IMG/VR virus record: IMGVR_UViG_3300042898_000564
Coordinates: 1-26,457 of that record
Origin: a virus
Reading direction: 5' to 3' (one strand)
Length of the DNA: 26,457 bases
Shown here: positions 1 to 26,457 of the stretch, one piece after another
Layout of the letters: every line of letters begins with the position of its first letter
Numbering within the stretch: the first letter of the stretch is position 1
Translations under genes and position numbers: made by a program
The notes under the pieces: generated by a model
Told to the model about the DNA's origin: nothing
The model's database searches: none
The model's input: only the letters and a program-made list of their open reading frames with translations

Positions 1-1169
1 ATAATATGCCATCTACCCGTGCCTGCCATTTTATCTGTTACTTTTCTAGATAATGACAATACAAAATCTGCAATCATAATTTTCGAATACGATTCTGAAA
101 TTTTATCAGCTTCGATAATATCCATTTCTAATGCTGACCTATTTGCCTGAGATGCTGTAAATACAGGAACTTCATACTCTCCTGCCAAACCTCGTAAATC
201 TTCATAAATAGATTCTAACTCATGTCTCATTTCTTTTCTAGATACAGCACCTCTCAACAAATCGGCATAGTCGACAATAATTACATCAGGCTTCTTACCT
301 ATCAAAGTCATTTTTTCAATATGTGCTCTTAAGGTTAAACAAGAAGCTGTCTTAGTTGGATAGTATTTAATTGTTAAATTTCCTTTTAATTTACTTACGG
401 TATGTTTAATGTCTTCTTGATTATACTTTAAATTTTGAGCTGCGATACCCGTAACTACCGCATCATAACGTTGACCTACATACCCTTCATTTAATTCTAA
501 TGTATAATGAACTACATTTAAACCTTGTTTAACTGCATGAGCGCCTACGTTAATAAGACCCCATGATTTACCGATACCGGCTGGAGCTACAAACACTACC
601 ATTTCACCTTTACCGAAACCACCATCGGCTAAATCATTAATGACTGGCCATGGCGTAGGAATAGTTGATCTAATATTGTCTTTGTATCGTAATTCAACTT
701 CATCATTATATTCATGACCAATTGCCTTATCAGCTCCAGCTTTCATTGCATTATCAATTGCTAATTTAATTTGATCATATTCACCTTGTTCTAAAAGTGA
801 TACTGAATCTAAAATTGCTCTTTTAATGCATTGGTTTTTACAAAATGCAACTGTTTCATCTTTAATAAAATCTAAATCATTTGATTCTAAATGCTTATAA
901 ACTTCTTTTAAAGAATCAATAACTGACATTTTCATTATATCAGATGTAATAGCCGATGTCTTGTATTTAAAAACGTCTAATGTAGGTGTTTGACTAAACT
1001 CATGAAAGTATTTGATAGTATTGTCAACAATCCAAGAATTAGCATCTGAATCAAAAAATTCAGGTAATAAAATATCTGAAACTTGTTGTAAAAATGCTTT
1101 ATCTGTCAACAATGCAGAAATAGTCTTTACTTGAAAATTATTTCCGAATGCTGTTAATTTATCTGCCAT
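1..1169 (-). CDS. 41: Replicative DNA helicase, DnaB/gp41 family (3' end cut by window)
   Basis: ATP-driven hexameric 5'-3' helicase that unwinds DNA ahead of the phage replisome. I translated it by hand from the ATG at 1169; it stays open for 389 residues to the window edge, so the C-terminus is missing. The N-terminal ~160 residues are the helical domain. The RecA-like motor follows: Walker A APAGIGKS (195-202, K201), a strand ending in the catalytic-Glu region HYTLELNEG (221-229), Walker B DVIIVDYADLL (295-305, D300) and the sensor-like TASQANR (338-344). This order is diagnostic of the DnaB/gp41 superfamily. It follows the 5' nuclease gene by 36 bases and is probably co-transcribed with uvsX and SSB. 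No ATATTTAT octamer lies upstream, unlike the structural units. The family call is firm; the exact T4 orthology is inferred from context. Confidence 0.93.
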   Translation of the reverse strand, partial: MADKLTAFGNNFQVKTISALLTDKAFLQQVSDILLPEFFDSDANSWIVDNTIKYFHEFSQTPTLDVFKYKTSAITSDIMKMSVIDSLKEVYKHLESNDLDFIKDETVAFCKNQCIKRAILDSVSLLEQGEYDQIKLAIDNAMKAGADKAIGHEYNDEVELRYKDNIRSTIPTPWPVINDLADGGFGKGEMVVFVAPAGIGKSWGLINVGAHAVKQGLNVVHYTLELNEGYVGQRYDAVVTGIAAQNLKYNQEDIKHTVSKLKGNLTIKYYPTKTASCLTLRAHIEKMTLIGKKPDVIIVDYADLLRGAVSRKEMRHELESIYEDLRGLAGEYEVPVFTASQANRSALEMDIIEADKISESYSKIMIADFVLSLSRKVTDKMAGTGRWHI

Positions 1170-1205
1170 ACTATCAATATATGTTCTTTTTCTGTAAAAT
1201 CAAAA

Positions 1206-2264
1206 TTATTTGTTTGCGTATCCTGCTAAAGCTGAGAAACTATTTTGTAACCAACTGTCTACATTGGGAATAGCGGTATATGCCTTATCAAACATAAATA
1301 CTTGTTTAAACTTTAGTTTATTAAATGTAGGTGTATCTGCATCAGCTAAATCTCTAATCAATGACTTGAATGTACCTGCAATATCTAAATCTTCTAAATT
1401 CATTATAGCATAGTTTTGTCTAATAACAGTTTCTGCATCTAGTATTTGTTGATACACTTTATGTTCTGATAATCTATCTTTACAATACTCAAACACATCA
1501 TCAATTTCTAATTGTTTATCTTCTAATAAAACAGGAATACGTTTAATTAATGTCTTAGGACCAATACCATCAACTCCTTTTACATTATCAGATGCATCAC
1601 CTATAAATACTTTAAAATGAATATAGTTATGAGATGGCACTCCGAATTTTTCTAATACCTCAGGCTCATTAAACATTTTCTTTTGTACTGGTCTCCATAC
1701 TTGAGTATTTTCATTAACCAACTGAAGAAAGTCTTTATCATCTGACATAATAGTTACTTTGGATTGTTTAGGTCTAAAGTATTCTGTAGTTAAATAAGCA
1801 ATAGTATCATCTGCTTCAATATTGTCAATTGAAATACATGTAATAGGTAAACATTCTAAATAAGAAACTAGCATACCATATTGACGTTTCATTGACTCCA
1901 TTTCTTGCTCAACAGTCATTTCACCTACTTCTTCTGAACGTCTAAATCTAGTATTAACAGTTCTGTTTTCTTTATAAGCAGAATTGATTTTTCTACGACG
2001 AGACGCGCCTCCTTTACCGTCAAATACTATAATACATCTAGTAGGATTAAATTGTCTAATAACAGCGGCAATAGATCTTAAAAATCCTATTGAACCGCCG
2101 ATGTGATCGCCGTCATCATTTACTAATGGGACTGCGCTAAAAACTCGAATAAAAGAATTTGTACCATCAACAATAAGAACTCTGGAATCTTTATTGACTC
2201 CAGAGCCTCCTTGTTCATGTTCTACTCGAATTTGTTTTAATAATTCTGCGTAACTTTTTAACAT
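1206..2264 (-). CDS. rnh: 5'-3' exonuclease / flap endonuclease (T4 RNase H-like)
   Basis: PIN/FEN-superfamily nuclease expected to remove RNA primers and 5' flaps from lagging-strand fragments. The metal-binding acids are all visible: D33 in VDGTN, D82 in FDGKGG, E150/D152/D153 in IEADD, D175/D176/D178 in SDDKDF, and D223/D226 in GDASDN. They are followed by a helix-hairpin-helix (GVDGIGPKTLIKR, 230-242) that holds the downstream duplex. At 352 residues it is somewhat longer than T4 RNase H (305), mainly through a ~28-residue N-terminal lead before the first strand. No later start codon fits, because residue 23 is GTC. The stop of uvsX lies 2 bases upstream, so the two are almost certainly on one transcript. 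It could equally be called a stand-alone Pol I-type 5' nuclease, which would complement the family A polymerase nearby, since that enzyme lacks such a domain. Confidence 0.92.
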   Translation of the reverse strand: MLKSYAELLKQIRVEHEQGGSGVNKDSRVLIVDGTNSFIRVFSAVPLVNDDGDHIGGSIGFLRSIAAVIRQFNPTRCIIVFDGKGGASRRRKINSAYKENRTVNTRFRRSEEVGEMTVEQEMESMKRQYGMLVSYLECLPITCISIDNIEADDTIAYLTTEYFRPKQSKVTIMSDDKDFLQLVNENTQVWRPVQKKMFNEPEVLEKFGVPSHNYIHFKVFIGDASDNVKGVDGIGPKTLIKRIPVLLEDKQLEIDDVFEYCKDRLSEHKVYQQILDAETVIRQNYAIMNLEDLDIAGTFKSLIRDLADADTPTFNKLKFKQVFMFDKAYTAIPNVDSWLQNSFSALAGYANK

Positions 2265-2266
2265 GT

Positions 2267-3427
2267 TTATGATTCTTCACCTTCGAATTCGGTATCGATA
2301 ATAATATCATCAACGCCAAAATCCGCACCTGCTCTGTAATTTAAAATATACTTGTCACAAATTACATTGTATATTTGATCTCGCATACCAGGTTGATCTA
2401 ATAACTTACCTTGAAAGTCTTTAGATTGAAATTTAATTTCTTCTCCGGTGGAAGTGTCGGTATATGTATACCACGCACCTGCCTGTGTCACAAGCTTAAA
2501 ATCTTTAAGCATTGTTAACCAAGAACCATAATCATCAATACCAGAATCAAAGTAAATTTCATAGTCAATTGACCTCAATGGAGGCCCCATTCTATTTTTA
2601 ATTACTTGTGCTCTAGTTTTAATTCCAAATACTTCTTCTCGACCATTGTCATCTTTAAGTTTAATTTGACCAATTGACTTAAGACGAAGACGAACTGATG
2701 AGTGGAATCCAATTGCTTTACCACCCGAAGTTGTATATGGATCTCCGAATGATACTCCTAATCTAGTACGTAACTGATTTGTAAAAATCAAACAAAGACG
2801 TTCTCTACCTACAAAATTTGTAATCTTTCTCATTGCTTTTGAAAGTACAATTGCTTTTGAAGTAGCCCAACCATCTTTGTCAAATTCAGCTGCCATTTCT
2901 TGCTTGGTTGAAGCACCCGCTATTGAATCTACTACAATCGTAACTAGTCTGTCTTTTGAAGACTTTCTTACTGATTCAGCTAAGGTTTCAATTGCTTCAA
3001 AGATATCCTCTACTGTTTCCAAAGGAACGTAAAGCATTTCTTTTAAGTTAACTCCAATTGCTTCTAGAAACTCTCTTGAAATAGCATTTTCTGTGTCTAT
3101 ATAAATAGCCAAGCCGCCTTTCTTTTGAGTGTTAGCTAATGCATGAGCTGCAATTAATGACTTACCCGAAGCTTCTAAACCGGTAATTTCGGTAATTCGG
3201 CCTACTGGAAATCCACCGTGCGGTCTATTTGCAATTGCTAAATCCAACATGGTTGATCCCGTTGAAATCCATTCATTTACGTCGGACGGTGAATCCGTGT
3301 CCCCATCTAAAAAGTAAGCAACCTTATGATTAGATGCTTTAAACTTTTTATTTAGGTTTTCTGCTAGAACCCCTGCTAAGTTGTCTTGTAGATCAACCTC
3401 AAGGATTCCCTGTGATTTTTTTGCCAT
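2267..3427 (-). CDS. uvsX: UvsX-like RecA-family recombinase
   Basis: Strand-exchange ATPase for recombination-dependent replication and repair. It contains Walker A GLEASGKS (83-90, K89), the catalytic-Glu motif YIDTENA (109-115, E113), Walker B TIVVDSIAG (163-171, D167) and the RecA L2 region beginning TNQLR (216-220) and running to SGGKAIGFHSS (234-244). The length of 386 is close to T4 UvsX (391). The N-terminal ~50 residues resemble a short polymerisation segment and the last ~50 are acidic (ending EFEGEES). It sits between the SSB gene (16 bases upstream) and the 5' nuclease, a typical recombination/replication cluster. The protein would load on gp32-coated single-stranded DNA. The UvsX assignment rather than bacterial RecA rests on length, the divergent P-loop (E-A-S-G-K-S, not ESSGKT) and T4-type neighbours. 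Confidence 0.93.
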   Translation of the reverse strand: MAKKSQGILEVDLQDNLAGVLAENLNKKFKASNHKVAYFLDGDTDSPSDVNEWISTGSTMLDLAIANRPHGGFPVGRITEITGLEASGKSLIAAHALANTQKKGGLAIYIDTENAISREFLEAIGVNLKEMLYVPLETVEDIFEAIETLAESVRKSSKDRLVTIVVDSIAGASTKQEMAAEFDKDGWATSKAIVLSKAMRKITNFVGRERLCLIFTNQLRTRLGVSFGDPYTTSGGKAIGFHSSVRLRLKSIGQIKLKDDNGREEVFGIKTRAQVIKNRMGPPLRSIDYEIYFDSGIDDYGSWLTMLKDFKLVTQAGAWYTYTDTSTGEEIKFQSKDFQGKLLDQPGMRDQIYNVICDKYILNYRAGADFGVDDIIIDTEFEGEES

Positions 3428-3443
3428 ACCTTAAATTAATTGA

Positions 3444-4226
3444 TTACTGATTGAAAAGATTATCGAATGCCGATGCTACATCGTCTACAGTCGCTACTGA
3501 TCCTGCAGATGATTCTAGTCCAGATTTGTTTGCATTTGTTGCTTTAGTAACAGGGGCTGCTGCTTCAGCTGATGCTTCTGGATCTAACCATGATTTCAAT
3601 AAATTTTCAATTTCATCATAACTGTATTCTTTAAAAATCTCAGTTACTTTAGGTTGTTGACCTAATTTTTCAATAACACCTTTGTCTTGAGTTACAGGTG
3701 TTTGATTTGGTTTAACACGAATCGATGTTTCAGGAAAGTCTTTACCTGTTTGTTCTTTTGATTTAAAATCAACGGTTACGTCTCTACCAGTTACTGGATC
3801 AGTGATATCACCATAATCAGGATCTGCAATAAATCCTAATAGTTCTTGATACACTTGTTTACCAAAACCCCAAAACTTAACTCCTTCTGATTCTTTACCT
3901 CTTACTAGAATTGGTACATAACAACGCATAGTTGGTTCTAATTTCTTACCCATTTTCCAATCATCAGAATTACCTGTTGATTTTAATTTTTCTGCAAATT
4001 CTACAATAGGATCTTGCTTACCAAATGAAATTGGAGAAAGAATGTTTTTACCACTAAAATTGTAATGAAAGTACAATTCCATGAAAGGATTTTCACGATT
4101 GTGTTGAAAGGGAACGATACGAACTACGTTTGTCCCTACTTCTGGTTTCCAAAGATTGTCTTGTTTCTTTGTTACGGTCTGCAAAGCTTGAAGCTTGCTT
4201 TTGATTTGATCTAAATTGATTGCCAT
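3444..4226 (-). CDS. 32: Single-stranded DNA-binding protein, gp32 family
   Basis: Coats single-stranded DNA during replication and recombination. The N-terminus (1-35) is Lys-rich, like the gp32 B domain. The core aligns with gp32 at NVVRIVPF (33-40) and at CYVPILV...GVKFWGFGKQVYQELL (102-130), matching gp32's YWANILVV...VFKYRFGKKIWDKI. The C-terminus is an Ala/Ser linker ending DDVASAFDNLFNQ, equivalent to gp32's acidic protein-interaction tail but less acidic. Length is 260 against 301 in T4. T4 gp32 binds zinc with one His and three Cys; here C102 is the only cysteine, so the zinc site is absent. The leader just upstream holds a tandem heptamer array (4237-4278) that looks like an autogenous operator. 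uvsX follows 16 bases downstream. Confidence 0.88.
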   Translation of the reverse strand: MAINLDQIKSKLQALQTVTKKQDNLWKPEVGTNVVRIVPFQHNRENPFMELYFHYNFSGKNILSPISFGKQDPIVEFAEKLKSTGNSDDWKMGKKLEPTMRCYVPILVRGKESEGVKFWGFGKQVYQELLGFIADPDYGDITDPVTGRDVTVDFKSKEQTGKDFPETSIRVKPNQTPVTQDKGVIEKLGQQPKVTEIFKEYSYDEIENLLKSWLDPEASAEAAAPVTKATNANKSGLESSAGSVATVDDVASAFDNLFNQ

Positions 4227-4236
4227 TTTTCTTTTT

Positions 4237-4278
4237 GTTATTTGTTATTTGTTAATTGTTATTTGTTAATTGTCATTT
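4237..4278 (-). repeat. Heptamer repeats in the SSB gene leader, candidate autogenous operator
   Basis: Five head-to-tail 7-base units on the coding strand (AAATAAC or AATTAAC; plus-strand GTTAWTT at 4237, 4244, 4251, 4258 and 4265), with a sixth degenerate unit at 4272. The array ends 10 bases before the SSB start codon and contains no G in its five perfect units, so the leader RNA should be unstructured. T4 gp32 represses its own translation by cooperative binding to an unstructured, repetitive AU-rich leader, and one gp32 monomer covers about seven nucleotides. The repeat period therefore matches the expected protein footprint. The operator role is inferred. Confidence 0.7.
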
Positions 4279-4336
4279 TGAATAGTGGCCAGTTATTCTA
4301 ACGCCGCTTAACTTTCACAACTTTTATTAATATAAT

Positions 4337-4354
4337 GATCTTTTTTCAAAGATC
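4337..4354 (-). terminator. Perfect 7-bp hairpin with GAAA loop between the 129-aa gene and SSB
   Basis: The coding strand reads GATCTTT, GAAA, AAAGATC: a perfect 7-bp stem closed by a GNRA-type tetraloop, 4 bases past the stop of the 129-residue gene. No U tract follows (the next bases are ATTATATT), so as a terminator it would be weak. It could instead be an mRNA-processing or stabilising element ahead of the SSB leader. Confidence 0.45.
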
Positions 4355-4358
4355 CTAA

Positions 4359-4748
4359 TCAAATGTTGATAATCTGATAAACTTTTGTTTTTAAACAACG
4401 AAGTTCATTGTTAGATGCAATTAAGAATTGATTTGCATACTTGCTCCAATCAATTACATAACTAGTATCTAATATACCATTATTTTCTTGTTTTATCAAA
4501 GCATTTAAAGAATTTACTGTAAACAATGTATTTGTTTCTTTTCTTCTATGAACAATCATTGCACCTGGTAACATTCTTTTTATATGTTCAGATTTGTTTA
4601 TGTTAAAACTACAAACTAACTCATCTGATGCTTCAATTGAAAGTATAAATATTTTCTTATATGCTAATTCATACGTCTTCCCGATCATCTCAATTGTATG
4701 ATCTAATTCTGATTCCGTTGTAAATAAACAGATAAGTTGTACACTCAT
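4359..4748 (-). CDS. Conserved-looking hypothetical protein, 129 aa, next to SSB
   Basis: I do not recognise a characterised family. The protein is small, mixed alpha/beta and soluble, with no signal peptide or membrane segment. It opens with a hydrophobic strand (VQLICLFTT), has a second strand KKIFILSIEA, and then a distinctive central stretch HRRKETNTLFTVNSLNALI (residues 67-85). From memory, similar RKKETNTL(F/Y) proteins occur as hypotheticals in marine T4-like phages, but I could not check this. It is transcribed just ahead of SSB and just after the polymerase. It has its own ATATTTAT octamer (4770-4777) and one of the few good ribosome-binding sites here (AAAGGA four bases before the ATG). 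Its place beside gp32, uvsX and polymerase suggests a replication or late-transcription accessory role, which is inference only. Confidence 0.7.
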   Translation of the reverse strand: MSVQLICLFTTESELDHTIEMIGKTYELAYKKIFILSIEASDELVCSFNINKSEHIKRMLPGAMIVHRRKETNTLFTVNSLNALIKQENNGILDTSYVIDWSKYANQFLIASNNELRCLKTKVYQIINI

Positions 4749-4769
4749 TTTCCTTTCGCGCTATCATGT

Positions 4770-4777
4770 ATAAATAT
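4770..4777 (-). promoter_or_regulatory. ATATTTAT octamer, candidate late promoter element
   Basis: The coding-strand context is ACTATATTTATACATG, 21 bases before the start codon of the 129-residue gene and just past the polymerase stop. It is the only member of the octamer set lying in the replication half of the window. Confidence 0.4.
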
Positions 4778-4779
4778 AG

Positions 4780-6129
4780 TTAAAGTTGGTTTTTTACTTC
4801 AGTTAAATTATGATAGTCTGGTCCGATCTCTAATGTTATTGGAAACTTACCATTTTCTTCAAATTCTTCTTTTAATATATCAATTAGTTTCCGCCCGTCT
4901 AACGTATGGAAATCTATAACAAATGCATCATATGTATAAAGTATAATCTTACTTTGACAAGTTCGTATACGATCAACTATATTATTAATTACAGCCATAT
5001 TTCTTTCCGTTTCATATGCCTGTAATAAATAGTTAAGAAGCTTTGCAGGATTCAAATCAGTAAAAAACTTACCATGTAATTTTCTACCAAATAATGGAGT
5101 TTCGATAAATCCATTGTCTCTATAAAATTCCCATAGTCGACTTGTATACTCTGAAATTTTATCGAAAAATGGAACAACTAAATACTCTTGTTGAATACCT
5201 CCATATAACTGTCTAAATGAAATTGACTTAGACTCACTGTATTCATCATCTGATAACTCTGTTTTATCAAAATAGTACTTTCCTAAATATTCATGTACCG
5301 ATACATTATCCGGAAATGAATAATCTACTAGATTTGCTAATAAACGTAAATGGTAAGCATCATAATCAAAAGACATTAAAAAGCCATCTTTTCCAAATCT
5401 ACTTATAAATGTACTACGTTCTCCATCTTTCTTTAAAGCTGCAAAGTTAATTCCATTAAATCTATTAGATGGTCTACCTGTTGTTGTATATGGATTATAT
5501 TGTGTATATACAAATCCATTATCAATAGGTGTCTTTTCAAAATACTGATTCATTAATTCAGGTCGAACAAATAATCCATTCTGTTCAATTTCATATAAAG
5601 CATTCAATGCAGTTTCATTATAAAACTTAAATGCATCTGTATCTTGATAAAAATCCAAGTCATTAAAAAATACATTTACTATTGACTGACACATTTCTAT
5701 ATGTTTAGTTAAAGGAATAATTGTATTTAAATTATTGAATCCTGGATATGTACGAGCAAAAAACTCATGAGCATATGTTTCAAATTCATTTGGCATTGAC
5801 TCGTTACGATGAAAGTATCGAACCATATCCATATCAATTAAATTTGGATGAGATGAAAATCTCTTAAATGATTTTTTATTGTATACGAATATATTAGTAG
5901 TCGTTGGAATTTGTTCTAATATATGTACTGGCAAACGTTGACCTTCTGTATGATTAAATACGCATCCAAATTCTAAATCTGAATATAATACATATACATA
6001 TAAAAATGAAAGAGAATCAGTGTGAGTAGATTTAAACCCATTACTGTAAATCGGAACAATAATCCAATCCGATTCCGAATGCTCACTTAATAACTTTTCA
6101 TATTCGGCAACTGATTCTACTATTATCAT
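4780..6129 (-). CDS. Family A DNA polymerase, short, with degenerate exonuclease domain
   Basis: Template-directed DNA synthesis; probably the phage replicative polymerase. The C-terminal half carries family A signatures: TTGRPS (216-221), motif A SFDYDAYHLRLLANL (253-267, metal ligand D255), motif B KSISFRQLYGG (301-311; K301, F305 and Y309 match the O-helix Lys, Phe/Tyr and Tyr) and motif C LYTYDAFVIDF (397-407, catalytic D401). Departures: the motif A Glu of DYSQIELR is H260, the O-helix Arg upstream of K301 is missing, and motif C has Y-D-A in place of H-D-E. Residues 1-155 follow the pattern of a DEDD 3'-5' exonuclease, but the DxE strand is VPIYSNG (25-31), so proofreading should be lost. 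At 449 residues it is much shorter than Klenow (~605). There is no 5' nuclease domain; the separate gene at 1206 could supply that. Upstream genes are structural. Confidence 0.85.
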   Translation of the reverse strand: MIIVESVAEYEKLLSEHSESDWIIVPIYSNGFKSTHTDSLSFLYVYVLYSDLEFGCVFNHTEGQRLPVHILEQIPTTTNIFVYNKKSFKRFSSHPNLIDMDMVRYFHRNESMPNEFETYAHEFFARTYPGFNNLNTIIPLTKHIEMCQSIVNVFFNDLDFYQDTDAFKFYNETALNALYEIEQNGLFVRPELMNQYFEKTPIDNGFVYTQYNPYTTTGRPSNRFNGINFAALKKDGERSTFISRFGKDGFLMSFDYDAYHLRLLANLVDYSFPDNVSVHEYLGKYYFDKTELSDDEYSESKSISFRQLYGGIQQEYLVVPFFDKISEYTSRLWEFYRDNGFIETPLFGRKLHGKFFTDLNPAKLLNYLLQAYETERNMAVINNIVDRIRTCQSKIILYTYDAFVIDFHTLDGRKLIDILKEEFEENGKFPITLEIGPDYHNLTEVKNQL

Positions 6130-6148
6130 TTACCGAAATATAATATCA

Positions 6149-6820
6149 TTATTTCGTAAGTCCAAATTTTTGTTTAAATTCTGTAGGGCAAAGAGGTGAA
6201 TATACTGTAAATTCTTTAAAGTCAGTGACGTATTTATCTAATCCTATAAATTTAACAGAATTAGATCTAATAGTACGTTCATTTGTATCTGATACACCGT
6301 ATGTAACTATAGTGCCATTATTAGTAATATCATGTAATGGGCCTGTAAGTTTCCAATCGATTGCAATTGCATTATACAATGTTTCATCAATACCGGCTTT
6401 AACTTTACTCCATAATTTGAATTGCGCTTCATCTATTTCAAATATATCAGCTAAGCTGGTATAGTTTCTTCTCCTAATAAAATAACGTTTAAATGTACCA
6501 TTTATAAAATTACTTTCAATAGGAGTTGAATATGCAAATTTAGGTTGTGTATTATATGACCTAGTAGATTTACTTTGACTTCCGTTGTTTAAACTTTGTT
6601 TGTAAATTATAAACTCGGGTTGTTTAATAGTATCAATAAATTTATTTAAAGTCTTTGATTCTATTTTATCATATACCGCTCCTGACATTACAGATCCGTC
6701 TATGTATTTATGATAAAATCCAATGTATTCGACATTATCAGTTGTCATAAATTCTTTACCAGCCGTGTATAGGTTGTTAGTAATCTGTGACGATGGATAG
6801 TATAAACGTTTTCTTGCCAT
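6149..6820 (-). CDS. Conserved-type phage protein of unknown function, 223 aa
   Basis: I do not recognise a named family. I chose the ATG at 6820 (MARKRLYYPSSQ), which overlaps the stop of the hub-like gene as TAATG. An in-frame ATG at 6859 would add 13 residues inside that gene and is less likely. The N-terminal ~55 residues include YTAGKEFMTTDNVEYIGFYH and a YIDGSVMSGAVYD segment, a pattern I associate from memory with phage virion proteins (unverified). The rest is mixed, with a basic stretch FKRYFIRRRNYTSLADIFE and a C-terminus TVYSPLCPTEFKQKFG. No membrane segments. Translational coupling to the baseplate genes suggests a baseplate or tail part; the next gene is the polymerase, so it also marks the border between structural and replication modules. 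Confidence 0.72.
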   Translation of the reverse strand: MARKRLYYPSSQITNNLYTAGKEFMTTDNVEYIGFYHKYIDGSVMSGAVYDKIESKTLNKFIDTIKQPEFIIYKQSLNNGSQSKSTRSYNTQPKFAYSTPIESNFINGTFKRYFIRRRNYTSLADIFEIDEAQFKLWSKVKAGIDETLYNAIAIDWKLTGPLHDITNNGTIVTYGVSDTNERTIRSNSVKFIGLDKYVTDFKEFTVYSPLCPTEFKQKFGLTK

Positions 6821-8646
6821 TATTTCATTCTCATAACTGTTGATAATGTAGTCGTCCAATCATTATTACTTATATTATGTTCTACATTAGTAACTGTAAA
6901 ATAAACGCTACTAGCATAATCACTTGGAATATAATTAGTAGTTATCGTATTTCCAAATACTATTCCTTCAATTCCGTCAACTGTTACTGATAAATCAATT
7001 GCTGCGGGTTGTAATTTATTTGGAGGTGCTGTAGATGGTTGGGCTGATTTTAATTTCGACAATGCAGCTGACATTTTTTGTATATTAGCATCTGATATGT
7101 CTTTTATTAAGTCTTTTGTAATTGGCACTAAATCAGTTTCAGGATTAAATACAGTATCTGCTTTAATCTGACCTGCTAAATTGTCAGACACATATACATC
7201 AGCTGTAGCAGACGTATTTGCTTGTCTAGCAGAAATATATGCAGCAGCTGCAAACTTTGAAGGTATCTTTGTATTCATTGATATGCTTCGAACCATTGAT
7301 CGTTTAGTACCCGCTTCAAATGAATATGGAGCAGGATTTGAATTTATATAGTTTGTATCAATTATTGACCATTCAGTTGGTTTAATAATTTTTGGATCTG
7401 TAATAATTCCTAATAAATGATATGAACCTGTATAAGTTTTAATCATTTCAAAAATCTTTTCGAAAAATGCATCTATTTGACCTGCATCTTTAGGAGTAGT
7501 ATTTCCAATTGACTTTTGATATTCTTCTGCTGTTTTAAGTAACCAATCAATTGAAATTAATAATTTACTTATATCTCCATTTTCGATAGCTTGTTCATGG
7601 CCTGTATTAGTAATATTAAAATCATCGCTATAATTCATTCGACCCGGAATGATTAATACTAATGGATTTGCAGATCTCATATTAGCATTAACTTCACTTA
7701 TAGTAGTTGTCTCATTACAAATATATTTAAATTTAACTTTACTACCTATCATTTTATTAATTTGATCAACTACTTGTTCTAAAGTAACATAATAAATAGG
7801 CTCGGCAGGTTCTTCACCTTCATCTGCATCGCCATCGGCTTCTTCTTGTCCCTCAGGTGTTCTTTTAAGTTTAAATGCAACTGCAATCAGATCTAATTGC
7901 TCGCCCTTTAAAGGTAATGCCGTCTCGGGTTCGATTTCACTTACACTGCCATCGGCAGAAACTCTAGTTACTTCATCTTTAAATAAAGAAAATATATTAT
8001 TTGCAGGCGATTCTTGACCTGGTTCTGTAGATTCGGGTGGCGGGGGCGGTGGTGTAGCTCCTGTTTCGAATTGACCCGCAACACGTAATGATGCAGCTAA
8101 TACACTTTCCGATATTGCTTCACATGTACAATCAAATCCGCCATTGGCATTTAAATTATAAGAAAAGTTATATACAATACCAGAAAATCTCATAGGCTTG
8201 CCAGCTGCGCCACCTGCCGAATTCCAACCTGCTTCAATTGTTACATCTGCTCCTACTGTAAAAAATGCACTTAATGAATCTAATCCAGATAAACTATAAG
8301 TAGTAAATGATAATTCTGCTCTTTTAGTAGAACCCCATTTTCCTTCATTTGAAATTTTAACTGCTGTAATATGAGACTTAGGAGTAAATCTTTGAGTGCC
8401 TGTATTTGTATACATTCCATTTGCACCAAAGCCTCCCTGCGTCGGAACTGTTAATGAAGATGATTTTCCATTTACTGTCTTTGCAGCTGCAAATGCATAT
8501 GCAGTTTTTTGCAATAGCCATGCATGTGCGCCTGAATCTCTAAGTTGAGCTCCATAGTATGCTTTTCTAGTATTAAGTGTACCCTGAACACTAGAATCTA
8601 CATCTTCTGCAAATACCTTTCCAGTTACTGGTTTATTATCTGCCAT
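6820..8646 (-). CDS. Baseplate hub-like protein (gp27 / late-control-D type), 608 aa
   Basis: Probable central baseplate hub component joining the tail tube to the spike. The best evidence is a domain around residues 105-180: ELSFTTYSLSGLDSLSAFF, then VGADVTIEAGW (131-141), MRFSGIVYNFSYNLNANGGF and CTCEAISES. This is the beta-rich layout of hub proteins (a strand, then 'GA.v.i.aGW', then 'f.G.i'). A flexible region follows, with six consecutive prolines (199-204) and a very acidic segment (EEADGDADEGEEPAEP, about 273-288). The C-terminal part ends in a strand-rich domain (VYFTVTNVEHNISNNDWTTTL). It overlaps the LysM gene by one base (TAATG), the same order as P2 X then D and many contractile phages: tape measure, baseplate protein, LysM, hub. 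The role rests mainly on order and the 105-180 pattern; sequence identity to T4 gp27 is not evident. Confidence 0.65.
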   Translation of the reverse strand: MADNKPVTGKVFAEDVDSSVQGTLNTRKAYYGAQLRDSGAHAWLLQKTAYAFAAAKTVNGKSSSLTVPTQGGFGANGMYTNTGTQRFTPKSHITAVKISNEGKWGSTKRAELSFTTYSLSGLDSLSAFFTVGADVTIEAGWNSAGGAAGKPMRFSGIVYNFSYNLNANGGFDCTCEAISESVLAASLRVAGQFETGATPPPPPPESTEPGQESPANNIFSLFKDEVTRVSADGSVSEIEPETALPLKGEQLDLIAVAFKLKRTPEGQEEADGDADEGEEPAEPIYYVTLEQVVDQINKMIGSKVKFKYICNETTTISEVNANMRSANPLVLIIPGRMNYSDDFNITNTGHEQAIENGDISKLLISIDWLLKTAEEYQKSIGNTTPKDAGQIDAFFEKIFEMIKTYTGSYHLLGIITDPKIIKPTEWSIIDTNYINSNPAPYSFEAGTKRSMVRSISMNTKIPSKFAAAAYISARQANTSATADVYVSDNLAGQIKADTVFNPETDLVPITKDLIKDISDANIQKMSAALSKLKSAQPSTAPPNKLQPAAIDLSVTVDGIEGIVFGNTITTNYIPSDYASSVYFTVTNVEHNISNNDWTTTLSTVMRMK

Positions 8647-8966
8647 TATCTATTTGTATTTTGTAATTGTAAATCGTCTAAAACATCATTTGAATTAGCA
8701 GGTATTCGTAATTGAATGCCTGGTTCTAAAAACAAAGAATCTTTTCGTAATGTTGGATTCGCAGCTGCAATTATCCACCATAGTTCTGCTTGTTGATAAT
8801 ACTGATAAGCTAATTGATCTAATCTATCGCCTATTTGTGTAATTACATAAATATCTGTATCGTCTTTTTCAATAGTAGGTGGTAATAACGGAGAATAGTA
8901 TCTACGTTTATGTTCTTTATCGACATTTACTGTAGCCGAAAATAAATAGTTATCATATCTTTCCAT
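8646..8966 (-). CDS. LysM-domain baseplate protein (gp53 / P2 gpX-like)
   Basis: Small 106-residue protein. Residues 40-90 form a LysM fold: YVITQIGDRLDQLAYQYY, then ELWWIIAAANP, then a closing strand GIQLRIP (83-89). This is the usual 'threonine-less' phage variant, with the Trp-Trp/Ala-Asn-Pro core typical of T4 gp53 and of P2 gpX-like tail proteins. In these families the domain acts as a structural clamp in the baseplate wedge or hub and not as a cell-wall binder. The N-terminal 35 residues (YYSPLLPPTIEKDDTD) are extended. The stop overlaps the hub start (TAATG), and the 1002-residue gene ends 3 bases upstream, so it is firmly inside the baseplate operon. Confidence 0.8.
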   Translation of the reverse strand: MERYDNYLFSATVNVDKEHKRRYYSPLLPPTIEKDDTDIYVITQIGDRLDQLAYQYYQQAELWWIIAAANPTLRKDSLFLEPGIQLRIPANSNDVLDDLQLQNTNR

Positions 8967-8969
8967 ATC

Positions 8970-11900
8970 TTATGCCCCTGTCTTTTGTACTGGTGTCTTT
9001 GACTTTTTACCTACTTTAACTGTATCCATAGAATCAAATAACCAGTTACCATCGGTATCTTTATTATTCGCGCCTTTGATGGACAATGAATATGCTCTAC
9101 CTCCTAATTGCGGACGATAATCAGCTATTACTGTATATCCTACACTTACATCTACTACTGTCGGTAATTGTTTAGCTAAGTTGTTTTCATCAACATCTTC
9201 TGCAATATCCCATGTAGCATCATCTGGTATTGAAATAGAAAAACTATTTAAAAAGCCTGGCGTCTCTTGAAATAAATGACCTAATGTTAATCTCATCATT
9301 GGACCTGATGCTCTTGCGGTTGAAAAGTCAGGCATTGTATAAGTAGCTAAATAATTTAACTTTCTCCAAATAGGAATCATTTCTGATCTAGATAATGCTG
9401 CGACTCTAAAAGTAAATGATACGGTTCGTTCAAATGACGTATAAATATATGAACCATCTGGCCTACCCATTATATTGATATTATTCCAGCCCGGACTAAA
9501 ATCGTCTGTAAATCCAGTTAATGTAGCACGGAATGCCATTGCTTGATTTTTTGCAACACCCAGAAAATAAAAATCAATTAAGTCTTTTGATGCTTCATAT
9601 ATATCTGATTTAATTCCAATATCAACTGCATTTATTTTATCTCCTTTAAAATTAGGATTTTTAGCTAATGCATTTTTATCATTACGTAAATCTGCTAATG
9701 AAGTTATGAATGAGCCTTTACCTTTTTGAGGTACTGACGTTTTAGCAGAATCTAATGAACCAAATCCATATGTCTTTTCTAATGTTTTTTGATATTGGGC
9801 ATTTGTAGAATCAGGATCAATACCTTCTCTTAACTTTCTAAAATCTAAAGCAACATTTGATTTACGTTTAGACTTTTTAGGTATTTGACCATATGAAGTA
9901 GTTTTCCAAGTTGCAATATCAGCTGATGAACCTTTTAAATTTAACCAATCATTTGATGTAGCATATCCCGGATCTTGAAATGATTTTAATTTTTTTCGTA
10001 ATCCATTAATATCAACATCTGTAATAGTTTGATTTGCAAACTCAGTTGTTGCAGCTTTTGTATCATTAAATAATGATGGAATGTAATTGTTTAAGTATTT
10101 ATTAAATAATCTATACTTAGCTGTATAATTACTTTGTTTAGCATTAGCAATTGCTAATTGACTAGTATTAACTACTCGCGATAATGTAGTAGAACCTAAT
10201 CCATATACTGATTGAGGCCCACCCCATGAATTATCAATAATTAAACTGTTATTACTTAGTTTATTTTTTAATTCGGTTAATCTATCACCGGTACCGGAAT
10301 TAGTATTAAATATTAATGTCTTAACGCGTATTGCATCTTCATATTTAATTATATTAATTGCACCATGTGCTGGAAATCGTAATCCGGTAGATCCGCCTGC
10401 TAATGACAATAATGATTTTAGACCTGTTTGAATTCTATTTAATCCATTAGGCCTAGTTAATCCTAATCCTACTTGTTTAGTAATCCATAAAAGACCTTTA
10501 GGTGATGCAGCAAATTTACCTAATCTAATAGTATCATATAATAATCTACTAGCTGCAGTAACAGCGCCTCCTCTAATTAATCCATCATCAAATGTACTAC
10601 CCCAACGTTGTGGTTCTAATCCATTTTGAATACCCCTTGTTATATACGGTTGTTTTATATAAGTAGGATTATATGATTCTAATTGAAGATTAAACTTTGT
10701 ATACTGATCATCAATCGGAGATGGTGATTTTCTAGTAACTGCCCAAGTACCTAAAATAGACTGTTGTGCATTTGACTTAACAGAATCTTCATATCTTTTA
10801 GTACTAGTGAATCCTAATGACTTAACTTTAGGAGATCCAGATCCTAATTGATTGTTTAATGAGTAATTACCTACTTGTAAAACTGACTTTCCTTTAATAG
10901 GATAAGTATATGTAGTACCATTAATACCTACAAATTTAGATGAATCATATTTAACTGTAAATCCTTTTGCTGCAGTATCTAAAATAAAATTAACCGCAGG
11001 TGGTATTATACCTTTCCATCTAGTACTATTAGGTTTGTTAAGTAATGTTTCGGACTTTAATAAAATATTTTCAGGATATAATTTAGTAGGAGTATACTTA
11101 CCAGGAGAAAACTTAGAAGGCAATGAATCTAAATTTAATTTAGATGAGTTTATAATTGGCTTCGTAAATTTAGTTTTTTGTGAATACACTTTTATTGTAT
11201 CTACATTAAACTTAGACTTATCTACAAATGACTTTGTAAATATACTAGTACCTGAATAAGAAGTTAATTTAGTTGTATCTAATTTAGATTTAAAAATATC
11301 TGGAGATTGTTTAATGTATCCGGCCTCTAATCTTTTTTGATCTACTTTAGTTACTTTAATGTCTTTAATATATACATTACCTGTTAATTTTGATAATGAT
11401 ACAGATACCGGTGATTTAATACTAATCTCTGATTGATTATTTTTAAGTACAGGTGTAGTATAATTAATAGTTTGTATATTGTTTTGTAATACAGGTAATG
11501 TATATCTAATAGTACTTGTTAATGTATTTTTAAGAATTGGTGTCTTAAATGCTATTTGCTGAATTAATTTGTTTATACTAACTACTTTCGTTCTTATATT
11601 ATCAGTTGGTTTACTAGTTAATTTAAGAATCGGTAATGTATAATTAATTAACGCAGATTGATTGTTTTGTAATTTTGGTGTAGTACGTTCAATTATTAAA
11701 TCTGATTGAATCGTAGTTATAATTGGTACAGTTAAATTAGATTCGACCGACGTATTAATTTGATTTAAATTGGACGAATAATTAACTGACGTATTTACAT
11801 TAGTAGTATCTACTTCTTTTATAGGTTGTACTACTGAATTTGGTGTATTAATAATTGCAGGTACTTTTATCGGAGTAGTAGCCATTGGCTGCGTAGTTGG

Positions 11901-11978
11901 TTTAGTACTACTAACCAAAGTATCTACTTTCATAGGCTTTCGAAATGAAGCCAAGTTTGATTTTAAATCTGTTAACAT
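8970..11978 (-). CDS. Large baseplate / tail-tube-initiator-like protein, 1002 aa
   Basis: Structural protein encoded directly after the tape measure, overlapping it by one base (TAATG). Only the C-terminal domain (about 800-975) has a recognisable style: FRATLTGFTDDFSPGW, then GRPDGSYIYTSFERTVSFTF, EMIPIWRKLNYLATYTMP, a SGPMMRLTLGHLF strand, and FSISIPDDATWDI. This is the tube-like beta barrel pattern seen in baseplate tube initiators and caps of contractile phages (the gp48/gp54 role). The N-terminal ~430 residues are unusual: rich in Ser, Thr, Asn and Lys, with degenerate repeats around TTPxLKNN and YTLPVL (about 94-190) followed by KFTKP, SKLNLDS and KFSPGKYTP-like phrases (about 255-305). 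That half looks extended or fibrous. The middle has GGPQSVYGLGSTTLSR (about 590-605). The tube-initiator role is inferred. Confidence 0.6.
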   Translation of the reverse strand: MLTDLKSNLASFRKPMKVDTLVSSTKPTTQPMATTPIKVPAIINTPNSVVQPIKEVDTTNVNTSVNYSSNLNQINTSVESNLTVPIITTIQSDLIIERTTPKLQNNQSALINYTLPILKLTSKPTDNIRTKVVSINKLIQQIAFKTPILKNTLTSTIRYTLPVLQNNIQTINYTTPVLKNNQSEISIKSPVSVSLSKLTGNVYIKDIKVTKVDQKRLEAGYIKQSPDIFKSKLDTTKLTSYSGTSIFTKSFVDKSKFNVDTIKVYSQKTKFTKPIINSSKLNLDSLPSKFSPGKYTPTKLYPENILLKSETLLNKPNSTRWKGIIPPAVNFILDTAAKGFTVKYDSSKFVGINGTTYTYPIKGKSVLQVGNYSLNNQLGSGSPKVKSLGFTSTKRYEDSVKSNAQQSILGTWAVTRKSPSPIDDQYTKFNLQLESYNPTYIKQPYITRGIQNGLEPQRWGSTFDDGLIRGGAVTAASRLLYDTIRLGKFAASPKGLLWITKQVGLGLTRPNGLNRIQTGLKSLLSLAGGSTGLRFPAHGAINIIKYEDAIRVKTLIFNTNSGTGDRLTELKNKLSNNSLIIDNSWGGPQSVYGLGSTTLSRVVNTSQLAIANAKQSNYTAKYRLFNKYLNNYIPSLFNDTKAATTEFANQTITDVDINGLRKKLKSFQDPGYATSNDWLNLKGSSADIATWKTTSYGQIPKKSKRKSNVALDFRKLREGIDPDSTNAQYQKTLEKTYGFGSLDSAKTSVPQKGKGSFITSLADLRNDKNALAKNPNFKGDKINAVDIGIKSDIYEASKDLIDFYFLGVAKNQAMAFRATLTGFTDDFSPGWNNINIMGRPDGSYIYTSFERTVSFTFRVAALSRSEMIPIWRKLNYLATYTMPDFSTARASGPMMRLTLGHLFQETPGFLNSFSISIPDDATWDIAEDVDENNLAKQLPTVVDVSVGYTVIADYRPQLGGRAYSLSIKGANNKDTDGNWLFDSMDTVKVGKKSKTPVQKTGA

Positions 11979-14365
11979 TATACTGCCCCGTATGAATTAT
12001 CTACTTTACCTACATAACTTCTATTCATTGTCTGAACTTTATCAATTTCATTAACTACTTTATTACCTATTTTAACTATAACTGGTTGGTTCATTGCAGC
12101 TGCAATTTGTTTAAGTAATGCAACTGTTTCTGAATCGCCCGATGATTGTTGATTGCCTCCAAATAAATTACCTAACATTGCTAATGGATTTGCCATATTT
12201 GAAGCTTCACCTAATCCAGTACCTGCTATTACTGTATCATCAGGTGCCAATTGATATGTACCTTTTTTACCTGATACCATTAACCCACCATCGGGTGCAA
12301 TTTGCGCATCATGTTCTTTTTTAGGTGTATCACCCGCAGCTTCTTTTGATTTATCTTCATTTAATCCTAACAACTTTAACGCCCAATCAGGAAGTAATCC
12401 TTTTATTTTATCTGTTGTCCATCCTAAAGCGTCTTCTGCCATCTTTTTAATACTCGGGAAAAATCCTTTAACTAAGTCAAATGCCAATGTAAATGGCCGT
12501 AATAAATATTTTATTATACCCGAGCCTATATCAGATAATCCACTAAGGAAATCTCCTTTAAATATTTTAACAATGCCTTTAATAATATCAAATGCCATTT
12601 GTATAGGAGCAAATGCAAATTTCATTAATGGGCCAATCGCAGGCAATATAAAATCAACTATCTCTGTAAGTGGATCTAAAATTTCCATCATCGGACCAGC
12701 AATTTTGCCAAATATAGCCATTACCTTATTACCCATTTCAGCTAATTTTTCTTGAGCAGAAGCTTGTTGTTGTTGAAGCACTAATTTTCTAGCTTCTTCA
12801 GCAGTCGTTGCTTGTAACTTAGCTAAATCTTCCTCTTTTAAATCTGATATAGACTTAATCTCACGACCCGATTCTTTCGATAAATCGTTTAATAGTTTTT
12901 GTTGCTCAGCGCCTTTTATTAATGCATCAACTTCCATATTAGCAGCTTTTGCAATAGCCTCTCGTTGGTATGGCGCCATTTTCATTAATTCGTCATACCC
13001 GCCCGCCTGCTTCATAATTTCTTCCATTGACTCATCAATTTTTCCATTTAAAGCTAATTCTCTTGCTTTATCTAGATTCATGTCTTTGCCAGTAAGAACG
13101 CGGGCTTCCATCTCAGCTGCAAGTGATCCTTCAATATCTAATAATCCATCTGTGATAGATTTAACTTCATCTAATGTCTTACCAAATTTTCTAGCAGTAA
13201 TTACTGCTTTTGTTAATTGGCTTATATTTCCTTTAAATGTAGCTTGAACTGCTTTAGAACTACTCGCAACATCTTTCATAACAGCCTTATAATTCATCAT
13301 ACCACCTGTCATTTCTTCAGTAATACCTTGAATTGCAACTACGTTTTGCTCCGCCGTCCTTCCGGATAACATCGCCATTCGTTGAAACATCGCTGCATCT
13401 TCGCCTGCTAATCCATATTGTTTAGTTAACAACACTTGCGTTTCGGCCATTTCAGCTGTTGCTAATTTTGCACTGCCTAATACATTAGCTAATTCCATAT
13501 ATGATTTAGACATTTCGCCAGCTGAAGCTCCAATGACTTTTGTATTTTCGGCTATGTCTAAAAATTCATGATGTAAATGTTCTGCTTCTTCGCGTGATAT
13601 TCCTAAACCACGTGCCATATCAGTAAGCTCTTGATCCATATCAAGTGCTTCCTTAATTAGTATTACCGCTGCGGCCGCGGCGATTGCATATGGATTAATA
13701 CTTTTTAATGATGTAACTAAACCTTTTGCTCCTTGTTTAAATCCTTTAAATCCCCCAATTAAATTGTCTTTAAAAGATGCTCCTTCTTTAGTAGCTCCCT
13801 GTAACGTTGCTGAAAAGGTTTTTGTTAAATCTTTTGCAATACGTTCTTTTAAGTCATCTACGCCTAATGCTTTTGATAATATACCGCCTACTACAGGAAT
13901 TGACTCAATTGAATGTTTAATATTATCAATAAATCCTAATGATTCTTCAATTTCATCGCCGTATTTTTCTTCTATAGCATGAATCTTTTGCTGCTGTTTT
14001 GCTATTTGTTCTTGTAATTTAAGTCGCTTTTTATCAGTTTCTAATTCTTTTAATTTAGCTTTTCCTATCTTAACAGCACTTTTTGTTTCATTTAATATAA
14101 ACCCATGTTCTTTTCGTTTATCCTTTAAATGTTCGCCTGATAAACGTTTAATTGCAATTGCATGTGATTTAACTACATTTTCATTTTTTTCAATGTCTGA
14201 TAAAATACCTAAACGCTGTTCATCTATTTTTAATAATTCAGCTGAATAATCAACGATATCGCCTAATACGTCAGATTCCTTTTCCTGTTTCTTAGCAAGT
14301 TGCTTCTTTAACGAAGCAATTTCCTTGGCTTGGTCTGCAATTAGTTTATCGTGGTCTTTAGCCAT
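11978..14365 (-). CDS. Tail tape measure protein
   Basis: Sets tail length during tube assembly and is held in the tube lumen. Features: an N-terminal coiled coil (about 1-140, nearly all Glu, Lys, Gln and Leu), a hydrophobic Ala-rich helix (INPYAIAAAAAVILIKEAL, about 223-241), a long helical middle (about 245-545), and a second hydrophobic block (about 560-640) with MEILDPLTEIVDFILPAIGP and FAPIQMAFDIIKGIVKIF. The C-terminus is Gly-rich and polar, then LLKQIAAAMNQPVIVKIGN. At 795 residues and roughly 1.5 angstrom per residue, a rule of thumb for other phages, the tail would be near 120 nm. It is flanked by the tagged 131-residue gene (TAATG overlap) and the large baseplate gene, with the gp26/frameshift gene just before: the standard chaperone-tape measure-baseplate order. 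T4 gp29 is the functional counterpart. Confidence 0.85.
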   Translation of the reverse strand: MAKDHDKLIADQAKEIASLKKQLAKKQEKESDVLGDIVDYSAELLKIDEQRLGILSDIEKNENVVKSHAIAIKRLSGEHLKDKRKEHGFILNETKSAVKIGKAKLKELETDKKRLKLQEQIAKQQQKIHAIEEKYGDEIEESLGFIDNIKHSIESIPVVGGILSKALGVDDLKERIAKDLTKTFSATLQGATKEGASFKDNLIGGFKGFKQGAKGLVTSLKSINPYAIAAAAAVILIKEALDMDQELTDMARGLGISREEAEHLHHEFLDIAENTKVIGASAGEMSKSYMELANVLGSAKLATAEMAETQVLLTKQYGLAGEDAAMFQRMAMLSGRTAEQNVVAIQGITEEMTGGMMNYKAVMKDVASSSKAVQATFKGNISQLTKAVITARKFGKTLDEVKSITDGLLDIEGSLAAEMEARVLTGKDMNLDKARELALNGKIDESMEEIMKQAGGYDELMKMAPYQREAIAKAANMEVDALIKGAEQQKLLNDLSKESGREIKSISDLKEEDLAKLQATTAEEARKLVLQQQQASAQEKLAEMGNKVMAIFGKIAGPMMEILDPLTEIVDFILPAIGPLMKFAFAPIQMAFDIIKGIVKIFKGDFLSGLSDIGSGIIKYLLRPFTLAFDLVKGFFPSIKKMAEDALGWTTDKIKGLLPDWALKLLGLNEDKSKEAAGDTPKKEHDAQIAPDGGLMVSGKKGTYQLAPDDTVIAGTGLGEASNMANPLAMLGNLFGGNQQSSGDSETVALLKQIAAAMNQPVIVKIGNKVVNEIDKVQTMNRSYVGKVDNSYGAV

Positions 14366-14760
14366 TATTTATCAAAGTTCTTTTTAAATAATTTTGTAGA
14401 CTTATTTTTAATGTTTTTAGTCCACTTAGAATATTGTTGCATGAATTCGTCAGTAGACATATCAGAACTAAATTTATAGCCATATTTCGTAGCTTCATCA
14501 TACATCTTTTCAGCTTCTTTAACTTGAGTCGCAGCGTCTTTTTCTAATTGAGCTAAATGTTCTGCTGTTAATTTAATTTGCGCTTGCAAATTTTTCCACT
14601 CTGTAGATTTTTTAATTTTTTCAGCATCTCGTTTAACTTTAGGAGTTAAAATAAGAGATATAATTTTATCTACTAGTCCTTCGACAATTAACGGACTATT
14701 TGAATAGTCGTACTTATTAACTTCTTCTGTTATAATAGATCTAATTTTAGATAGTTTCAT
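14365..14760 (-). CDS. Small tagged helical protein before the tape measure, 131 aa
   Basis: Unknown function. The N-terminus MKLSKIRSIITEEV fits the shared tag seen on five other proteins here (Met-Lys-x-x-x-Leu/Ile-Arg-x-Ile/Leu-Ile-x-x-Glu-Val). Unlike the others the tag lacks the closing Ala-Leu-x-Glu, but an (I/L)xE site, IVEG, occurs at 25-28. The rest is charged and helical, with a likely coiled coil about 40-85 (rich in Lys, Glu and Ala: KLTAEHLAQLEKDAATQVKE) and a strongly basic C-terminus (KNIKNKSTKLFKKNFDK). It overlaps the tape measure start (TAATG), so the two are translationally coupled. It has its own ATATTTAT octamer (14779-14786) 18 bases before the ATG. It may be a tail-assembly factor or a small virion protein; nothing decides between them. 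Confidence 0.75.
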   Translation of the reverse strand: MKLSKIRSIITEEVNKYDYSNSPLIVEGLVDKIISLILTPKVKRDAEKIKKSTEWKNLQAQIKLTAEHLAQLEKDAATQVKEAEKMYDEATKYGYKFSSDMSTDEFMQQYSKWTKNIKNKSTKLFKKNFDK

Positions 14761-14778
14761 CCTAGTCTTTATTCTTTA

Positions 14779-14786
14779 ATAAATAT
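14779..14786 (-). promoter_or_regulatory. ATATTTAT octamer, candidate late promoter element
   Basis: The coding-strand context is TTTGATATTTATTAAAG, 18 bases before the start of the 131-residue tagged gene. It would drive that gene, the tape measure and the coupled baseplate genes. Confidence 0.45.
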
Positions 14787-14794
14787 CAAATGTA

Positions 14795-15013
14795 TTATTT
14801 TCGAATAACTCGTTTAGGAGATCCAGGTGCTTTTGAATTAGCGTCTTCCTGTTTCTTTTTTTGCTCATCTAGAGCTTCTTGAGTTTTCTTTAAATAAAAT
14901 TTTCTAAGCCATATAGGCATGTTGTATACCTCGGTCCAGGTAAACCCTTTTCCGTAATATACTATATCAAATAATTGAGAATGCAGTATTGGCTTATACT
15001 CAGGACTGAGGCC
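14795..15013 (-). CDS. Frameshift extension of the gp26-family protein (no start codon of its own)
   Basis: A 72-codon reading frame, +1 (equivalently -2) relative to the upstream gene. It opens where that gene passes a run of seven T (15020-15014) and closes with TAA at 14797-14795. The frame contains a credible protein: GLSPEYKPILHSQLFDIVYY, then GKGFTWTEVYNMPIWLRKFY, then a charged tail (KKKQEDANSKAPGSPKRVIRK). The middle part resembles tail-chaperone extensions in other phages (Tyr-Asn-Met-Pro-x-Trp-Leu-Arg). Upstream in this frame there is no ATG, GTG or TTG before a TGA at about 15041, and the only internal ATG splits the conserved NMPIWL. It should therefore be made only as a fusion to the 287-residue product, in the manner of lambda G/GT. 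Alternative: initiation at a rare codon such as CTG or ATA. Confidence 0.72.
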   Translation of the reverse strand, partial: GLSPEYKPILHSQLFDIVYYGKGFTWTEVYNMPIWLRKFYLKKTQEALDEQKKKQEDANSKAPGSPKRVIRK

Positions 15014-15863
15014 AAAAAAAGTTAGTATCGATATTGAAACTCATATCCTCCTCGATATGAGCGCAATGGTTGCATTCAAATTCTACTTCAAATAATTGGT
15101 TAGGAGATACTTTATTAACTTCAGTTCTTAATGCTCTAGAATCCATTGCAAACAATTCATTATCTACAAAATGCATAATAAATGATTTATCTGTATTTCC
15201 ATCAACTGATAAAATTAAATGCTTTAATCTAGTAGTCAATTCTCTATCAATTCCGTCTTTTTTAATAGATTTTTTTAATGAATCTAATTCATTATCAATA
15301 CGCTTATCATCTCCCGTAGTTAAAATTTTAAATGTAACTTTTCTACCCGTCTGTGGTAATGTAAATTCAAATACATTAGGTGCAATCATTGTAGTAGTAT
15401 CAACTTCTTTAACCGGTAATTTAGTTAAGTCGATTGACATTTTAGTTTTTTCTTCGCACTTAGGACATGTTACTTCAATTGGATATTCTTTACCATATCC
15501 TAATATACGAGCAGCTACCATAATTCCGTTTTTATCGCCGATAGCTAAATCATTTAATCTAATATTAGATACAATCATTGACTGTAATAATTTGTCAATA
15601 ACTACACCTTGTTTAATTAAATTCTGAGAAGTTAAAATGTCTTCTTCTTTGGCTGTCATGTACTTCATTTCAATTTTACCTTCAGCTAATAAATTACCTT
15701 CGGAATATAAAACTCCTTTAGATGGTAATTCGACTATTTCTGTTGGGAAATTGTATTGACGAACTTCGGCTTGATCAAATTGCTGAAGAGCAAATGCTTT
15801 TAATTGGTCATCTGATAATTCTGATGACGATCCTTTTGGGTAAGAATTTGGAACTGTTGTCAT
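15000..15863 (-). CDS. 26: gp26-family baseplate / tail assembly protein with zinc ribbon
   Basis: Member of the T4 gp26 'base plate protein' family. The signature is visible: VELPSKGVLY (44-53), MTAKEEDIL (69-77) and RILGYGKEYPIEVTCPKC (119-136). Two Cys pairs, C133/C136 and C264/C267 with H269 next to them, look like a split zinc ribbon. The ending TNFFWPQS resembles the usual FFWP end of the family. T4 gp26 is described as a baseplate hub or hub-assembly protein; in this gene order (after tube, before tape measure) the position is that of a tail assembly chaperone. The last codons cross a T7 run that can feed ribosomes into the 72-codon frame at 15013-14795, giving about 355 residues. The start has its own octamer 13 bases upstream, and a terminator separates it from the preceding unit. 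Confidence 0.83.
   Translation of the reverse strand: MTTVPNSYPKGSSSELSDDQLKAFALQQFDQAEVRQYNFPTEIVELPSKGVLYSEGNLLAEGKIEMKYMTAKEEDILTSQNLIKQGVVIDKLLQSMIVSNIRLNDLAIGDKNGIMVAARILGYGKEYPIEVTCPKCEEKTKMSIDLTKLPVKEVDTTTMIAPNVFEFTLPQTGRKVTFKILTTGDDKRIDNELDSLKKSIKKDGIDRELTTRLKHLILSVDGNTDKSFIMHFVDNELFAMDSRALRTEVNKVSPNQLFEVEFECNHCAHIEEDMSFNIDTNFFWPQS
15014..15020 (-). promoter_or_regulatory. T7 slippery run, candidate programmed frameshift site
   Basis: The coding strand reads AAC TTT TTT TGG in the gp26-family frame, 18 bases before its stop. A +1 slip (skipping one T) or a -2 slip (re-reading TTT) would continue as GGC CTC AGT into the 72-codon downstream frame. A simple -1 slip would not reach it. 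Confidence 0.6.
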
Positions 15864-15876
15864 AAACTTATTTAAT

Positions 15877-15884
15877 ATAAATAT
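15877..15884 (-). promoter_or_regulatory. ATATTTAT octamer, candidate late promoter element
   Basis: The coding-strand context is TTTATATATTTATATTAA, 13 bases before the gp26-family start. It follows directly on the U tract of the terminator at 15894-15921 through the spacer ACTG. Confidence 0.45.
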
Positions 15885-15893
15885 ATAAACAGT

Positions 15894-15921
15894 AAAAAAG
15901 ACCCCGGTTAAAGGGTCTTTT
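15894..15921 (-). terminator. Intrinsic terminator after the 156-aa tagged gene
   Basis: On the coding strand a 9-bp perfect stem AAAAGACCC / GGGTCTTTT with an 8-base loop (TTTAACCG) ends in a run of six T (15899-15894). It lies 36 bases past the stop of the 156-residue gene and just ahead of the octamer for the gp26-family gene. Confidence 0.85.
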
Positions 15922-15956
15922 AATATTTACTGCTTACTACCTTTACAATATATAAT

Positions 15957-16427
15957 CTATAAGTATATCTCTGTTTGTATATATACATCAGGCATAATCC
16001 ATGCTCGTCTAACTTCACGGGGATGATTTCCTCCTGGGTCTCTGAACGGATCTTTAAATTTACTTTTTTCAATTTTTAGTGTATTTAAAAAGTCTTTAAT
16101 TGTTTCTGATCCGGTATACTTTAATTTGTTTATCTTATACAGCGTTTCAAGAGAATCAATATTATTTTGTTTTAGCATGTTAGCAATTGATATTGCCATT
16201 TTAGGTGCACTGGGCCTATACAATTCTTTGCCGTCTCTTCTGCGTTGATCGAAAATTTTATAATATGTAGCTGGTAAAAAAGTTAATCTTAAATACTTTA
16301 TAACATCAGCTGACTTAGTAAATTCGTCTAAAAATGAATTATCATTTTCTTTTACTAATTTAGTAGATTCATTAATAGCGTTACGAACTTCAGTTTTAAT
16401 CAGGTTTCTTAATTCTTGTATTTTCAT
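15957..16427 (-). CDS. Tagged protein of unknown function, 156 aa
   Basis: The N-terminus MKIQELRNLIKTEV is the shared tag, ending in an INE/S site at residues 18-21 and followed by VKE at 25-27. The remainder has no family I recognise. It is mostly helical and basic (KYLRLTFLPATYYKIFDQRRRDGKELY; SIANMLKQNNIDSLETLYKI), with a Pro-rich basic stretch DPFRDPGGNHPREVRRAW near residues 124-142. There is no signal peptide or membrane segment. It stands alone between an octamer 50 bases upstream (16478-16485) and a strong terminator. A packaged virion protein is plausible if the tag is a targeting or maturation signal; that is inference. Confidence 0.75.
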   Translation of the reverse strand: MKIQELRNLIKTEVRNAINESTKLVKENDNSFLDEFTKSADVIKYLRLTFLPATYYKIFDQRRRDGKELYRPSAPKMAISIANMLKQNNIDSLETLYKINKLKYTGSETIKDFLNTLKIEKSKFKDPFRDPGGNHPREVRRAWIMPDVYIQTEIYL

Positions 16428-16477
16428 ATTTTTATTTCTATACTATAAAGATAATATATATTTTTCGTAATTCCTAA

Positions 16478-16485
16478 ATAAATAT
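16478..16485 (-). promoter_or_regulatory. ATATTTAT octamer, candidate late promoter element
   Basis: The coding-strand context is CAATATTTATTTAGGAA, 50 bases before the 156-residue tagged gene, the longest spacing of the set. It lies just past the stop of the 178-residue gene. Confidence 0.38.
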
Positions 16486-16493
16486 TGTTTTTT

Positions 16494-17030
16494 TTATAAA
16501 TCACCTGTTTTGCCCTTGAAAAGAATATCTGATTTCTTAAGGCCTTGTGTATTTAACCATTTACCTAATTCATAATTCATATTAGGTATAGGTTCATTTT
16601 CGTTACCGGGTGTTTTTAATTTAGGTAATAATACAGTATCTATAAACTGTTTTTCTATCGTATCATCTAATATAATAGATACTTCAGGATCTAATCTAAT
16701 TGCATCCCAAAATGGAGTCGTTAATTGTTTAAATTCTGAACCTTTAGGATTTTTTAGCTCATCGTTCGAAACTGTTTTACCTAATGCAAATAAAGCTGAT
16801 GCAACTGTTTTAATGTCTTTAATATTATCATATACATCTAATCCTTTTTGTATAATACTAATACCCGGCACTAATGACATTCCAAATTTACCTAATTTTT
16901 TTAATGAACTAACAGCGTCCTGTTCATTAGCCTTACCTACAATTACTTCAAATGCTTGTTTTACTTCGCCCCATGTAGGTTGCGTATCTTCTAATAAAAG
17001 TTGTTCTGCTATAGGTTTAAGCTTGATCAT
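16494..17030 (-). CDS. Unknown helical protein, 178 aa, with a different N-terminal peptide
   Basis: Not a family I recognise. The N-terminus MIKLKPIAEQLLLEDTQ is a short amphipathic, Leu-rich segment ending in LLED. It is not the common tag of its neighbours but has similar style and could be a second type of targeting peptide. A moderately hydrophobic Gly-containing stretch (GKFGMSLVPGISIIQKGL, about 47-64) and KTVASALFALGK (about 74-85) could associate with membranes or be a buried helix hairpin. The C-terminal half contains PFWDAIRLDPEVSIILDDTI and KWLNTQGLKKSDILFKG. It overlaps the upstream 113-residue gene by 14 bases, so it belongs to the ferritin transcript. Confidence 0.7.
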   Translation of the reverse strand: MIKLKPIAEQLLLEDTQPTWGEVKQAFEVIVGKANEQDAVSSLKKLGKFGMSLVPGISIIQKGLDVYDNIKDIKTVASALFALGKTVSNDELKNPKGSEFKQLTTPFWDAIRLDPEVSIILDDTIEKQFIDTVLLPKLKTPGNENEPIPNMNYELGKWLNTQGLKKSDILFKGKTGDL

Positions 17031-17358
17031 TTGAAGCTTGTTTTAATACACCTTTTAATTTACTAGCTATTTGAGTAAAGTCTTGTTCTGTAATACCAAA
17101 TGCAATTGCGACTGCGCCTAATAAAGCAACTCGTTGAGCATTATTTTTTAATGACTTAACAGCTGTCGGATCTTCAATTAAATCTATTACTTTAGCTCTG
17201 ATAGAACTGTCAATAGCTTTAATAGCCATATTTAAATTTTTAATGACTTGAGGATCTTGTATTTTATTACCGTCAGGTCCTACAGGAATAATATCTACTT
17301 CATTTAATGCAGATACAATTTCTTCTTTGATTAATTTTCTTAATTCAGATGTTTTCAT
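17017..17358 (-). CDS. Tagged protein of unknown function, 113 aa, downstream of ferritin
   Basis: Begins with the best tag of the set, MKTSELRKLIKEEI, running into ALNE at 17-20, an (L/I)xE site. After the tag: a Pro/Gly linker (VDIIPVGPDGNKIQDP), then two or three helices, including an Ala/Val-rich hydrophobic one (RVALLGAVAIAFGITEQDF, about 76-94). No known domain. The start codon abuts the ferritin stop (TAA immediately followed by ATG), so production should be coupled to ferritin, and the 178-residue gene overlaps its 3' end. If the tag marks virion cargo, this could be a partner or carrier for ferritin; nothing in the sequence proves that. Confidence 0.75.
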   Translation of the reverse strand: MKTSELRKLIKEEIVSALNEVDIIPVGPDGNKIQDPQVIKNLNMAIKAIDSSIRAKVIDLIEDPTAVKSLKNNAQRVALLGAVAIAFGITEQDFTQIASKLKGVLKQASNDQA

Positions 17359-17880
17359 TTAATTAAAATATGTTTGTTCAAAATATAATACTTCAAAGTT
17401 ATTTTCTACATTTACTAGCATTGCAGCATTTAATAGATCTGAATATTCAATTACAGACTCTGTTTGACCTTCTCTCAATTCACGTAAAAAATCAAATGTA
17501 GCTATATCAGAACTAAATAAATCTTGTGAGTCGTTATTATAAGCTTCGAACAAAGAATACTCTAAAGTATATGCTTTATTGACTATGTCGATTAGGTTAT
17601 CGAACGTAATATTAGGCTTAATCGATGGCAAAGTAGGGTATACATTCCAATCTACTAAATACTTTTGAACCTTTTCAGCATGGGTTAATTCATTAGCAGC
17701 TTCTTGTGCAAAGAATGCAGCTGCTTTTAAATATCCTTCACTAGCACACCAGTTATGTGCATTTCTGTAAAAGTAGTGAGCGGTATATTCGTCTTTTAAA
17801 CGATCAGTTAATTTTGAAACCGTATCTGATGATAATGTTTTTGGTGTTTTAATTTCAGATTGAGATACTTGCTTTATCAT
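17359..17880 (-). CDS. Ferritin-like iron-storage protein
   Basis: Four-helix-bundle ferritin expected to oxidise Fe(II) and store iron in a protein shell. It is 173 residues; bacterial ferritins are ~165. Ferroxidase-type residues fall at the right spacing: E31 with Y38 (helix A, DEYTAHYFY), E64 and H67 (helix B, ANELTHAEKVQKYL; 33 residues after E31, as in E. coli FtnA E17-E50/H53), E107 (helix C, YTLEYSLFEAY) and Q139/E141 (helix D, FLRELREGQTESV). The position matching FtnA E130 is Ser and E126 is Gly, so the third iron site is probably altered. A 15-20-residue N-terminal arm precedes helix A; it is not the common tag. It heads a transcript with the tagged 113- and 178-residue genes. A Dps-type assignment is disfavoured because the ligands lie within one bundle. 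Confidence 0.88.
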   Translation of the reverse strand: MIKQVSQSEIKTPKTLSSDTVSKLTDRLKDEYTAHYFYRNAHNWCASEGYLKAAAFFAQEAANELTHAEKVQKYLVDWNVYPTLPSIKPNITFDNLIDIVNKAYTLEYSLFEAYNNDSQDLFSSDIATFDFLRELREGQTESVIEYSDLLNAAMLVNVENNFEVLYFEQTYFN

Positions 17881-17886
17881 ATAATA

Positions 17887-17894
17887 ATAAATAT
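17887..17894 (-). promoter_or_regulatory. ATATTTAT octamer, candidate late promoter element
   Basis: The coding-strand context is GTTTAATATTTATTATTAT, only 6 bases before the ferritin ATG, the shortest spacing of the set. If it is a -10-like element the ferritin transcript would be leaderless or nearly so. Confidence 0.4.
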
Positions 17895-17902
17895 TAAACA
17901 GT

Positions 17903-17928
17903 AAAAAAGCCCCTGCAAAGCAAGGGCT
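17903..17928 (-). terminator. Intrinsic terminator after the 77-aa tagged gene
   Basis: On the coding strand the outer stem AGCCC/GGGCT (5 bp) and inner stem TGC/GCA, separated by one mismatch and closed by a TTT loop, are followed by a run of six T. It is joined through ACTG to the octamer ahead of ferritin. Confidence 0.82.
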
Positions 17929-17954
17929 CCTTAATATATTTTTGATTTTATTCT

Positions 17955-18188
17955 TTAATAACCTTCCGAGGCACCGGCATCTTTAATATCAATAATTAAA
18001 GAAGCTAATTCATTGTAATCAAATTCTCCTCCAGTTGTACCAAGATAATTTTCTAAAGCTATAACAGCTTCTTTAAATTCACCAGAAGGTTGAATTATTT
18101 TTAAAAGCTCACCTTCACTAAGTTGATTTTCGTTAACTGCTTTACGAACTTCAGTTCTGATCAAGTTTCGTAATTCTTGTAGTTTCAT
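17955..18188 (-). CDS. Small tagged acidic protein, 77 aa
   Basis: The first 20 residues are the shared tag (MKLQELRNLIRTEV, ending in AVNE), with a second (L/I)xE-Gly site, LSEG, at 23-26. The body of ~50 residues is acidic and helical (KEAVIALENYLGTTGGEFDYNELASLIIDIKD), ending DAGASEGY. No known domain. It lies between the homing endonuclease upstream and a terminator downstream, with its own octamer 18 bases before the ATG. The short body could mean it is a naturally small internal protein, or a remnant shortened when the endonuclease gene arrived next door; the clean promoter-like and terminator elements favour the first. Confidence 0.72.
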   Translation of the reverse strand: MKLQELRNLIRTEVRKAVNENQLSEGELLKIIQPSGEFKEAVIALENYLGTTGGEFDYNELASLIIDIKDAGASEGY

Positions 18189-18206
18189 GCTTCTTATAAT
18201 TTTAAT

Positions 18207-18214
18207 ATAAATAT
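18207..18214 (-). promoter_or_regulatory. ATATTTAT octamer, candidate late promoter element
   Basis: The coding-strand context is CCTGATATTTATATTAA, 18 bases before the 77-residue tagged gene and immediately past the stop of the endonuclease gene. Confidence 0.45.
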
Positions 18215-18218
18215 CAGG

Positions 18219-19034
18219 CTATTTTAAAACGCCTATTAACTGTTCAATACATGCTAATCGATTATTAACTATATCATTTTCCCAGAATCGAATCAATTTA
18301 TAACCTTTAGATTCTGCTAATTGATTTTTTAACTTATCTAATCCTAAATTCTTTTTCTGAGTATTGTTTAAAGTATCTTCTGTATATTTGATAGGATTTG
18401 CATGCCAATAATCTCCGTCAATTTCTATTAATGTATTTATACTAGGTACATAAAAATCATATTCAAATCCATCTACATGATACTGATGAGTAAATTCTAC
18501 ATTTAATGATTCTAATATACTAGCAAATGTATATTCTAATTTCGATGGATTACCTTTTAAAATTTCTTTTCTATTACGAGCTAATGTTTCTAACAGTATT
18601 TTTTTATGCTCTTCTGACTTTGGCTTACCTTTTAATGCTTTTGATATCTTTGCTCGACGTTTAGGATCTGCAGCTGTAATTCGAATCTTTTCTAATTCTT
18701 CACCTTCATAAACTTTTCCTTTATTCCATTGAGATAATTCGCCGGATCCGAATCGTGTCTTTCTAGTCTCTCCTGATTTTTTAGCTCCTTTTTCAGAATA
18801 AAATCCTCCGTTCACTCTAGCTGCATGTCCTTGAATATACTCACCAAAACCAAATGTAGAAAAATAATTTAACTTTTCATTACAGCCGCATTTACATATA
18901 GGCCATTCTCCGTTATAATGTATATTAACATATGTTTGAGCACCGGAGATTTTGTGAGTTCTAGAATTGTGGTTTTGTAACCCTTTGTATGAATCGAATT
19001 CTCGATTACATTCTTTACACGTAAATTTGTCCAT
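18219..19034 (-). CDS. Free-standing EDxHD (VSR-fold) homing endonuclease with zinc finger and NUMOD3
   Basis: Probable selfish DNA endonuclease. Modules in order: a classical C2H2 zinc finger (C6, C9, H22, H27), a second Cys cluster CKCGC (47-51) followed by a GH at 69-70, a NUMOD3-type DNA-binding helix (RAKISKALKGKPKSEEHKK, 127-145), then a VSR/PD-(D/E)xK-like nuclease. In the nuclease, E167 (SKLEYTF), D193 (YDFYVP), H211 (IEIDGDYWH) and D233 (LDKLKN) follow the E-D-x-H-D spacing of the I-Bth0305I group. The end, GYKLIRFWENDI (244-255), is typical of VSR-like proteins. The gene lies between tail tube and a tagged gene with no intron visible, so it is free-standing, like T4 seg and mob genes. 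Its own octamer lies inside the terminator hairpin upstream. The alternative of a repair VSR enzyme is unlikely given the finger and NUMOD3. Confidence 0.85.
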   Translation of the reverse strand: MDKFTCKECNREFDSYKGLQNHNSRTHKISGAQTYVNIHYNGEWPICKCGCNEKLNYFSTFGFGEYIQGHAARVNGGFYSEKGAKKSGETRKTRFGSGELSQWNKGKVYEGEELEKIRITAADPKRRAKISKALKGKPKSEEHKKILLETLARNRKEILKGNPSKLEYTFASILESLNVEFTHQYHVDGFEYDFYVPSINTLIEIDGDYWHANPIKYTEDTLNNTQKKNLGLDKLKNQLAESKGYKLIRFWENDIVNNRLACIEQLIGVLK

Positions 19035-19077
19035 AAAAAAATTCCTTATACTATTATAAATATAAGGAATATTTTTT
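19035..19077 (-). terminator. Terminator hairpin after tail tube, with embedded octamer
   Basis: A perfect 10-bp inverted repeat ATTCCTTATA / TATAAGGAAT (19041-19050 and 19061-19070) with a 10-base spacer. On the coding strand it is followed by a run of seven T reaching the endonuclease ATG. It ends the tail tube transcript. The ATATTTAT octamer (19063-19056) overlaps one arm and the loop. Confidence 0.75.
19056..19063 (-). promoter_or_regulatory. ATATTTAT octamer within the terminator hairpin
   Basis: The coding-strand context is CTTATATTTATAATAG, 21 bases before the endonuclease start codon. Termination of tail tube transcripts and initiation of the endonuclease transcript would use the same bases. 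Confidence 0.38.
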
Positions 19078-19124
19078 AAAATAAAAAATGATTATGTTAT
19101 TTTATTAGAATAACGTAGTCGTAC

Positions 19125-19613
19125 TTAAAATTGCAATATTGCGTAATCGTATTTCAACGTAAGAGTAATATTAATAGCATCCTCAGTTGAAAAATCAAAA
19201 TCTCCAAATTGAGCATCTCCAATATAAGCACCTTTTAAAGTCCATTCTTCAACTTTATCACCCACAGGTCCTAATGCATTGAAAGTAATGTCTTTCTTGT
19301 AAAAGTCAGAATAACCATCTCTACCAGTAACTGATTCATGTGATAAACGAATCCACTCCATTACTGCTTGTGCAGCTGAAGGAACTACTGGATCATATAA
19401 TGTAATAGATACATCATTCCAACGACCTTTTCCTTTTAATTTTCTTTCTACGTTGATATGATCTAAAATTACGTCACCGAAAGTAATGCTAGGACGATTA
19501 GCTGCTTTAATTAAATAAGAAGGAATTCCTTCAATGTACATTATAAATCTGTTAGCTACCTTTGGTTCAAAAGCGGTAAACATCACCTCACTTGGATCTA
19601 ATAATTCTGCCAT
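19125..19613 (-). CDS. 19: Tail tube protein, gp19 family
   Basis: Major subunit of the inner tail tube through which DNA passes. At 162 residues it is the same size as T4 gp19 (163). The gp19 fold is suggested by the N-terminal ANRFIMYIEGIPSYLIKAANRPS, the middle RWNDVSITLYDPVVPS and AVMEWIR, and the C-terminal strand pattern WTLKGAYIGDAQFGDFDF then INITLTLKYDYAIL. It is encoded two genes after the sheath, with two tagged genes between. A hairpin terminator follows the stop and an octamer lies 23 bases before the start, so this abundant protein appears to have its own transcript. Confidence 0.92.
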   Translation of the reverse strand: MAELLDPSEVMFTAFEPKVANRFIMYIEGIPSYLIKAANRPSITFGDVILDHINVERKLKGKGRWNDVSITLYDPVVPSAAQAVMEWIRLSHESVTGRDGYSDFYKKDITFNALGPVGDKVEEWTLKGAYIGDAQFGDFDFSTEDAINITLTLKYDYAILQF

Positions 19614-19636
19614 AATTTTATATGATTATATATGTT

Positions 19637-19644
19637 ATAAATAT
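19637..19644 (-). promoter_or_regulatory. ATATTTAT octamer, candidate late promoter element
   Basis: The coding-strand context is TTCATATATTTATAACATA, 23 bases before the tail tube start codon. Confidence 0.45.
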
Positions 19645-19650
19645 ATGAAT

Positions 19651-20403
19651 TTATTTTTTCTTATTTGCTTCTTTAATCTTAGACGAATTGTATTGTCTAA
19701 TACTTTCTGTTTTTGCAAATCTTCGTCCGCCGGCTTCTTTGATTTTAGTTCTCATTGCATTTGTAGATTCAACTACTTCACCTTTTGTTTTATCAAATTC
19801 ACCTTTTTTAATTAAACCATGAACTATAAAGTTTGTGCGTGGTTGTTTTGTTAAATACATTACTGTTTTGATTGCATCATTTTCATCATCAACATTATCA
19901 ACACCCCTAATGTATCTAAACTTGTATTGTTTTTTAGTTTTTTGATCTAATACAATATAACCATCATATTGTCTAGACATATCAGCTTCATTAACTACTG
20001 ACTCGCCCATGGATGCTTTTGCGTTATCATAAATTGACTGCAACCAGTCTTTAAATTGTCCTGGTTCTCCAGCCTTAGATAAATCATGATGTGTCTTTAT
20101 AAATTCAGTTACGAATGATTTAAAGTCTTTTGCTTCATGAGCCATTATGTCAATATCTGACATAGATGCTTCATTGATAGATTCATACATTCCAGATTGT
20201 CTTAGTTTTTGTCTAAATGCTGGAATTGATTCTGCCCAAGTTGTTACAGCTTCAACTGCACCTGAATTGTCTTCAAAGAAATCCATTACATCTGAATACC
20301 CTAATACTTCTACTAATTCTTCTAAACCAGAATCACCGCTGTATTCTTGTAATGTTTTCTTTATAGATTCTCTTATTAAATCTCTTAATATTTGTTCTTT
20401 CAT
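19651..20403 (-). CDS. Tagged polyprotein-like protein with several protease-type sites, 250 aa
   Basis: I chose the ATG at 20403, which gives the shared tag (MKEQILRDLIRESI...TLQE); an upstream in-frame ATG at 20451 would start inside the preceding gene and is rejected. The tag ends TLQE at 17-20. Further sites of the form (I/V)xE then a small residue occur at INE/A (76-79), VNE/A (137-140), VVE/S (210-213), IKE/A (221-224) and IKE/A (243-246). T4 prohead protease gp21 cuts after (L/I)xE, usually before Ala, Gly or Ser. Cutting would give pieces of about 58, 61, 73, 11, 22 and 5 residues. Two begin alike (ASMSD, ADMSR), and residues 140-210 look like a small beta domain (YDGYIVLDQKTKKQYKFRYI). 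No known family. It follows the 210-residue tagged gene by 4 bases. Confidence 0.75.
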   Translation of the reverse strand: MKEQILRDLIRESIKKTLQEYSGDSGLEELVEVLGYSDVMDFFEDNSGAVEAVTTWAESIPAFRQKLRQSGMYESINEASMSDIDIMAHEAKDFKSFVTEFIKTHHDLSKAGEPGQFKDWLQSIYDNAKASMGESVVNEADMSRQYDGYIVLDQKTKKQYKFRYIRGVDNVDDENDAIKTVMYLTKQPRTNFIVHGLIKKGEFDKTKGEVVESTNAMRTKIKEAGGRRFAKTESIRQYNSSKIKEANKKK

Positions 20404-20407
20404 CTTA

Positions 20408-21040
20408 TTATATTTTAGTTTGCATTGCCATAGATATGTCCTTAAGGTCATTTTTTAATGTATTTACATTGTATTGACCACCTGCGATAATTTCATAAAT
20501 TATCTTTATTTTTTTACTGTTCTTTTCAACAGACTGCGCATACTTTTTCATGTAATTATTTTTTTCTACTTGCTCAGCAAAGGCTTGCGTAAACTCATCA
20601 AATGATTTTGATTTGCATTGACTTGATAGGTCTTGAGCCGTTTGAGCGTTAAATACTTCAAAGAAATACTCTAATGCATTCTTCATGTCATATGTAGAAT
20701 CATTTAATTCTATTTTTGCTAAACCTGCGGCTCCATATACTAACATTCTAGCGCCTATATAAGGCAATAATTGAGTAGCTAATGCATACTTGGTTCTTCT
20801 AGGATAAATTTTTGAATATCCAATTGGAGATCCTATTACTGCATCTACATCAAACCATACTTTATAATGATCTTGTGGTCTAGAATTTTCCCATGCTCCG
20901 TCAGATAATTGACCTAAAATTTCAGCGTTAAATAAATTAAGCTGAGATTGGTTTTTAACAGTTAATGTACCGTACTTAACTTCCGTTAAAGCTTGTTTAA
21001 CCGATTCTTTTATTAAATTTTTTAATTCAAAAAGTTTCAT
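20408..21040 (-). CDS. Tagged protein of unknown function, 210 aa, after the sheath gene
   Basis: Starts with the shared tag MKLFELKNLIKESV ending in ALTE (17-20). The body contains a compact-looking domain: LNLFNAEILGQLSDGAWENS (34-53), then HYKVWFDVDAVIG, IGYSKIYPRRTKYALATQLLPYIG and a hydrophobic segment ARMLVYGAAGLAKIEL (about 97-112). The C-terminal ~70 residues are Lys/Gln-rich helices. The GQLSDGAWEN phrase looks like a conserved motif, but I cannot name the family. It begins a two-gene transcript with the polyprotein-like gene; a terminator lies upstream, after the sheath, and an octamer lies 17 bases before the ATG. Position between sheath and tube is unusual for non-tail genes. Confidence 0.75.
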   Translation of the reverse strand: MKLFELKNLIKESVKQALTEVKYGTLTVKNQSQLNLFNAEILGQLSDGAWENSRPQDHYKVWFDVDAVIGSPIGYSKIYPRRTKYALATQLLPYIGARMLVYGAAGLAKIELNDSTYDMKNALEYFFEVFNAQTAQDLSSQCKSKSFDEFTQAFAEQVEKNNYMKKYAQSVEKNSKKIKIIYEIIAGGQYNVNTLKNDLKDISMAMQTKI

Positions 21041-21057
21041 TATATGTTAATTTATAA

Positions 21058-21065
21058 ATAAATAT
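21058..21065 (-). promoter_or_regulatory. ATATTTAT octamer, candidate late promoter element
   Basis: The coding-strand context is AAGATATTTATTTATAA, 17 bases before the 210-residue tagged gene and shortly after the sheath terminator. Confidence 0.45.
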
Positions 21066-21076
21066 CTTAATTCCAT

Positions 21077-21101
21077 AAAAAAAGGGCGAATTACTTCGCC
21101 C
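21077..21101 (-). terminator. Intrinsic terminator after tail sheath
   Basis: The perfect 7-bp GC-containing stem GGGCGAA / TTCGCCC with a GTAA loop (coding strand) is followed by a run of seven T. It lies about 20 bases past the sheath stop codon. Confidence 0.9.
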
Positions 21102-21122
21102 CCTCTTTATTCGATTATACTA

Positions 21123-23588
21123 TTATTGACCGAAAGAAGCTCCGGTTGGGAGAATGTTAAAGTCAATAACAATAAATTCAGCAGTCTTAGTAGGTTGTAA
21201 AAAGATTTGACCATACATAATATTCCTGTCAATCAAGTCAGGAGTGTTATTAGTTTCATCCATTACTACTTTGAAAGCATATAATCCTTGTCTTTGTTGA
21301 ATAGACTCTAAATAAGGGTTAACAATATTTAAGAATCTGTTTCTAGTAGCAGCGGTATTTTGTTCAAATACTAAGTATTTAGTAGCTGATGCAATATACT
21401 TTTTAACTGCAATTAAAAGACGACGTACATTGATTCTATCTAATGCACTTGGCTTAGCTTGTAATGTCTTTTGACCCCAAACAGCAACACCTACACCTGG
21501 GAAGGTAGCAATTGGGTTAACACGACCATCATATAAATCATCTCTCTCAGCGTGAGTTAATCTAGAATAAACATCTGTTACTGAAGTTAATCCACCTCTG
21601 TTTAATCCTGCAGGTGCATACCATTCAGCTGATACTTTATCATTAAATGCTAATACTCCTGGAATAACTACTGAAGGTGGTACCCATGTTGGTTTATTTG
21701 CATTGGTATCCATAATTTTCACCCATGGATAATAAGTAGCTGCATAATTATTGTCTACTGCACTAACTGCATTGGTAGCGGTAGTAATATTATCTGTAAT
21801 ACTTGTATTATCATATATTAAGAAAGCATCGCCTCTATCTAATACCATTGAACTTGCATAGTCAATTACCGAAGGATGTAATGTATATATTACACCTGGC
21901 ATTGCTACTAAATTAAAATCGTATTCATCTGGATTAGATAAAACATCAATGGCATCTTTATATACTGAAAATCCTGCAGCAGAAGTAGATGATAAATCAA
22001 ATCCTTGTGTATTTGCAGCAACGATTTCAGAACCAACTAAAGATCTTCTATTAGGTTGAATTCCATCAGCTCCACCTTGGAACGGAACAACAAACTTACG
22101 AGTTTCAATTGAAGTATTCGAAGTTAAATCAACTGAACCAGAATAAGCTATAGCAGTTGTAGGATAACCTGCATTTGCTGATTGATTATAACTAGATAAT
22201 AAGAAAGTTGTATTTACACCTGTTGTAGAACTTACTACCGGAATAGGTTTCAAATAGTTCCAGTTATCATTAGTTGTTAATGAATAATCAAATCCAAATG
22301 CAACTCTTTTATTGTAAAGACCATTTACATCTTGTGAAGTTACAAATGTAGCAGCAGGAACGTTACTTACCGTCGACGGTAATGAATTGTACAATGCAGC
22401 ATGACCAAAAGGAACTAATTCAGAAGAATAAACTCCTTTGTCTACATTAGAATCCATTTCTACATAAACATATTTAGATTTGTTTGAATAGTTACCATTA
22501 ATAATTACTTTACCATTAGAGAATGTTTTGTATCTGTCTCCAATTACACGAGCAATGTATCTAGGTGAATTAGGATCTAAGTTAACATTATCATATGATT
22601 CTAATACATTTGGTCTATTATCTGAATCTTGAGAAGTAAATGGAGAACCTAATAACTGCAATTTGGTTTGGTCAACAGCTCTAATTGTTACTGAGAATGA
22701 ACCATACTCTGAACCAGCTACCGATCCTGCAGGTTTAATATTTGATACAATTGCTTTAACTTCATAGTTAGAATAAACACCATCTGCGATAGTATGTAAT
22801 TTAAACAAGTTAAAGTTAGTGTTGTTAACTGTTTGTGAAATAACCCAAGGAGTAGTAGCTTCTTTATAAGCTTCTCTAAAGTCTAAATCAACAGTTGTTA
22901 ATGACATTGATACAAATGTAGTAGCAGACCCAGAATACATTTGAGCTGCTCTAGTTTCAAACATATTGTATAAATACACAGGATCTTTTGTAGATTGTGC
23001 TTTTAATCCTAATGACTTAGCAATGTAATTTGTAGCGCTAGGATTTAATGATGCAGATACATATGTACTTATAAAATTTGAAGTACCAGGGAATGTAGCA
23101 GAATCAACTGTAAATACTCCAGATACAATTAAATTTGCAACACCTGAGCTAGTTGATACAGTATCTACAGTTGATAAACTAAATAAATTAGTTGTACCAT
23201 TGTAGAAAGCTGTTGTTTCTGATAAAATTTGTGAAGGATGTAGAAGAGCAACTAATGAACTTGTTACAGCTCCATTAGAACCTGAATAGGTAGCAGATAA
23301 AGCAACTACTTTACTTACTTTGTAACCATCATCTGGTAATGTTCTTACTACTGTTAATTGACCTGAATTTGCTAAATACTCTTTTGCAGCGTATGGCAAA
23401 TAATAATTCGGATTGGTATCACCGAAAACTTGTGTGAATTCACCAAAGGAACTTACTGTGGTTGGTACACCTGCCGGGCCTTTAACTGTAGGACCAATAA
23501 ACGCAGCACCAATCGCAGCAATTCCTTGTGGTAAATAAGATAAGTCTTTTTCTTCGGTAAATACACCTGGGGATACTAGTTTTTCCAT
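21123..23588 (-). CDS. 18: Tail sheath protein, gp18 family
   Basis: Contractile sheath subunit that drives the tube through the host envelope. The N-terminus SPGVFTEEKDLS (6-17) is the classic sheath start, followed by AAFIGPTVKGPAGVPTTV and LPYAAKEYLANSGQLTVVR. The conserved C-terminal domain has NPIATFPGVGVAVWGQKTL, RINVRRLLIAVKKYI and KYLVFEQNTAATRNRFL. The length of 821 residues is well above T4 gp18 (659); the extra length lies in Ser/Thr/Asn-rich, beta-type middle domains (about 120-480), which are normally surface-exposed. A terminator follows and an octamer lies 34 bases upstream, so it is a single-gene transcript. Confidence 0.95.
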   Translation of the reverse strand: MEKLVSPGVFTEEKDLSYLPQGIAAIGAAFIGPTVKGPAGVPTTVSSFGEFTQVFGDTNPNYYLPYAAKEYLANSGQLTVVRTLPDDGYKVSKVVALSATYSGSNGAVTSSLVALLHPSQILSETTAFYNGTTNLFSLSTVDTVSTSSGVANLIVSGVFTVDSATFPGTSNFISTYVSASLNPSATNYIAKSLGLKAQSTKDPVYLYNMFETRAAQMYSGSATTFVSMSLTTVDLDFREAYKEATTPWVISQTVNNTNFNLFKLHTIADGVYSNYEVKAIVSNIKPAGSVAGSEYGSFSVTIRAVDQTKLQLLGSPFTSQDSDNRPNVLESYDNVNLDPNSPRYIARVIGDRYKTFSNGKVIINGNYSNKSKYVYVEMDSNVDKGVYSSELVPFGHAALYNSLPSTVSNVPAATFVTSQDVNGLYNKRVAFGFDYSLTTNDNWNYLKPIPVVSSTTGVNTTFLLSSYNQSANAGYPTTAIAYSGSVDLTSNTSIETRKFVVPFQGGADGIQPNRRSLVGSEIVAANTQGFDLSSTSAAGFSVYKDAIDVLSNPDEYDFNLVAMPGVIYTLHPSVIDYASSMVLDRGDAFLIYDNTSITDNITTATNAVSAVDNNYAATYYPWVKIMDTNANKPTWVPPSVVIPGVLAFNDKVSAEWYAPAGLNRGGLTSVTDVYSRLTHAERDDLYDGRVNPIATFPGVGVAVWGQKTLQAKPSALDRINVRRLLIAVKKYIASATKYLVFEQNTAATRNRFLNIVNPYLESIQQRQGLYAFKVVMDETNNTPDLIDRNIMYGQIFLQPTKTAEFIVIDFNILPTGASFGQ

Positions 23589-23622
23589 GTATTTTTAAGT
23601 TGAGATTTTGTTTTACTTAATA

Positions 23623-23630
23623 ATAAATAT
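23623..23630 (-). promoter_or_regulatory. ATATTTAT octamer, candidate late promoter element
   Basis: The coding-strand context is ACTGATATTTATTATTAAG, 34 bases before the sheath start. It is preceded by TTTTTTACTG, as at the ferritin and gp26-family promoters, but I see no clear stem ahead of this T run. Confidence 0.45.
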
Positions 23631-23650
23631 CAGTAAAAAATCCCAAACCT

Positions 23651-23917
23651 TTATTCTACAGGAAGAAATTCGCCGGTTTCCAAATTTAAATTACCATTGC
23701 CGTATTTATCTGACAATGAATCAATGAAAGCTTTCTCTGCCTTACGAGCATCATTATACTCTACTAATAAGGTAGCTTTAAGGTCGTTTAAGTTGGTTAA
23801 CATAGCCTCTAGATCAGATACCTCCATGGTGACTTGACCCAATTTAACTGTTAGTTCAGAATACTTTTCTTGTAACTTCTGTACTTGTTCTTTTTCTTCG
23901 TTAGTAATAGTTGCCAT
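23651..23917 (-). CDS. Small coiled-coil protein before the sheath, 88 aa
   Basis: Unknown function. Residues 5-70 are one or two long charged helices with heptad character (EKEQVQKLQEKYSELTVKLG, then VSDLEAMLTNLNDL), a prefoldin-like helical hairpin shape. The end, DKYGNGNLNLETGEFLPVE, looks like a short beta hairpin. From memory, similar KYG-G-(I/L)...TGEF proteins sit beside tail genes of marine T4-like phages (unverified). It lies between the gp15-like gene and the sheath gene, so a small neck or sheath-assembly factor is plausible. The octamer upstream (23932-23939) overlaps the stop codon of the gp15-like gene. Confidence 0.75.
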   Translation of the reverse strand: MATITNEEKEQVQKLQEKYSELTVKLGQVTMEVSDLEAMLTNLNDLKATLLVEYNDARKAEKAFIDSLSDKYGNGNLNLETGEFLPVE

Positions 23918-23931
23918 AAACTTTATTTAAA

Positions 23932-23939
23932 ATAAATAT
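23932..23939 (-). promoter_or_regulatory. ATATTTAT octamer, candidate late promoter element
   Basis: The coding-strand context is CATGATATTTATTTTAAAT, 14 bases before the 88-residue gene. It overlaps the TGA stop of the gp15-like gene by one base. Confidence 0.45.
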
Positions 23940-24790
23940 CATGAATTAGATAAATCTTGCTGATAACCAGGTGGATTTGACCGATTATCTAATGCATATT
24001 GTTCTGCAGTGGTATCTGTTTCAGTCATCGTAACTATTTTATTAGCACTTATTAATTTGTTCATTGCAGGTGCATTAGGACCTGTAGGATTAAGTATATA
24101 AGCTTTAGTTCTTAATGAAATAGTAGTTTTAACTAATCTATCATCTCCTACTGTATTTGTCAGATCCGGAGTAGGTGATTCTACATGTGTAATAAATTTA
24201 TAAGTGTCTCCAAATGCTTTTCCGTCAAACCACAATAATTGTTCTATAATTTCATTCATTTGAAATGTATAGTTTGTCCAAACCATTAATTCATATTGCA
24301 GTTCAACAAATTTAGGAATACTTAAAGCATAAAATTCTCTGTTAGGCTTTTTGTTTCTAGTCAATGAAAATGCATCGTATCTGTTTTGAGCCGAATACTT
24401 TTTTTCCAAAATAATTCTGTTGTCCGCAGCTTCTGAAACAGTCATTCGTTTCAAGTCTTCTCTAGGATTAATTCCAGCTCTTCTAATAGAAATTATAGGA
24501 GTTAGTATCTTTCCTTGATTATCTCTTATAAAACCATATTTTTTAATTGATGCCCATTTTTCTGCTGATGCAAATATAAATGGAACTGTAATAATATCAT
24601 TACCTTCTGTAATAGTAGGTTTAACGGTATTTTCTAAATGATATAAAACAGCATAATCTACATCATATAATGATATTCGTATGTCTTGTATAGTATCAGT
24701 GTCTCTTCTAATATTAGATACACCTGCATTTTCATTTACTTGTTTATCAGATGAAAATGTAGATTCAGTTGATGTTGGTTTGTTTATCAT
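23939..24790 (-). CDS. 15: Tail terminator / proximal sheath stabiliser, gp15-like
   Basis: Caps the tail tube and sheath and connects them to the neck. It matches the gp15 pattern: a first helix-strand with DVDYAVLYHLENTVKPTI (43-60), VPFIFASAEKW (69-79, like VPITYASKEHF in T4 gp15), TPIISIRRAGI (97-107), then YELMVWTNYTFQMNEIIEQ (166-184, like YELSIFTRYEDDMFQIVEQ) and a late strand ISLRTKAYIL. It is 283 residues against 272 in T4. The start ATGA overlaps the stop of the gp14-like gene by four bases. The order gp13-, gp14-, gp15-like then sheath and tube follows T4, without the terminase genes that lie between 15 and 18 in T4. Confidence 0.85.
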   Translation of the reverse strand: MINKPTSTESTFSSDKQVNENAGVSNIRRDTDTIQDIRISLYDVDYAVLYHLENTVKPTITEGNDIITVPFIFASAEKWASIKKYGFIRDNQGKILTPIISIRRAGINPREDLKRMTVSEAADNRIILEKKYSAQNRYDAFSLTRNKKPNREFYALSIPKFVELQYELMVWTNYTFQMNEIIEQLLWFDGKAFGDTYKFITHVESPTPDLTNTVGDDRLVKTTISLRTKAYILNPTGPNAPAMNKLISANKIVTMTETDTTAEQYALDNRSNPPGYQQDLSNS

Positions 24791-25320
24791 ATATTAGAAG
24801 GTAAAGTAGATTGTTTAGTTACAGGTGTATTAGACCCAAATCTAGTAGGAATAATATTTAATGTAGATTGACGAGTCATATGTGCTGCGTAAATAATAGA
24901 CATTGACGCACCATGAGAATTTCCACCAAACCAGTTATCAGGATCTTTACCTGCTACTAATTGATTTTCTATTATAGAATCTAATTCAAAAAATCTAGAT
25001 CTGTATTCTACTATATCACCTGGTTCTGGTTTTATATTATTATTAACTAGATCATCTTTAAGAAAAGCAAATGTAGCTGTTTGAGATACATCTAATCCAA
25101 AATCTGAATCACTCCATGTTTGATCATCAACTGTAACTAATGAATGAATTAGTGTCGGAGTATAATACACCATTTTATCTGATTCGCCATAAAAGTTATA
25201 AGATGTCTGATCAGTGTTAACTTGATACACTAATACTTCAGTGTCAATAATGTTATGTAATAATTCTCTATTTATTGACTTAAATAGATTAGAGTCGCGT
25301 ACTGATCCAAATAATGCCAT
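24787..25320 (-). CDS. 14: Head-tail neck protein, gp14-like
   Basis: Probable neck component that joins the filled head to the tail. The best match to gp14 is the segment KPEPGDIVEYRSRFFELDSI (97-116), corresponding to gp14's 'EGDLIYFPMDNSLFEI'. The N-terminus DSNLFKSINRELLHNIIDTEVLVYQV also has the helix-then-strand start of the family. At 177 residues it is shorter than T4 gp14 (256), lacking much of the C-terminal part. Position strongly supports the call: it lies 3 bases after the gp13-like gene and overlaps the gp15-like gene by 4 bases (ATGA). The sequence evidence alone is modest. Confidence 0.72.
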   Translation of the reverse strand: MALFGSVRDSNLFKSINRELLHNIIDTEVLVYQVNTDQTSYNFYGESDKMVYYTPTLIHSLVTVDDQTWSDSDFGLDVSQTATFAFLKDDLVNNNIKPEPGDIVEYRSRFFELDSIIENQLVAGKDPDNWFGGNSHGASMSIIYAAHMTRQSTLNIIPTRFGSNTPVTKQSTLPSNI

Positions 25321-25323
25321 ATC

Positions 25324-26457
25324 TTATAATAAACAAATTAACGGTAATAAAAACGGAATTAAAGCTCCCACATATATGACTAACGGAACCTTGCTTAACT
25401 GAGTCTGTAATGCCTCTGCTTCAGCTGAATGCTTTTCTAATTGAACTTGTCTAGATACTGCTTCTAAATTTTCTCTCATTTGAGTAACTAGTTCTTCTCT
25501 TTCTTGTTGACCTTGTGCAACTAGATCTGCTCCATTTAAAGTAATTTCTGATCCTGGAATAGGAATAGATGAATACTTGTTTCGTATATTACCTAGTATT
25601 TCTTTAACTAATGCTAATGTATACTTTAATATCCATTGCTTACCAGTTGGATTAATAAATTTGTATTCATGCCTTTGATAAGGTACATTTGAAAAGTCAC
25701 CTACTGTACCAACCAATGAATTCTGATATACCGAAGCATTTCGTTCTTCTACGGTTATATAGTGAACGAATAAATTAAATTCGAATTCAGGTATAGGGAA
25801 GATTCTTATTTTATCTCCTGATACCTCAAATGAATATCCTGAACGTCTAATAAGGTCATTGAATTCAATTGCTTGTAGTCTTAATAAATCAGCATACATT
25901 GGCATCATCATAAATGATACACCAGGTGAATAACCTCCCCATCCAAATCCTTCAAGCATTGTTTGTGAACCTAAACCTGTTCCTACAAATGGATCAAAGT
26001 ATCTGACAATTGCAGGCGGGTTAGTATGAAATACTTTTTTAAGTTCAATTGTTTTATTTACATCTGAAGGATTTTCAAATGTAAAATCTGATAATGAATA
26101 TACTTGCTTATTTACATCTACCGCAATTGAAGCTGACTTATAAGCAATGTATCCACCTGATTGAGCTTCTGTTCCATAATTTTTTGCAATTGAAATCATT
26201 CTACCTAAAGTAGGATTGATTGGCATGCCTGTTAATAAAGAACTAGTCGGTGATCCTTGTAAAGTCAATAAATTGTCTCTAATAGAAAACTGGTTTAATT
26301 GATTTGAATATTCTGTTACAGCTTCTTCGAAACAAGTATAAATTTGTTTTGGTTGAACTTCTATGTCTTCAATTGGATATCCTAATCTAGTAGCGCAGAA
26401 ATCTACTACTTTATCTGCATCTGATTGAAACTGATAATCATAGTCGTAAAATCCAAA
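25324..26457 (-). CDS. 13: Neck protein, gp13-like (5' end cut by window), with hydrophobic C-terminus
   Basis: The frame stays open to the window edge, so the start lies beyond 26457; a TTG at 26268 is inside the gene and is not the start. The 63 codons above that TTG encode a typical neck-protein opening: FGFYDYDYQFQSDADKVVDF, then CATRLGYPIEDIEVQPKQIY and CFEEAVTEYSNQLNQ. Further on are GFGWGGYSPGVSFMMMPMYADLL and FEVSGDKIRIFPIPEFEFN. A long charged helix rich in Gln and Glu follows near the end. The last 21 residues are strongly hydrophobic (VPLVIYVGALIPFLLP...), which is odd for a soluble neck subunit. It heads the neck operon, 3 bases before the gp14-like gene. The assignment rests on pattern and order; 377 residues are visible. 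Confidence 0.75.
   Translation of the reverse strand, partial: FGFYDYDYQFQSDADKVVDFCATRLGYPIEDIEVQPKQIYTCFEEAVTEYSNQLNQFSIRDNLLTLQGSPTSSLLTGMPINPTLGRMISIAKNYGTEAQSGGYIAYKSASIAVDVNKQVYSLSDFTFENPSDVNKTIELKKVFHTNPPAIVRYFDPFVGTGLGSQTMLEGFGWGGYSPGVSFMMMPMYADLLRLQAIEFNDLIRRSGYSFEVSGDKIRIFPIPEFEFNLFVHYITVEERNASVYQNSLVGTVGDFSNVPYQRHEYKFINPTGKQWILKYTLALVKEILGNIRNKYSSIPIPGSEITLNGADLVAQGQQEREELVTQMRENLEAVSRQVQLEKHSAEAEALQTQLSKVPLVIYVGALIPFLLPLICLL

Follow-up and report, generated by a model that had tools for sequence, protein, structure and literature searches.

Seven-nucleotide phasing of repeats in the leader of a phage gene for a gp32-family single-stranded DNA-binding protein

The window, by which we mean the whole stretch of DNA analyzed (G000, a 26,457-base IMG/VR virus fragment of an uncultured phage), contains a gene for a single-stranded DNA-binding protein (SSB) whose leader carries a tandem array of heptamers. 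We found that this SSB is a member of the gp32 family, that the 7-nt phasing of the array is real, specific to SSB leaders and conserved among relatives, and that a covarying hairpin adjoins the array in two clades. On balance of the analysis, the leader is probably an autogenous translational operator that resembles the one of T4 gene 32 in its construction, except that it is phased by seven. The features on which the argument is based are the following.

3444-4226, minus strand: SSB gene, gp32-type, 260 aa (Pfam, PHROG, PDB profiles, AlphaFold model)
4231-4237, minus strand: sixth, degenerate unit, CAAAAAG (sequence)
4238-4272, minus strand: five perfect heptamers CAAWTAA, at 4272-4266, 4265-4259, 4258-4252, 4251-4245 and 4244-4238 (TRF, lag-7 match, simulations)
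4274-4303, minus strand: candidate hairpin directly 5' of the array, core GAATA-(9 nt)-TATTC (part of the MFE fold)
4286-4291, minus strand: palindrome TGGCCA in the hairpin loop (TCTAGA, TCCGGA or CCTAGG instead in relatives)
4328-4358, minus strand: promoter-like stretch TTAGG...TATATTA (position homologous to TTTGG-N~19-TATATTT of relatives)
4337-4354, minus strand: inverted repeat GATCTTT..AAAGATC between the promoter-like boxes (sequence; arms covary in relatives)

The SSB gene and its heptamer array

The gene was originally predicted to encode an SSB comparable to gp32, and it does so by profile as well as by fold. The protein passed the curated cut-off of PF08804 (E 2e-11, 44.7 bits; cut-off 26.8), the gene matched PHROG 1192/224, and a PDB profile search returned gp32 only (T4, RB69) at E < 1e-6. 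The AlphaFold model (mean pLDDT 76.7) matched the cores of RB69/T4 gp32 at E 3e-9 to 8e-9, and all six PDB matches of the model at E < 0.001 were gp32. The zinc motif C-x3-H-x5-C-x2-C is a T4/RB69 feature that is not required for passing PF08804; it is absent from this SSB, whose 260 aa translation contains one Cys.

On the minus strand the SSB gene is followed by UvsX-like and exonuclease genes, and its start is separated by 132 bases from the upstream ORF (end 4359). This ORF (4359-4748, 129 aa), which lies immediately upstream of the leader, had no PHROG or Pfam match. Elsewhere in the window an N-terminal motif like MKxxELRNLIKxEVRKAxNE is common to otherwise different ORFs (14365-14760, 15957-16427, 17017-17358, 17955-18188 and 20408-21040). 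A search of host genome contigs for this SSB yielded 242 candidate stretches and no relatives among them.

The array is located between the promoter-like site and the SSB start codon, and this part of the minus strand reads ATGA, CAATTAA, CAAATAA, CAATTAA, CAAATAA, CAAATAA, CAAAAAG, AAAA and the ATG. The repeats had been noted in the register AAWTAAC as five perfect units, free of G, whose end is 10 bases away from the start codon, plus one degenerate unit; this was confirmed, with the perfect units of that register at 4271-4237 and the degenerate sixth unit at 4237-4231. TRF reported the array at 4234-4278 with period 7 and 6.4 copies. Its lag-7 match was 0.89 (42-nt window), compared to 0.63 for the runner-up site in the 26-kb window, and none of 300 Markov-simulated windows reached its score (simulated maximum 0.69). 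Measured against dinucleotide shuffles, the SSB leader of the window had a z of 6.0 at lag 7.

An A-rich, unstructured leader could also serve to enhance translation, by offering A-3, A-6, A-12/-13 and perhaps a site for bS1 to Bacteroidota-type initiation without Shine-Dalgarno, as would suit a gene needed in quantity. Initiation in Flavobacterium is reported to be promoted by A-rich motifs at -12/-13, with bS1 binding proposed (PMC6847099), and single AACAATTAA-like motifs are indeed seen in further leaders of these phages. Nevertheless, this leaves the fixed 7-nt spacing unexplained: the 28 other leaders in the window have at most two such motifs each and never a chain of them at spacing 7, most leaders of other genes, even if AT-rich, are without the spacing, and the period-7 phasing is present also in clades with a GGAG Shine-Dalgarno (L070, L174). 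We thus regard translation enhancement as an unlikely explanation of the array.

Conservation of the seven-base spacing among relatives

To the window we added the leaders recovered in six scans of viral contigs with the SSBs of this clade and those of three phage records. The 333 sequences with an SSB match, many of which are the same contig retrieved by several scans, gave 315 usable leaders, of which 145 were distinct; these formed 50 clusters at 80% protein identity, and dinucleotide shuffles were used as the null. The comparison of relatives' leaders that had been called for clearly indicates that period 7 is kept, and that it is specific to the SSB leaders. The cluster mean z was 2.11 at lag 7 (sem 0.22), 1.40 at lag 14 and 0.80 at lag 21, and the next highest lags were 3 (0.66) and 11 (0.62), so that only 7 and its multiples stood out. 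Leaders of other ORFs at the same loci had a mean z of -0.09 at lag 7, with 2.6% above 2 (n=540). A z above 2 was likewise found for 5.8% of the AT-rich controls (A+T at least 0.78, n=138), compared to 58.6% of the 145 SSB leaders. By cluster, z at lag 7 exceeded 2 in 26 of 50 and lag 7 was the best lag in 23; Mel-JY01 and immuto, which are cultured relatives, are among the 24 clusters that did not exceed 2. At lag 7 the SSB leader ranked third (G001), second (G003) and below eighth (G005) within three long phage contigs, indicating that sites of similar score, one of them a TATA-like tract, exist elsewhere in these contigs. Weak period-7 units were also seen in the leader of a conserved, probably membrane, protein of 114 aa (L286:610, L290:411, L047:1595).

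In many relatives the spacing is conserved while the units diverge. The unit is CAAWTAA in the window, CAATTAC/TAATTAT in the L005 clade, RATAAAC in the L070 clade and GCACATT in L213, and the spacing stays 7 throughout. The near-identical units of the window are what neutral tandem-repeat slippage within an AT-rich spacer would yield. Among the relatives, however, neighboring units differ from each other, whereas a given unit retains its sequence from phage to phage, and the 17 distinct five-unit blocks could be aligned without gaps; this disfavors recent slippage. Considering also that the 7-nt period is found again with other unit sequences and that few other sites in the genomes show it, we hold slippage to be highly improbable. 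Per-base conservation did not show a significant 7-nt phase (p 0.18; p 0.31 without the subclade of the window). Phases 3 and 5 were invariant (0 of 10 columns varied, against 13 of 25 elsewhere), an observation that was made post hoc and is only suggestive.

Of the 36 clade-A leaders, 29 have their first and last units exactly 28 nt apart, and in 35 the last unit is 9-15 nt away from the ATG, which ties the array to the start codon. The latter result, together with the fact that the units are read on the sense strand, also argues against a DNA-level element in the promoter-leader region, be it the iterons of a replication origin or the sites of a transcription factor. Direct repeats beside replication genes are typical of iterons; moreover, the nearby palindromes and the inverted repeat between the promoter boxes could be protein sites. 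The GC skew over 1-12 kb, on the other hand, showed no origin-like turn, whether at 4.2 kb or elsewhere, and altogether a DNA-level role seems quite improbable to us.

Hairpin, palindrome and promoter-like region 5' of the array

An autogenous operator of the T4 kind would include a nucleating structure, and such a structure was expected just upstream of the repeats. At this place, directly 5' of the array, two clades carry a conserved, covarying hairpin. The 18 leaders of the L070 clade (clade B) share an 8-bp hairpin at this position with 98.6% of cells paired and one pair switched from U-A to A-U in 7 of 18, and the hairpin of clade A (AUGUA/UACAU plus an inner helix) has 85.5% of cells paired and 20 double-sided cells compared to 7.8 in shuffles (17 sequences), covariation counts that are inflated by the kinship of the sequences and refer to a structure drawn from those same sequences. 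Furthermore, own hairpin arms paired better than swapped ones (-7.80 versus -6.31, sd 0.34; 0 of 2000 permutations, 25 distinct leaders), and in L098 the hairpin loop is deleted and the stem retained. Single-sequence folding of 40 clade-A leaders gave no extra stability over shuffles (mean z -0.01), RNAalifold found no consensus structure in the 36-row clade-A alignment, and an Rfam search of 4100-4500 returned no family match.

The GAATA/TATTC core of the candidate hairpin in the window is also found in L002 and L003; its local stability was not above that of shuffles. The leader had been described as unstructured, which is true insofar as its structure does not exceed that of shuffles (MFE -7.2 kcal/mol, z -0.37); the best single fold does pair some bases of the first units with bases further upstream. 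Similarly, the GC-rich island that was noted near 4287-4303 is only partly within those limits: GGCC lies at 4287-4290, whereas GCGGCG extends over 4302-4307.

The GGCC of this island is part of the loop palindrome. One of TCTAGA, TCCGGA, TGGCCA or CCTAGG is present in 38 of 40 clade-A leaders, palindromy thus being kept though the sequence changes, and it may serve for kissing between loops or as the site of a dimeric protein. A pairing between the loop CUAG and an upstream UUAG was rejected by eye, as L004 and L008 have CCGG in the loop but still UUAG upstream. A GGYC/GGCC pairing, again judged by eye, occurs in L002 and L003 only; from the sequences a pseudoknot beside the array is a possible candidate. 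For the window, where such a pairing would have just three G-C pairs, we do not claim a stable upstream pseudoknot.

A pair of boxes TTTG...TAnnTTW, resembling a Bacteroidota promoter, precedes the array in 19 of 50 clusters compared to 3.8 expected. The window itself fails the promoter regular expressions, and TTAGG...TATATTA stands at the homologous place. Since many clades have a promoter-like site ahead of the array, the heptamer repeats are probably transcribed; the pair is presumably of the Bacteroidota type and the host presumably of that phylum. Own arms of the inverted repeat in the promoter spacer paired at -5.24 kcal/mol in clade-A sites, compared to -2.99 kcal/mol for permuted arms (0 of 2000, 31 leaders). 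This inverted repeat was also seen at a few other promoters of G001 and G003 and is absent from most.

The proposed operator and known gp32 leaders

The gp32 proteins of T4 and RB69 are described to repress their own mRNA via a pseudoknot that is followed by UUAAA/UAAA repeats (PMC535899), the general layout being a 5' structured element and then an AU-rich repeat tract that runs into the initiation region (PMC535899, PMC3014915). Positions 4231-4303 would likewise form the leader at the 5' end of the SSB mRNA and act as its translational operator. Once the SSB is in excess of the available single-stranded DNA, it would bind first at the structured 5' element (the hairpin, possibly a pseudoknot) and then spread cooperatively in the 3' direction over the single-stranded, AU-rich tract until it reaches the start codon and blocks ribosomes. 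The NAAWUAN units in their 7-nt register would offer each monomer in turn the same preferred bases. We infer in this scheme that the SSB binds the leader RNA and thereby represses translation, and that one monomer sits on each unit.

The occluded site of T4 gp32 is reported to be 7 nt and to shrink to about 5 under crowding (PMC10484735). One monomer per repeat, as proposed in the original prediction because the period equals this footprint, is plausible. A stronger reading, in which the leader is a sequence-encoded ruler, with a period equal to the distance at which this particular SSB seats on RNA and with one monomer placed in register on every unit, is possible but in our view doubtful. 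As a rule, the equality of period and gp32 footprint fails: T4 gp32 occludes 7 nt and yet has 5-base repeats, the period in KVP40 is 5, and that in another clade is 11. More explicitly, the UUAAA repeats of the T4 leader are spaced 4-5 nt (z 2.6 at lag 5) and the KVP40 leader (L342) has a period-5 array of AATAC-like units (z 3.7 at lag 5). Lag 7 was the best lag in none of the 20 cultured-phage leaders scored, and the 34 clusters of T4/KVP40-type leaders gave no lag-7 signal (mean z 0.01), in a set of 80 leaders that counts 9 of the L225 group with wrong starts and some others with misplaced starts (e.g. L497 and L499, which are coding). In the L225/L378-type leaders (L225-L229, L378-L457), which belong to a distant, uncultured gp32 clade (PF08804 E 1e-48 for the L225 protein), CCGTTTATAYT-like units recur at 11-nt spacing; their raw lag-11 match was 0.41 compared to at most 0.315 at other lags (61 distinct leaders, no shuffles). 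Considering the periods of 5 and 11 and the lack of a lag-7 signal in the 34 clusters, the spacing is lineage-specific and its match to the T4 footprint may be a coincidence.

If the leader were a ruler, the periods of 5 (T4/KVP40) and 11 (L225 clade) would be rulers that changed along with their SSB, and the footprint size of an SSB could be read from its leader. According to PMC535899, it is unclear by what means gp32 distinguishes its own mRNA from other single-stranded nucleic acids. The family provides a natural set with fixed spacing and drifting units, which separates register from sequence and makes self-recognition by gp32 directly testable. A literature search limited to titles and the start of abstracts, in which subscription journals were mostly uncovered, gave no description of seven-phased SSB leaders. 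The data suggest that SSB feedback is repeatedly wired through phased leaders, each lineage having a period of its own.

Basically, the leader in the window resembles the operator of T4 gene 32 (and those of T2 and RB69) in that a gp32-family SSB is preceded by a 5' structured element and AU-rich repeats that abut the initiation site. It differs in that the units are NAAWUAN at 7 nt, whereas those of T4 are UUAAA at 4-5 nt, in that the clade of the window lacks a Shine-Dalgarno and in that its SSB lacks the zinc motif. The pseudoknot is proven in T4, whereas the relatives of the window show a covarying hairpin and at most a possible pseudoknot. The KVP40 gene 32 leader shares with the window the short tandem units upstream of gp32 but has period 5, and the L225/L378-type leaders share the phased repeats upstream of gp32 but have 11-nt spacing.

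Follow-up and report, generated by a model that had tools for sequence, protein, structure and literature searches.

A divPolA1-type family A DNA polymerase, probably accessory, in the replication gene block of a T4-like phage

A replication gene block containing a short polymerase gene

The window analysed here is a 26,457-base linear IMG/VR fragment (IMGVR_UViG_3300042898_000564), and its clear genes are all located on the minus strand. The genes of the replication block are listed in Table 1. In order of transcription the polymerase gene is followed by ORF129 and then by genes for a gp32-like single-strand DNA binding protein, a UvsX/RecA recombinase, a 5'-3' exonuclease, a domain type that bacterial Pol I carries joined to its PolA part, and a helicase. 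Baseplate, tube, sheath and further tail genes lie upstream of the polymerase gene, and several of the tail-region proteins found no match in a PHROG search. The order of the replication genes is the same as in phage immuto, save for one additional small gene in immuto. The contig ends 4.8 kb downstream of the polymerase gene, and no family B polymerase is present in the 26-kb fragment, which has no match to PF00136.

Table 1. Genes of the replication block in the window
Feature	Position	Strand	Basis
divPolA1-type family A polymerase, 449 aa	4780..6129	(-)	ATG start, open ORF
ORF129, conserved companion between polymerase and gp32	4359..4748	(-)	conserved co-occurrence with polymerase
gp32-like single-strand DNA binding protein	3444..4226	(-)	PF08804 E 2e-11; phrog_1192 E 5e-19
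UvsX/RecA-like recombinase	2267..3427	(-)	PF00154 E 1.8e-55; phrog_97 E 4e-71
5'-3' exonuclease, stand-alone gene	1206..2264	(-)	PF02739 E 5e-34; PF01367 E 9.5e-8
gp41-like replicative helicase (DnaB-type), cut by contig end	3..1169	(-)	PF03796 E 6.7e-17; phrog_19 E 4e-65

Some other features of the window were recorded. Small minus-strand proteins (14365-14760, 15957-16427, 17017-17358, 17955-18188, 19651-20451 and 20408-21040) share an N-terminal segment of the MKxxELRxLIRxEVRKAxxE type, which is also present in two proteins of G009, a related contig described below (13069-13494 and 13519-13827 of locus L220); the proteins are otherwise different, and the segment may be a tag that they have in common for targeting or for binding a scaffold. 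A ferritin-like protein (17359-17880 (-), PF00210, E 1.9e-18) is encoded among the tail genes, and in G009 the ferritin-like gene is located between those for the helicase and the polymerase instead (L220 15280-15822). A homing-endonuclease-like protein (18219-19034 (-)) combines a C2H2-type finger with a DUF559/MTES-type nuclease domain, and in G009 the tail tube gene is adjoined by a similar gene (L221 14796-15656 (-)).

A family A polymerase with a dead exonuclease domain and a truncated thumb

The 449-residue protein matches the Pfam DNA_pol_A model weakly (E 1.5e-6, below Pfam's cut-off) and phrog_17, 'DNA polymerase', at E 4.2e-11. When the protein alone was compared with PDB sequences, all matches were marginal or irrelevant, and a profile was required; one representing 58 members (set A2) gave E 4.9e-9 in alignment to E. 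coli Pol I and matched Klenow-type structures in the PDB at E 2.5e-6. The AlphaFold2 model (pLDDT 92.8, pTM 0.90) has Klenow as its top Foldseek match (E 7.4e-20), and a second structural aligner placed 413 residues, spanning 1..444 of the model, against M. smegmatis Pol1 with a Z of 27.1. The protein is a family A polymerase, with a Klenow-type fold predicted along its whole length. A reading of the locus made earlier from the DNA alone (the sequence-only reading) had called it a shortened family A polymerase in a T4-like replication block, and the Pfam, PHROG, profile and AlphaFold2 evidence agree on this. Its domains are an exonuclease-fold N-terminal domain without the acids (about residues 1-160), a linker helix (165-182), a truncated thumb (about 183-216) and the palm and fingers (217-449).

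In the profile alignment eight Pol I identities are kept, these being R219 (R668 in Pol I), D255 (D705), K301 (K758), F305 (F762), Y309 (Y766), N366 (N845), Q370 (Q849) and D401 (D882). Four positions are replaced: H260 (E710), Y297 (R754), Y400 (H881) and A402 (E883). The steric-gate Glu is thus His, the O-helix Arg is Tyr, and motif C reads YDA. E710 and R754 matter for nucleotide binding in Pol I.

The N-terminal domain retains the strand and helix order of an exonuclease and lacks the catalytic acids, just as the sequence-only reading had described it. When the acid positions are assigned from motif and secondary-structure order, as distinct from superposed coordinates, D355 corresponds to P26 (Pro in 57/58 members of A2), E357 to Y28, D424 to a position within K86-S87-F88, and D501 to K142/H143. 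The Pfam exonuclease model PF01612 found no match in the contigs of the three nearest relatives, as is expected of a dead domain. The thumb is also truncated, a point absent from that reading: 36 residues lie between the IE.NG helix and TGR, compared with 126 in E. coli Pol I, about 90 residues are missing, and the thumb region of the AlphaFold2 model has no long helices.

The polymerase is a new member of divPolA1

The divPolA1 section of Yutin et al. (2024, Virol J 21:200, PMC11348598) describes an extra PolA from 14 phages, immuto among them; its palm residues are conserved, its thumb is truncated and its exonuclease is inactivated, and it is encoded in a conserved replication neighbourhood. 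According to the same section, the regular polymerase of these genomes belongs to family A, B or C and is encoded close to GroEL/GroES and nucleotide-modification genes, and divPolA1 has a more conserved gene context than the regular polymerases have; the changes at E710 and R754 are not discussed there. Within the literature searched, the name divPolA1 occurs only in that paper and its preprint.

The polymerase of the window is homologous to immuto gp001 (31% identity over 83% by tblastn, E 2e-56), its palm residues are conserved, its exonuclease acids are replaced, its thumb is truncated, and replication genes follow downstream. The gene is a new member of divPolA1, a family already known since 2024; what is added here are the fixed residues, including the change of E710 to His, the abundance of the family, and ORF129 as a constant companion.

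Conservation of polymerase residues among relatives

At least 593 IMG/VR loci encode relatives of the polymerase. Because set A2 was gathered partly with a DYDAYH pattern and is biased towards that motif, we took invariance from a second set (A3), 25 sequences comprising the divPolA1 genes of contigs found through UvsX and of phages found by BLAST, with no motif used. R219, D255, H260, K301, F305, Y309, Q370 and D401 are invariant in 25/25 of these, and D255, H260, K301, Y309 and D401 do not vary even in relatives of 27% identity. The R754 position is more variable (Tyr in 21/25, Met in 3/25 and Arg in 1/25), and motif C ends in DS in 18 sequences and in DA in the other seven. H260, the missing O-helix Arg and YDA, to which the sequence-only reading had drawn attention, are real, since their recurrence in relatives to 27-30% identity argues against chance or sequencing error.

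We considered whether YDA in motif C marks an inactive enzyme and rejected this, because the PolA of phage Tt72, which has Ser in place of E883, is an active enzyme (PMC9324360); neither YDA nor YDS denotes a dead enzyme. E710 is described as the ribonucleotide-excluding residue in the same paper (PMC9324360), and of the papers that a literature query on family A phage polymerases with His as the steric gate returned, none dealt with such a change in its title or abstract. That the exonuclease acids are lost when the polymerase residues are strictly kept favours an enzyme predicted from its sequence to be active and non-proofreading, and we infer that it is catalytically active, poorly processive and without proofreading.

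The invariance of H260 at the position of ribonucleotide exclusion, with proofreading absent and the thumb side open, could also indicate a lesion-bypass polymerase or one that uses ribonucleotides or makes primers, in which the His gate was selected for another substrate or for templates that are damaged or carry a modification (7-deazaguanine); relatives do have 7-deazaguanine genes. We regard this as unlikely, since His is bulky and may be no worse than Glu at shutting out ribose, the equivalent of F762, a residue typical of DNA polymerases, is retained, and immuto has an annotated DnaG of its own. It is very unlikely that the protein is an inactive polymerase-like scaffold organising gp32, UvsX and ORF129. 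Replacement of E710, R754, H881 and E883 and the cut-down thumb would be in keeping with such a scaffold, but both metal-binding Asp residues, the O-helix Lys, Phe and Tyr, and the primer/template residues vary little or not at all down to 27% identity, and their retention when the exonuclease acids are gone indicates selection on polymerase chemistry.

A regular polymerase accompanies the short gene in relatives

Support for an accessory role of divPolA1 comes from the relatives. A regular DNA polymerase is also present in 16/16 relatives with enough downstream sequence, and is of family B in 14 (Mel-JY01, LR756508 and 12 IMG/VR contigs, G009 included), full-length family A in immuto and family C in contig G010. 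In the 15 with a family B or C enzyme the two genes are about 14-23 kb apart, with the regular polymerase on the downstream side, the distance for contig G004 holding if that contig closes on itself; in immuto the regular polymerase (gp199, a 777-residue family A enzyme with an exonuclease) is about 37 kb from the short gene. The six IMG/VR contigs that lack a regular polymerase extend for no more than about 16 kb on the downstream side of the short gene, and one further contig (G022) has UvsX and PolB and begins beyond the point where the short gene would lie. Origin of the short gene by recent duplication of immuto's full PolA is unsupported, as an hhalign comparison against that full PolA was not significant.

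The closest long relative is G009, with a UvsX that is 77% identical and a gene order as in the window. Beyond gp41 it encodes RNR, dUTPase, ferritin, QueD, QueE, GroES and FolE, and then an 855-residue gp43-like family B polymerase in which Pfam matches both the exonuclease and the polymerase domains. In the full sequences of the G009 and Mel-JY01 family B enzymes, examined by eye, the exonuclease and polymerase motifs are intact. The 7-deazaguanine genes FolE, QueD and QueE are near the regular polymerase (L220 8767-11592 and L010 9008-16015), and immuto additionally has QueC, QueF and DpdA as annotated; their presence suggests that the phage DNA is modified.

Accessory status for the phage of the window itself is inferred from these relatives because the window is a 26-kb fragment that ends before the corresponding point, and by analogy a regular polymerase, probably of family B, is expected off the left end of the contig. 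We estimate a probability of about 0.8 that the gene is of divPolA1 type and accessory, beside a regular replicative polymerase, in T4-like phages. The sequence-only reading had instead placed this polymerase in the position of gp43, and the finding that would count against it, a full gp43-type polymerase elsewhere, is made in relatives, such as G009 with its 855-residue enzyme, and not directly in this phage. It would have been a surprise to find that a T4-like phage has replaced gp43 by an exonuclease-dead family A enzyme for copying its DNA; what the evidence favours is an accessory divPolA1. The notion of a main replicase that has displaced gp43, with proofreading by a separate DEDD exonuclease, draws on the location of the gene within a conserved replication block, the greater conservation of divPolA1 context relative to that of regular polymerases (divPolA1 section of PMC11348598) and the lack of a family B polymerase in the fragment itself, but it is scarcely tenable given the other polymerase in every relative with enough sequence and the poor fit of a truncated thumb and no proofreading to a processive replicase.

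ORF129 and a proposed role for the accessory polymerase

ORF129 has no Pfam or PHROG match, and an AlphaFold model of the protein on its own (pLDDT 37.8) gave no reliable fold. Among 50,697 phage records it is found in exactly the six, from three lineages, that have a near-full-length divPolA1. In 36 contigs seeded with UvsX, ORF129 is present in 25/25 with the polymerase, and six with ORF129 alone are apparently cut off at the contig end. The shared motif is LVHRKKETNTLYTINSLN. Linkage in one operon could account for the co-occurrence, but ORF129 is a promising candidate partner dedicated to divPolA1.

In Microcystis phage Mel-JY01 the second gene after ORF129, which directly precedes the one occupying the gp32 position, has a match to S-adenosylmethionine lyase (L003 16760-18046; PF23780, E 4.4e-10); lyases of this type act against restriction.

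As an accessory enzyme, divPolA1 could be a helper polymerase for short-patch synthesis on intermediates coated with gp32 and UvsX. Together with the neighbouring 5'-3' exonuclease it would fill gaps and extend recombination (D-loop) or Okazaki ends, either taking over from the main replicase or giving way to it. The polymerase and the separate 5'-3' exonuclease would then constitute a split Pol I, of which ORF129 may be the dedicated partner. Short-patch synthesis would suit the enzyme because its exonuclease is dead, most of its thumb is gone and its gene has those for gp32, UvsX and a separate 5'-3' exonuclease as neighbours; this specific job in gap or recombination synthesis, suggested by the gene neighbourhood, is a tentative assignment with somewhat less than an even chance of being right. 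It is doubtful that divPolA1 and ORF129 form a two-subunit accessory polymerase in which ORF129 replaces the missing thumb and the His gate confers an unusual nucleotide or template preference. The change of E710 to His, fixed in the members examined, and the companionship of ORF129, seen in each record that allowed a check on the two genes, make the role of divPolA1 easy to test.

Comparison with known systems

The divPolA1 of immuto (gp001) lies in the same gene block and likewise has lost the exonuclease acids, has a truncated thumb and keeps the palm acids. The copy in the window is nearer to those of uncultured T4-like phages whose regular polymerase is of family B, whereas that of immuto is of family A. 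A second group of extra divergent PolA proteins, divPolA2 of barbaviruses, also occurs beside a regular PolB and has no exonuclease domain, and by its description in Yutin et al. (the divPolA2 part of PMC11348598) differs in having an unrelated N-terminal domain and a variable gene neighbourhood.

The Klenow fragment of E. coli Pol I is matched in fold over the whole length, and the equivalents of R668, D705, K758, F762, Y766, N845, Q849 and D882 are kept. Unlike Klenow, the window's enzyme has no exonuclease acids, a thumb about 90 residues shorter, and the changes E710H, R754Y, H881Y and E883A; unlike in E. coli Pol I, the 5'-3' exonuclease is encoded by a separate gene.

Rhodothermus phage RM378, a distant T4-like phage, had been proposed as a parallel by the sequence-only reading. 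Its polymerase (p092) and 3'-5' exonuclease (p024) are indeed on separate genes, but this is not the same lineage trait: both pieces are of family B (PF00136 in p092 and PF03104 in p024), the window's enzyme is of family A, and a search of RM378 with family A models found no match. In T4, as in the window, the replication block includes relatives of gp32, UvsX and gp41; T4 gp43 is a family B polymerase with an active exonuclease, and in relatives of the phage described here a gp43-type enzyme is encoded by a separate gene.

Follow-up and report, generated by a model that had tools for sequence, protein, structure and literature searches.

The window, by which we mean the whole 26,457-base stretch analysed here (an IMG/VR record that comprises this stretch only, without head genes), encodes six proteins with a common N-terminal segment that is probably a removable capsid-targeting leader, functionally like the capsid targeting sequence (CTS) of phage T4 but different in sequence. 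As judged by comparison with related phages, this leader is modular, is conserved as protein, ends sharply at (L/I/V)xE and can give way to other leaders while the junction persists. As an amphipathic helix of some 17 residues that attaches to the prohead scaffolding core, it would carry otherwise unrelated proteins into the prohead, where cleavage by a gp21-type prohead protease would fall just behind the glutamate of its (L/I/V)xE end. The mature protein would then stay in the head and could enter the host along with the DNA, where it might have a role. The occurrence of a tag ending at a protease-type site on about 120 protein groups of related aquatic phages is what suggests reading it as a removable address label for loading into the head. 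If this is correct, what is known from T4 is a single instance of a packaging-signal system that is wider and exchangeable.

The window and its tagged genes

The window derives from a T4-like phage, with sheath, tube, hub, exonuclease, UvsX and single-strand-binding genes that match PHROGs. Judged by the sheath protein, its nearest named relatives are Microcystis phage Mel-JY01 (55%), the 484-kb uncultured phage LR756508 (41%) and Flavobacterium Immutovirus. The window gave no nucleotide match to named phages, and a search for relatives with the tape-measure-like protein as query found none. Near the window end, a gp13-like ORF (25324-26268, 314 aa) has a TTG start and is shorter than the versions in relatives (384-389 aa); its start or frame may be misjudged.

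A sequence-only reading had proposed that six proteins share an N-terminal segment, and that five of the tags end in LNE, INE, VNE, LQE or LTE at residue 20. Both observations hold: the six ORFs are present, all on the minus strand and with unchanged starts (Table 1), and five have these endings, the sixth (14760) keeping the first half of the tag only.

Table 1. Leaders and leader-gene block in the window
Feature	Position	Strand	Gene and remarks
20-residue leader MKLFELKNLIKESVKQALTE	20981..21040	(-)	ORF 20408-21040, 210 aa, no assigned function
20-residue leader MKEQILRDLIRESIKKTLQE	20344..20403	(-)	ORF 19651-20403, 250 aa, no assigned function; homologue L007:2869
20-residue leader MKLQELRNLIRTEVRKAVNE	18129..18188	(-)	ORF 17955-18188, 77 aa, no assigned function
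20-residue leader MKTSELRKLIKEEIVSALNE	17299..17358	(-)	ORF 17017-17358, 113 aa; mature part begins VDIIPVGPDG
Different 14-residue leader MIKLKPIAEQLLLE	16989..17030	(-)	ORF 16494-17030, 178 aa; absent from the sequence-only reading
20-residue leader MKIQELRNLIKTEVRNAINE	16368..16427	(-)	ORF 15957-16427, 156 aa, no assigned function
27-residue leader MKLSKIRSIITEEVNKYDYSNSPLIVE	14680..14760	(-)	ORF 14365-14760, 131 aa; adjoins tape-measure-like gene; first half of tag only
Leader-gene block	14365..21040	(-)	Between tail sheath 21123-23588 and tape-measure-like gene 11978-14365
Tail tube	19125-19613		Inside leader-gene block
Hub	15000-15863		Inside leader-gene block

The 210-residue protein has a close homologue, L007:2229, with leader MKLSELKNLIKESVKQALSE. 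For the 250-residue protein, the program-made ORF begins at 20451, but the likely start is the ATG at 20403, because the upstream gene has its stop at 20408. The N-terminus of the 14760 protein is MKLSKIRSIITEEV, and its family has a conserved glutamate-glycine junction at residue 27 (LIVE followed by G).

Could the resemblance be fortuitous? With a tag profile built solely from 82 tags on other contigs, the window being left out, the six starts take the top six places among the 302 candidate starts that the window offers (40.9, 39.9, 30.3, 26.6, 14.9 and 1.0, rank 7 scoring -16.8). Across 200 shuffled window proteomes the best score per proteome had a mean of -4.5 and a maximum of 10.4, which five of the six starts exceed, 14760 being weak by score alone. 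Chance is ruled out by score for these five, and by the family alignment for 14760. An earlier profile, which contained most of the tags it scored, gave most tags about 38-57 bits against a maximum of 2.8 over 42,737 internal windows of one relative. At the DNA level, identity between tags is 50-68%, with one pair at 85%, compared with 22-37% over the following 60 bases; selection on DNA or RNA instead of protein is not favoured, given the mostly 50-68% identity of the tag DNA and the unrelated upstream regions.

The slot between sheath and tape-measure genes is also occupied by leader genes in relatives G003, G004 and L062 and in LR756508. Two genes within the block of the window deserve mention in their own right. 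One (17359-17880) encodes a ferritin-like protein (PF00210, 1.9e-18) without a leader, flanked by two leader genes, and homologues in G001 and L212 are located elsewhere. The other (18219-19034) is an HNH/homing-endonuclease-like gene, with the tail tube gene on one side and a leader gene on the other; as homologues occur in the same block of G001 and also in G004, homing may contribute to shuffling of the tail/leader region around it.

Distribution of the tag

Tagged proteins were collected from 80 loci around related sheath genes, from 99 stretches that fit a degenerate DNA pattern for residues 1-14, and from pieces of three larger relatives. The 210 distinct proteins fall by mature part into 121 groups (phmmer E<1e-3, single linkage), a number that depends on the threshold and that distant homologues would reduce. 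Their consensus is MKxSE(F/L)RKLIREE(V/I)RKVLNE.

The 99 stretches matched by the DNA pattern are all from viral contigs, compared with a single match in 257 Gb of bacterial and archaeal genomes. That match is on a 3.2-kb contig with genes similar to those of tag-bearing phages, and a bacterial origin of the tag was rejected on these grounds. The tag is absent from Mel-JY01 and T4, and a tblastn search of named phages with the bare 20-mer and two cargo proteins, which diverged tags could escape, found none. We found no paper describing the tag in a literature search that was without most subscription-journal papers and preprints; a text search for the tag sequence returned only unrelated papers, and the papers found on capsid targeting sequences are mainly on T4, P1 and giant phages.

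The tag ends at a protease-type motif

Because the 210 proteins were picked with a profile that covers residues 15-20, 97 N-termini picked on residues 1-14 alone serve as the clean test of where the tag ends. Among these, [LIV]xE lies at residues 18-20 in 87, and at any other position from 15 to 30 in six at most; E20 is present in 94%. The same glutamate is found in 50 of the 60 tags from the initial search, which used an expression for residues 1-14. Over the 210 proteins and 121 groups, conservation falls from 3.05 bits at residue 20 to 0.67 at residue 21 and about 0.2 beyond. E20 is lacking in 31 of the 210, most of which have the motif somewhere in residues 17 to 27. At residue 21, A, E, G, S and N are weakly favoured, and V at P3, seen in 17% of tags, extends the T4 motif (L/I)xE. 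The leader holds a second possible site, I10-x-E12.

By hydrophobic moment the tag is an amphipathic helix (0.53 at 100 degrees, compared with 0.26 for the next segment), with a net charge of about +1.9. A Sec-type secretion signal was considered and rejected, as the tag is charged throughout, with K, R or E predominating at positions 7, 8, 11, 12, 13, 15, 16 and 20, and lacks the uncharged hydrophobic core that precedes a small-residue cleavage site in such signals.

Leaders are exchanged while the junction is kept

The 19 orthologues of the 17017-17358 protein carry leaders of several classes (MKxxELRKLIREEI...LxE, MNPxEFKRLLKEFAPxxxLxE, MDHVEFKRLLKEFAPGVMVLKE or an 86-residue leader), and despite this the glutamate before the mature part, E20 in the window, is invariant. 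The mature part typically reads (A/V)(D/E)(I/V)IPxGPDG, and an additional homologue in G004 has MTRIKLKGLIKE followed by ADVVPTDPTG.

Such replacement is seen in other families too: orthologues swap the tag for unrelated leaders of 8-86 residues, usually with the junction glutamate kept. In ten families with tag-less homologues, [LIV]xE falls within two residues of the junction in 23 of 33 tag-less homologues, where about 11% would be expected, counts to be read bearing in mind that homologues within a family are not independent and that E and L are common residues in these proteins. By family the motif is so placed in six of ten, including family 50, which is a poor case; in the other four it is not found that close, and the end of family 15 is IR(T/K)E, not [LIV]xE. 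The family of the 14365 gene (n = 22) has leaders of 8 to about 40 residues, and a nearly invariant glutamate (E27), followed by G, S or T, precedes the mature domain; the Mel-JY01 homologue begins without a leader.

Links to the head

The 26-kb window fragment contains no gp21-type protease. Relatives G001, G002, G005 and Mel-JY01 have one above the Pfam cut-off, that of G001 being encoded at C1:93282-93896, and T4 gp21 residues H85, S140 and D168 are invariant in the relatives' enzymes; by extension, the window phage would encode a prohead protease outside the fragment. The relatives' major capsid proteins have AKQ(L/I)(V/I)xE at the position of the T4 gp23 cut, often with V at P3.

The tag had been described as encoded among tail genes, which is true of the block in the window, but it is not confined there, since in relatives tagged genes stand beside gp21 and in distal regions. 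A tagged gene directly follows gp21, in the prohead-core operon, in three loci (L194, L119 and L134), and in L166 tagged genes flank the gp21-capsid block on both sides. G001 has tagged genes not only in its tail block but also at 51 kb and 165-173 kb. The crowding of leader genes in the tail block might reflect joint transcription in one late unit. In G001, (L/I)xE is over-represented at the N-terminus, where 38 of 194 proteins have it, compared with 17 and 22 in two internal stretches; Mel-JY01 shows no such excess (25 of 207 at the N-terminus, 22 and 28 internally).

The suggestion that the tag is a modular maturation signal is thus well supported by comparison, through the 121 groups, the sharp (L/I/V)xE end, the exchange of leaders, gp21 in larger relatives and tagged genes in the prohead-core operon.

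Alternative explanations

If the signal is modular, need it lead to the head? The leader helix might instead load small proteins into the tail tube or bind a tail-assembly chaperone, with exit via the tail. Leader genes do crowd among sheath, tube, hub and tape-measure-like genes, in the window and in the four relatives listed above, and genes of the 14365 family adjoin the tape-measure-like gene as a conserved feature. Against tail targeting stand the tagged genes directly after gp21 in the prohead-core operon and those far from the tail block in G001, and (L/I/V)xE, at which the leader ends, is the motif of a protease active in proheads; we know of no tail protease with that specificity. We consider tail targeting improbable. 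For the 14365 family itself, a tail protein fits at least as well, because of the tape-measure-like neighbour and the leaderless Mel-JY01 homologue, so this member sits less comfortably as head cargo.

An uncleaved docking helix, one that binds a membrane, a replication or transcription complex or another protein and remains attached, would suit the amphipathic character and positive charge of the segment as well as cargo without known function. It leaves unexplained why conservation ends at (L/I/V)xE and why unrelated leaders have a common junction, and we regard it as quite improbable. That the tagged proteins are simply old paralogues, with mature parts diverged past recognition and an N-terminus without separate function, might be argued from those that do group by their mature parts; with orthologues exchanging leaders, and conservation falling abruptly at residue 20 over 121 groups, common descent by itself is scarcely credible. 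A removable capsid-targeting leader remains our preferred explanation.

Comparison with known targeting sequences

Internal proteins of T4 are directed to the core by leaders of 10-19 residues, which gp21 cleaves off behind (L/I)xE (PMC9026906). The T4 proteins ipII and ipIII served as a positive control: they share MKTYQEFIAE followed by A and are otherwise unlike. The tag resembles the gp21-removed CTS of IPI, IPII, IPIII and Alt in being N-terminal, 10-20 residues in length and borne by otherwise unlike proteins, in ending at (L/I)xE, often followed by a small residue, and, as far as the larger relatives show, in occurring in phages with a gp21-type protease. It differs in being longer (the consensus above compared with MKTYQEFIAE), in tolerating V at P3, in its presence on far more protein groups, and in the several leader classes per genome, and its targeting and cleavage are predicted ones. 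A relaxed tag pattern had no match in T4, and the resemblance to the T4 CTS is loose and by eye. Since it is like the CTS in its apparent function but the sequence family differs, we class the tag as a probable variant of the CTS kind and not as a member of the T4 family.

In the giant phages phiKZ and SPN3US, N-terminal propeptides of inner head and ejection proteins are cut after glutamate by a distant gp21 relative (PMC5694885). There too, some diverged proteins have similar N-termini, but the propeptides are mostly longer than 100 residues and borne by few proteins, whereas the tag has about 20 residues and is found on some 120 groups.

In LR756508, as in the window, leader genes stand between sheath, tube and hub, with leaders such as MRLSERKLRRIVKEEISRVLRE and MRLKESQLRNVIRQEIQNALTE as well as short ones. 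Its consensus, M[RK]LxExxLRKIV[KR]EEIxxVLxE, has diverged from the window tag and is missed by the DNA pattern of the tag. At least ten long-leader genes with this consensus, and several short-leader genes, lie at 1243-9359 and 26695-38454 of this phage (L214), many of them among sheath, tube and hub.

Further leader classes

The 14-residue leader of the window (Table 1) belongs to the class MIKLKPIAEQxLxE followed by A. It is conserved in 18 homologues, with the equivalent of E14 in at least 90%, then mostly A. In the more distant lineage L062, four tube-to-hub genes (15556-17317) share the leader MNSKEVAEKFRRKYVLQE or close variants (class MNSKEVAxKFRRKYVLQE), followed mostly by G or A. In the cultured Flavobacterium phage immuto 2-6A, whose host is Flavobacterium sp. 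LMO8, KNV73_gp080 has the N-terminus MKKSQLRQIIKE followed by ALDAS, and KNV73_gp082 has MRLLELLRE followed by AKEAIED. An N-terminus ending in MQKLAGI(I/L)xE or AARLQKLAGILKE recurs in G001 (101399-102463), immuto 2-6A (L005 1265-1729), L144 and L176, and may be an additional leader class.

A wider and more tentative possibility, on balance doubtful, is that aquatic T4-like phages have an open packaging code. Several interchangeable leader classes per genome (the 20-residue tag, the short MIKLxDLLxE, MNPxEFKRLLKEFAPxxxLxE and the lineage-specific MNSKEVAxKFRRKYVLQE) would fill the head with many small proteins, of a fast-changing repertoire, that are to be delivered to the host, the classes perhaps being sorted by place or time and the sheath-hub slot being the entry site for new cargo.

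Cargo

What might such leaders carry? Searches of Pfam and PHROGs with 117 tagged representatives gave no confident match beyond a few weak or unnamed ones, and structure prediction for two cargo families had mean pLDDT of 58 and 53. If the leader works as proposed, a 20-residue sequence rule is enough to recognise the proteins with which uncultured phages enter their hosts, and many proteins without an assigned function become candidate injected effectors or anti-defence proteins.

Leader proteins with a functional hint belong mostly to the short leader class and not to that of the 20-residue tag. One from L140 is poly(A) polymerase- or CCA-enzyme-like, and others have weak HAD-like and cytidylyltransferase-like matches. 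A short-leader protein of G001 is ADP-ribosyltransferase-like (PF15633, 2e-5, just above the cut-off), and a leader-bearing protein of LR756508 has a weaker KptA/ART-like match (6e-5, below the cut-off). T4 Alt is an ADP-ribosyltransferase that is packaged in the head and cut by gp21 (PMC9026906), a parallel to these ART-like leader proteins that is suggestive only.

Follow-up and report, generated by a model that had tools for sequence, protein, structure and literature searches.

How is a conserved stretch of codons expressed when it follows a gene in another reading frame and has no usable start codon? The question is raised by a T4 gp26-family gene in a virus-record fragment of 26 kb (IMG/VR record IMGVR_UViG_3300042898_000564, 26,457 nt; hereafter the window). 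An earlier note, made from the sequence of the window, had proposed a programmed +1 or -2 frameshift. The comparisons reported here indicate that one gene very probably yields two products, gp26 and a gp26-extension protein, by a +1 ribosomal slip, and that the two would form a short and long tail chaperone pair. Shifts of -1, +1 and -2 are known among phage tail chaperone genes, and a 2016 review described tail-chaperone frameshifting as widely conserved, with T4 as the exception (PMC5009743).

The gp26-family gene and its out-of-frame extension

On its minus strand, the window encodes a contractile-tail module of T4-like type, which includes baseplate genes. The module comprises a sheath gene (21123-23588), a gp19-like tail tube protein gene (19125-19613; PF06841, E=4.5e-6, just below the curated cut-off) and the gene of a tape measure protein of 795 aa (11978..14365). 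The latter protein shares 24% identity (E=6e-24) with the protein annotated as tape measure in Flavobacterium phage immuto and 30% (3e-43) with its equivalent in Mel-JY01. The order tube, gp26 with tail, tape measure is the usual one, with additional small genes between; one of these, of 131 aa (14365..14760, minus strand), separates the extension from the tape measure gene. In immuto, LIS04, SP-15 and BRock, the three genes adjoin directly. The window's tape measure protein is the presumed client of the gp26-family chaperone.

The gp26-family ORF (15863..15000, minus strand) encodes 287 aa and belongs to PF12322, T4_baseplate (E=7e-14; 52.5 bits for a cut-off of 24.5), and to phrog_150 (E=8e-18). 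Its 3' end reads AAC TTT TTT TGG CCT CAG TCC TGA. The shift site, TTT TTT TGG in 0-frame codons (15012..15020), has a UUU_Y core and includes a run of seven T (15020..15014); the 0-frame stop TGA (15000..15002) comes three codons past TGG. A second frame, in a +1/-2 relation to gp26, is open from stop to stop over 81 codons (15040..14795) and is closed upstream by a stop at 15041-15043. The extension after the slip (14795..15013, minus strand) counts 72 codons and a stop; it starts with GLSPEYKPILHSQLFDIVYYGKGFTWTEVYNMPIWLRKFY, runs from GLSPEYK to RK and is homologous to a small cyanophage ORF called 'gp51'. The earliest ATG, GTG or TTG in this frame is an ATG at 14920..14918, within the conserved TWTEVYNMPIW block. 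An AGGAGG motif lies about 30 nt upstream of the shift site.

According to the proposed mechanism, the majority of ribosomes would stop at the TGA and release gp26. On a fraction of ribosomes, peptidyl-tRNA-Phe, paired with a UUU that precedes a further U (UUU_U), would move forward by one base and pair with UUU again; translation would then continue with GGC CUC AGU and yield the gp26-extension protein of 355 aa (P0001). By analogy with lambda, the short protein would coat the tape measure protein, and the tail of the minority long protein would bring in the tube subunit. The proportion of the two would depend on how often the shift occurs or, in T4, on expressing the two genes separately. 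The comparison of loci described below shows the conserved frame and site, the selection on the tail and the homology of the two forms to T4 gp26 and gp51, respectively; the ribosomal nature of the shift, its efficiency and the chaperone role of its products are what we infer from sequence.

Two features of chaperone genes are present at the locus: the gene lies between tube and tape measure, and a conserved out-of-frame extension begins at a slippery site near its 3' end. By position and family, gp26 and its extension are best read as the short and the long chaperone of the tape measure protein in T4-related phages. The lambda G / GT tail assembly chaperone frameshift, reportedly described by Xu, Hendrix and Duda in 2004, likewise affects the 3' end of a gene flanked by those of tube and tape measure and gives a short and a long protein. 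In contrast to lambda, the window gene belongs to PF12322, with which G/GT shares no sequence relation, and its shift is a +1 event at UUU_Y. The suggestion in the earlier note that gp26 is the tail-chaperone equivalent is strengthened by the apparently programmed shift in a gp26 homologue. Structure prediction was applied to a natural fusion of gp26 and tail in locus L012 (pTM 0.40), in which the tail is modelled as three compactly packed helices (pLDDT mostly 85-94). A fold search with this model of pTM 0.40 gave no significant match, the tail chaperone 2ob9 (HK97) appearing at rank 6 with E=1.5. Similarly, gp26, gp51 and the family profile found no sequence match among solved structures.

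Conservation, rival explanations and direction of the proposed shift

Relatives of three divergent members were retrieved from IMG/VR, giving 184 loci. The tail could be found in 181 of them; the other three end at a contig edge. It lies in the window's frame in 179 of the 181, and in 178 loci when L012, a special case with tandem genes, is set aside. These 178 loci contain 135 distinct junctions, on which the site counts are based. The identical frame relation is also found in the isolates Mel-JY01, immuto, SP-15, LIS04, GXN1 and four Streptomyces phages. The 72-codon out-of-frame tail without a usable start, as described in the earlier note, was thereby confirmed, and the frame relation holds as +1/-2, not -1, in the window and these loci. 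No clear frameshifted tail was seen in Alishewanella phage Slicko01 and the uncultured phage LR756511; LR756511 may carry a separate tail ORF. In the Streptomyces phages L191 (5255-5437), L313 (3339-3536) and L315 (3303-3458), small genes annotated as 'hypothetical protein' occupy the position of the frameshifted tail after gp26, and these genes are probably mis-annotated.

In the +1 frame, the tail codes for protein and is under strong purifying selection. Substitutions fall on the first, second and third codon positions of this frame in the ratio 203/129/663, i.e., 663 of 995 are in the third position (p about 1e-110). Over 56 independent pairs, pN/pS amounts to 0.14 when the tail is read in +1, compared with 1.5 to 1.8 for the two alternative frames. 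Conservation of the tail starts right at the slip site, not farther downstream, and 6 of the first 11 bases of the site are invariant in the 135 junctions. Frame, site and pN/pS together support the claim that a T4-gp26 homologue contains a programmed shift. For the minimum free energy of the 70 nt downstream of the site, a mean z of -0.77 was obtained over 80 loci, which corresponds to weak RNA structure; the signal over these loci is too weak to claim a stem-loop stimulator.

The earlier note had itself raised two other explanations. One of them is an error of sequencing or assembly in the T run, the true gene being in a single frame. A homopolymer within a metagenome contig is a plausible place for such an error, but the same frame relation recurs in 135 distinct junctions and in isolates, many of them without a homopolymer. 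The isolate genomes refute an error, which is practically out of the question. The other explanation is that the tail is a separate protein, made from a rare start codon or by reinitiation past the gp26 stop. Indeed, a separate tail ORF with its own ATG lies just past the gp26 stop in L094 (3723-4043) and L100 (around 3724-4011), and some cyanophages have an ATG near the junction and a tail annotated as a separate 'gp51'. However, in the window and in most relatives, the conserved tail begins directly with the slip site. In 43 of the 135 junctions, the tail frame is closed by a stop 2-8 nt upstream of the site. From the preceding stop up to and including residue 10 of the tail, 60 of the 135 have no ATG, GTG or TTG, and the tail frames of L050 and L067 contain no such codon at all. 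Moreover, the slip motif UUU_Y is absent from L094 and L100, precisely where the tail has its own ATG, which is the reverse of what a separate start would predict. A separate protein is therefore very unlikely. Given the junction stops, the missing starts and the independent loci, both independent initiation and homopolymer error are excluded as general explanations.

Frames can also be joined by transcriptional slippage, when RNA polymerase loses one U in some transcripts. The seven T of the window form a homopolymer, and loss of one U would lead precisely to the NFFGL frame. Nevertheless, the run is broken to three or four T in 43 of the 135 junctions (TTT CTT, TTC TTT, TTT CTA), with frame and tail kept, and the Streptomyces site holds TTT only. 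As no T run longer than four is left in those 43 junctions, transcriptional slippage is excluded for these loci. T runs of this length or longer are not uncommon in other parts of the gene (27 in 108,664 nt), so the T run itself is not special. As a general account, transcriptional slippage is highly improbable.

The preferred reading, a ribosomal slip, could in principle proceed by +1 or by -2, since both lead into the same frame. In 0-frame codons, the 135 junctions read TTT TTT TGG (91), TTT CTT TGG (28), TTC TTT TGG (10) and TTT CTA TGG (3), and once each TTT TTT TAC, TTT CTA TTC and TTT CTT TAC; CTT_TGG is thus found at the junction of some relatives. UUU followed by U or C (UUU_Y) is kept in all of them. 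The anticodon of tRNA-Phe is GAA, and this tRNA can re-pair one base forward without mismatch at every one of the 135 junctions. TTT CTA sites need the slip on the first codon and TTC TTT sites on the second, while either fits where both UUU codons are present. SP-15, LIS04 and Streptococcus GXN1 also show a +1 relation at UUU_Y.

In a -2 slip, tRNA-Phe would move back two bases on the T run and the product would gain an extra Phe (NFFFGL). Such shifts have been reported for tail genes of phage Mu (PMC5009743), where they enter the same frame as in the window. The sequence TTT TTT followed by T permits a -2 slip in 92 of the 135 sites, and wobble re-pairing would allow it in 29 more. P-site re-pairing two bases back is, however, limited to these 121 junctions; it is impossible in the remaining 14 (TTC TTT TGG, TTT CTA TGG and TTT CTA TTC), all of which retain the tail. 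It is equally impossible at CTG TTT_C of the Streptomyces phages BRock, GiJojo, pSt2308 and LuckySocke, which have the tail in +1. Furthermore, the fused gene of L012 encodes NFFG, with as many residues as a +1 slip would give, and the codon preceding the site varies, which rules out tandem -2 slippage. A -2 slip is thus unlikely, and the shift is most likely +1, as judged from the junction sequences. Since the 91 TTT TTT TGG sites also allow -2, the mechanism could vary between single loci. From the pair of directions offered in the earlier note, +1 stands, as it fits all 135 junctions, and -2 fails at 14 junctions and in four Streptomyces phages. In the alignment of homologues suggested there, the offset proved conserved but the run of seven T did not prove essential, as TTT CTT TGG, TTC TTT TGG and TTT CTA TGG occur.

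In known +1 events, i.e., prfB (CUU_UGA), the Listeria phage PSA and HSTV-2, the P-site tRNA slips forward to an overlapping codon, as proposed for the window. The events in PSA concern capsid and tail proteins. The HSTV-2 shift concerns a tail chaperone and is very likely +1 (PMC5009743). Unlike prfB, the window site has no stop codon in the A site, and gene and purpose differ.

Probable frameshifts, duplications and separate starts in the gp26 family

The theme extends to the gp26 family more widely than first proposed. S-PM2, P-SSM2, HTVC008M and KVP40, like the window, possess a single PF12322 gene with a homologous tail ORF at its very end. In contrast to the window, this tail is in the -1 frame: the last codons of the gene are N NNT TTT TTY, followed by a small -1-frame ORF. 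It is annotated 'gp51' in S-PM2 and P-SSM2 and is also a separate gene in KVP40, whose record remarks on its similarity to the T4 gp51 C-terminus. In 84 of 84 loci (80 from IMG/VR and the four phages named), the canonical -1 heptamer U UUU UUC/U stands before the -1 tail. The jumbo phages RAS14 and Atu_ph07 have a -1 relation at U UUU UUU / U UUU UUC. As scans of IMG/VR with the gp26 of SP-15 and Atu_ph07 matched only those phages themselves, these two groups rest on few isolates. By direction, the -1 users are thus the cyanophages, KVP40 and the jumbo phages, and the +1 users are the window's clade, Thornevirus and the Streptomyces phages.

T4 has two duplicated genes and no frameshift, whereas the window has one gene and a shift. 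T4 gp26 and gp51 both match the PF12322 profile from end to end (9e-64 and 4e-52), and gp26 and gp51 family members match each other in BLASTP down to 1e-11; judging from these similarities, the two are paralogues. T4 gp26, the homologue of the window's short product, stops where the slip site sits elsewhere, and gp51 runs about 48 residues on, this stretch being the tail. Profile comparison with hhalign linked the window-family tail to the cyanophage tail (probability 95.7%, E=1e-8) and, in a single comparison, the cyanophage tail to the T4 gp51 tail (97.7%, E=2e-12). The window tail compared directly with the gp51 tail gave no significant match (probability 6.6%, E=0.0055), so the link is drawn via the cyanophages. 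The fused family aligned to full gp51 with E=4.7e-5, the alignment running through the junction.

A maximum-likelihood tree built on the shared domain unites gp26 and gp51 in one clade (99), with KVP40 (87) and the cyanophages, which are -1 users, next to it. Of the +1 users, GXN1, SP-15 and LIS04 group with the window's clade (99), and the jumbo phages and BRock have no firm placement (46, 43). The grouping with KVP40 and the cyanophages puts the T4 duplication inside a -1-frameshifting lineage, and T4 appears to have replaced the frameshift by gene duplication.

A comparable replacement is seen among the +1 users. L012 has a short gp26 gene with no tail after it (3001-3861) and a tandem second gene (3914-4852), in which gp26 and tail are joined in one frame through AAC TTC TTC GGA (N-F-F-G) and the slip motif is lost. 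This tandem is an independent counterpart of T4 26/51 that arose separately. The short copy retains TTTTTTTGGCCT despite having no tail downstream. Genes 51 and 26 of Klebsiella phage KP15 (L217, 1501-2244 and 2241-2795) are neighbours with a shared orientation; those of T4 are divergent.

T4 gp51 is needed for assembly yet absent from the particle, and gp26 and gp51 were considered hub assembly chaperones, a chaperone role having been proposed earlier (PMC3004832). In the GenBank record of Acinetobacter phage Konradin, gp26, gp51 and gp28 are named 'tape measure protein assembly chaperone'. The literature covered, which lay largely outside the subscription journals, did not connect gp26 and gp51 with frameshifting. 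It is likely that one homologous site of the gp26 family switched direction between -1 and +1, was replaced at least twice by duplication (T4 26/51 and L012) and at least once by a separate start (L094, L100), and that gp26 and gp51 are the G and GT of T4, which would then be no exception. In that literature, no description was found of frameshifting in the gp26 family, of its directional switch at a single homologous site or of T4 26/51 as a short and a long form that arose by duplication; all three may be new.

These results offer gp26 and gp51 a defined function that can be tested, as the short and the long tape-measure chaperone. Selection would keep two products in a set ratio, while the means varies between +1, -1, duplication and a separate start. 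In many genomes, the long product is wrongly annotated, as a separate small gene or as 'baseplate hub', or is missing.

Other genes of the window

Further observations concern other genes of the window. A TTG start is given for ORFs 6149-6859 and 25324-26268, of which the latter runs off the window edge and probably begins beyond it. An N-terminal segment with the pattern MK(x)xELRxLIxxEVxxAxNE recurs in several small proteins, encoded at 14365-14760, 15957-16427, 17017-17358, 17955-18188 and 20408-21040; in 19651-20451, the segment is internal. We take it to resemble the T4 capsid-targeting propeptide, and the proteins that start with it may be packaged into or delivered by the particle. ORF 18219-19034 combines a zinc-finger-like N-terminal segment with an endonuclease-like C-terminal motif (LIEIDGDYWHANP) and has the look of a homing endonuclease gene that inserted itself into the tail module.

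Follow-up and report, generated by a model that had tools for sequence, protein, structure and literature searches.

Several described phage systems share elements with the locus studied here. The T4 internal proteins IPI, IPII, IPIII and Alt are small, variable and poorly conserved, and carry a short tag with a prohead-protease site. Their tags are removed by gp21, for which the cleavage motif L/I-X-E is given, and their poor conservation may reflect an arms race with host restriction (PMC9026906). The T4 proteins gp22, gp67 and gp68 are each made as a single precursor with several gp21-type sites (PMC9026906), and in head proteins of phiKZ and SPN3US the prohead protease cuts one protein at several xxE sites, as found by mass spectrometry for SPN3US (PMC9026906, PMC5694885, PMC10052503). 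Polyvalent proteins are mosaic multidomain proteins that are thought to be injected with the phage DNA, and the authors who described them draw a comparison with the polyproteins of RNA viruses (PMC5512222).

Here, we analyzed a protein encoded in the window, i.e., the whole stretch of DNA studied, which is an entire viral record of 26,457 bases and represents a 26 kb fragment of a T4-like contractile phage. We consider it likely that this protein is a capsid-targeted polyprotein, which the prohead protease would cut in trans into small internal proteins; the cleavage as well as the payload role are inferred. While T4 has one cargo per tag, a single tag is here followed by several modules that are separated by sites and swapped between proteins, and this variability and swapping resemble the T4 internal proteins. 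gp22, gp67 and gp68 are conserved core parts that are mostly expelled, whereas the modules here are mobile and apparently folded, and the gene is optional. In phiKZ and SPN3US, the extra cuts dispose of a propeptide and leave a single mature protein (PMC9026906, PMC5694885, PMC10052503). Release from polyvalent proteins is ascribed to embedded peptidase domains (PMC5512222), but none was found here, and cutting is predicted to be done at a recurring linker by the prohead protease, a separate protein. Polyvalent proteins also combine at least two disparate, mostly enzymatic known domains, and the window protein has no known domain. Each element of the arrangement is already known, namely the capsid-targeting sequence (CTS), gp21-type cuts, multiply cut head proteins and mosaic injected proteins (PMC9026906, PMC5694885, PMC10052503, PMC5512222). 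Searches of mainly open-access journal articles gave no account of a tagged chain in which exchangeable modules are joined by linkers for the prohead protease.

A tagged gene between the sheath and tube genes

The plus strand of positions 19651 to 20403 is full of stops, and translation of the minus strand gave an ORF of 250 aa (Table 1). An in-frame ATG further upstream would extend the product to 266 aa; the start at 20403 was preferred, since the tag begins at that ATG and the close homologues in L003 and L084 both start there. On the minus strand, the gene order is sheath, a tagged ORF, the precursor gene and the gp19-like tube. The earlier note had reported this location and regarded it as odd for a precursor cut inside the head. 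The location was confirmed, and the oddness was resolved by a comparison with relatives. Of 112 related loci, 81 have the sheath gene next to the tube gene (gap of <300 bp) and 31 have inserts between the two, with tagged ORFs in 17 of these 31, and we therefore regard the gap as a place where tagged cargo genes insert. A tail-protein function, considered on the basis of position, was rejected because insertions into this interval are optional and the tag is common to many small ORFs.

Table 1. Features of the precursor gene and of its tail and tagged neighbours in the window
Feature	Coordinates	Strand	Evidence
Tail sheath	21123..23588	minus	PF04984 1e-15, phrog_23 6e-66
Upstream neighbour with the same tag (MKLFELKNLIKESVKQALTE)	20408..21040	minus	Tag pattern
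Precursor gene, 250 aa + stop	19651..20403	minus	ORF, translation; homologues in L003 and L084, 83% identity
N-terminal tag, residues 1-20 (MKEQILRDLIRESIKKTLQE), predicted capsid-targeting propeptide, predicted cut after LQE20	20344..20403	minus	Tag type on 5 window ORFs and 57 related-locus proteins
Segment 1, residues 21-78, 6.5 kDa, pI 4.1	20170..20343	minus	56/58 residues identical in L003
Linker ESINE/A, residues 74-78, predicted cut after E78	20170..20184	minus	Glu kept in 17/19 contexts; low model confidence at 71-76
Segment 2, residues 79-139, mobile 'MSDID' module, 6.8 kDa	19987..20169	minus	Copies in L085 and L089, diverged copies; three-helix model, pLDDT 71
Linker ESVVNE/A, residues 134-139, predicted cut after E139	19987..20004	minus	Fits recurrent ES(V)V(T/N)E/A; low model confidence at 133-142
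Segment 3, residues 140-223, basic, predicted strand-strand-helix-strand at 146-199	19735..19986	minus	52/84 residues identical in L003; model
Basic C-terminal tail, residues 224-250, with IKE245/A	19654..19734	minus	Mostly low model confidence
Tail tube, gp19-like	19125..19613	minus	phrog_4542 2e-24; PF06841 4.5e-6, just under the curated cut-off
Tagged ORF (MKLQELRNLIRTEVRKAVNE)	17955..18188	minus	Tag pattern
Tagged ORF (MKTSELRKLIKEEIVSALNE)	17017..17358	minus	Tag pattern
Tagged ORF (MKIQELRNLIKTEVRNAINE)	15957..16427	minus	Tag pattern

The N-terminal stretch MKEQILRDLIRESIKKTLQE belongs to the tag type MKxSELRxLIREEVRKxLNE, which a pattern search placed on 5 ORFs of the window. Across the related sheath and tube loci, 57 nonredundant proteins carried the tag and 1,023 did not. 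With a search pattern that fixes the Glu and admits L, I, V, M, A or Y at P3, this position was L in 43 of the tagged proteins, I in 8, M in 4 and V in 2, i.e., the tag ended in LxE in 43/57 and in [LIMV]xE in 57/57. A short tag with a protease-site end is in this way common to several cargo genes, as for T4-type internal proteins with a CTS, and it would presumably direct their packaging. Internal sites were mostly without excess in the tagged proteins (24 in the 57 proteins versus 16.5 ± 4.0 after shuffling); the exceptions, rich in internal sites, were the window protein, its L003 homologue and the L056 protein. The last of these (L056:12448-13575, 375 aa) carries the tag, the module of segment 2 and then a second tag-like stretch (LTEMIRAEIKKVLKE), as if two tagged genes had been fused.

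Two untabulated minus-strand ORFs were also noted in this cluster of tail and tagged genes. Positions 17359-17880 encode an untagged ferritin-like protein (PF00210, 2e-18). The 271-aa ORF at 18219-19034, which adjoins tagged genes, has a Cys-rich N-terminus and a nuclease-like C-terminal half and, judged from a reading of the ORF, looks like a free-standing homing-type endonuclease.

Candidate cut sites and a mobile module

All six xxE sites listed in the earlier note were present in the minus-strand translation (LQE20-Y, INE78-A, VNE139-A, VVE212-S, IKE223-A and IKE245-A), and its three main site-to-site intervals span 58 to 84 residues. Segment 3 would comprise residues 140-212 if VVE212 were cut. 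Residues 21-250 contain 5 matches to [IVL].E[AGS], compared with a shuffled mean of 0.72, and at least 5 such sites were reached in 0.04% of 20,000 shuffles of the protein; the pattern was picked after the protein had been seen, which makes this p-value soft when taken alone, and it is therefore the evidence from homologues that carries the case. The other 24 window proteins had 23 such sites in total, corresponding to 0.77 per 250 aa.

Direct searches with the window protein found no homologues in the phage collection or in the viral contigs. Homologues were reached through a search with the neighbouring sheath, followed by an alignment of the module from the window, L003 and L056. Among them were the two close homologues in L003 and L084, found in the sheath and module searches, in which E20, E78, E139, E223 and E245 stand in a fitting context (IKE223/A and IKE245/A appear in L003 as IRE/A and IKE/A), while VVE212-S is replaced by VSE-Q. 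Since 22/23 Glu are kept in the close homologues, site conservation in L003 was discarded as a test.

The module alignment found 14 viral loci, and profile searches showed that the 61-residue segment 79-139 recurs in otherwise unlike phage proteins of 156 to 1,337 aa. It was the only segment for which relatives beyond L003 and L084 were found; for segment 1, the fetched loci held none besides these two. The module ends exactly at E78 and E139, and an equal 61-residue unit, running from linker to linker, is found in L085 and L089. A Glu directly precedes the module in 17/19 distinct upstream contexts, the two without it being L270 and L276/L309. These contexts include INE/A, ITE/A, VTE/A, VNE/A, FNE/G, INE/G, LHE/S, TKE/S, VNE/S, VIE/S, ITE/S, LLE/G, ITE/G and LKE/S, among others, and the Glu is retained where the remaining linker has diverged (LHE/S, LTKE/S, ITE/S, LLE/G). 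When 18 module copies were aligned, with L270 and L276/L309 left out, the invariant residues were E78, I84, F97 and Y125 only. Conservation of the sites in homologues, which had been proposed earlier as a check, was thus borne out for E78 by the contexts before the module and for E139 as a module boundary. For E223 and E245, which are kept in the 83% homologues only, it says little, and the change to VSE-Q leaves E212 weak.

The starts of two predicted fragments (ASMSD and ADMSR) had also been pointed out as similar. They are alike in their letters, but profile and relative searches found no homology between segments 2 and 3 (79-139 and 140-223); the likeness may reflect a P1'-P4' preference only, or chance.

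The full-length structure model was poor (mean pLDDT 59). Its units were helices at 27-69, a better unit at 78-132 and a strand-strand-helix-strand arrangement at 146-199. Confidence was low for residues 71-76, 133-142 and the greater part of 213-247, as well as within segment 1 (17-53). When modelled alone, module 79-139 formed three helices (pLDDT 71). The models predict that the segments are mostly separate folded units. Pfam, NCBIfam and fold searches gave no match assigning a function to any segment; fold searches of PDB and BFVD gave no match with an E value below 0.001, and the PDB sequence search gave nothing convincingly similar. The best BFVD match to the module (E 0.14, probability 1.00, with 27% identity in 55 aligned columns) was a 436-aa uncultured-phage protein that is uncharacterised and is probably another module carrier. 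Weak GIY-YIG-like matches of the full model were set aside in view of its pLDDT.

Linker-joined polyproteins and the prohead protease in related phages

Many of the module carriers are strings of modules joined by an ES-x-(V/I/L)-(T/N)-E/(A/G/S) linker. In nine carriers (eight from the module-alignment search plus L056 from the sheath search), the parts outside tag and module contained 23 ES-linkers versus 0.6 after shuffling, and 56 versus 17.4 matches to [IVL].E[AGS]. A DNA pattern for ESVV(T)EA matched at least 120 stretches in viral contigs; among the 120 viral matches listed, 113 had an ORF bearing ESVV(T/N)EA, and 88 had at least two linkers in that ORF. The same pattern matched 20 stretches in 257 Gb of cellular genomes, one of them with at least two linkers. 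Over all loci, 140 ORFs with at least two linkers were reduced to 84 by removal of near-duplicates, and 83 were used, with the window counted once. These 83 polyproteins contain 318 ES-linkers at a median spacing of 82 aa. With a linker pattern that restricts P3 and P2 and leaves P1' free, P3 was V in 239, I in 49 and L in 30, P2 was T in 158 and N in 115, and P1' was A in 181, G in 47 and S in 27.

Of 1,851 unique breakpoints in alignments between different polyproteins, 275 lay within 5 aa of a linker, compared with 122.5 ± 9.8 for circularly shifted linkers (275 was reached in 0/1,000 trials); this enrichment of HSP ends may partly be an artefact, as a conserved linker can let alignments end there. 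Cutting at the linkers gave 390 modules in 211 families. Sixty-five families occurred in at least two proteins, 57 of them with differing neighbours, a count that depends on the linker pattern, since families with differing linkers are cut too long (families 2 and 9). Insertion and replacement of modules at linkers distinguish the polyproteins of L086 and L087: they are 98% identical over 672 residues, after which L087 has 51 extra residues, from NES to NES, followed by a shared module (94% over the block), an unrelated next module up to the linker and then ~100% identity. In L256 and L260, shared modules stand in a different order. The polyproteins of L087, L091, L252 and L256 and the module protein of L246 had no match in the phage collection, and what was recognised in the related polyproteins was DUF5856 and DUF5824 above the Pfam cut-off, a cytidyltransferase PHROG and little else.

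A CTS-like N-terminus, defined by a loose pattern, was only modestly commoner in linker proteins (47/67) than in their linker-less neighbours (199/444). Neighbours of the related polyproteins bear MKHIKLYEEFVNE/A-type N-termini resembling the T4 tag. In L085, L087 and L091 (e.g., L091:10680-14206), runs of small adjacent genes each start with such a T4-like tag, and these runs include a P-loop kinase-like protein (match to AAA_33 and Zeta_toxin) and, by reading, HAD-like ORFs. They constitute a large set of candidate capsid-internal proteins.

The T4-type prohead protease family (gp21, S77) was found above cut-off in 13/23 records of the sheath, tube and module relatives and in 14/20 linker-polyprotein records, compared with 0/14 control genomes. 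gp23 was likewise found in 13/23 records of the sheath, tube and module relatives, and the module, S77 and gp23 are all present in the 186-kb record from which L094 comes. In L190 and L195, the modular protein is encoded directly downstream of the S77 protease. A reading of the ORF lists of the 26 kb window did not reveal a recognisable protease or capsid gene.

The major capsid proteins (MCPs) of the relatives served to judge whether the sites have the P1-Glu motif of substrates of this protease. In 14 MCPs, from related records and two isolates (the differing MCP of L184 was left out), the cut position was placed by homology to T4 gp23. The predicted propeptide end was Q(L/I)(V/I)(T/S/K/D)E/(A/S), with one protein having E for Q; P3 was V in 11 and I in 3, P1 was E in all 14, and P1' was A in 13 and S in 1. 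The P3-P1' positions of the linker (V/I/L, T/N, E, A/G/S) and most window sites match this predicted end, and the P1-Glu motif is thus shared. The earlier note had equated (I/V)xE with the T4 gp21 preference; V at P3 lies outside the T4 motif L/I-X-E, but predominates among the relatives' capsid proteins (11/14).

Among 14 linker-polyprotein records with S77, 11 (G025, G027, G030-G032, G034-G036, G040, G041 and G043) have the S77 match within a larger ORF (578-831 aa), and the record of L200 has it within one of 662 aa. In these ORFs, the protease is apparently fused to an extended acidic portion that is scaffold-like and contains many xxE sites. In Microcystis phage Mel-JY01, a ribosomal protein S21 gene (L082:10198-10425) and an ORF that by reading is ADP-ribosyltransferase-like (L082:10444-11610) stand beside the prohead protease.

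Proposed processing in the prohead and its alternatives

In the process that we propose, the 20-residue tag would function as capsid-targeting sequences do in T4 and direct a single chain to the core of the prohead. Cleavage after Glu20, Glu78 and Glu139 would follow, carried out by the S77 prohead protease of the phage itself, which would also trim the capsid protein; further cuts would be made probably at 223 and 245 in the basic tail and perhaps at 212. The cuts would remove the tag and free at least three small proteins, i.e., residues 21-78 (6.5 kDa), 79-139 (6.8 kDa) and 140-223 (9-10 kDa). These would most likely stay with the DNA and, as with the internal proteins of T4, enter the host by ejection, where they might act as effectors; structural roles in the core are also possible. 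Relatives string up to ~ten modules together and exchange them at the linkers. Predicted cleavage at E20, E78 and E139 is strongly favoured by conservation, by the module boundaries at the sites and by the agreement with the MCP motif. The claim that the precursor is cut inside the head at several Glu-Ala sites is thus well supported by sequence for these three; E223 and E245 are less supported candidates, and E212-S is a weakly supported one.

The analogy drawn earlier to T4 gp22, gp67 and gp68 would make the protein a component of the prohead core or scaffold, which shapes the core and is then cut and expelled, its sites serving to clear the head. In L190 and L195, modular relatives follow immediately after the protease gene, where T4 has its core genes, which would agree with this. 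gp22, gp67 and gp68 are indeed cut to multiple fragments (PMC9026906). The core is, however, conserved head machinery, and the gap holding this gene is empty in 81/112 relatives; instead of a conserved head-cluster gene giving many short peptides, which marks the T4 core type, we found diverse, swapped modules that are predicted to be folded units. We consider a core protein unlikely, and the analogy fits less well than one to T4 internal proteins strung together, given the predicted folded units and the swapping of cassettes.

Exchange of modules at linkers would also follow from linker homology by itself if the protein were an uncut multidomain virion or injected protein, with ES-V-T/N-E-A as a flexible linker kept as a recombination site for domain shuffling, and some injected multidomain proteins are described as transferred or packaged unprocessed (PMC5512222). 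A mere linker would need neither Glu at P1, V/I at P3, nor a match to the predicted capsid motif, yet the Glu is kept in contexts as diverged as LHE/S, LTKE/S, ITE/S and LLE/G, and we judge an uncut protein slightly less probable still than a core protein. Removal of the tag only, by one cut after E20, with the internal matches arising by chance in a Glu-rich, Lys-rich protein, appears very improbable: the shuffles, the Glu in 17/19 contexts and the module boundaries at both sites outweigh the mostly ordinary internal site numbers of tagged relatives and the small count of 5 sites obtained with a pattern chosen after the fact.

The capsid-targeted polyprotein might belong to a widespread cassette system of tailed phages, in which one tag would serve up to ~ten proteins per chain, the prohead protease would release them and modules would be swapped at the protease linker; we give this wider reading a little better than an even chance. 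If true, several separate proteins could be brought into the virus head by a single gene. The internal proteins of T4 are known singly, with one tag each, and a module chain would show multi-protein delivery along with fast exchange, as a DNA-phage counterpart of RNA-virus polyproteins for delivering several proteins to bacteria. For many unannotated 'hypothetical' phage proteins, the set of mature products could then be predicted, and the linker would allow searches for further internal proteins, possibly with counter-defence roles.

The idea is testable now in cultured Kyanoviridae, which have mosaic proteins with at least one shared module. S-CAM9 gp160, S-T4 gp187 and S-B64 gp085 have the DHEVSMAQ...IPAW module in common with the L190 protein, although the ES-V-T/N-E-A linker is mostly not conserved in them. 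In the Synechococcus phages S-CAM9 (L363:2225-4315, 696 aa) and S-T4 (L364:2228-3727, 499 aa), the mosaic proteins end in DUF6321 and have piecewise matches to 13-14 PHROG families each; the order of their DHEVSMAQ...IPAW and EGLRDWFGKSK modules is reversed between the two proteins.
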